34,169 bases of DNA from Saprospiraceae bacterium (GTDB lineage: Bacteria; Bacteroidota; Bacteroidia; Chitinophagales; Saprospiraceae): contig JAHDFX010000037.1 in the NCBI GenBank assembly GCA_020627965.1, positions 2,090 to 36,258 on the forward strand, in the 5' to 3' direction. A program made the translations under genes and the position numbers. How positions within the stretch are numbered: position 1 is the stretch's first letter; every line of letters starts with the position of its first letter. The notes below the pieces were generated by a model. The model made no database searches. It saw only the letters and a program-made list of their open reading frames with translations, and was not told where the DNA came from. This document shows, one piece after another, positions 1 to 34,169 of the stretch.

Positions 1-644
1 ACGAATGGTCGGTTTATCTGATCGACAATACACGTGGTGGCATGAGAATCCAACTAGACCTGTGGACTAAAAAAGTCAATATAGATGGTAAACCTTACTA
101 CACAATCACCAATTCAAAAGTAGTCACCAATGGTACCAATGTAAACTCAGTTAAATTTGACGCCGGACGTACAACAGGGTCATTTGTGCAAACCAGTGCA
201 AAAAAATGGCAGGAATTCAGCGCTGACGGAAGACTAAAATTCAATTTTGACGAAACCCATAGAGACGAATGGTCGGTTTATCTGATCGACAATACACGTG
301 GTGGCATGAGAATCCAACTGGACCTATGGACAAAGAAGGTCAATATAGATGGCAAGCCTTATTATACAATAACAAAAGGTGAAGTCATTACTAATGGTTT
401 GAATGTAAGAACAGTTAACTACATTAATAATGGCAAAAAAGGAAGCTTCCAGCAAAATGGTCAGTGGACTGATAATGATGTAACAGGCAGGAAATGGAAA
501 TTTGAAGAGACAGGCAGAGATCAGTGGTCTGTTTATTTGATCGACAGGTCGAGAGGCGGTATGAGAGTTCAGCTGGATTTACATACAAAGAAAATATCAA
601 TAGATGGCAAGCCTTACTATACCATCACTAATGCAACAACAAAT
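1..644 (+). repeat. In-frame tandem repeat, 264 bp then 255 bp period
   Basis: The first 55 bases of the window recur without a mismatch at 265-319, and a more diverged copy begins at 520. Offsets are 264 bp (88 codons) and 255 bp (85 codons), so the reading frame is kept. The perfect 55 bp match against a looser remainder suggests recent duplication or gene conversion between units. The repeats run off the left edge, so copy number is unknown. Confidence 0.85.
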
Positions 645-647
645 TAA
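1..647 (+). CDS. Beta-rich tandem-repeat protein, 5'-truncated by window edge
   Basis: The reading frame is open from the first bases (codons in phase with base 3) and ends at TAA 645-647, so the true start lies upstream of the window; the ATG at 42 is internal. About 214 residues are visible. They consist of one full and two partial copies of an 85-88 aa repeat whose most constant part is W-S-V-Y-L-I-D followed by R-G-G-M-R and then Q-L-D-L-x-T-K-K, ending with D-G-K-P-Y-Y-T-I-T. The alternating polar/hydrophobic pattern suggests beta strands. I do not recognise a named family with confidence. No catalytic motif, membrane segment or signal peptide is visible in this fragment. It converges on the exported caspase-like gene, with two hairpin terminators between them. 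A binding or structural role is a guess from repeat character only. Confidence 0.8.
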   Translation, partial: EWSVYLIDNTRGGMRIQLDLWTKKVNIDGKPYYTITNSKVVTNGTNVNSVKFDAGRTTGSFVQTSAKKWQEFSADGRLKFNFDETHRDEWSVYLIDNTRGGMRIQLDLWTKKVNIDGKPYYTITKGEVITNGLNVRTVNYINNGKKGSFQQNGQWTDNDVTGRKWKFEETGRDQWSVYLIDRSRGGMRVQLDLHTKKISIDGKPYYTITNATTN

Positions 648-668
648 TAAAAGGCTCACTCATGGAGT

Positions 669-703
669 AACCGTGGGGCGATTTATCGCCTTGCGGTTCT
701 TTA
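669..703 (+). terminator. Hairpin after the tandem-repeat gene
   Basis: An outer stem AACCG/CGGTT (669-673 with 694-698) encloses an inner stem GGCGAT/ATCGCC (677-682 with 685-690). It is followed by a short TCTTT. It lies 22 bp past the stop at 647. The T-tract is weak, so it may be a partial terminator or an mRNA 3'-end stabiliser backing up the stronger hairpin downstream. Confidence 0.5.
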
Positions 704-746
704 AAATACACTATGATTCCCCCCAAGCACCTTCTCCTTCATAATA

Positions 747-782
747 AGTCACAAAGTCATTTAGTATTTTGTGGCTTTTTTT
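747..782 (+). terminator. Strong rho-independent terminator between convergent genes
   Basis: A 9 bp stem with one G-U pair (747-755 AGTCACAAA with 768-776 TTTGTGGCT) is followed directly by a run of seven T (776-782). It ends 8 bp before the stop of the opposing caspase-like gene. The T-run is on the plus strand, so it primarily terminates the repeat-protein transcript. Read from the minus strand the hairpin is followed by a weaker TTATTAT, so some bidirectional function is possible. Confidence 0.7.
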
Positions 783-790
783 ATCCTTAC

Positions 791-2638
791 TTACTGGCAT
801 TTTTCACTGTCTCGTTTTTCTTGCTTGATGAGCCTGAAACCTAGATCATCACGTTTTACTTTTTCAAATAGTCTTTCTTTATTGGCTATCCTTTGTTCAC
901 GGTTTTTTACATTGACTGCCAGTCCTTTAACAACTATGCCTCCATCAGGTTTAGCGCCTTCTTTTTCTCTGTAAAGTGTAGCAGTCAGTTCGGCTACATT
1001 ACCAGTCATTCCATGTATTCCCTTTTTATTCGCACGACTACTATGAACCTTTTTGATGTCGTAATCAAACTTATTAAAATCACTGGCATGAGCAGCGACT
1101 TCTCTATCACGTGCAGCACATTCCCACTGGGCTTCGGTGGGTAATTTATACTTGTACTCACAATCTTTTGTACTTAGCCAGACGGCAAATCTTCTAGCAC
1201 CAAGATGACTTACATTTACAACAGGTTTTTTTCCTTTTTCTTTTGTTCTGGGCTGAAATTTATCATTGTGCCAAACAATGTCGCTGCTTTTCCCAACATC
1301 TACCCATATCTCAATGCTTTTGTCAGCCGCAGTAATATCATTTAGAAAATCACAGTATTGCTGGTTGGTGACTTCATAAGTCCCCATATCAAAGTCTCCC
1401 ATTGGTTTTGGGCGCTGAAGGACTTCATCGTCTCGTCTTCCCTTTTCTCCTTTAGGGCTACCAATTACACAGTCATCTCCATTGACATAAATAGTAGGAT
1501 AGTAATTGGTTTTGCCCTTAATATTTGAAGTACAAAAACGGTCTATTTTGAAAAATGGAAAATCGCCCAGATCATTTCTGTTTATACTTGGGTTTTGTCG
1601 GTACCCAAGCTCTTCGCATAATTCGGGTACCCGCCATTTAAGATATTGATAAATTTCTCCTGTGGTAATTACTTCGTCCTTGTTTTCATTGGCTTTGCCA
1701 CTTAAGCCTTCTATAAATGCTTCTGTGAAAGCTCCATTCTCCCAAGCTTTATCATAATAAGAACGTTCATTTTCAGAACTTGAAGTGATGATTGTATATC
1801 CACTTTTAGTCGCCGACATCGTTTTTATATGCTCACTAATACTAGGACTGCCACCACCGCTTTTTGCTCCACCAGATTCACAGGCATCAATAAAGATAAG
1901 TTTTTTGGCATCTACATAGTCCAGGCTATCCAATAGGTCTTTGAATCTGATAGAGGTTCCTTTTTTGTCTCCCTCCTTTATATCTGTAGGTTGAAGATAA
2001 AATCCGTCGTCTCTCATATTGCCATGCGAAGAGATAAAGAGCATAAATACATCTATAGGTAAAATATCATTATCCTTAATCATACTATTGAAAGCATCTT
2101 TAATGCCTGTATATCCTGCATCTTTTGCAACAATTTTACGGGAAAAGACCTCTCCATATAGTTTTTCCTCTCCACAGGCCTGCTTTGTAAAAGCCCGATA
2201 TACATCAGTTGCATCATTAACAGTATAGCTAATGTCTGGAGGCGTAGGCCCGATAGATAAGATATGTAAATTAGGGGAAACCCCATTTTTTACGATTAAA
2301 GTACTTGACTTACAAGTTTTTCCTGAAGAGGTCATGACAACCTGAATTCCCATGACACCATTAGGGCTTAATGGTACGTAGTCTATTATTATGTCATCAT
2401 TTCCAATTGTTAATGGTACTTCATCTGATTTTTGATTTTTACGAATATTTTTTCCGTTAACCAAAACCTCAAACTTAGCATCATCTGGAACCCCAAATAC
2501 TTTTAGTTTAATTTTGAGGGGACTTTCGACATTGTATAAAATACCCTTTTTAGCACTGCCAAGCCAGTTAATACAGTCCTGAGCCATACAGGAAATGCTC
2601 ATCAAAAAAGTCAATAGAAATAGCGAAAAGGTTTTCAT
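791..2638 (-). CDS. Exported caspase-like (C14) peptidase with C-terminal FGE-sulfatase-fold domain
   Basis: This 615 aa product starts at the ATG complementary to 2636-2638. That start gives a clear signal peptide (residues 1-20, ending C-M-A-Q); the longer frame back to 2707 runs through an intergenic hairpin and is rejected. Residues 21-120 look like an Ig-type beta domain. Residues about 122-365 form a caspase fold with the probable dyad His205 (F-I-S-S-H-G-N) and Cys253 (F-I-D-A-C-E-S-G-G). Residues about 385-606 resemble an FGE/SUMF1 fold: M-G-T-Y-E-V-T-N-Q-Q-Y, K-L-P-T-E-A-Q-W-E-C-A-A-R, G-M-T-G-N-V-A-E and terminal G-F-R-L. The Cys normally following the G-N-V-W-E-W motif in true FGE enzymes is missing, so this part probably binds rather than catalyses. 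It lies downstream of the papain-like gene on the same strand, probably in one operon. Substrate unknown. Confidence 0.88.
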   Translation of the reverse strand: MKTFSLFLLTFLMSISCMAQDCINWLGSAKKGILYNVESPLKIKLKVFGVPDDAKFEVLVNGKNIRKNQKSDEVPLTIGNDDIIIDYVPLSPNGVMGIQVVMTSSGKTCKSSTLIVKNGVSPNLHILSIGPTPPDISYTVNDATDVYRAFTKQACGEEKLYGEVFSRKIVAKDAGYTGIKDAFNSMIKDNDILPIDVFMLFISSHGNMRDDGFYLQPTDIKEGDKKGTSIRFKDLLDSLDYVDAKKLIFIDACESGGAKSGGGSPSISEHIKTMSATKSGYTIITSSSENERSYYDKAWENGAFTEAFIEGLSGKANENKDEVITTGEIYQYLKWRVPELCEELGYRQNPSINRNDLGDFPFFKIDRFCTSNIKGKTNYYPTIYVNGDDCVIGSPKGEKGRRDDEVLQRPKPMGDFDMGTYEVTNQQYCDFLNDITAADKSIEIWVDVGKSSDIVWHNDKFQPRTKEKGKKPVVNVSHLGARRFAVWLSTKDCEYKYKLPTEAQWECAARDREVAAHASDFNKFDYDIKKVHSSRANKKGIHGMTGNVAELTATLYREKEGAKPDGGIVVKGLAVNVKNREQRIANKERLFEKVKRDDLGFRLIKQEKRDSEKCQ

Positions 2639-2666
2639 TGGTTCAAATTGTTGAAAATGTAATGAA

Positions 2667-2697
2667 GCTTCCTGCTGTTTCAAAAACAACAGGAAGC
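2667..2697. terminator. Long intercistronic hairpin between the two protease genes
   Basis: A 14 bp stem with a single C/A mismatch (2667-2680 with 2684-2697) and a CAA loop lies between the stop of the papain-like gene (2727) and the start of the caspase-like gene (2638). Neither strand has a T-run after it. It could be a partial terminator, an RNA-processing or stability element that sets the protease ratio, or a weak transcriptional stop. Confidence 0.55.
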
Positions 2698-2726
2698 CCA
2701 TATTCATTTGTTCGGATTAGTAGACT

Positions 2727-4238
2727 TTAATTAATAATAACGTCTAGCACTATAGGAACGGCTACTCCTTTATTTGAATTGGCTTTGAAGCCCATGCCGC
2801 TATCGCTGTATATAATGTCTTTAGGAGGAATGAGCAAGTCGCTAAAGCCTTTATTCAGACGCTTCATAAAATTCTTTTCTTCTGAATTACGTACTTCCAT
2901 AATTCGTTCGGTCATATCTTCAATCTCTTCATCCGAATAGATGACACAGATGTGGTCAGTTCCTGGATGAACCGATTGAAGGGCTGTAAATTCACTTGGA
3001 ATAGTCATAGATGATGAAGTGTTTTGTACAATAGTTTTCTTCAATGGAACAATCCGTGCACCATCTAATTTGCTAATATCTACCCCTTTGGGGAAATGTA
3101 ATTCAGCCTTGTTTTTACTATCAATACTGAAAACATAAACATAAGAATTTGGCGACATATTACTGCCTTTTAGCTGATAAACATCCCGTATCCTCCAATC
3201 TGGCAGCACATAGCTACTTCCACTAAATACAGGTACTGCTTCTTTGAAAATAGGGCTATCTGTATCTTCGTCAAAATCGGCAGGAAAGCGAAATGCAAAT
3301 TTACCCTGCAATTCTATTGGTTTCTTTACATCTTTAAGCGTTTTGTCTGCTTTTGCAATGACAGGACTGGCCAACGGAGCCGTTTTTTCTTCGTCAACAA
3401 TAGCAGCATAACCATATTTGGCATACTTAGCATAATCATCATATTTTACCCAGATAAAACCATTGTCGGCCCAATTGGTACCCCAACTATTCATGATCTC
3501 AAAGGCTTTTTTATAATCATTATAACCCACTACGCACATGGAATGTCCACCTTTAGATTCTGGGCTTGCGGCGCTTACATCAAGAAATTTAGTTCCTTTT
3601 TTAGCCAAAAAGAAACTCTCTGGCATGTTCATTCCTATAACCACTGGTCTGCCTTCTGCCAATGCTTTTTTAGTTAAAAATATTTTTTGATCTTCAGTAG
3701 CTCTTTTGTGAAAGATCGTCATATAATCTTTGATTTGATACTTTTGAGCTTTTTTCTTCAACCTGGAGTCAGGCATAATATTGCAACTGGTTACTTTATG
3801 GTCAAATTCATTGGCCAGGCAATCGCCCTGCGTTTTGAGAAGTTTCATCCCATCGGATATTTTAGCACCATTATAGCAACCATCCAATTTAATTTGATTA
3901 AAAATATAAAAAGCTGAAAGTACATTAGTATTACGAACAGCAATATCTTTAACTTCATCTCGCATGGAGAGCATTATCGTTAGGGCATTGCTACAGGAAT
4001 ATCCTACACAGCTACCATCATTACCCTGGCTGCGTGGAGTTGGTGCATAGTCACGCATACTGACTTTTATAGGTAGTTCATCTCCTTTGGCTCCAGGATC
4101 AAAACCTTCTGGCATGGCTTCTTCGGCAGCCCTTTGCTCTGATGCATCAAAGACAGCCCCCATCGGATAAGTCTGGGCACTTAGGCTGTTCAATAAAATA
4201 GTACAAGCAATTAACGTAAGTGAAATGTATTTTTTCAT
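2727..4238 (-). CDS. Exported papain-fold (C1) cysteine protease with DUF4384-like C-terminal region
   Basis: This 503 aa product has a signal peptide at residues 1-21 (M-K-K-Y-I-S-L-T-L-I ... S-A-Q). The papain catalytic set is visible: Gln71 (oxyanion hole, R-S-Q-G-N-D-G-S-C-V-G), Cys77, His232 (G-G-H-S-M-C-V-V-G-Y) and Asn250 (N-S-W-G-T-N-W). The protease domain covers about residues 55-282. There is no classical long inhibitory propeptide; only about 35 residues separate the signal peptide from the domain. Residues about 340-440 carry a beta-rich segment (Y-V-Y-V-F-S-I-D, then I-P-S-E-F, then G-T-D-H-I-C-V-I-Y-S) resembling DUF4384-type modules seen with surface proteases in Bacteroidota; that assignment is from pattern memory. 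It is the first gene of a minus-strand pair with the caspase-like gene and is divergent from a sigma factor gene. Active in periplasm or at the cell surface; substrate unknown. Confidence 0.88.
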   Translation of the reverse strand: MKKYISLTLIACTILLNSLSAQTYPMGAVFDASEQRAAEEAMPEGFDPGAKGDELPIKVSMRDYAPTPRSQGNDGSCVGYSCSNALTIMLSMRDEVKDIAVRNTNVLSAFYIFNQIKLDGCYNGAKISDGMKLLKTQGDCLANEFDHKVTSCNIMPDSRLKKKAQKYQIKDYMTIFHKRATEDQKIFLTKKALAEGRPVVIGMNMPESFFLAKKGTKFLDVSAASPESKGGHSMCVVGYNDYKKAFEIMNSWGTNWADNGFIWVKYDDYAKYAKYGYAAIVDEEKTAPLASPVIAKADKTLKDVKKPIELQGKFAFRFPADFDEDTDSPIFKEAVPVFSGSSYVLPDWRIRDVYQLKGSNMSPNSYVYVFSIDSKNKAELHFPKGVDISKLDGARIVPLKKTIVQNTSSSMTIPSEFTALQSVHPGTDHICVIYSDEEIEDMTERIMEVRNSEEKNFMKRLNKGFSDLLIPPKDIIYSDSGMGFKANSNKGVAVPIVLDVIIN

Positions 4239-4413
4239 AATTTGCTGAATTGAGTAGTCTTTATTATTTTCTTAAAATTGGGACTGAATAAAGTCTATTA
4301 CTAATCAACATCCAGTCCCGCTTTACCGTGTGTCATCTATAAATGCCCATTTTAAAATAATGTGACCTCAATTTTATTTTTTTTTCAAAAATAACCATAT
4401 AACTGGTCACATA
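4239..4413. promoter_or_regulatory. Divergent regulatory region between protease pair and sigma gene
   Basis: The 175 bp gap separates two divergently read transcription units. It holds a perfect 8 bp inverted repeat, ATGTGACC (4360-4367) and GGTCACAT (4405-4412), whose right half ends one base before the sigma ATG at 4414. It also holds a 7 bp inverted repeat GGGACTG/CAGTCCC about 24 bp apart (near 4281-4318), which lies in the leader of the protease transcript. On the minus strand TATTTTTG (complement of 4386-4393) fits the Bacteroidota TAnnTTTG box, without a convincing upstream TTG at the usual distance. These are candidate operators and a candidate promoter, not proven sites. Confidence 0.4.
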
Positions 4414-5247
4414 ATGACTCAAAAAGAATCTATAGTTGTGAAAACATTCAAAACCAGTGAAATTATTGAAGGAATTTCCAAAAACAATCTGGAAGTATTG
4501 GACTGGATATGGCAGACTTATCAACCAGTTGTACAAGCCCATCTGGATAAATTATCCTGGACAAAAAGCGATACCGCTTTGGTTTTCATCCGTACTTATC
4601 AGAAAATTAAACAAAAAATACAGTTTAATACTTATTCTGGGCAAACATCTTTCAGACAAATCTTTGAAGAAAGATTACGTGTAGGTTGGCTCGATACGCT
4701 TTCAGGTTATATGCCGGAGGCCTTATTGAATAACGACAGTCGTGTTATTCGCTTATTTACAAAAGAAATCAGTCCTATTGTCTGGAGTATTACGGAAAAA
4801 TATACTGGCTCTACAGAATCGGCAGAAAAAATATACGCTGAAGCGATCTGGCGGGTGCTGGAAAACATTCAGGCTGGTAAATATGAAGAAACTGGTAGTT
4901 TTAAGAGTTATTTTTTGGCTGTTGTTACGAATGTTTTGCGCAAAAATGTCAGAAAAGTAAAAAGAGAAGTCGCCTTCGAAGATTACCTGACAGATAAACA
5001 GGTAGATGATAGTTTTGATCTGTTTCAGGAACGAGAAGAACGCCTGGTCTTATTAGAAAAATTGCTGCGTCAGGCAGATGAACAATGTACGCAGGTTTTT
5101 GATCTGTTTTACTGGAAAGGACATAGAACCAAAGCTATAGCCCAACTAATCAATGTTTCAGAAGAAAGTGTCAGGGCAAGATTATCACGCTGCCGGAAAA
5201 AGTTAAAAGCAGCCTTCGCTCGTGCGCAACAATATGAAGTATTCTAA
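4414..5247 (+). CDS. Sigma-70 family RNA polymerase sigma factor (ECF-like) with N-terminal extension
   Basis: This 277 aa protein is predicted to direct RNA polymerase to a dedicated promoter set. Residues about 110-182 match sigma region 2 (Y-T-G-S-T-E-S-A-E-K-I-Y, then G-S-F-K-S-Y-F-L-A-V-V-T-N-V-L-R-K). Residues about 207-268 match region 4 with a helix-turn-helix (T-K-A-I-A-Q-L-I-N-V-S-E-E-S-V-R-A-R-L-S-R). ECF factors are usually near 180 aa; the extra ~95 N-terminal residues also look like a degenerate sigma-2 module (I-I-E-G-I-S-K-N-N-L-E-V-L-D, then G-Q-T-S-F-R-Q-I-F-E-E-R-L). The ATG at 4414 immediately follows an inverted repeat. The next gene begins 12 bp after the stop and encodes a one-TM protein, as expected for a sigma/anti-sigma pair. 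The divergent protease genes are plausible targets, but this is inferred from position alone. Confidence 0.88.
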   Translation: MTQKESIVVKTFKTSEIIEGISKNNLEVLDWIWQTYQPVVQAHLDKLSWTKSDTALVFIRTYQKIKQKIQFNTYSGQTSFRQIFEERLRVGWLDTLSGYMPEALLNNDSRVIRLFTKEISPIVWSITEKYTGSTESAEKIYAEAIWRVLENIQAGKYEETGSFKSYFLAVVTNVLRKNVRKVKREVAFEDYLTDKQVDDSFDLFQEREERLVLLEKLLRQADEQCTQVFDLFYWKGHRTKAIAQLINVSEESVRARLSRCRKKLKAAFARAQQYEVF

Positions 5248-5259
5248 ATACTAACTATA

Positions 5260-6048
5260 ATGAAAAATACAGACCTAAATATAATTACTGATGCACTGAA
5301 TAAGCAACTCAATGAACAGGCTATTCAGGAAATTCAACAAAATGCTGACTTGGGTGATGAAATTACATTTGCCAAAGAAATGCATTTTGTTGACCAACAC
5401 AGAGAACAAATTCAGATGCAGGAAACACTTGGCAATATCTTCGCCGATCTTCAAGTAACACCTGATAACACGGAGGTAGATACATTGGTAAAAGAGGGAG
5501 AGATAGAATTCCCCAACAATATTTCAGGTGGCAATAACAAGTTATGGTGGCTAAGCGGAAGTCTCTTAGTCATATTAACCTTAGCAGCTTTATTCTGGAT
5601 ACGCCCTGCGGCAAATACTTTGACAGAGATCCAACGAAATACACTTGAAGTGCTAAGGCCATTAACTCTTATTGTAGGCTTTGACCTAGAGTCAGAAAAA
5701 GATAATTTCAGCCTTGGGTTTGATGCTTATGATAAGGGAGACCATACACTGGCGGTGCCTTATTTAAGTAAGTATATCAATAAAAATCCTAATGACGATC
5801 AGGTACGCCTATATTTGTCCATTAGTCAGCTATTTGCCGGAAATTACCCGGAAAGTTTAGTAAACTTGCAAACACTAGATGCAGGTAAAAACGAATTTAT
5901 AAAAGAACACATCGACTGGTATACAGGCATAGCACATTTGATGAATCATGAAACAGAAGCAGGTATAAATAAACTTAGGGCTATTCAACCCGATAATATT
6001 CATTTTGAGGATGCAGAAACACTGCTAATGCAAATCATAAACCAATAA
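5260..6048 (+). CDS. Single-pass membrane protein with periplasmic TPR-like repeats; candidate anti-sigma/sensor
   Basis: This 262 aa protein has an N-terminal ~94 residues that are acidic, helical and probably cytoplasmic, then one membrane helix at residues about 95-114 (W-W-L-S-G-S-L-L-V-I-L-T-L-A-A-L-F-W-I). The C-terminal ~145 residues contain TPR-like helical hairpins (G-F-D-A-Y-D-K-G-D-H-T-L-A-V-P-Y-L; L-Y-L-S-I-S-Q-L-F-A-G-N-Y). No zinc-binding anti-sigma (ZAS) HxxxCxxC motif is present, so it is not a classical zinc anti-sigma factor. It lies 12 bp after the sigma gene and 4 bp before the next gene, so all three are probably co-transcribed. A role in tethering or sensing for the sigma factor is inferred from order and topology. 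It could instead be a structural envelope protein. Confidence 0.75.
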   Translation: MKNTDLNIITDALNKQLNEQAIQEIQQNADLGDEITFAKEMHFVDQHREQIQMQETLGNIFADLQVTPDNTEVDTLVKEGEIEFPNNISGGNNKLWWLSGSLLVILTLAALFWIRPAANTLTEIQRNTLEVLRPLTLIVGFDLESEKDNFSLGFDAYDKGDHTLAVPYLSKYINKNPNDDQVRLYLSISQLFAGNYPESLVNLQTLDAGKNEFIKEHIDWYTGIAHLMNHETEAGINKLRAIQPDNIHFEDAETLLMQIINQ

Positions 6049-6052
6049 GAAC

Positions 6053-6805
6053 ATGAAGTTTCCTAACCGTGTACAAATAAGTATAATTATTCTCTGTTGT
6101 TGCTTAAATGCTTTGGATACTATTGCTCAAACCATTAGGGTAAGGGCCTCGGATGGGGAATATGCCCGTCATGTATTAATCACCTGGAACAGAACGGATG
6201 ATGCCGCTTCGTACAGAGTATTGCGTAGTGTGCAGAATATTCCCGAAGACAGAAAAGTTATTGCCGACTGGCAAACCAAAGCTGCACCTATATGGATGGA
6301 TGCAGAAGCCAAACCGGGGATGAAGTACTATTATAGTGTCGAGGTATTATATCATTCTGGCAAAAAGATCATGAGTAAGTCAGATATAGGATACCGTGAA
6401 GCCATGACAGATATGGCAACAGAAGAAGAGCTTTTGAGTTATGAAGAAGTCATGGCAAATCCGCAACGAGAGGTTTCCTTGAAAGATACTGTGCTGATGT
6501 CGCGTCCTGAAATAATTGTAACATCGAAGCCACGAAAAGAGCTTAATATTCGTATTGTTCTATATAATATCGGTGTTCAGCATGTCAAAAACGCCAGCAT
6601 CAGCTATTATTTGTCCGAAGACGACCTCTGGGATACAGAAGATACATTTTTAATAGAAAAAGAAGCAATAGATATTATGGGTCGGGCAGACCCTATTGTT
6701 GTTGAACAAAATGAAAAGGCACCAGATACAACAGCTAAATATCTAATTGCAATATTAAAACATCAAAATGAAATAAAAGCAGTGACACACACATTGATAC
6801 GATGA
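6053..6805 (+). CDS. Exported protein with FnIII-like and CARDB-like beta domains
   Basis: This 250 aa product has a signal peptide at residues 1-26 (hydrophobic I-S-I-I-I-L-C-C-C-L-N-A-L, ending T-I-A-Q). Residues about 27-114 fit a fibronectin type III-like strand pattern (V-L-I-T-W-N, A-A-S-Y-R-V-L-R-S, K-Y-Y-Y-S-V-E-V). Residues about 160-250 resemble a CARDB-like adhesion fold (N-I-R-I-V-L-Y-N-I-G, then Y-L-S-E-D-D-L-W-D-T-E-D-T). No catalytic residues are evident. It begins 4 bp after the TPR-like membrane gene, so it is the third gene of the sigma operon. It may be an extracytoplasmic interaction partner of that membrane protein, or simply a surface protein made with it. Domain names are from strand pattern and are tentative. 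Confidence 0.75.
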   Translation: MKFPNRVQISIIILCCCLNALDTIAQTIRVRASDGEYARHVLITWNRTDDAASYRVLRSVQNIPEDRKVIADWQTKAAPIWMDAEAKPGMKYYYSVEVLYHSGKKIMSKSDIGYREAMTDMATEEELLSYEEVMANPQREVSLKDTVLMSRPEIIVTSKPRKELNIRIVLYNIGVQHVKNASISYYLSEDDLWDTEDTFLIEKEAIDIMGRADPIVVEQNEKAPDTTAKYLIAILKHQNEIKAVTHTLIR

Positions 6806-6810
6806 AAGAA

Positions 6811-6974
6811 TAATAGTTGCGTTATCCGCAATAGTCGATAGTCCATGGTCGATGGTCCATAGTTGTTTTTTAGTTTAAAAGCTATTTCATTTTGCTTTGC
6901 AAAATGCATGATAAAAACAACCATGGACTATCGACCATCGACCATTGACAAATTGCGGCTTTCCGCAATTATAG
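6811..6974. repeat. ~165 bp near-perfect intergenic palindrome (MITE/REP-like)
   Basis: Arms 6826-6870 and 6913-6958 are reverse complements over about 45 bp with roughly six differences. They are built from repeats of words such as GTCGATGGTCCATAG. Each outer end carries its own small hairpin (TTGCG/CGCAA at 6817-6831; a perfect AATTGCGG/CCGCAATT stem with a CTTT loop at 6951-6970). The centre holds a perfect CATTTTGC/GCAAAATG hairpin (6888-6906). It fills the gap between the sigma operon and the giant adhesin gene. It could terminate the upstream operon, or be a nonautonomous mobile or REP-type element. No transposase is nearby. Confidence 0.85.
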
Positions 6975-6998
6975 CTTAACTATTCAGATAAACACACT

Positions 6999-9900
6999 AT
7001 GTCCAAAACTAAGCGAACTCAGAAACAGAGGTATCTGGTATTATTGTTATGCCTGTACCTGATGGGAAGTCATGCCACAGCCCAGACAAGAATGGATGAT
7101 TCTTTGTCTTTAGTCGAATTGTATAATACGACCGATGGTCCGAACTGGACGATTACATGGGATTTGAACCAACCTATGGATGACTGGTTTGGCGTGTTTT
7201 TGACGAATGGAAGGGTAACTTGCCTGGATTTGGACGGTAATGAGGATTGTTCTTCACCTGTCGCAAGTAATAATAATTTAGTGGGTGATCTCCCGAATTT
7301 GAATCTTACTGAACTGCAAACATTAACTCTTACTTCCTATCAATTAAGCGGCAACATTCCTGACTTTTCTAATTTGCCCAATTTACAATTCCTTCGACTA
7401 TTTTCTAGTCAATTAAGCGGTAATATTCCTGATTTTTCCAATTTACCTAATTTACAAGAACTTTCACTTGGGAATAATCAATTAAGCGGCAGCATTCCTG
7501 ATTTTTCCAATTTACCTAATTTACAAATCCTTCGGCTTGGGAATAATCAATTAAGCGGCAACATTCCTGATTTTTCCAATTTACCTAATTTACAAGAACT
7601 TTCACTTGTCAGAAATCAATTAAGTGGCAATATGCCGGACTTTACTAATTTGCCTAATTTAATAAACCTTGCGGTTCCCAATAATCAATTAAATGGTAAT
7701 ATGCCGGACTTTAGCGATAACTGTCCTAATTTAGTATACCTTCAGTATTTTGAAAACAGATATACTTTCGATGGAATTATATCCACAATTGCACAAAATG
7801 AAACGCTAGTTATCGTTCATCACTATGCCCCCCAAGATTCAATAGGTACAGAACAAACTACTTTTATCAATCAAGGCGACAATTACACCATAGATTTGAT
7901 AGTAGACGACACCGTTACCACAAGCACTTATCAGTGGTATAAAGACGGCACAGCCTACACCACAACCACAACCAATGAACTCAACTTCACCAATCTACAG
8001 CCCAGTGATGCAGGTACTTATACTTGTGAAGTAACGAATCCTTATGCGCCGGAACTGACTTTGTATACTTATCCACATACACTAGTTGTGAATCCTTCTT
8101 CATTCAGCATCAATTGTTCTCAAGCCTTACCCGCTACGAACTCCGACGGAGAAGCTAATATCAATCTATCTGGCGGCTTAGCACCTTATGAAATCACTTG
8201 GATTGGGCCAAGTTCTGGAAACATAACAGGAGCTAATGATGGTGATAATCTCATTGGAAGCCTATCTATTGGAACTTATACCTTTACAGTTACGGATGCT
8301 GATGGCTTTAATGAAACTTGTGAAGTAACAATTAGCTCCATTTGTAATGCAAATATGGGGACTATTAATTTTACCAATGGAAATAACGCTTCCAATTACA
8401 TCGCAGCATTACCCAGTATCTTAATCAGTGATGAAGTATTTGCCAGTGATGTAAACGCTAATGACGCTGCGGATGCTTTAAATGACAATTGGGAATCTGC
8501 TATATCTAATAACTGTTCGGGGCTTTTCTCTCTTACTTACGGAACCATTAATGCTCCTGTTGATGGTATTGGAGGAACGATTTCTGATTTATTTTTACCC
8601 GATGGTTCTGCATATGGTGGCACCGTGACTTATGAATTGGTTAATGTATCTGACCCGGCCAATCCGGCAACTTATATGACAAATACAGGTAGTCAAGGCA
8701 GTATTAATGGAATAGATATAGGTTTTGTAATTCCCTTGAATAATAGTTTACAAGATGATGCACCGGCGCCTACTTCTCTTAATGGAACATTTTATTGGAC
8801 TGAAAGCTTAGGAGGCACTGCTAGTCGGAATGGAGTTAGATTCTGTTTCTCTGACCCGCTGGAAAATTTTGGGGCTTTTTTCGGCGATCTGGAAACGGGA
8901 AACCTGCCTGCCGAAGTCGTTTTATTGGATGCAGGAGATGGAATCATAACGGCTATGAGTATACCCACAATCACTGCTGATCCTGCAGACTGTGGAAATT
9001 GCGGCACCGGAGGAGCTGCTAGTAACAATAATAACTTTGAAGGCTGTGGAAATAAGGGTACACGCTGGATAGGCTTTGAAGGCTACACTACAACTCCCGT
9101 ATCTTGTATGGTCGTGATTGTTGGCGATGATGATGCATTTACAGGCTGCGCACCAGATTGTGTAACCGGATGTGTACCTGACGATGGCAATTCAGAACAT
9201 CTCAGCTTTGGCGGGGCATCTGCTGGTGGCTTTTGTGTAATTTGTACTGATCTGTGTGAAGGCGCCCCTTTGATTCATACCACAACAGGCTCTACGGATG
9301 AAACAAATCCGGATTATAGTAAGATATATATTCTGGCAGATAATGCAGGCACAATTATCACCACCAGCAATGATGGGGATTTTACGTCTAGTATAGCGAA
9401 TGTAACAGTTTGTACAGAATATCGTGTTCATACTCTAGTCTATAATTCGGCTAATCCACCCACCGAAATTACATCCCTAATCGTGGGTAATAATATTAAT
9501 ATTATAAATGACGGTTGTTTCAACCCAGACTTTCAAACCAATTATGGTTGTTATAATGTATGTCCTGCTCCAGAAGTGGTGATTACACCTATTACCACCC
9601 CCAACTGCGCAACAGGTGCCGACGGATCCGTAGAAATTACCATTAACAATGGTGTACCACCTTATAATGTTATAAACACTGGTACAGGAATAATAACGCC
9701 GTTTTCAGTAAACACGAATGGAGGAACAACTACTATCACGGGACTCACAGATGGTAATATGTACAGCTTCGATATAGAAGACGTAAATTTATGCATAGAG
9801 AGTTTCGCAGGACAAACCTTTGAATGTGTATCATTGGCTTCTGGCTGCCAAAACACGAATGATGTATTTATTCCGGAAAGTGAAATAGTAACCAGTGGTA

Positions 9901-12900
9901 TAGTAAATTCAGGTTCAGCAGGAATTATAGGGACGGGGACAGAAATACTTAGTGTTTGTGTTTTAATAGAACATCCTTTCATAGGAGACCTCATATTAAC
10001 GCTCATTGCCCCTGATGGAAACAATATCTTATTAAGTGCAAATAATGGAACAGACTTTAATTATGGAGATGTAACACTTGGTACAGAAGTATGTTTTACA
10101 CCAACTGCGACTAATGATATTACAGCCTATGCAGGAGGTCAGACAGGAGATTGGCTGCCGGAAGAACCAACAGGTTTCACCAGTCTCGGTGGCGTAATCC
10201 CAAATGGAACATGGCTGCTACAAGTTTTCGATAATGCGGCATTAGATACTGGTACTCTTCTGTCCTGGTCTATAGAATTTGATAATGGTGACTGTTCAAC
10301 ATCAATAGCCTGTGATGTGACTTTAGATGTGGGAAGTGTTACCTGTCCAGGAGATAGCGATGGAACACTATTTATCGAAATACTTAATCCGGGTACAGGC
10401 CCCTGGACGACAACGTGGACAGACGGTGCAGGCGCTTCACTGGGTCCTGATATAGAGGTTTTACTGCCTACAGTAATTAATACTCCCACCTATCTCATTA
10501 CAGGACTTCCCGAGGGGCAATACGTCCTAACCATTATGGGAGGAAACTGTAGTGGTGGACTTTTTGGAGACTCAACACCCGTCACAACAATCAGTGCTAA
10601 CACTCCTCTTTTAGAAACCTTTATAGACCCGGCAATTACTACACCTGTTACCTGTAATGGTGGTACTGACGGAGTAGCCGAGACCTCACCCGTAGGGGGA
10701 GTCGGATCGTATTCTTATTTATGGGATAATAACGAAACCTCCAATGTTGCAACAGCTCTCAATGCAGGGATACACACTGTAACAGTAACTGATACTAATG
10801 GCTGTACAGCTACAAATTCAGTAACCATAACTGAACCAGCTCCACTATCAGCTATCATAAGCTCCACACCTGAAAGCTGTTCAGGCAATGATGGAACAGC
10901 AAGCGTCTCAGCAACAGGCGAATCCGGTACCTATACCTATCAATGGGATGCTGCTACAGGAAGTCAAACAACGCCTACGGCTACCAATCTTACAGCAGGC
11001 ACTTATTTTGTTACAGTTACAGATGCCGCCTGTGGAAGTATTGCCGAACCTGTAGTCGTTGATTCTGCTTGTAATTGTAATATTATTGATGCCACTATCA
11101 ATGTCAGCCCATGCAATGATAATGGAACGCCTAATGACCCTACAGACGACTATTTTAATTTCACCATAGAAGATATTATTCAGGGTGATCCTACCTTCTC
11201 AAACGGCTTTACCTTTGATGGTACTATAGTGAGTCCAACAGACCTAAGTGCCAATGAAACGGCGGGCTATGGTGCAGGCGTTCAATATACTTCACCTGAT
11301 ATTATCATTGAGGATGCTCAAGGTGGTACAGTTACATTGACTTTAGCTGACCTAGTCGAATCTACCTGTATTTTACTGGCAGACCTTACTATACCAGCTA
11401 CTTGCCCTTGTGTAGATAGTACGCCTCCTTCTATTAACTGCCCTGCAGGTGTTACGCAGCCTACAGATCCAGGGGAATGTTTTGCCATGCCTGATACATG
11501 GTTGCCCATACCCGGTTTTACGGACGACTGCGGTCCTATTAGTATTTCTAATAATCAGCCATCTGTGTTTAACCTGGGAACAACATTTATTACTTACGTT
11601 GTTACAGATGCTGTGGGCAATGAGACTACCTGTAGTTATCCTATAACAATCATAGATGACGAAGCCCCTATTCTCGACTGCTCGGCACTTGGACTCATAT
11701 TACCGGCTGATCCGGCTACCTGTTCCTATATTGCAGTAGGATCAGATTTCGATCCTATTGCTAGTGATAATTGTAATGCTACTTTAGTCAATGATCTGAA
11801 TAGTACAGCGACACTTGATAATGAAGCTTTTCCGATAGGAACAACCACAGTAGTATGGACACTAACAGATGATGCAGGCAATGCTGTTTCTTGTTCTGTA
11901 GATTATGAAATCCAGGACAGTGAGCCTCCTGTTATTACTAATTGCCCTGGTACTACCATCGAAATTGCGAGCCTCCCTGACTGCGAAGCCAATGTAGCAG
12001 TAATGCCTTTGCTTGCAACAGATTGCCAGTCCTTCACCATAACAAATGATTATAACAATACATCCGATGCTTCTGATATTTACCCAGAAGGAACAACAAC
12101 AGTCATCTGGACAGTCACAGATGCCAGTGGTAATAATGCAACATGCTCTACTGATATAGTTGTAGAGTCGGGTTTATTCGCCAGTGCTACTTCAGTAGAT
12201 GAATCCTGTGCTGGTAATGATGGTAGCATAGATTTAACCGTTACAGGTGGTACTCCGCCATATATTTACAATTGGACTAATGGACAAATAGTAGAAGATA
12301 TTTTAAATTTATCGGCAGGCACTTACTCCGTTTTAGTGGTAGATGCTAATGATTGTGAAACAGGTGTATCAATTTTAGTAAATTCAACCTGTGATTGTCC
12401 GTCTGGTAATTTTGTTAATGATCCTTCCGGTTTTGCTCCAATATGTACAGAAAATCTCACCAATGAATTAACTGACTGGCAAACTGTTGTAGCGTTAACA
12501 AATCCTCTTGATGCAGCACAAGATCCACTAGGAACGGGAAGCATTGTTTATTCTACAACACTAGATGATGCTTCTGGTACATGGACGCCAGATGGTGATC
12601 TATCTGGCATAAACGGAAATCATTCTGGTGCCGACATATGCCTTATTGAAGAACAAATCATTTATGCTTATTTAGCCTGCAATGGAAATACACCCGGAAA
12701 TACCACAGATGATACTTATGAACTTGTCGGCGAATTTATTTTACAAATATGGCCATTCCCTGATGTTACATCTAATGTAACAGGATGCACTGGCGAGGTG
12801 ATAAATTCATGCCCGGATGGAATTCCTGAGTACAGCACAGATGGTGGAGCCACTTTCGCACAGACACCTCCAAGTCTTAATCCAGGTGATCCAGACTTAA

Positions 12901-15900
12901 TTGTAAACTGGCAGGTAGCTCTTCCCGGTGCTCCTGAAGGATGTGCAGCAACAGGTTCTTATACTTTAAGCTGCCCTTGTTTCCTCGTCTGGGAAACTCC
13001 CGTCATCGACTTTACGCCATTATGCAACGGCGATTGTACTGGCGAGGCAACGGTGTTCGCTACAGGCGGAACGGCACCATATAATTATCAATGGGATAAT
13101 GGAGATATGAATCAATCTGCAAATAATTTATGCGCAGGAACCTACGAAGTAACTATTACAGATGATACTGGCTGTATAGTTACCGGAGAGGTCATCATAA
13201 ACGAGCCCGACTTTCCTTTCCTTAATCTTGATGTAGTGAATGAAACCTGTGCCGGCAATGATGGTAGCATAGATTTAACCGTCACCGGAGGCACACCTCC
13301 ATATAACTATATCTGGAATACAGGTGCCACTACACAAGACCTTACTGATTTATCGGAAGGTACTTACGCCGTTACTGTTGGAGATATTAATGGATGTACT
13401 TTGTCATCTAATGCTACAGTAGTTTCAGATTGTAACTGCAATGCTGATGCAGGTACAATAACAACCAGTACGGGTTCAAATACAATAAGCCTTTGTGTAG
13501 GAGAGTCTTTTTCGCTCATTTCAAATAATGATTATACCCTGCCACCGCCTCAAACAGGAGAAGTGTCAGAGTTGGTATATGCTCTTTACAACTGTCCGCC
13601 ACCAGCTAGCCTAGACCCGCTTTTACCTGATCCTTGTTTTTCAGGATGGTTCTGGGCAGAAGAAGACTTTTTATCCGGAGATGATGGGGCAATTAATGAA
13701 GGAGGAATACCCGATGCCTTTACTACATTGGGTATAACTGGAACAAATAATACGATTTGGTGGTTACCGATCACAATAGACGATGGAAATGGTAGCATTG
13801 CTATGCCTAACGATCCTGATGGCATAGTAGATATTGACCAAAATAATGATGGTTGCTATGCGACAGGAACACCCATAGAAGTTACTTATCACCCTGATAT
13901 AACTGTTGATTTTGTCAGTACTTGCGATCCAGTCTCAGAAATGGGGAATTATACCATTACTATATCCGGCGGACTGGGACCAGACTATACGATCAATAAT
14001 ATCGGAGATGGTACGATTTCAGGTTCGCTTATTACAGTGGATGGAGGTTCTTTTAATATAGATGTATTAAATGGCGATGTCATCGAATTTACAGTAACAG
14101 ACGGAGGAGGATGTACTTATGGGCCATATGCAGAGATATTTGTATGTCAGAGCAATCCTTGCCTGGTTGATGCTGAACTGACAGCAAACCCTCCTCTTTC
14201 AGATTTTCCGAATGGGGAATACCCACCAAATACAACGGTGGAGTTTTGTATCAATATTAACGAATACACTCAGACATCTTTCAATTTTCTGCATGGTATT
14301 GTTCCAAGTTTTGGCGGTAGCTGGACAGGTACAATAACTCCAACGGCAAATCCAATGGTAGCAGGAAATAATGAAATCGGTTCACAATGGGCATGGTTTC
14401 CCGGTAATACAATAACCTATAACACAACAGGAAATTTCATCACTGATGAAGGATGGTGGTTTCAAAGTACTAGTTCTCCTGCCTATACAGGGGGAAATAT
14501 CGGCGCCCTTGACCCCAATGACAGTTGGGGCGATGGTTGTACACGCCCTTGCTATCAAACAACTCAGGCTATTTGTGATAGTACGCCTAATGGTGTATGG
14601 AATGTAGATTGTGGAGGATGTGCAGGCGATCCTGTTTTATCTGTGGGGCCAGTAGGGGCTGGGGCTGATATTGAAGATAATGCTATGGGTCAGACTTTAT
14701 GTGAATCGCAGTCCGGTGTATGGGATGCGGCCAATGGTTATTGCGTCTTTCAGGGTATTTGCGAAATGGGAGTTGGACTGACCTGGGAAGCTTGTTTCAC
14801 TTTGACTACATTAGATGAAACAGCCTGTGCCACAAATCAATCATTAGATGTTTCGGTAATGGTATACGGGGATGGCGAAACCGGAGCCTGGGGATTTGGA
14901 GGATGTGTTCTTGATGCGCCTGTGGAATGGACTGGTGAAATGTCAACTGGATCAGGTAATGCACCTGTCATTGATCAACCAGCCAACCCCAATATCTGTT
15001 TTGGTGAATTAGTTACTTCTACGGCTGTATCTGCTAATGCCCTGCCAACATTGGAATACGTCGTAACCGACCCTAATACACCAGCTACTGATGGCTGGGG
15101 AGATTTGATATTGGGCAGCGCTCCGATGGGTACGTTTGATCCTGTAGTTGATTTTGGATTATCTGCTGGTGACCCTTTCTGTGTTACTGCGGTTCAATAT
15201 GATCTTGAACAAATACAGTCAATAACAGATAGCATTCTGATGGGTTCTATTTCACCATCTCTTACCTGTTGTGATCTGGCAGCACAGAACATTCCGGCTT
15301 TTTGTACAATTTTGCAAGGCATTGGTATTAATTCAGGTTCAGATATTGAGGATTTGAATGATGTACATATGGTTCTACAACTATTCAGCCCTGGTACAAG
15401 CTTCTCTATTCAAGGCATCATATATCAAATCGATACGATCAATATGAATTTAGCGCTTCTTCCAGATACTTGCGGGGGAGGTTTACTACCTATCTGTTAT
15501 ACTGCGGATGTGGCGGAACAGGCCTGTTACACAGTTGCACCTTTACCTGTTGCTGGTACAAATACTACTTCCGAAAGTTGTGCAGGAAATGATGGAAATG
15601 CTTCAGTATTACCCAGTGGAGGAACTCCTCCGTATTTATATCTATGGGATGCAGCAACAGGAAATCAAACAACTCAAACAGCTATTGATCTTACAGCTGG
15701 TATTTATACTGCTACTATAACAGACGATAATGGATGTACAGCAACAATTGATGTAGAAATAGAAGAAATTGATCCTTTAATAACCAATCCAAGTCCTGAT
15801 ACAGATATTTGTGAAACAGAAACAACAACTATATCCGTCAATCCTACAGGCGGCTCAGGCAGTTATATTTACAATTGGGATAATGGATTAGCCCCGAACG

Positions 15901-18545
15901 CTTCGCATAATGTCAGCCCTTCTGCAACCACTACATATAATGTAACAGTTACTGATGCAAATGTTGCAGAATGTTCAGACTTAGCCAGCATTACGATAAC
16001 GGTCATTCCTGAAGTTATTCCTGTCTTTAACTCAATACCAAATACATTATGTGAAAATATTGCTTTCCCCAGTTTGCCAACTACATCAGATAATGGCATA
16101 ACAGGAACCTGGTCACCATCAACTATAAGTCAGGGAATAGCTACTTACACTTTCATCCCTGATAACACAAACTCATGTGTATCCCAGACAACAATAGATA
16201 TTACGACGGTATCGCCACCGGATATAACAGACATTCAGATTGATACAGCTTCTTGTCCTATGGGGAACGATGGCAGTTTGACCATATCGGCTACTCCCGG
16301 ATCAGGAGGTGGACAGTTGATGTATAGCATAGATGGCTCAAACTTTGGTTCATCTTCCGTTTTTTCAAACTTAGCAGCAGGCGTATACTCCGTTTTTGTA
16401 ACAGATCAATCAGGTTGTACAACGACTAGTGAAGCCACAATTGCCGAAGATACTATAGCATTGGTTCTTGCAGTGATAGAACCTTCCTGCGGAGAAGCCA
16501 ATGGTAAAATAACCATAGGGGCAAGTGGAGGGGTATCTCCTTATACTTATATGTGGAGTGATGCACAGAATGGAGCAACAGCAGTAGGACTTAGCCCTGG
16601 CACTTATAGTGTAACTGTAACAGACAGCAATGGCTGTACGGCAACAGATGCGGTTACCCTCAATGGTATAGATGCGCCAACTGTAGATATTGATACCGTG
16701 ACCGATGTACTCTGTTTTGCTGAAACTACAGGCTCTATTGATGTTAGTGTTGTCGGAGGTGCCGAACCATATACCTATACATGGAATAATGGTGCAACGA
16801 CTGAAGATGTATCCAGTCTGCCAGCGGGAACTTATAGTTTGACCGTAATGGATATTGATTCTTGTATCGTCATAATTTCAACGGATATTACTGAACCAAG
16901 TGCGCTGAATTTAGGTACACCAACTATCAGTGAGCCTACTTGCAATAATACAAATGGAACAATATCTACTACTGCAAGCGGTGGAATTTCACCATATACG
17001 TATTCATTAAATGCTGGTACAGGACAAACAGATGGACAGTTTACAGGACTCTCTGCTGGCACTTATAGTATTGAAGTAACCGACGCAAATGGATGTACAG
17101 AAAGTATAGAGGTGATACTCAATGATAATGTAAATGTTCCGATAGCCACAATTATTCAGGTGATCGATGTAGATTGCTTTGGGAATTCCACAGGCTCTAT
17201 CAATATTGATGTAAATGGTGGTACGCCTCCGTATGATTTTGATTGGGATAATAATGCAATAACAGAAGACTTGGTCAACATTCCTGCAGGTACTTATACC
17301 GTCACTATTACCGATTCAAACGGCTGTACAACAACACTGAGTGAATCCGTAAATCAACCGACTGCACCTCTTGTTACAACAGGCATAAATGGGTCAGTAG
17401 TTTGTAATGGCGATACCAATGGCGAGTCCAGTGTAACAGCAAATGGAGGTACACCTCCTTACACCTATCTATGGGATGATGGACAAAGCACCGAAACAGC
17501 GACAGGGCTTATTGCTGGCACTTATTTAGTTACCGTTACGGATGCCAATAATTGTACCGCAACTAGTTCAGCTACTATTACTGAACCGCCAGTTTTAAAT
17601 ATAAATACACCAGTGGTCACCAATGCTGTTTGCAACGATGCAAATGGCTCAATAACTGTGAGTCCAACCGGAGGAATACCGCCATATACTTACTCATTAG
17701 ATGGTGGCACAGCCCAAGCTTCCAACATATTTAACGGACTCGAAGCAGGAACATATACAATCACCGTAATAGATGATAATGCCTGCACAGACAATGCCTC
17801 GGTTATCGTCGGCACTACGGGTATACCAGTATTGACTGTCGAAAATATAACTCATGTAGCCTGTTATGGAGAAGCCACAGGCTCCGTTGAACTTGCTGTA
17901 ACTGATGGCGTCCCCCCTTACAGTTTTGAATGGAGCGACGGAGGAACTGGTGATTCTCGTTCAGACCTGGAAGCAGGTATTTATGAGGTAACCGTAACAG
18001 ATATTCCGGGCTGCCAGGCAACAGTTAGTATAGAAATTTTAGAGCCCGATGAATTAGAAATTTACTGCCCTGAAGAACCAGGAGACTCTATTATAACTAT
18101 TATTGGAGGCACACCTGACTACTTCATAGAATTTTCAAGCCTTTTATTCAATGATACAATACCCGGTACTTCTGGTGATAATAATATTTCATTTTTGCCT
18201 TATGGTACTTATTATGTCACCGTTACAGATGCGAACAATTGTCAGGCTACTTGTGAGTTTATACTGGAATCTGATTGTGGCTTACCTGTTGTCCCTGATA
18301 TTATTACGCCCAATGGCGATAATGACCATCCCGATTTATATATCCTCAATATAAATCCAGATTGTCCAGTATCTATTTCTATTTACAATCGTTGGGGGGA
18401 ACGCGTTTTTGAAAAAGAGAATTATAATAATGACCCACCATGGGACGGTACTCATAAAGGGGAAAAATTACCTCCGACAGTATATTATTATATTTTAGAA
18501 CGAGATGGCATTATCCTTAAAAGGGGAGGGCTTACTATTTTTTAA
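6999..18545 (+). CDS. Giant SprB-like modular surface adhesin with LRRs, P-domain, HYR domains and CHU_C tail
   Basis: This is a 3848 aa secreted protein. Order of parts: signal peptide about 1-29; a segment resembling bacterial LRR N-caps (30-110); six 23-aa leucine-rich repeats (about 115-252); an Ig-like domain (about 285-370); a first SprB-like module (about 368-450); a Cys-rich unassigned stretch (about 450-870); a proprotein-convertase P-domain (about 950-1103); SprB-like modules; three HYR-type domains (about 1473-1725, T-T-V-V-W-T-L-T-D-D-A-G-N); mixed SprB and unassigned blocks; about nine consecutive SprB modules (about 3156-3758, core G-G-T-P-P-Y-T-Y-x-W, A-G-T-Y-x-V-T-V-T-D, N-G-C-T); and a C-terminal gliding-motility/T9SS domain (about 3760-3848: I-T-P-N-G-D-N-D, Y-N-R-W-G-E-R-V-F, W-D-G-T). 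CHU_C-type tails direct export through type IX secretion and surface attachment. The PorP/SprF gene 12 bp downstream fits an SprB-SprF pair. A role in adhesion or gliding is inferred. Confidence 0.93.
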   Translation: MSKTKRTQKQRYLVLLLCLYLMGSHATAQTRMDDSLSLVELYNTTDGPNWTITWDLNQPMDDWFGVFLTNGRVTCLDLDGNEDCSSPVASNNNLVGDLPNLNLTELQTLTLTSYQLSGNIPDFSNLPNLQFLRLFSSQLSGNIPDFSNLPNLQELSLGNNQLSGSIPDFSNLPNLQILRLGNNQLSGNIPDFSNLPNLQELSLVRNQLSGNMPDFTNLPNLINLAVPNNQLNGNMPDFSDNCPNLVYLQYFENRYTFDGIISTIAQNETLVIVHHYAPQDSIGTEQTTFINQGDNYTIDLIVDDTVTTSTYQWYKDGTAYTTTTTNELNFTNLQPSDAGTYTCEVTNPYAPELTLYTYPHTLVVNPSSFSINCSQALPATNSDGEANINLSGGLAPYEITWIGPSSGNITGANDGDNLIGSLSIGTYTFTVTDADGFNETCEVTISSICNANMGTINFTNGNNASNYIAALPSILISDEVFASDVNANDAADALNDNWESAISNNCSGLFSLTYGTINAPVDGIGGTISDLFLPDGSAYGGTVTYELVNVSDPANPATYMTNTGSQGSINGIDIGFVIPLNNSLQDDAPAPTSLNGTFYWTESLGGTASRNGVRFCFSDPLENFGAFFGDLETGNLPAEVVLLDAGDGIITAMSIPTITADPADCGNCGTGGAASNNNNFEGCGNKGTRWIGFEGYTTTPVSCMVVIVGDDDAFTGCAPDCVTGCVPDDGNSEHLSFGGASAGGFCVICTDLCEGAPLIHTTTGSTDETNPDYSKIYILADNAGTIITTSNDGDFTSSIANVTVCTEYRVHTLVYNSANPPTEITSLIVGNNINIINDGCFNPDFQTNYGCYNVCPAPEVVITPITTPNCATGADGSVEITINNGVPPYNVINTGTGIITPFSVNTNGGTTTITGLTDGNMYSFDIEDVNLCIESFAGQTFECVSLASGCQNTNDVFIPESEIVTSGIVNSGSAGIIGTGTEILSVCVLIEHPFIGDLILTLIAPDGNNILLSANNGTDFNYGDVTLGTEVCFTPTATNDITAYAGGQTGDWLPEEPTGFTSLGGVIPNGTWLLQVFDNAALDTGTLLSWSIEFDNGDCSTSIACDVTLDVGSVTCPGDSDGTLFIEILNPGTGPWTTTWTDGAGASLGPDIEVLLPTVINTPTYLITGLPEGQYVLTIMGGNCSGGLFGDSTPVTTISANTPLLETFIDPAITTPVTCNGGTDGVAETSPVGGVGSYSYLWDNNETSNVATALNAGIHTVTVTDTNGCTATNSVTITEPAPLSAIISSTPESCSGNDGTASVSATGESGTYTYQWDAATGSQTTPTATNLTAGTYFVTVTDAACGSIAEPVVVDSACNCNIIDATINVSPCNDNGTPNDPTDDYFNFTIEDIIQGDPTFSNGFTFDGTIVSPTDLSANETAGYGAGVQYTSPDIIIEDAQGGTVTLTLADLVESTCILLADLTIPATCPCVDSTPPSINCPAGVTQPTDPGECFAMPDTWLPIPGFTDDCGPISISNNQPSVFNLGTTFITYVVTDAVGNETTCSYPITIIDDEAPILDCSALGLILPADPATCSYIAVGSDFDPIASDNCNATLVNDLNSTATLDNEAFPIGTTTVVWTLTDDAGNAVSCSVDYEIQDSEPPVITNCPGTTIEIASLPDCEANVAVMPLLATDCQSFTITNDYNNTSDASDIYPEGTTTVIWTVTDASGNNATCSTDIVVESGLFASATSVDESCAGNDGSIDLTVTGGTPPYIYNWTNGQIVEDILNLSAGTYSVLVVDANDCETGVSILVNSTCDCPSGNFVNDPSGFAPICTENLTNELTDWQTVVALTNPLDAAQDPLGTGSIVYSTTLDDASGTWTPDGDLSGINGNHSGADICLIEEQIIYAYLACNGNTPGNTTDDTYELVGEFILQIWPFPDVTSNVTGCTGEVINSCPDGIPEYSTDGGATFAQTPPSLNPGDPDLIVNWQVALPGAPEGCAATGSYTLSCPCFLVWETPVIDFTPLCNGDCTGEATVFATGGTAPYNYQWDNGDMNQSANNLCAGTYEVTITDDTGCIVTGEVIINEPDFPFLNLDVVNETCAGNDGSIDLTVTGGTPPYNYIWNTGATTQDLTDLSEGTYAVTVGDINGCTLSSNATVVSDCNCNADAGTITTSTGSNTISLCVGESFSLISNNDYTLPPPQTGEVSELVYALYNCPPPASLDPLLPDPCFSGWFWAEEDFLSGDDGAINEGGIPDAFTTLGITGTNNTIWWLPITIDDGNGSIAMPNDPDGIVDIDQNNDGCYATGTPIEVTYHPDITVDFVSTCDPVSEMGNYTITISGGLGPDYTINNIGDGTISGSLITVDGGSFNIDVLNGDVIEFTVTDGGGCTYGPYAEIFVCQSNPCLVDAELTANPPLSDFPNGEYPPNTTVEFCININEYTQTSFNFLHGIVPSFGGSWTGTITPTANPMVAGNNEIGSQWAWFPGNTITYNTTGNFITDEGWWFQSTSSPAYTGGNIGALDPNDSWGDGCTRPCYQTTQAICDSTPNGVWNVDCGGCAGDPVLSVGPVGAGADIEDNAMGQTLCESQSGVWDAANGYCVFQGICEMGVGLTWEACFTLTTLDETACATNQSLDVSVMVYGDGETGAWGFGGCVLDAPVEWTGEMSTGSGNAPVIDQPANPNICFGELVTSTAVSANALPTLEYVVTDPNTPATDGWGDLILGSAPMGTFDPVVDFGLSAGDPFCVTAVQYDLEQIQSITDSILMGSISPSLTCCDLAAQNIPAFCTILQGIGINSGSDIEDLNDVHMVLQLFSPGTSFSIQGIIYQIDTINMNLALLPDTCGGGLLPICYTADVAEQACYTVAPLPVAGTNTTSESCAGNDGNASVLPSGGTPPYLYLWDAATGNQTTQTAIDLTAGIYTATITDDNGCTATIDVEIEEIDPLITNPSPDTDICETETTTISVNPTGGSGSYIYNWDNGLAPNASHNVSPSATTTYNVTVTDANVAECSDLASITITVIPEVIPVFNSIPNTLCENIAFPSLPTTSDNGITGTWSPSTISQGIATYTFIPDNTNSCVSQTTIDITTVSPPDITDIQIDTASCPMGNDGSLTISATPGSGGGQLMYSIDGSNFGSSSVFSNLAAGVYSVFVTDQSGCTTTSEATIAEDTIALVLAVIEPSCGEANGKITIGASGGVSPYTYMWSDAQNGATAVGLSPGTYSVTVTDSNGCTATDAVTLNGIDAPTVDIDTVTDVLCFAETTGSIDVSVVGGAEPYTYTWNNGATTEDVSSLPAGTYSLTVMDIDSCIVIISTDITEPSALNLGTPTISEPTCNNTNGTISTTASGGISPYTYSLNAGTGQTDGQFTGLSAGTYSIEVTDANGCTESIEVILNDNVNVPIATIIQVIDVDCFGNSTGSINIDVNGGTPPYDFDWDNNAITEDLVNIPAGTYTVTITDSNGCTTTLSESVNQPTAPLVTTGINGSVVCNGDTNGESSVTANGGTPPYTYLWDDGQSTETATGLIAGTYLVTVTDANNCTATSSATITEPPVLNINTPVVTNAVCNDANGSITVSPTGGIPPYTYSLDGGTAQASNIFNGLEAGTYTITVIDDNACTDNASVIVGTTGIPVLTVENITHVACYGEATGSVELAVTDGVPPYSFEWSDGGTGDSRSDLEAGIYEVTVTDIPGCQATVSIEILEPDELEIYCPEEPGDSIITIIGGTPDYFIEFSSLLFNDTIPGTSGDNNISFLPYGTYYVTVTDANNCQATCEFILESDCGLPVVPDIITPNGDNDHPDLYILNINPDCPVSISIYNRWGERVFEKENYNNDPPWDGTHKGEKLPPTVYYYILERDGIILKRGGLTIF
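7341..7754 (+). repeat. Six 69-bp leucine-rich-repeat units
   Basis: Units begin at 7341, 7410, 7479, 7548, 7617 and 7686, exactly 69 bp (23 codons) apart. Each starts CAATTAA and encodes Q-L-S-G-N-I-P-D-F-S-N-L-P-N-L. Units two to four are nearly identical at the DNA level, while the last two have drifted (I-P becomes M-P; the last unit inserts D-N-C-P). This pattern suggests recent unit amplification and likely strain-to-strain copy variation. Confidence 0.9.
16465..18270 (+). repeat. Consecutive SprB-type repeat array inside the adhesin gene
   Basis: About eight SprB modules of roughly 73-80 codons, plus a degenerate last one, follow each other without other domains between them. Each has an early Cys in a context such as V-x-C-x-G-x-x-x-G-S, a central G-G-T-P-P-Y, and a late Cys in the T-D-x-N-G-C-T motif. 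At the DNA level they are diverged, unlike the LRR units, so the array is older. Confidence 0.85.
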
Positions 18546-18557
18546 AATCCACCACCT

Positions 18558-19568
18558 ATGAAAAAAACACTAGCCACTATTATAATTACACTCAGTATTT
18601 TTGCGAGCCTGAGAAGTCAGCAATTACCGAAATATAGCTTCTTTGAGGATAATATGAGTGCTATAAATCCAGCATTACCCCGAACGGAATTTATGTACGA
18701 GGATTATTCTTTCTTCCTCAATGCTACTTATCGAAATCAATGGGTTGGCTTCGAACATGCGCCAAAGACTTTTCTTTTTCAGGCAGGTACCTGGCTTCCC
18801 GACTGGAGTGCAAATAATTTTTTCCAGATGTTGGGAAATACACAGGCAGGACTAGACATCGTCCATGATGAAACCGGGCCTTTTTCTTTTTCTGGTGTAT
18901 ATGGACGCCTTGGACACTTGATTTATCTCAACGAAAGTGAAAGAACATTTATATCAGGAGGGCTCAGCGTAGGTCTTAATATGCAGCGTATAAAACTGGA
19001 AGTATTATCTCCAGCCGCCCAGGCCGATCCCTATCTTCAGGGTTTATCTACTGGCACCAGTATGCTGCCAGATGCAGGAGCAGGTATAGCTTTTGCCCAT
19101 TATTTTGTAAAAGAAGGCTATCATTTTGACGACAGTCAGGGCATCTATTTTGGGGTCTCTGTACCCCAGGTACTTGGACTTAACGTTAGGTATCGACAAG
19201 AAGACGGAACGCTGGATATTCCGAGGGTTCGCCATTACAATGCTGTGTTGGGTGGACAAATTGGTCCCGAATCAGATAATTTCAGGTTCAGACCTACTTT
19301 TATTTATAAATATGTTCCTAAGGGACTGGATTATTATGGAGGAAGTATAGACCTCCTTCTTAAAAAAAGAGTTATTGTCGGTTTTGGTGCTAATTCCAAT
19401 CCAGCCATCTCAGGAAGAGCTGGTTTTTATATTCCAATGGAGGGGCCCGATAGCTCTGATAAGGCAGCTTTACGCGTTGGTTTTAATTATACCTGGCAAA
19501 TGAATGATGAAAATCTGGGAAGTGTACTGGAATTTACCGCTACTTACATGATTGATTATCAAAATTAG
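18558..19568 (+). CDS. PorP/SprF family type IX secretion-associated outer-membrane protein
   Basis: This 336 aa product has a signal peptide at about residues 1-20 (M-K-K-T-L-A-T-I-I-I-T-L-S-I-F-A) and an outer-membrane beta-barrel pattern of the PorP/SprF family. Typical features are the early N-M-S-A-I-N-P-A segment after Y-S-F-F-E-D, the Y-R-N-Q-W-V-G-F motif and the many amphipathic strands ending in F-T-A-T-Y-M-I-D-Y. Length fits the family (about 300-350 aa). In Flavobacterium johnsoniae SprF is needed to bring SprB to the surface, and such genes commonly follow large SprB-like or CHU_C-tailed genes. Here it starts 12 bp after the giant adhesin, so the pair is probably co-transcribed and dedicated. 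The exact mechanical role of SprF-like proteins is not settled. Confidence 0.92.
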   Translation: MKKTLATIIITLSIFASLRSQQLPKYSFFEDNMSAINPALPRTEFMYEDYSFFLNATYRNQWVGFEHAPKTFLFQAGTWLPDWSANNFFQMLGNTQAGLDIVHDETGPFSFSGVYGRLGHLIYLNESERTFISGGLSVGLNMQRIKLEVLSPAAQADPYLQGLSTGTSMLPDAGAGIAFAHYFVKEGYHFDDSQGIYFGVSVPQVLGLNVRYRQEDGTLDIPRVRHYNAVLGGQIGPESDNFRFRPTFIYKYVPKGLDYYGGSIDLLLKKRVIVGFGANSNPAISGRAGFYIPMEGPDSSDKAALRVGFNYTWQMNDENLGSVLEFTATYMIDYQN

Positions 19569-19583
19569 CGGTATTTTTGCCCT

Positions 19584-21374
19584 ATGGATTTAACGACGCT
19601 TTATCAAAAAAGGGCGCAGGAATTTGAGGAAACCTCAAAGCGGCTTAGAGCAAAATATGATCGCCTCGCTTTAGTGCGTTTATTGGTTTTTGTGGCAGGA
19701 GTAGTCATCTTCTTTTTGCTTTTTGGCATCAATGCCTGGTATGCCTGGGGCTTTGCGCTCTTGTTCATTATTGCTTTTGTTCGTTTTGTTATGTGGCACT
19801 TTAGCATTGCGCGTGAAGCAGATTATTACAAGCGTTTAAAAGTAATTAATGAAAATGAACAAGCTTACCTTGATGGCAATATTGAGGCATTTAATGGTGG
19901 AGAAGAATTCATAGATGCAGATCATCCTTATACCGTCGATCTGGATATTTTTGGAGAACATTCAGTTTTTCAATCTATTAACAGAACGGTTACCTCTATC
20001 GGAAAACAGGAACTCGCTGATTACTTGAGCCATCATACCGATAAAACAGAAATATTGTCTCGTCAGGAAGCAATAAAAGAACTGGCAAAAAAAGTAGACT
20101 GGCGGCAGCACTTTCAGGCAAAAGGCGCTGATGCTAATGAAGAACCTGTTTATGTAAATCGTCTGCTCAACTGGATGAAAGACGAACCTATTGTACTGGG
20201 TAATAAATTATATACACTTGCCCTTTATATCGTTCCTTTAATTATGATTGGGGTCTTGTTCATTCCTGTAGATGTCATGCCCTGGAAATATCGTTGGATA
20301 TTTTTGCTCATCCCTGGTTATTTTCTCCGACAAACGATGGAACGCATAGGTTTCATGCATGAAAAAACGGCTAAAGCTGAGGAAATGTTGAGCAATTATT
20401 CCCAACTTATTGCCCATATTGAAAAAGAAAATTTTCAATCAGATAAATTAACACAATTAAAACAATTACTTTCTACAGAAACGGGTACTGCTTCCGCACA
20501 ATTAAAAAAGTTATCCCGTATCATTAGTCAATTGAATGTTCGTTATAATGCCTTTGCTTTGGTTTTGGAATTGGGCGGGCTATGGAGCATGCAATACACC
20601 AGAAAACTGGAACGCTGGAAGGAGGCTCAGCAGGGAAATTTAGAAAAATGGTTTGAGGCTTTACGCCAATTTGATGCTTTATCAAGCACAGCCACATTGC
20701 ATTATAATCGCCCCGAATGGGCTTTCCCCGAAATTGTTGAAGATACCAAAACTGTTTTTGATGGTGAAGAAATCGGACACCCGCTGCTTCATCCTGATAC
20801 ACGAGTAGACAACGACCTCAACATTCCTCATCGAGGGCATATCAAGCTGATTACGGGTTCAAACATGGGAGGAAAAAGTACTTTTCTTCGCAGTACAGGC
20901 TTGGCAATTGTCATGGCAATGATGGGAGCACCAGTATGTGCCAGACAATTTAGAGTTCCTCTTACGCAGGTATATACTAGCATGCGGACTAAAGATGCTT
21001 TGCATGAAAGCACTTCTTCATTTTATGCCGAATTAAAGCGTTTACAGTTTATTATAAAAGCAGTTGAAAACGGTGATAACATTTTCTTTCTTTTGGATGA
21101 AATCTTGAAAGGCACCAACTCCCACGACCGTCATACAGGCTCAAAAGCATTGATCTTACAATTGGTTAAACATAAAGGTTCAGGACTCATTGCCACCCAC
21201 GACCTCGAACTCGGCCCACTTGCCGAACAACATCCAAATGATCTGGAAAATCTATGCTTTGAAGTAGAAGTAAATGGAGATGAACTGGCTTTTGATTATA
21301 AAATAAAACCAGGAGTCAGTCAGAGTCTCAACGCAACCATACTCATGAAACGAATGGGCATCAATATCCCGTAA
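19584..21374 (+). CDS. Membrane-anchored MutS-like ATPase
   Basis: This 596 aa protein has a C-terminal MutS domain V ATPase: Walker A G-S-N-M-G-G-K-S-T (425-433), a following S-x-x-D-A-L-H-E-S-T-S-S-F-type segment, Walker B F-F-L-L-D-E (501-506), E-I-L-K-G-T-N-S-x-D and I-A-T-H-D (536-540). MutS helical core elements precede it. The N-terminal mismatch-recognition domain with its F-x-E motif is absent. Two hydrophobic helices lie at about 32-48 and 51-70 and two more at about 208-228 and 234-250, so it is probably an inner-membrane protein with a cytoplasmic ATPase. Automatic annotation as mismatch repair MutS would be misleading; its function is unknown. It follows the SprF-like gene by 15 bp, possibly as the last gene of that operon, and converges with murI across a 29 bp gap with no clear terminator. 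Confidence 0.88.
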   Translation: MDLTTLYQKRAQEFEETSKRLRAKYDRLALVRLLVFVAGVVIFFLLFGINAWYAWGFALLFIIAFVRFVMWHFSIAREADYYKRLKVINENEQAYLDGNIEAFNGGEEFIDADHPYTVDLDIFGEHSVFQSINRTVTSIGKQELADYLSHHTDKTEILSRQEAIKELAKKVDWRQHFQAKGADANEEPVYVNRLLNWMKDEPIVLGNKLYTLALYIVPLIMIGVLFIPVDVMPWKYRWIFLLIPGYFLRQTMERIGFMHEKTAKAEEMLSNYSQLIAHIEKENFQSDKLTQLKQLLSTETGTASAQLKKLSRIISQLNVRYNAFALVLELGGLWSMQYTRKLERWKEAQQGNLEKWFEALRQFDALSSTATLHYNRPEWAFPEIVEDTKTVFDGEEIGHPLLHPDTRVDNDLNIPHRGHIKLITGSNMGGKSTFLRSTGLAIVMAMMGAPVCARQFRVPLTQVYTSMRTKDALHESTSSFYAELKRLQFIIKAVENGDNIFFLLDEILKGTNSHDRHTGSKALILQLVKHKGSGLIATHDLELGPLAEQHPNDLENLCFEVEVNGDELAFDYKIKPGVSQSLNATILMKRMGINIP

Positions 21375-21403
21375 GGGGGCAATAGCATTGACCAATATTG
21401 AGA

Positions 21404-22207
21404 TCAGACCCAAATAGCACAATGATCTAAGTCTATACTCTCTTCGTAAAAAATACGGGTAGTTTCTTCAAAAGAACGGGTGTAATCAGACACATAGAAC
21501 TGGTGAGGCTTGCGACGTTTGTCATTGAGTAGCTTATACTGCGTCAATAATGTGCGAACCTGATCTGCAACCACATCTATAGAATCAAATATACGAACAT
21601 CCTCACCCAGGAAAGCCTTGATCTCAGGGCGGATAAGCGGATAATGTGTGCAGGCCAACAGCAGGGCTTCCATATTATCAAAGTCTGATCTGCCCAGATA
21701 ATCTTCAATGATAGCTCGACTGATCTTATTTTCAAAATAGCCTTCTTCGATCATAGGAACAAGTAAAGGGGTAGCCATAGAAGCTACAGTCAAACCAGGT
21801 TGTTTTTCCAATAATTTTCGCTGGTAAATCCCTGTGTTTATGGTGGCTTTAGTCGCAATGACACCGACTTTATCGTATTGCTGACCAACTACAGCTTCTA
21901 CAAGCGGATCAACAACATTAACAAAGATGGTTTGCCCTTTAAAAAAATCGATCAATACTTCAGATGCAGCAGAAGAAGCAGAGTTGCAGGCTATAACAAT
22001 CATTTTGCAACCCTTTTCTAAAAGGAACTTTGTGATCGTAATACAATAATAACGGATAGCATCGACAGATTTATCGCCGTAAGGAAGGTGGGCAGTGTCG
22101 CCAAAATAGATGATCTCCTCATTCGGGAGATGCTTAGTAATAGCATTGGCGACCGTCAGGCCGCCAATGCCGGAATCAAATATTCCAATAGGTTGTATAT
22201 TTTTCAA
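21404..22207 (-). CDS. murI: Glutamate racemase
   Basis: This 267 aa enzyme interconverts L- and D-glutamate in the cytoplasm and so supplies D-Glu for peptidoglycan. The family signature is complete: I-G-I-F-D-S-G-I-G-G-L-T-V near the N-terminus (Asp11, Ser12), Y-F-G-D-T-A-H-L-P-Y-G, the first catalytic Cys74 in I-A-C-N-S-A-S, and the second Cys186 in L-L-L-A-C-T-H-Y-P-L. Length is normal. Its start lies 7 bp after the stop of the third OmpH/Skp-like gene, so it is the last gene of the bamA-skp cluster. This bamA/ompH/murI order is common in Bacteroidota and links envelope protein assembly to cell-wall precursor supply. Confidence 0.96.
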   Translation of the reverse strand: MKNIQPIGIFDSGIGGLTVANAITKHLPNEEIIYFGDTAHLPYGDKSVDAIRYYCITITKFLLEKGCKMIVIACNSASSAASEVLIDFFKGQTIFVNVVDPLVEAVVGQQYDKVGVIATKATINTGIYQRKLLEKQPGLTVASMATPLLVPMIEEGYFENKISRAIIEDYLGRSDFDNMEALLLACTHYPLIRPEIKAFLGEDVRIFDSIDVVADQVRTLLTQYKLLNDKRRKPHQFYVSDYTRSFEETTRIFYEESIDLDHCAIWV

Positions 22208-22214
22208 GCGATGA

Positions 22215-22715
22215 TTAGTTTACTTTCGCTTTTACTTTGCTGGAAATATCTGTAGAAGGATCTGCATATAAGATTACACTGGAATCCAGAATAAATTTGT
22301 ACCCACTCTCTTTAGCTATAGCATCTACAGCCGACTGGAAATCGGAAAGTAGTGGACGCATCAAACTTTCTTCTTTTTCAATGATTTTTGACTGTGCTTC
22401 TCTTCTTTCTTTATCAATCGCAAGTGCTTCTTTCTGAATCTCTGCACTGAGCGCATTAATATCGTTTTGTGTCATACTGCCACTGGCAGCACGTTTTTCA
22501 CCGTCTTGTATCTTTTGTTGTAATCTTGTTTCCTTTGCTATAATAGCATCACTGAGTTGCTTGGCATAAGTTTCTGCCTGGCTTTTAGCAGCCTGTGTAG
22601 ATGCCATGCCTGCAAATATTTCTTGTGAGTTCATATAACCGACCTGCGCTTGTGAAACGATAGCGACTAAGCAAAACAAGGCGATTAACCCACTTATTTT
22701 TGATGTAAAATTCAT
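22215..22715 (-). CDS. OmpH/Skp family periplasmic chaperone, paralog 3
   Basis: This 166 aa product has a signal peptide at about residues 1-23 (ending V-S-Q-A-Q), then the OmpH start V-G-Y-M-N-S-Q-E-I-F, a long charged coiled-coil hairpin (about 45-120), and the closing strand G-Y-K-F-I-L-D-S-S-V-I-L-Y-A-D. Skp-type proteins bind unfolded outer-membrane proteins in the periplasm and pass them to BamA. It is closer to the paralog at 22804-23322 (shared M-T-Q-N and D-S-S-x-x-L-Y-A motifs) than to the one next to bamA, so it probably arose by local duplication. A palindromic 88 bp gap separates it from that paralog; murI follows after 7 bp. Confidence 0.92.
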   Translation of the reverse strand: MNFTSKISGLIALFCLVAIVSQAQVGYMNSQEIFAGMASTQAAKSQAETYAKQLSDAIIAKETRLQQKIQDGEKRAASGSMTQNDINALSAEIQKEALAIDKERREAQSKIIEKEESLMRPLLSDFQSAVDAIAKESGYKFILDSSVILYADPSTDISSKVKAKVN

Positions 22716-22737
22716 AATTATTTATGTTGTTTAGATG

Positions 22738-22806
22738 TATTAAGTAATTGAATTGATCGAGTAATTAAGTCATAGTCTCACTTAACATACTCAATATACT
22801 TAATTA
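22738..22806. repeat. Intergenic imperfect palindrome of TTAAGTA/ATTGA-type words
   Basis: A left arm 22738-22770 and a right arm 22780-22806 are imperfect reverse complements. Shared words are ATTAAGTA, ATTGA and TTAAGT, with a few small gaps, around a loop of roughly nine bases. It lies between two skp paralogs and overlaps the stop codon of the upstream one (22804-22806). It may act as an intercistronic hairpin. Its architecture matches the palindromes at 6811-6974 and 28973-29060, although the sequence differs. Confidence 0.6.
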
Positions 22807-23322
22807 CATACCCAATTTTGCTTTAACTAATGCAGTTACATCTTCAGCATCTTCGGCATATAAAAGTGCACTTGAATCTATAATGAAGTTATAACCATTT
22901 TCCTTAGCAACGGCTTCTATGGCTTCATTAAGAGAGGTTACCAGTGGCTCCATCAGATTTTCTTCTCTTTCTACCAGTTTTTGCATCATCTGCTGTCTGG
23001 TTTTTTCCAACTCTGCACCCTGCTTTTGAATTTCTGCCTGAACATTCTGTAATTCATTTTGTGTCATTTCTCCGGAAGTATACTTTTTCTCTGCACTTTC
23101 TATTTTCTTGGCCAGTTGTTCTTCTCTCGATTTGAAATCACTTTCCAATTGTTTTGTATAATTTTCCAACTGACTCTTAGCTGCTTTTGTTTTAGGCATT
23201 TCAGCGAAAACTACTCCGGAGTTCATATGTCCGATCTTTTGGGCTGTAATGTCACTTGCTGCAAAACATATCAAAGCGAACACCAATACACCCCATTTCG
23301 TTATTAATGATTTGTAATTCAT
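22804..23322 (-). CDS. OmpH/Skp family periplasmic chaperone, paralog 2
   Basis: This 172 aa product has a signal peptide at about residues 1-28 (ending D-I-T-A-Q), then K-I-G-H-M-N-S-G-V-V-F, a long Lys/Glu/Gln-rich coiled coil (about 45-130) and the conserved end G-Y-N-F-I-I-D-S-S-A-L-L-Y-A-E. Length and layout fit the OmpH/Skp family. It is the middle of three skp-like genes read in the same direction downstream of bamA. Its stop codon lies inside an imperfect palindrome, which may attenuate expression of the next skp-like gene and murI. Confidence 0.92.
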   Translation of the reverse strand: MNYKSLITKWGVLVFALICFAASDITAQKIGHMNSGVVFAEMPKTKAAKSQLENYTKQLESDFKSREEQLAKKIESAEKKYTSGEMTQNELQNVQAEIQKQGAELEKTRQQMMQKLVEREENLMEPLVTSLNEAIEAVAKENGYNFIIDSSALLYAEDAEDVTALVKAKLGM

Positions 23323-23375
23323 GATTTTAATATTATTGTCTAATTAAAAATGGCTTTTGTAATATTATTAATAGA

Positions 23376-23885
23376 TTAGTAACCCAGTTGTTTCAGAATA
23401 TCTTCTGTTTTGTCCAAACGTGGAGCTGCAAAGAGCATCCCAGGATTGGAGGATTTGTCGAAAACGAAATCAAAACCACGAGAATCGGCATATTTCTGAA
23501 TCGCGGCATACACTTTATCCTGAATAGGTTTTACGAGTTCCTGACGCTTCTTGAATAGATCTCCACTAGGACCAAATTTGCGTTTTTGCATTTCGCGAAC
23601 TTCTGCTTCTTTATTGACAATCTCTTCTTCACGCTGATTACGTGCAGTTTCACTCATCAATACTTCCTGAGCCTGATATTTGCGATACATTTCTTCTATT
23701 TTACCATATTCTATGGCAATTTCTTTTTTCCAGCGCTCGGCAGTAGCATCTAATTCTTGTTGAGCTGATTTGTATTCAGGAATACGATCCAGAATTTTAC
23801 TAACGTCTACATAAGCGATACGTTGTGCATCAGCAGAGAATGAAGCGGTAACCGCCAGAATAGCAACGAGGATTAATTTTTTCAT
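23376..23885 (-). CDS. OmpH/Skp family periplasmic chaperone, paralog 1 (next to bamA)
   Basis: This 169 aa product has a signal peptide at residues 1-20 (M-K-K-L-I-L-V-A-I-L ... A-D-A-Q), then R-I-A-Y-V-D-V-S-K-I-L-D-R-I-P-E-Y, a long charged helix-rich stretch (about 40-125) and the closing G-F-D-F-V-F-D-K-S-S-N-P-G-M-L-F. This is the canonical Bacteroidota OmpH pattern and more diverged from the other two paralogs. It lies 287 bp after bamA on the same strand. That gap is long for a simple operon, so it may also have its own promoter, but I saw no TAnnTTTG box on the minus strand there. Confidence 0.93.
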   Translation of the reverse strand: MKKLILVAILAVTASFSADAQRIAYVDVSKILDRIPEYKSAQQELDATAERWKKEIAIEYGKIEEMYRKYQAQEVLMSETARNQREEEIVNKEAEVREMQKRKFGPSGDLFKKRQELVKPIQDKVYAAIQKYADSRGFDFVFDKSSNPGMLFAAPRLDKTEDILKQLGY

Positions 23886-24172
23886 ATTTAGCTATATTAT
23901 ATTTGGTTTACAAATTTTTCAATAAACTATAGTTCATAAAAGCAATGAACGTACTCTTACTTACCCCTATTACAATACCTTTGCCAATTTTTGAATTTTA
24001 ACAAACTTCTTCTTCTTGCAAAGTAGTAAATTGTTATTAATCAAGTCTTTACTATTTTTCCCAATTCTTACATTGGTACTATCTTTTAACAGAACCATAA
24101 CTAATTAACTCAAATTTGGTCAATTGAGTACATTCAGTCGATTGAGTTATTAATTACTCAATAACTAAAGCA
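23886..24172. other. Intergenic gap between bamA and skp1; repeat words near bamA stop
   Basis: No gene is supported in these 287 bp. From about 24098 to 24172 the sequence is made of repeated words ATTGAGT/ACTCAAT and TTAATTA in both orientations, including a clear small hairpin ATTGAGT-(8)-ACTCAAT near 24141-24162. This resembles the other word-built palindromes of the window but is less regular. It sits directly past the bamA stop and may mark its transcript end. Confidence 0.45.
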
Positions 24173-26821
24173 TTACTCTGGCTCAAAACCAAGAATAATA
24201 CTGAATCGACCATAATCCGACCATTTGGCTGTATTGGAATTAAGCAACTCTGGTTTATCGAAACCTATACCATAATCAAAGCCGAGCATACCAAACATCG
24301 GTAGGAATACTCTAAGTCCCAAACCAGAAGAACGACGTAAATTCAATGGGTTGAAATCACGGAAATTAGTCCATGAATTTCCACCTTCTACGAAGCCGAG
24401 AACAAAGATCGTAGCAGAAGGATTAAGAGATAAAGGATAGCGTAATTCCAGTGTGAACTTGTCAAAAACGGTTGCGCCATATGTATTGCCAGGTAATTGG
24501 TTTTCTTCATATCCACGTAAGGAAATAATGTCTTTTCCTTCGATATTAAAATTGGCGATACCATCACCACCCAGCTCAAAGCGCTCAAAAGGTGTTGTGC
24601 CAATGTTATTATTATAATGCCCGATCATACCGATCTTGGCAGAAGTTTTTACAACAAATTTGCCGAAAACCTTAGAATACCATTCTGCCTGAAAACGCCA
24701 TTTGTGGTATTCTACCAGTTTGTATTTACGGGAATTTTCTATATCTCTGATAAAAGTATTTTCTGTAGATTCAGACATTGCTGTAAGTCCTGCTGCTTCA
24801 CGATTAGCATTTTCTACATCTATCAGGCTTTGGGCTTCTGAATCGTCAACCTCCCAGAAATTATCCTTTTTAAATACAGAATAAGGCAATGTCAGTTGTG
24901 CCGACAAAGAAAACTTAGAACCAGAAGTTGGGAAAATTGGACTGTCAATAGAGTTTCTCGCAAGTGTCTGGTTCAAACTGATGTTGTGATAATTACCAGT
25001 AAAAATTGGTGATTGTGTTTCTTCCAGAATAAAACCCTGCCAGTTGCGCAGACTAATGTTTTGATAACTTAAAGTCGTGTTGGAAACAAAGAAATCATCT
25101 GGTTTTTTCAAACGTGTTCCTAATCCGACCGAAAGTCCTGAGATCGCTAATCGGCGGAAAGATGGATTCAGTATACCTGCCGAACGATCTCCACTAAAGC
25201 GAGGTGCGCCATTGGTAGAACGAGAGTGAAAAGCCGCAACAGTAAATGAATTGGGCTTCTTGCCACCCAGCCAGGGTTCGGTCAATGACATATTATAAGA
25301 CTGGAAAAATTTTCCATTGGTTTGTGCACGTAAAGACAAACGTTGCCCGTCTCCTTGTGGTAGCGGACTCCAGCTTTCCAGATCAAATAGGTTTCTTAGA
25401 GAGAAATTATTAAAAGTAACACCAAGTGTACCAATAACTCCACGTCCCTGACCACCCCATCCGGCAGATAATTCCAACTGATCGGAAGGGCGCTCTTCTA
25501 CTACATACTCAATGTCTACTGTTCCTCTTTGCTGGTTAACAGGTGTATTGATACCAAGGTTTTCTTGATTGAAATAACCTAAGGCAATGATCTCACGCTG
25601 AGAACGAATGATATCTGAACGACTGAATTTCTGACCAGGTTTAGTTCGTAATTCACGGCGTATAACGTGCTCGTGTGTACGATCATTACCCGCAATCGTT
25701 ACTTTGTCGATTGTTGCCTGAGGTCCTTCAAATATGCGAATTTCCATATCAATGGAATCGCCTTCAACGGTAGTTTCTACCGGATCAACACGGAAGAACA
25801 AATAACCATTATCCAGATAAAGAGAACTGACATCACGCCCATCAGGACTAAAGCGCAGACGGGTTTCCAATAATTCCTCATTGTACACATCACCTTCTTC
25901 AATACCCAATACTTCCCTCAGTCTTTCTGTCGTATAAATTGAATTGCCACGCCAGGCAATATCTCTGAAATAATACTGCTGTGCTTCACGCACAGTCATA
26001 TCAATATACATTTTATTGTCGATTCGGTATACCGTATCGAAAGTGATCTGTGCATCACGATAGCCTAGTTTATTATAACGGGCAACGATAGTTTTTTTAT
26101 CTTCTTCAAAATCGTCATTGACGAGTTTGGAAGGCTTGAACCAGTTTTTCTTGCGCTTAGTATTTTTCATCAGTCTGCGAACCTTCCTGTCCGACAGTAC
26201 TTCATTTCCTGCAATGGTGATCTCTCCGATACGTACTTTTTTATTCAATTCAATATCGTATAATAACCTGACAGAGTTGAACATCAGTGAATCAGGTATT
26301 TCCGTCACTGTGATATTTACATCCTGAAAACTTCTTTCAATAAAAAAGTCTTTCAGTGCATTGGTGGTGTTTAGTTTGACACTTTCAGTAACGATACCAC
26401 CACGCTGTATGAAGCGCTGTACTTCGTCGTTTAAATCATCGTGCAAACTTTTTCTAATTCCTTTATAAGAATATCGGGAAAGGCGAGGACGCTCCTGAAC
26501 TTTGATCGAGAGGAAGACAACATCTTCAATTTGATTGGTCACATAAACCTCAACATCAGTGAACAAACGCAGACGCCATAAGCTACGTATAGCATCAGGA
26601 ATATCATTGCCTGGGATGCGAATCTTTTGATCGACAGCAAGGCCTGAAACAGCTATAATAGCATTGGGTTCTGTGTACTCCACGCCTTCTACATCAATTC
26701 CTCCAATACTGTATTCTTCTGCCGGAGCTGCCGGAGCTTGCGCCTGCAAAACCGATATTGTTGTTGAAAACACCAATAACAGTGTAATAAAACGAATCAT
26801 ATTTCTGGTTATATTTTTCAT
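24173..26821 (-). CDS. bamA: Outer-membrane protein assembly factor BamA
   Basis: This 882 aa product is the Omp85-family core of the BAM complex, which folds beta-barrel proteins into the outer membrane. A signal peptide covers about residues 1-28 (ending V-L-Q-A-Q). Five POTRA domains follow: about 38-110, 113-193, 196-280, 284-366 and 369-443, each with the usual G-x-x-x-x-x-G-N or G-Y-x-x pattern (for example V-R-I-G-E-I-T-I-A-G-N). The C-terminal 16-strand barrel runs about 446-882 and includes the conserved L6 tip L-R-G-Y-E (equivalent to V-R-G-F). Length is normal for Bacteroidota. It is first in the minus-strand cluster with three skp-like genes and murI. Codon 8 is an alternative ATG; the first ATG is kept because both give a signal peptide. 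Confidence 0.95.
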   Translation of the reverse strand: MKNITRNMIRFITLLLVFSTTISVLQAQAPAAPAEEYSIGGIDVEGVEYTEPNAIIAVSGLAVDQKIRIPGNDIPDAIRSLWRLRLFTDVEVYVTNQIEDVVFLSIKVQERPRLSRYSYKGIRKSLHDDLNDEVQRFIQRGGIVTESVKLNTTNALKDFFIERSFQDVNITVTEIPDSLMFNSVRLLYDIELNKKVRIGEITIAGNEVLSDRKVRRLMKNTKRKKNWFKPSKLVNDDFEEDKKTIVARYNKLGYRDAQITFDTVYRIDNKMYIDMTVREAQQYYFRDIAWRGNSIYTTERLREVLGIEEGDVYNEELLETRLRFSPDGRDVSSLYLDNGYLFFRVDPVETTVEGDSIDMEIRIFEGPQATIDKVTIAGNDRTHEHVIRRELRTKPGQKFSRSDIIRSQREIIALGYFNQENLGINTPVNQQRGTVDIEYVVEERPSDQLELSAGWGGQGRGVIGTLGVTFNNFSLRNLFDLESWSPLPQGDGQRLSLRAQTNGKFFQSYNMSLTEPWLGGKKPNSFTVAAFHSRSTNGAPRFSGDRSAGILNPSFRRLAISGLSVGLGTRLKKPDDFFVSNTTLSYQNISLRNWQGFILEETQSPIFTGNYHNISLNQTLARNSIDSPIFPTSGSKFSLSAQLTLPYSVFKKDNFWEVDDSEAQSLIDVENANREAAGLTAMSESTENTFIRDIENSRKYKLVEYHKWRFQAEWYSKVFGKFVVKTSAKIGMIGHYNNNIGTTPFERFELGGDGIANFNIEGKDIISLRGYEENQLPGNTYGATVFDKFTLELRYPLSLNPSATIFVLGFVEGGNSWTNFRDFNPLNLRRSSGLGLRVFLPMFGMLGFDYGIGFDKPELLNSNTAKWSDYGRFSIILGFEPE

Positions 26822-26980
26822 AAAGGGATACCTAAGGGCTTAACATACTCCTAACAACGTCATCTAAAAAGGTCTTGCTGCTTGTATAAATCCTAAAGTA
26901 ATGTTAAGCTTTTTTAAAACTGCTGACAATTTGAATATCAATTGCCCATACATTTTTTACAACTTTCATTTTTGGGATTG

Positions 26981-26988
26981 CAAAGATA
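26981..26988 (-). promoter_or_regulatory. Candidate -7 box (TATCTTTG) for the bamA cluster
   Basis: Read on the minus strand this is TATCTTTG followed by CA, an exact fit to the Bacteroidota TAnnTTTG -7 element. It would give a leader of about 150 nt before the bamA ATG. A clear TTG at the usual -33 distance was not found, which lowers confidence. Confidence 0.45.
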
Positions 26989-27042
26989 GGGCTATGTATT
27001 GATTAGAATGAATAATGCCACCAATAAATTGTGTAAAAGGCT

Positions 27043-27050
27043 TACATTTG
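27043..27050 (+). promoter_or_regulatory. Candidate -7 box (TACATTTG) for the CMD/AhpD-like gene
   Basis: TACATTTG matches TAnnTTTG exactly, 39 bp before the ATG at 27090. No convincing -33 TTG at 19-21 bp was seen. With the box at 26981-26988 it makes a divergent promoter pair in the 268 bp gap, which otherwise shows no gene. Confidence 0.45.
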
Positions 27051-27089
27051 GGTAATATGTTAACATTATAACAGCTTAAAACGACTAAA

Positions 27090-27431
27090 ATGAGCAAAGT
27101 TGATGAATTTAATGCCTATCGAGCCGAGATGAATGAGAAGATTCTTGGTCAGAAAAACAAAGTATTGAATCGTTTTTTCAACCTGGATACCAATGCCTAT
27201 GCAGAGGGGGCATTGCCTACAAAGACAAAAGAATTACTCGGTCTTGTAGCTTCAATGGTGCTTCGTTGTGATGATTGTATCGCTTACCATCTTGGCACTT
27301 GTTATGAACTCGGGGTAACTAAAGATGAAGTTTTTGAAGTTTTTGCTATCGCCAATCTGGTCGGAGGTTCGATCTGCATACCGCATACACGTAGAGCAGT
27401 AGAGTATTGGGAGGCTTTAGAAGCTGCTTGA
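27090..27431 (+). CDS. Carboxymuconolactone decarboxylase/AhpD-like CxxC protein
   Basis: This 113 aa protein is the full size of the small CMD family. It has the helical family core with the redox motif C60-D-D-C63-x-x-x-H67 (L-R-C-D-D-C-I-A-Y-H), as in AhpD, followed by A-x-x-L-G-V-T-K-D-E-V-F-E-V and G-G-S-I-C-I-P-H. The CxxC-His set points to a thiol-based peroxidase or disulfide reductase activity rather than true carboxymuconolactone decarboxylation; the substrate is not known. Cytoplasmic, no signal peptide. It starts a plus-strand run, with the next gene 27 bp downstream. Confidence 0.88.
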   Translation: MSKVDEFNAYRAEMNEKILGQKNKVLNRFFNLDTNAYAEGALPTKTKELLGLVASMVLRCDDCIAYHLGTCYELGVTKDEVFEVFAIANLVGGSICIPHTRRAVEYWEALEAA

Positions 27432-27458
27432 GTTCAATTTTCAATTATATTTTCATTC

Positions 27459-28046
27459 ATGCATCATATTGAGCCATACTACCGCTGGCGTGATCGTTAT
27501 ATTTCGTCAAAAGATGCCCGTTCACCTTTTTATGGACGGGTGTATAGTGAGTTTGAATTCTCTAATAAAATTTACAATTATTTTATTCATCCACAATGGG
27601 ATGAGTTTGGTTCGCCAACGCTTTATATTAAAGTAATCTTTGCAGATTATGAGGCGGGTTATGTCATTATTGAAATGTTGGGAGAATGGAATGACTGTAT
27701 TCAGAATGACATTATGTTTTTAAAGCAGGATGTGGTGGATTTAATGACCGAAGAAGGTATTCACAAATTTATCTTTATTGGTGAGAACATTCTTAATTTT
27801 CATGGTGGAGATGATGATTATTATCAGGAATGGTCGGAAGAAGTCAGGGAAGAAGGTGGCTGGATCTGTTTTTTAAATTTGCGTGAGCATGTGATAGAAG
27901 AAATGGCACAGGCAAGACTGCAATTTCACGTCTATTTTGATGCACCTTTTGATGAGTTCAATTGGCGTCCTTATAAGCCTCAATTGCTATTTGAAAAAAT
28001 AAATACTTACATGCGTAATCCATCCAAACTCATTCTTCCTGGCTAA
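27459..28046 (+). CDS. Conserved-looking cytoplasmic protein of unknown function
   Basis: This 195 aa protein is not recognised. It has no signal peptide or membrane segment and is rich in Trp, Tyr and Phe, with an acidic patch near residues 115-130 (H-G-G-D-D-D-Y-Y-Q-E-W-S-E-E). The pattern of strands followed by helices (Y-V-I-I-E-M-L-G; K-F-I-F-I-G-E-N-I-L; W-I-C-F-L-N-L-R-E) suggests an alpha/beta fold. The start ATG at 27459 follows the CMD-like gene by 27 bp, and era starts 43 bp after its stop, so it may be transcribed with either. Proteins of this kind next to era seem familiar from related genomes, but I cannot name a family. Confidence 0.75.
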   Translation: MHHIEPYYRWRDRYISSKDARSPFYGRVYSEFEFSNKIYNYFIHPQWDEFGSPTLYIKVIFADYEAGYVIIEMLGEWNDCIQNDIMFLKQDVVDLMTEEGIHKFIFIGENILNFHGGDDDYYQEWSEEVREEGGWICFLNLREHVIEEMAQARLQFHVYFDAPFDEFNWRPYKPQLLFEKINTYMRNPSKLILPG

Positions 28047-28074
28047 TGTATAAGGACAAGTCGTGAATTGTCGC

Positions 28075-28082
28075 TACATTTG
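28075..28082 (+). promoter_or_regulatory. Candidate -7 box (TACATTTG) seven bases before the era ATG
   Basis: TACATTTG is an exact TAnnTTTG match and ends at 28082; the era ATG is at 28090. A transcript starting at the usual few bases past the box would have almost no leader. A -33 TTG at standard spacing is not obvious. The box also lies inside the longer GTG-initiated frame, which argues against that frame being the real start. Confidence 0.4.
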
Positions 28083-28089
28083 TGCCATT

Positions 28090-28971
28090 ATGCATAAATC
28101 CGGTTTTGTAAATATTATTGGCAGACCTAATGTAGGTAAATCTACACTTATGAATGCGTTGGTGGGAGAACGCATGTCTATTATCACCAATAAACCCCAA
28201 ACTACACGTCACCGTATTATAGGCATTGTCAGTGATGATGATTATCAGGTTGTATTTTCAGATACTCCGGGCATCATCCGTGATCCTGCTTATAAGATGC
28301 ACGAAGCCATGAACCGTTATGTAGACGGGACTTTTCACGATGCCGACCTCATGCTCTTCGTTACAGATATACTGGAAACTTATGAAGATGATGATCCAGT
28401 CTTCAAAAAACTAAGTAAGGTGAATGCACCCATTTATCTGGTTTTAAACAAAACAGACTTAGTGGATGACATAGAAGTGGCACAGAAAATCCAGCTTTGG
28501 GATAAACGATTCAAATTCGCCGAAATTTTTCCAATTTCAGCTTTGAAAAAGCAAAATACCAAGCGATTATTTGATAATATTTTAAAACATATTCCCGAAG
28601 GACCAGTCTATTACCCGAAAGATCAATTGACCGACAAACCTGAACGTTTCTTTATATCAGAAATTATTCGTGAGAAAATTTTAATGCATTACCAACAGGA
28701 AATCCCTTACTCCTGTGAAGTGGTCGTGGATAGTTTTAAAGAAGATGATAAAAAAGATCTGGTACGCATTCATGCGACCATATTCGTCATGCGAAAAACA
28801 CAGAAATCTATTTTAATTGGTAAAAACGGCTCATCTATCAAGAGAGTGGGTATGGAGTCCAGAAAAGATATTGAAGCCTTCATTGAGAAACAGGTATTTC
28901 TGGAACTCTACGTCAAAGTTCGTGAGAACTGGCGAAACAATGAGCGTTCACTAAAAGGATTTGGATATTAG
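28090..28971 (+). CDS. era: GTPase Era (16S rRNA maturation / 30S assembly)
   Basis: This 293 aa protein is a cytoplasmic GTPase that binds the 3' end of 16S rRNA during small-subunit assembly. G motifs are complete: G1 G-R-P-N-V-G-K-S (11-18), the switch region with T-T-R-H-R (38-42), G3 D-T-P-G (58-61) and G4 N-K-T-D (119-122). The C-terminal KH domain contains G-K-N-G-S-S-I-K-R-V-G and ends with W-R-N-N-E-R-S-L-K-x-F-G-Y, the normal Era end. The ATG at 28090 is chosen over a GTG at 28063 because Era proteins begin just before the G1 loop and the extra nine residues carry no family sequence. Confidence 0.95.
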   Translation: MHKSGFVNIIGRPNVGKSTLMNALVGERMSIITNKPQTTRHRIIGIVSDDDYQVVFSDTPGIIRDPAYKMHEAMNRYVDGTFHDADLMLFVTDILETYEDDDPVFKKLSKVNAPIYLVLNKTDLVDDIEVAQKIQLWDKRFKFAEIFPISALKKQNTKRLFDNILKHIPEGPVYYPKDQLTDKPERFFISEIIREKILMHYQQEIPYSCEVVVDSFKEDDKKDLVRIHATIFVMRKTQKSILIGKNGSSIKRVGMESRKDIEAFIEKQVFLELYVKVRENWRNNERSLKGFGY

Positions 28972-28972
28972 C

Positions 28973-29060
28973 GTGTTATTGTGCGAGTGTGTTATCGTGT
29001 TATCGGCTGATATATAGCGTTGACACACGATAATACAATAACACGACAACACGATAACAC
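28973..29060. repeat. Intergenic imperfect palindrome of GTGTTATCG-type words
   Basis: Arms about 28973-29005 and 29028-29060 are imperfect reverse complements (roughly 24 of 33 positions). Both are built from degenerate copies of GTGTTATCGTGTTATT. The loop holds a small GCT/AGC stem. It starts 1 bp after the era stop and ends 10 bp before the next ATG, so it occupies the whole gap. It could serve as the era terminator or as a nonautonomous repeat element; the architecture matches the palindromes at 6811-6974 and 22738-22806. Confidence 0.7.
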
Positions 29061-29069
29061 AAAAATTAC

Positions 29070-29639
29070 ATGAAAAAAAGCAGCAGGATTGCCAAATGGG
29101 TGAGAATAAGCCGATGGATACATCGAAAGATAGCCGCACCTGCGATGATTTTCTTTTTTATCATTGCCCTTACGGGCTTAATGCTGGGCTGGAAGAAAAA
29201 TACAGGCGGTGTATTACTGCCCAAAACCCAAAAAGGCATCTCCAGCAATCCTGCCGACTGGGTGCCTGTAGATTCTCTTTATAAAATCGCACTAAGTACC
29301 ATAAAAGACTCGCTTGACACAGAATTATCGCCCGAAATAAGCCGTATTGATATTCGCCCGCAAAAGGGCATAGCCAAATTTGTTTTCAAAAAGCATTATT
29401 GGGAAATTCAGCTCGATTGCCAAAGCGGAGAAGTCCTCCAAATAGCCAAACGCAATTCTGACCTGATAGAACGCATCCACGACGGCTCCATTCTTGATGG
29501 CTGGCTCGGCACTAAGGGAAGTCCGGTCAAACTGCTCTATACTACCCTCATGGGAATCGCTCTTCTGGGTTTTGTCATTTCCGGTGTCTGGCTCTATTTT
29601 GGAGCTGGCTGGGTAAAGAAGGCTAAAGAGAGGGGCTAA
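29070..29639 (+). CDS. PepSY-associated TM family protein (short form)
   Basis: This 189 aa membrane protein has TM helices at about residues 22-40 (P-A-M-I-F-F-F-I-I-A-L-T-G-L-M-L-G-W) and 154-177 (L-L-Y-T-T-L-M-G-I-A-L-L-G-F-V-I-S-G). The first carries the R-x-x-H-R-K and L-T-G pattern typical of PepSY_TM proteins. A ~110 residue extracytoplasmic segment lies between them, with the PepSY-like Y-W-E-I-Q-L-D-C-Q-S-G-E-V and the later H-D-G-S-I-L-D-G-W motif. Longer family members are linked to iron or siderophore reduction and to peptidase regulation. This short two-helix form has no assigned substrate. Its gene stands alone between the palindrome after era and the toxin-antitoxin module. Confidence 0.8.
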   Translation: MKKSSRIAKWVRISRWIHRKIAAPAMIFFFIIALTGLMLGWKKNTGGVLLPKTQKGISSNPADWVPVDSLYKIALSTIKDSLDTELSPEISRIDIRPQKGIAKFVFKKHYWEIQLDCQSGEVLQIAKRNSDLIERIHDGSILDGWLGTKGSPVKLLYTTLMGIALLGFVISGVWLYFGAGWVKKAKERG

Positions 29640-29713
29640 ATTTTCCTTTCATATTCTAACATTCTGTGCTTACCTTTTTACAATAGGCAATCAATTATTC
29701 TTTTTTAACTTCG

Positions 29714-29783
29714 AGTTCAAAAGAATAATGTACGGAAAAACAACGGCAAAAACTTGAACTATACGGGAAAATGCCGTATTTTT
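29714..29783 (+). promoter_or_regulatory. Candidate operator/leader of the toxin-antitoxin operon
   Basis: The region just upstream of the antitoxin holds a 7 bp inverted repeat AGTTCAA (29714-29720) / TTGAACT (29754-29760). A small hairpin ATACGG-(7)-CCGTAT (29761-29779) follows and runs into TTTTT. A further TACGG word lies at 29731. RHH antitoxins commonly repress their own promoter through such symmetric sites, so this is the expected place for autoregulation. The exact promoter boxes are unclear. Confidence 0.45.
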
Positions 29784-29803
29784 AAGTAAAATTTGTATAG
29801 AAA

Positions 29804-30097
29804 ATGGATACTACCGTAAAAAAAACAGATAATAAAAGAATTGAATTCAGAGCGAGTTCTGAAGATAAAGAGTTATTTGAATATGCCAAATCATTAATGG
29901 GTTATACTTCCTTATCAGAATTTTTCAGACACATCTTAACTAGAGAATCTAAATCCATTGTAGAGGAAAAAAACAGGATACTAGCCTCAAAAAGAGACAA
30001 GGAAATATTCTTCAATGCTCTAATGGGAAAAGAAGAGGTTCCTAATACTGCCTTATTGGATGCTATTAAATATCATGATAAATTAGTAAACCAATAA
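29804..30097 (+). CDS. DUF1778 (TacA-like) ribbon-helix-helix antitoxin
   Basis: This 97 aa protein has an N-terminal ribbon-helix-helix (K-R-I-E-F-R-A-S-S-E-D-K-E-L-F-E-Y-A, then G-Y-T-S-L-S-E-F-F-R-H) as in DUF1778/TacA antitoxins, which dimerise on operator DNA. The C-terminal half (about 55-97, including S-K-R-D-K-E-I-F-F-N-A-L and N-T-A-L-L-D-A-I-K-Y-H) fits the segment that wraps around and neutralises a GNAT toxin. The toxin gene begins 2 bp after the stop, so translation is probably coupled. Upstream inverted repeats are likely operators. Flanks are housekeeping genes, so this small module could have arrived by transfer. Confidence 0.9.
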   Translation: MDTTVKKTDNKRIEFRASSEDKELFEYAKSLMGYTSLSEFFRHILTRESKSIVEEKNRILASKRDKEIFFNALMGKEEVPNTALLDAIKYHDKLVNQ

Positions 30098-30099
30098 AG

Positions 30100-30606
30100 T
30101 TGGAAATACAATCTTATAACCGAAAATTTAAAAGGGAGAAGTTTGACTGTGGGAAAGAACCATTAAATAACTATATACAAAGAAATGTTACCAAAGATGT
30201 AAAAAATGGTGCATGTACTTGTTTCGTTATTTTGAATAATTCAGATCATGTCATTGGTTATTACACCCTTTCTGCAGAAAGTATTCCTAAAAGTGATGCT
30301 CCATCAGATTTTCAAAAGAAAATTAAATATGAATATATTCCGGTAATTTTACTGGGTAGATTAGCAATAGACAAAAGTCAATTTGGAAAAGGCTATGGAA
30401 AATTATTGCTTATTGACTCAATGAAAAGAAGTCTTGAAGTAGCTAAAAAGCAGATTGGTGCAGTTGCTGTAATTGTTGATCCGATTGATGAAGAAGCAAT
30501 TGCTTTTTATTCAAAATATGGATTCACACTATTACCATCAAGTGGTAGAATGTTCATGTCTATGAATAAAATAGAAGCCGCATTTAAAAGTGTGAAAAAG
30601 AAATGA
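30100..30606 (+). CDS. GNAT-family (TacT/AtaT-like) toxin acetyltransferase, TTG start
   Basis: This 168 aa protein belongs by pattern to the TA-type GNAT toxins, which acetylate the amino group of charged tRNAs and block translation. It shows the family start F-D-C-G-K-E-P-L-N-N-Y-I (15-26), V-I-G-Y-Y-T-L-S (51-58), the strand I-P-V-I-L-L-G-R-L-A-I-D, the acetyl-CoA pyrophosphate loop Q-F-G-K-G-Y-G (94-100), and V-D-P-I-D-E-E-A-I-A-F-Y-S-K-Y-G-F near the end, with Tyr140 in the usual catalytic place. No ATG or GTG exists between the in-frame stop at 30079 and position 30100, so TTG is the best start, likely limiting toxin output. The antitoxin stop is 2 bp upstream. The target tRNA cannot be told from sequence. 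Confidence 0.9.
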   Translation: MEIQSYNRKFKREKFDCGKEPLNNYIQRNVTKDVKNGACTCFVILNNSDHVIGYYTLSAESIPKSDAPSDFQKKIKYEYIPVILLGRLAIDKSQFGKGYGKLLLIDSMKRSLEVAKKQIGAVAVIVDPIDEEAIAFYSKYGFTLLPSSGRMFMSMNKIEAAFKSVKKK

Positions 30607-30671
30607 ACCTAATATCACAATTAGAAGATTTTGCAGAAGAGATAGGTCAGATAAATATTGATTGTAGTTAG
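30603..30671 (+). other. 22-codon reading frame overlapping the toxin stop (ATGA); possible gene remnant
   Basis: An ATG at 30603 overlaps the toxin TGA (30604-30606) in the coupled ATGA arrangement. It opens a short frame (M-N-L-I-S-Q-L-E-D-F-A-E-E-I-G-Q-I-N-I-D-C-S) ending with TAG at 30669-30671. The composition looks coding, like the N-terminus of a longer helical protein. It may be the stump of a lost third gene in the toxin-antitoxin operon, or chance. No continuation was found in the following ~200 bp. Confidence 0.3.
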
Positions 30672-30858
30672 GGCAAATTTTAAGATAAAACTGGTTACAA
30701 TAAATGCGTGTGACTTACGTGCAGCTAAATGTGTGCATATTGCATTATGCGAACCTTTCCAAAAAATAAAACCAAAGAATAACCTTCTGTATCTTTACAT
30801 CCTTAGTTTTCATAGCCTAAAAAAGATTGGTTTTTCAAGTACATTCCCCTATCTTGTC

Positions 30859-30866
30859 TACCTTTA
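30859..30866 (+). promoter_or_regulatory. Candidate -7 box (TACCTTTA) of the helicase-nuclease gene
   Basis: TACCTTTA differs from TAnnTTTG at the last base and lies 13 bp before the ATG at 30880. A second near match, TATCTTTA, lies at 30790-30797. The 273 bp between the toxin stop and this gene otherwise hold only the short 30603 frame. Presence of promoter-like boxes in the stretch supports the later start for the helicase. Confidence 0.35.
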
Positions 30867-30879
30867 CAAAACATCCCAC

Positions 30880-33800
30880 ATGCCAAGAAAAAAAGAAACA
30901 AGACAGGATCACGAAGCACGATTTTTAGAAGAGATCGAAAAGCTCAACCCAGCACAGCGTCAGGCTGTAGATGCCTTGGATGGGCCTGTACTCGTTGTAG
31001 CAGGGCCGGGAACAGGGAAAACCCATATCCTTAGCGCCCGTATCGGGCAGATATTGAAAAATACTGACACTAAAGCACATAATATTCTGTGCCTGACTTA
31101 TACCGATGCAGCCACTCATGCTATGCGTGACAGGCTATTGCAATTTATCGGACCAGAAAGCCATAAGCTCCATATTTATACCTTTCATTCTTTTTGTAAT
31201 AATGTCATACAAAGCAATCTGTCTTATTTTGGGCTTCGAGACCTGGAAGCGATCTCCAAACTCGAACGCATAGAACTGATACAGGATATACTCGAAAATC
31301 TGCCGCCTACTAATCCATTAAAGCCTTTACAGGGAGACGGTTTTTATTATGAAAAACATCTGGAAGATCTCTTCGATCGGATGAAATCCGAGGATTGGAC
31401 GGTAGAACTGATTAAGCAACGCAGTGATGAATATATTGCTTCTCTGAAAGACCATCCTGATTTTATTTACAAAAGGAATGGCAAAGGATTTAAAAAAGGT
31501 GACCTCAAGCAAAAGAAAATCGATAAAGAACAGAAAGACATGGATAAGCTGTTTACGGCTGCCAAGCTCTTTCGGGTCTATGAGCAGCAAATGAGGCGCA
31601 AAAAACGCTACGATTTTGCAGATATGATCCTCTGGGTATTAAAGGCTTTCCGCCAAAATGAGGATTTGATACGTCGCTATCAGGAACAATATCTATACAT
31701 ACTCGTCGATGAATTTCAGGATACTAATGGCGCTCAAAACCAATTGCTCAGCCTGCTGATCGATTTTTGGGAAACGCCTAATGTATTTGTTGTAGGAGAT
31801 GACGATCAGTCCATCTATGAATTTCAGGGAGCAAGGGTAAAAAATATCCTCGATTTTCATCAAAAATATGCTGATTCTATAGAATTGGTCGTGCTGACAG
31901 AAAACTACCGGTCTTCTCAACATATTCTGGATGCCTCCAAATCGGTTATCAATCTGAATGAGTTACGGCTGCTGAAGCAGCTCGAAGGCTTAGAGCTTAA
32001 CAAAGAACTGAGTGCAGCCAATAAGCATGTTGCCAAACTCAAACGCCGACCAGTCGTCGCCCAATATCGTAATCAACTGAACGAAACAGCAGATCTCGTT
32101 GCACAAATAAAGGCATTAATAAAAAAAGGAACACCGCCTGGCGAAATTGCAGTCATTTATTATAAACACAAGCAGGCGATCCATATTACCCGTCTGCTGG
32201 AAAACGAAGACGTTCCTTACCACACCCGTCGTAGCGTCGATATTCTGGAACAGCCATTGATAAAAAATGTACTGACTTTCCTAGCTTATTTACAAAAAGA
32301 ATACGAATTACCACATTCGGGCGAAAGCCTGCTTTATCAGCTCTTACATGTCAATTTTCTTGGCATTGACAACAGAGATATAGCAAGCCTGGCAGCTTTC
32401 ATGGCGAATGATAAAAGTGAAAAAAGGCGACAAAATGCTGAATCAGATGCTCTGCCCTGGCGGGTTTTGATGGATGATGAAAAGCGCCTCCATGCACTAC
32501 GTCTGCACGATAAAGATGCCATTATTCGCTTATCGCAATTAATCAATCAATTATTATCTGATTATATCAATGTGTCTTTACCACAATTATTGGAAAGACT
32601 GGTCAATCATAGTGGTCTGTTGCGACACATTACCAGTGGAAATGAGCAGGATTGGAATACTAAGCTAGTATTTACCTTGTTTGATTTTGTTCGGGCAGAA
32701 GCCATCAAAAACCCTCAATTGGATATTCGGGTTTTTCTGGAAATGCTGCACAGGATGAAAGATAACAGGATTCCATTGGGGCTTATAAAATCAGTAGGTA
32801 CAGAAAGTGGTGGTGTAAATTTGGTCACAGCACACAGTTCTAAAGGACTGGAATTTGGCTATGTTTTTATGATGGATTGCACAGAAGAGTGGGAACCCAC
32901 GAATACCCTTCGCAATCGCTTTAAATTGCCGCCTAATCTTACGGTTACTTCCGGTGAACAAGATAGCAATGAAGCAGCCCGACGGCTGTTTTATGTTGCC
33001 ATGACCAGGGCAAAGCGACATTTGCACATCTCTTTCAGCAAACATACGCTCGAAGGCAAACCCCGTCAGGCAGCCTCCTATGTAGATGAACTATTGGCAA
33101 ATACAGACCTGGAATTGACTTTTCCTGAACCACCAGGCAAAGCCATCTTCAGGGCGCAATTGGTGATGCTGACCGAAACCGAAAAACCAGTATTAAAACA
33201 GCCTTTCAGCAAAGAAGAATTAAATGCCATGCTGGAAGGCCTGGCGATTAGTGCTTCTAGTCTGAGCACATTTCTGGATTGTCCTTTGAGTTTTTATTTT
33301 CAATATGTTCTAAAAGTACCCACAACCTCCAGTGAAGCGGCTGCCTATGGAAGCGCCATTCATTATGCTGTGGAACGCCTGTTTATCCGTATGAAAGGCT
33401 CCAAGACAAAGTCTTTCCCGTCGATAGAACAGTTTATACAGGATTTTGAAAAGGAAATGGCTCGGCAGCGTATCTATTTTACAGAGCAGCAATATCAACG
33501 CCGACTAGCTAAAGGACGGCTCCATCTGCCCGATTATTATGCGACCCGTATAGTGGGCTGGCATAAAAAAGTAGAGTTGGAAGCCCAGATCAGGAATGTG
33601 GAAATGGACGGTATTCCATTAAGTGGCATTGTTGATAAAATAGAAATTCATCCGAATAATCTTGTCCATGTCGTCGATTATAAAACAGGCGCTCCCAGAA
33701 GAGAAAAAACCAATCCACCCAACAATAAACATCCACAAGGCGGTGATTATTGGCGGCAGATTATTTTTTATAAAATTCTATTGGAAAATTATAGAAACAA

Positions 33801-34062
33801 TTTATACGAAGTCAAATCCGGTGAAATAGATTATACCACTCCTGATAGAAAAGATGGAAATTACAAAAGAGTCACTTATAAATTACTTCCCGAAGAGGTA
33901 AAATTTGTCAGACAGCAGGTCAAAGATACCTATGCCAGCATCCGTGCGCATGATTTCTTTGAAGGCTGTGGCAAACCAGATTGCAAATGGTGCAATTTTA
34001 CCCGTGAACACCTGACTGAAGATAGTATGCGACTGACTGTGGTGGAGGAGATGGATGAGTGA
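30880..34062 (+). CDS. UvrD/PcrA-type helicase fused to PD-(D/E)XK nuclease with Fe-S-type cysteines
   Basis: This 1060 aa cytoplasmic protein is predicted to unwind and degrade DNA ends. SF1A helicase motifs: Walker A G-P-G-T-G-K-T (42-48), motif Ia near L-T-Y-T-D-A-A, motif II V-D-E-F-Q-D (276-281), motif III G-D-D-D-Q-S-I-Y-E-F-Q-G-A (306-318), motif IV-like N-Y-R-S-S (342-346), motif V V-T-A-H-S-S-K-G-L-E-F (649-659) and motif VI R-L-F-Y-V-A-M-T-R-A-K (702-712). The nuclease part (about 790-1045) has His828, D919 (G-I-V-D-K-I-E) and V-D-Y-K-T-G (D933, K935). C801 with C1030, C1035 and C1038 (G-C-G-K-P-D-C-K-W-C) matches the AddB/PDDEXK_1 iron-sulfur staple. The ATG at 30880 is chosen; an in-frame ATT-like extension upstream from 30658 has no family sequence and crosses promoter-like boxes. 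It merges AddA-like motor and AddB-like nuclease in one chain; no partner subunit is visible. Confidence 0.92.
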   Translation: MPRKKETRQDHEARFLEEIEKLNPAQRQAVDALDGPVLVVAGPGTGKTHILSARIGQILKNTDTKAHNILCLTYTDAATHAMRDRLLQFIGPESHKLHIYTFHSFCNNVIQSNLSYFGLRDLEAISKLERIELIQDILENLPPTNPLKPLQGDGFYYEKHLEDLFDRMKSEDWTVELIKQRSDEYIASLKDHPDFIYKRNGKGFKKGDLKQKKIDKEQKDMDKLFTAAKLFRVYEQQMRRKKRYDFADMILWVLKAFRQNEDLIRRYQEQYLYILVDEFQDTNGAQNQLLSLLIDFWETPNVFVVGDDDQSIYEFQGARVKNILDFHQKYADSIELVVLTENYRSSQHILDASKSVINLNELRLLKQLEGLELNKELSAANKHVAKLKRRPVVAQYRNQLNETADLVAQIKALIKKGTPPGEIAVIYYKHKQAIHITRLLENEDVPYHTRRSVDILEQPLIKNVLTFLAYLQKEYELPHSGESLLYQLLHVNFLGIDNRDIASLAAFMANDKSEKRRQNAESDALPWRVLMDDEKRLHALRLHDKDAIIRLSQLINQLLSDYINVSLPQLLERLVNHSGLLRHITSGNEQDWNTKLVFTLFDFVRAEAIKNPQLDIRVFLEMLHRMKDNRIPLGLIKSVGTESGGVNLVTAHSSKGLEFGYVFMMDCTEEWEPTNTLRNRFKLPPNLTVTSGEQDSNEAARRLFYVAMTRAKRHLHISFSKHTLEGKPRQAASYVDELLANTDLELTFPEPPGKAIFRAQLVMLTETEKPVLKQPFSKEELNAMLEGLAISASSLSTFLDCPLSFYFQYVLKVPTTSSEAAAYGSAIHYAVERLFIRMKGSKTKSFPSIEQFIQDFEKEMARQRIYFTEQQYQRRLAKGRLHLPDYYATRIVGWHKKVELEAQIRNVEMDGIPLSGIVDKIEIHPNNLVHVVDYKTGAPRREKTNPPNNKHPQGGDYWRQIIFYKILLENYRNNLYEVKSGEIDYTTPDRKDGNYKRVTYKLLPEEVKFVRQQVKDTYASIRAHDFFEGCGKPDCKWCNFTREHLTEDSMRLTVVEEMDE

Positions 34063-34169
34063 AGAATATCAAATCATTTTACTTTCTTAGGAATGAGGAG
34101 AAAATAAATTTACGTTCTTGGGCGAAGCTATTTTTTTCTTTTTCAAGGCGCAAAAACCGCACATAGCCT

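Follow-up and report, generated by a model that had tools for sequence, protein, structure and literature searches.

Gene content of the locus

The window, meaning the whole 34,169-nucleotide stretch of the Saprospiraceae contig that was analysed, carries five open reading frames (ORFs) between positions 791 and 6805. A caspase-FGE protein and a papain are encoded on one strand, and genes for an ECF sigma factor, a TPR protein with one transmembrane (TM) stretch and an exported-looking protein diverge from them. An earlier sequence-only reading had placed these ORFs at 791-2707 (-, 638 aa), 2727-4238 (-, 503 aa), 4414-5247 (+, 277 aa), 5260-6048 (+, 262 aa) and 6053-6805 (+, 250 aa), with spacers of 12 bp between the sigma and TPR genes and 4 bp between the TPR gene and the next, and the ORF coordinates agree. 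Related genes run on past 6805 as far as 19568, first for a giant surface protein and then for a PorP/SprF protein (Table 1). ORFs were called from ATG starts only, and local search profiles were made from the window proteins and a few relatives. Signal peptides in the window proteins were assessed only by hydropathy and visual inspection; proteins with such a start are called "exported-looking" here.

Table 1. Features of the window, with the matches that define them
Feature	Position	Strand	Basis
Caspase-fold (C14) cysteine protease, exported-looking, with C-terminal FGE-sulfatase-like domain	791..2638	-	Peptidase_C14 (PF00656) 50.9 bits, cut-off 21.4; FGE-sulfatase (PF03781) 88.3 bits, cut-off 23.3
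Hairpin of 16 pairs with a weak T tail, lying between the papain stop and the probable caspase start	2665..2699	-	Consensus scan only
Papain-family (C1) protease, exported-looking, with DUF4384-like C-terminal region	2727..4238	-	Peptidase_C1 (PF00112) 49.5 bits, cut-off 20.7; alignment; 3ois match
Divergent intergenic region between papain and sigma genes	4239..4413	.	Gap between ORFs
Sigma factor of ECF type, with region 2 (120-184), region 4 (214-264) and an additional degenerate region 2 (10-95)	4414..5247	+	Pfam Sigma70_r2 25.7 bits (cut-off 24) and r4_2 32 bits (cut-off 25.7); NCBIfam sigma70-ECF 78.3 bits (cut-off 42.9); profile; model
Putative anti-sigma factor, with N-domain in the cytoplasm (3-64), membrane stretch at about 94-115 and TPR domain in the periplasm (146-262)	5260..6048	+	Family domains; model
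Exported-looking protein without Pfam family, FnIII-like only by eye in the sequence-only reading	6053..6805	+	Homologues near papain
Surface protein of 3848 aa; repeats of SprB and leucine-rich type, T9SS sorting domain of type B	6999..18545	+	SprB 412 bits; CHU_C 56.9; LRR_4 52.8; TIGR04131 38.8 bits, cut-off 35
PorP/SprF-family outer-membrane protein	18558..19568	+	PF11751 110.9 bits; TIGR03519 122 bits, cut-off 90.55

The two proteases

With Peptidase_C14 and Peptidase_C1 both above their Pfam cut-offs, the caspase-fold and papain-fold proteases that had been recognised on one strand are borne out. The papain has 36 solved relatives by sequence at 0.001, among them 3ois (1.5e-14), and its catalytic residues Q71, C77, H232 and N250 are invariant in 13 of 13 aligned sequences; its C-terminal region scores under the DUF4384 cut-off. 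For the caspase protein, whose second domain had been left unnamed, the start at 2638 (MKTFSLF..., signal-peptide-like) is more likely than that at 2707, and numbering from it gives the dyad H205/C253. Both catalytic motifs (His and Cys) are found in 47 of 48 caspase proteins, the window's included (45 by alignment, two by re-reading); the exception, L215, has a reading frame that stops after the His. The caspase protein has no solved relative by sequence at 0.001, and the partner domain differs among its relatives (FGE, PQQ_2 or TPR). The hairpin ahead of the probable caspase start is, by the consensus scan, a possible attenuator.

The sigma factor and its candidate inhibitor

The sigma factor is of the ECF type, having regions 2 and 4 and lacking region 3, with an additional degenerate region 2 at the N-terminus. 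Searched on their own, residues 10-95 match the relatives' profile at 24.9 bits. The model of this part has a pLDDT of about 51-75, and many of the VIA structure matches that span it have an rmsd near 14; because of this low confidence and poor fit, it is the profile match that supports a second region 2.

The adjoining protein scores 17.4 bits with Pfam TPR, under the cut-off of 25, and has no Pfam match at 0.001. Its TPR-like repeats, previously seen in the letters, are nevertheless supported by the predicted structure, in which residues 146-262 match the solved TPR domain 2xev (Z 15.3, rmsd 2.0, 116 aligned). The predicted model consists of an N-terminal helical domain, a membrane helix and the TPR domain, and the Foldseek and VIA matches of the whole model are all taken up by the TPR domain, not by the N-terminal 64 residues. 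The zinc anti-sigma domain zf-HC2 occurs in five of 45 members of this protein family, the zinc motif being absent by eye from the window's member, and many homologues have basic residues ahead of the TM stretch. These family traits, together with the domain layout of the model, favour the earlier proposal of a sigma factor with a membrane partner, with the TPR protein as the probable anti-sigma factor of the adjoining sigma.

Downstream genes and candidate control regions

The FnIII/CARDB label given earlier to the 6053-6805 protein found no backing in Pfam, with no family matched at E 0.1. Searched with a profile made from the window, L132 and L146 proteins, five of the nine rows in the window's papain clade, counting the window itself, have a homologue near the papain; the 70 papain rows outside the clade have none.

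The giant protein has a type-B sorting domain (TIGR04131), is followed by a PorP-family gene and is encoded in a genome with GldK, as expected of type-B cargo with a PorP-like partner; GldK, the ring protein that was the T9SS part searched for, scores 572 bits against a cut-off of 350. According to the excerpted text of PMC9143113, type-B cargo is anchored by its PorP-like protein, in a complex that forms without PorU. By gene position and family, the PorP/SprF protein is the probable partner of the giant. In the host genome the type-B sorting domain is matched 37 times and PorP 19 times, so this combination is common in it. A dispersed palindromic repeat lies between 6805 and 6999 and may divide the transcript ahead of the giant gene.

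A promoter motif common to the regions upstream of sigma, papain and giant was sought as hexamer pairs with spacers of 14-19 bp; the pairs found were no better than eight shuffled controls per pair of regions. The zero-mismatch pairs between the sigma and papain upstream regions are A/T runs, and one of the eight shuffled controls also reached zero.

Gene neighbourhoods of papain relatives

Papain relatives were compared in 79 rows; of 80 named papain loci, three are without a full papain. A caspase gene lies within six genes of the papain in 35 rows, directly downstream in 29, and this papain-caspase order marks a real pair, which recurs in three Proteobacteria (L240, L257 and L263). A sigma/TPR pair is near the papain in 17 of the 79 rows, upstream every time, on the same strand in 12 and on the opposite strand in five; counted by clusters, 10 of 58 are sigma-linked, L204 being left out since it rests on an exported TPR protein. 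Both partners accompany the papain in eight rows. As independence predicts 17 x 35 / 79 = 7.5, the papain is the hub, and a tie between sigma and caspase is unsupported. The idea that all these families travel together is thus only half sustained: papain-caspase and papain-sigma/TPR neighbourhoods are frequent, but all three families meet in 8/79 rows, about the value for independence. An exported caspase-fold protease had also been considered as the common factor of sigma/TPR loci and was rejected when the recount showed no association with sigma beyond that due to papain.

In whole-genome loci (window locus included), a caspase is near the papain in nine of 15 against 0.48 expected (P 1e-10), and a sigma/TPR pair in five of 15 against 0.41 (P 4e-5). 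These expectations treat genes as evenly spread and take densities from first-look candidate counts, which may miss distant TPR or caspase homologues and so make the expected values too low. On the papain tree the sigma-pair state changes nine times; the papain-sigma link therefore does not go back to one single inheritance. The window's papain clade (nine rows, support 95/89) has the sigma pair in seven.

The gene after the caspase, in the 29 rows where caspase directly follows papain, encodes a T9SS sorting-domain protein in nine, a protein of >1000 aa in three, PorP in two and something else in 14, with one contig end. The order sigma-TPR-x-x-papain-caspase-giant-PorP runs on one strand in L205, L210 and L211, and from TPR onward in L214, four loci that are near relatives of one another. 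The run papain-caspase-giant-PorP is also present at L221, in the culturable Flavilitoribacter nigricans DSM 23189. The sigma pair was not seen in 27 of the 35 caspase-linked rows. Because 17 of these 27 have at least six upstream genes in view, its absence is mostly real; one of the 17, L209, has a TPR gene at the contig edge. In the nearest papain-caspase relative, from the same genus (G003, L128), papain and caspase/FGE stand without a sigma pair in the six nearest upstream genes, with eight upstream genes in view and the contig stopping after the caspase. Among the associations around the window, those of the 6053-6805 protein and the giant are the least secure.

CHAT proteases beside sigma/TPR pairs

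Sigma/TPR pairs were also sampled independently of papain. The TPR-anchored sample took 40 of 82 matches, reduced to 39 when L169 was dropped for want of a recognised TPR ORF; the sigma-anchored sample took the best 40 of a longer list, minus loci already sampled, reduced to 33 when seven were dropped because the anchor ORF was missed. CHAT, another caspase-fold protease, is near the pair in 13 of 39 TPR-anchored loci against 1.1 expected (P 2e-11) and near the anchor in 13 of 33 sigma-anchored loci against 0.87 (P 3e-13); within five genes it is absent from 26 and 20 loci, respectively. Ten large neighbours were picked out for their size and hydrophobic ends; TPR-CHAT proteins make up seven of them, and a signal-peptide-like start was flagged in six of those seven. 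All five families (CHAT, sigma, TPR, papain and caspase) are present together at L205, L210, L211 and L217.

Near the 39 TPR genes there are no papains and no caspases, because the papain-linked matches (window, G022:C8 and G053:C67) were left out of the sample; G053:C15, also outside it, has sigma and TPR with papain absent. Of the 33 sigma-anchored loci, 19 have a recognised TPR protein as the next gene and one has a caspase nearby. Our own sorting-domain profile, which was made from four giants and under-counts T9SS cargo, matches beside the pair in three of 39 loci, and further Por_Secre_tail domains lie near pairs at L153 and L180.

Relation to known systems

One close described parallel is Craspase/CASP of type III-E CRISPR (Cas7-11, Csx29 TPR-CHAT, Csx30 and CASP-sigma), in which, in the excerpt of PMC10028731 used here, a caspase-fold protease likewise has a genetic link to an ECF sigma factor and to that factor's inhibitor. 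In the window, by contrast, the proteases look exported and are a papain and a C14 enzyme rather than CHAT, and the candidate inhibitor spans the membrane. A Pfam scan of 18 window ORFs shows no Cas family, and Cas7-11 with Csx29 beside sigma was not found. EACC2-caspase conflict systems include ECF sigma and TPR (DUF1822) genes, but the window has no DUF1822 match and its proteases look exported; with the EACC1-type model NF047832, the only EACC model compared, the window caspase scores 65 bits against a cut-off of 140. PADLOC models gave no match to any of the five window proteins at 0.001, and no known anti-phage defence system was recognised.

The giant and its PorP gene resemble the SprB-SprF and PG1035-PorP pairs, in which a type-B sorting-domain protein is directly followed by a PorP-like gene, although the word "caspase" does not occur in the available portion of PMC9143113. 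An ECF sigma factor is linked to T9SS in PorXY-SigP of Porphyromonas gingivalis as well (PMC7712824, in part), but SigP works with a two-component system, whereas the window's candidate anti-sigma factor is a TPR protein of the membrane. Metacaspase-FGE proteins (33 sequences, with Haliscomenobacter among the carriers) share the caspase-FGE fusion, while "papain" is not mentioned in the section of PMC3501461 at hand. Among the matches listed from the open-licence PubMed Central literature, none describes a papain-caspase-sigma-T9SS cluster or CHAT beside TPR anti-sigma pairs.

Interpretation

The preferred reading, given a probability of a little under one half, is that the window is one version of a Saprospirales envelope gene set around an exported papain, switched by an ECF sigma factor and here joined by a caspase and the giant/PorP genes. 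From what is known of the families, the putative anti-sigma factor, with its cytoplasmic domain, single TM helix and periplasmic TPR sensor, would hold the sigma factor until the TPR domain senses something in the periplasm. The freed sigma would transcribe its own operon, the papain, the caspase where present and possibly the giant. More tentatively, the papain might activate the caspase, and in the periplasm the pair might trim or clear the giant, or export intermediates that have stalled. The sequence-only reading had suggested that such a relay might answer to surface stress or contact.

It is rather doubtful that the papain-caspase pair instead acts on its own in the periplasm, as a device for proteolysis, death or conflict, and that sigma has its targets elsewhere. 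The pairs of Proteobacteria and Paraflavitalea (L259), around which no match to sigma, TPR or the sorting domain is in view, fit such a device, as do the OmpA and propeller domains on two scanned proteobacterial caspases (L240 and L263), the varied caspase partner domains and the 27 of 35 caspase-linked rows in which no sigma pair was seen. Against it stand the recurrent link of the sigma pair to papain, always upstream, and the absence of a PADLOC match. That the locus is a chance assembly of neighbours is extremely improbable: the relatives are distant and none of those compared has exactly the window's arrangement, but the enrichment over expectation and the conserved gene order make chance unlikely for both papain-caspase and papain-sigma.

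Causality could also run from protease to sigma. The exported papain-caspase here, and CHAT elsewhere, would then act as a site-1 protease on the periplasmic TPR domain and free the sigma factor; such a device would be an analogue of Craspase that spans the membrane and needs no RNA. The excess of CHAT beside sigma/TPR pairs in both samples, the signal-peptide-like TPR-CHAT neighbours and the four loci holding all five families agree with this, and there is a precedent in Csx29 cutting the sigma inhibitor Csx30 (PMC10028731, as excerpted). Yet most of the loci sampled lack CHAT within five genes, sigma and caspase are not associated beyond their common papain, and T9SS cargo also adjoins some of the pairs, which leaves the proposal improbable. 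Its extension to Saprospirales as a whole, in which exported cysteine proteases (CHAT, or papain with or without caspase) would serve membrane TPR anti-sigma factors as their dedicated site-1 proteases, is more questionable again.

Significance

To our knowledge, caspase-fold and papain-like proteases are abundant in these bacteria and their targets mostly unknown. The repeated occurrence of exported-looking proteases of several kinds by one type of sigma/anti-sigma pair supplies candidates for their regulators and for a substrate, as well as a readout. If the site-1 protease proposal were true, a genome would contain several parallel envelope-to-gene switches, a periplasmic counterpart of Craspase, wired here to one giant T9SS protein. 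If, under the preferred reading, the papain-caspase pair handles the giant, type-B T9SS cargo would gain dedicated proteases.

The genes and their products

The ORF calls place five genes where the sequence-only reading had put them, with the spacers of 12 and 4 bp, and the signal-peptide-like starts it had claimed for papain and caspase were also recognised by eye.

Features of the window (scores in bits, cut-offs in brackets)
Feature	Position (strand)	Length	Annotation
Repeat protein	3-647		similar repeats of ~80 residues; convergent with the caspase gene; no Pfam family above its cut-off
Caspase-FGE protein	791-2707 (-), start probably at 2638	638 aa	Pfam: caspase domain 50.9 (21.4), FGE-sulfatase-like domain 88.3 (23.3)
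Hairpin	2699-2665		16 pairs
Papain	2727-4238 (-)	503 aa	Pfam: 49.5 (20.7)
ECF sigma factor	4414-5247 (+)	277 aa	Pfam: region 2 at 120-184, region 4 at 214-264
Putative tandem region 2	4414-4700		degenerate copy
TPR protein	5260-6048 (+)	262 aa	probable anti-sigma factor
Fifth gene	6053-6805 (+)
Dispersed palindromic repeat	6806-6998		between the fifth gene and the giant gene
Giant protein	6999-18545 (+)	3848 aa	SprB repeats 412, leucine-rich repeats, CHU_C sorting domain; type B via TIGR04131 38.8 (35)
PorP/SprF family gene	18558-19568 (+)		122 (90.55)
MutS-domain-V protein	19584-21374		directly after PorP
Three consecutive OmpH/Skp-like genes	22215-26821		adjoining an Omp85/POTRA (BamA-like) gene

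For the caspase, 2638 is the most likely start, since a protein begun at 2707 would have 23 residues ahead of the hydrophobic signal. In the 29 adjacent papain-caspase pairs, a crude hydropathy rule finds signal-peptide-like starts in 26 of the papains and 25 of the caspases. Papain residues Q71, C77, H232 and N250 are invariant in all 13 aligned sequences, and the C-terminal part matches DUF4384 weakly (Pfam, 18.8 of 27 bits needed). Of 48 caspase proteins, 47 have both catalytic motifs (45 through the alignment, two through re-reading). At one relative's locus, the frame of the caspase ORF (L215:11304-13013) stops just past the catalytic His. The window's host genome (6.43 Mb, 409 contigs) has a second caspase-FGE gene on another contig (G000:C224, locus L142), 51% identical over its length; its neighbours encode a subtilase-LRR protein and an SprB-repeat protein.

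The sigma relatives that adjoin TPR genes mostly have 184-201 aa. Given alone, the N-terminus of the window's sigma factor (residues 10-95) scores 24.9 bits against region 2 of their profile, which points to a degenerate second region 2 ahead of the normal copy; in the predicted model this stretch forms helices, at low confidence (pLDDT about 51-75). This tandem arrangement was not seen among the sigma relatives of ~190 aa. The model of the TPR partner (mean pLDDT 82.2) comprises a confident helical N-terminal domain (3-64), a membrane-stretch helix and a TPR domain that aligns with 2xev (Z 15.3, rmsd 2.0, 116 aligned). Many of 58 TPR homologues carry basic residues directly ahead of the membrane stretch, an N-inside pattern that is weak in the window's protein. 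The Pfam family zf-HC2, which occurs in zinc anti-sigma factors, matches 5 of 45 TPR-family members, and several homologues, not including the window's protein, show an H-x3-C-x2-C motif, which we take to be that of the zinc anti-sigma domain. The TPR protein is thus probably an anti-sigma factor.

Linkage to the papain

The papain alignment, run against named genomes, retrieved 357 relatives. The analysis covers the 80 best of these, whose 77 full papains form 58 groups at 70% identity. A caspase lies at most two genes downstream in 17 of the 58 groups and at most six genes away in 22, and sigma and TPR genes lie near 11, with L204 a loose call. On the papain tree, whose rows are related by descent rather than independent trials, a caspase occurs within six genes in 35 of 79 rows (12 state changes) and a sigma/TPR pair in 17 (9 state changes). 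Near whole-genome papain loci, the window's included, the caspase occurs at 9 of 15 (expected 0.48, P 1e-10) and the pair at 5 of 15 (expected 0.41, P 4e-5), where first-look gene counts served as densities and may under-represent distant homologues.

Both partners accompany the papain in 8 of 79 rows, against 7.5 expected under independence; the caspase occurs without the pair in 27 rows and the pair without the caspase in 9. The papain is therefore the hub of the linkage, and these counts speak against one single system. Contig ends account for only part of the caspase-only rows, since 17 of the 27 have at least six upstream genes in view; one of these 17, L209, has a TPR gene at the contig edge. 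The co-location of the five families, on which the sequence-only reading was built, holds in the window but is a minority arrangement among relatives.

The sigma pair lies upstream of the papain in all 17 linked rows, on the same strand in 12, and the caspase directly follows the papain in 29 of 35 caspase-linked rows. In the window's papain clade (9 rows, support 95/89), 7 rows have the pair. Of the remaining two, L128, from the same genus, has no sigma or TPR match among the six nearest of eight upstream genes in view, and its contig ends past the caspase; L228 begins at a contig end. The fifth protein has homologues near 5 papains of this 9-row clade and near none of the 70 outside it.

One strand carries sigma, TPR, two further genes, papain, caspase, giant and PorP at L205, L210 and L211; at contig edges, the same strand is present from TPR onward at L214 and as far as the caspase at L217. 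L220 reads sigma-TPR-papain-caspase-giant. Sigma and TPR directly precede the papain at L187, L188 and L219, with genes between at L208, L218, L222 and L245, and face the opposite strand at L199, L226, L229 and L233. Seven loci (L192, L195, L196, L200, L221, L227, L232) have papain-caspase-giant-PorP with no sigma pair in view, few or no upstream genes being visible at L192 and L200. One papain relative, L247, is labelled a Klebsiella pneumoniae MAG, yet groups with Bacteroidota rows; its contig is probably a mislabelled bin.

The gene after the 29 papain-caspase pairs encodes a T9SS sorting-domain protein in 9 cases, a protein of >1000 aa in 3, PorP in 2 and others in 14, with one contig end. 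Through such recurrence in relatives, the giant and PorP genes may be counted as members of the set. According to the available text of PMC9143113, a PorP-like partner keeps type-B cargo on the surface in Flavobacterium and Porphyromonas. The host genome has GldK (572 bits), 19 PorP-family and 37 type-B domain matches, so giant/PorP-type pairs are common there. The 23-base core of the repeat ahead of the giant gene has 46 forward and 66 reverse genome matches at up to three mismatches (control 0 and 0).

CHAT proteases at sigma/TPR pairs

The sigma gene lies directly upstream in 34 of 39 TPR-anchored loci. Ten large neighbours, picked by hand, comprise by Pfam seven TPR-CHAT proteins, one TonB-dependent-receptor-like protein and two with a Por_Secre_tail T9SS sorting domain. 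At 13 of 39 TPR-anchored loci a CHAT gene lies no more than five genes away (expected 1.1, P 2e-11); for sigma-anchored loci the figure is 13 of 33 (expected 0.87, P 3e-13). The other 26 and 20 loci, a majority of each sample, have none in that range. CHAT is abundant in general: the window's genome has 11 matches, and of 100 genomes, this one among them, 68 have one or more. A second kind of exported-looking protease therefore recurs at this type of sigma/TPR pair, and L205, L210, L211 and L217 have both kinds, CHAT and papain-caspase.

Possible function and relation to known systems

Most likely, the periplasmic TPR domain would sense an envelope condition and free the sigma factor, which would transcribe its own operon and the papain gene, plus those of the caspase and surface protein where present. 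Motif comparison of the regions upstream of the sigma, papain and giant genes found no shared promoter. A possible role of the papain is to mature the caspase, and the two together may act on the giant protein by processing or clearing it. The accessible part of PMC7463736 presents T9SS as Bacteroidetes-specific, yet papain-caspase tandems occur in three Proteobacteria (L240, L257 and L263; Tropicibacter, Aestuariivita and Halomonas), with caspases of ~1615 aa that combine TPR, OmpA, propeller and caspase domains in L240 and L263; this would fit a periplasmic pair independent of T9SS. A bolder alternative is that the exported proteases cut the TPR anti-sigma factor, by analogy with Craspase, in which Csx29 cleaves the sigma inhibitor Csx30 (PMC10028731, in part). 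Gene order alone cannot separate this from the sigma-driven envelope set.

The accessible text of PMC8195603 describes systems in which a caspase goes with ECF sigma and TPR genes, but those bear EACC domains; against the EACC1 caspase model, the window's caspase scores 65 of the 140 bits needed. Caspase-FGE fusions are already known (PMC3501461, available portion). Among the matches listed, the open-licence literature yielded no description of a papain-caspase-sigma-T9SS cluster. The known frame of the cluster is that of ECF/anti-sigma-linked envelope modules, and we rate it as a variant of these.
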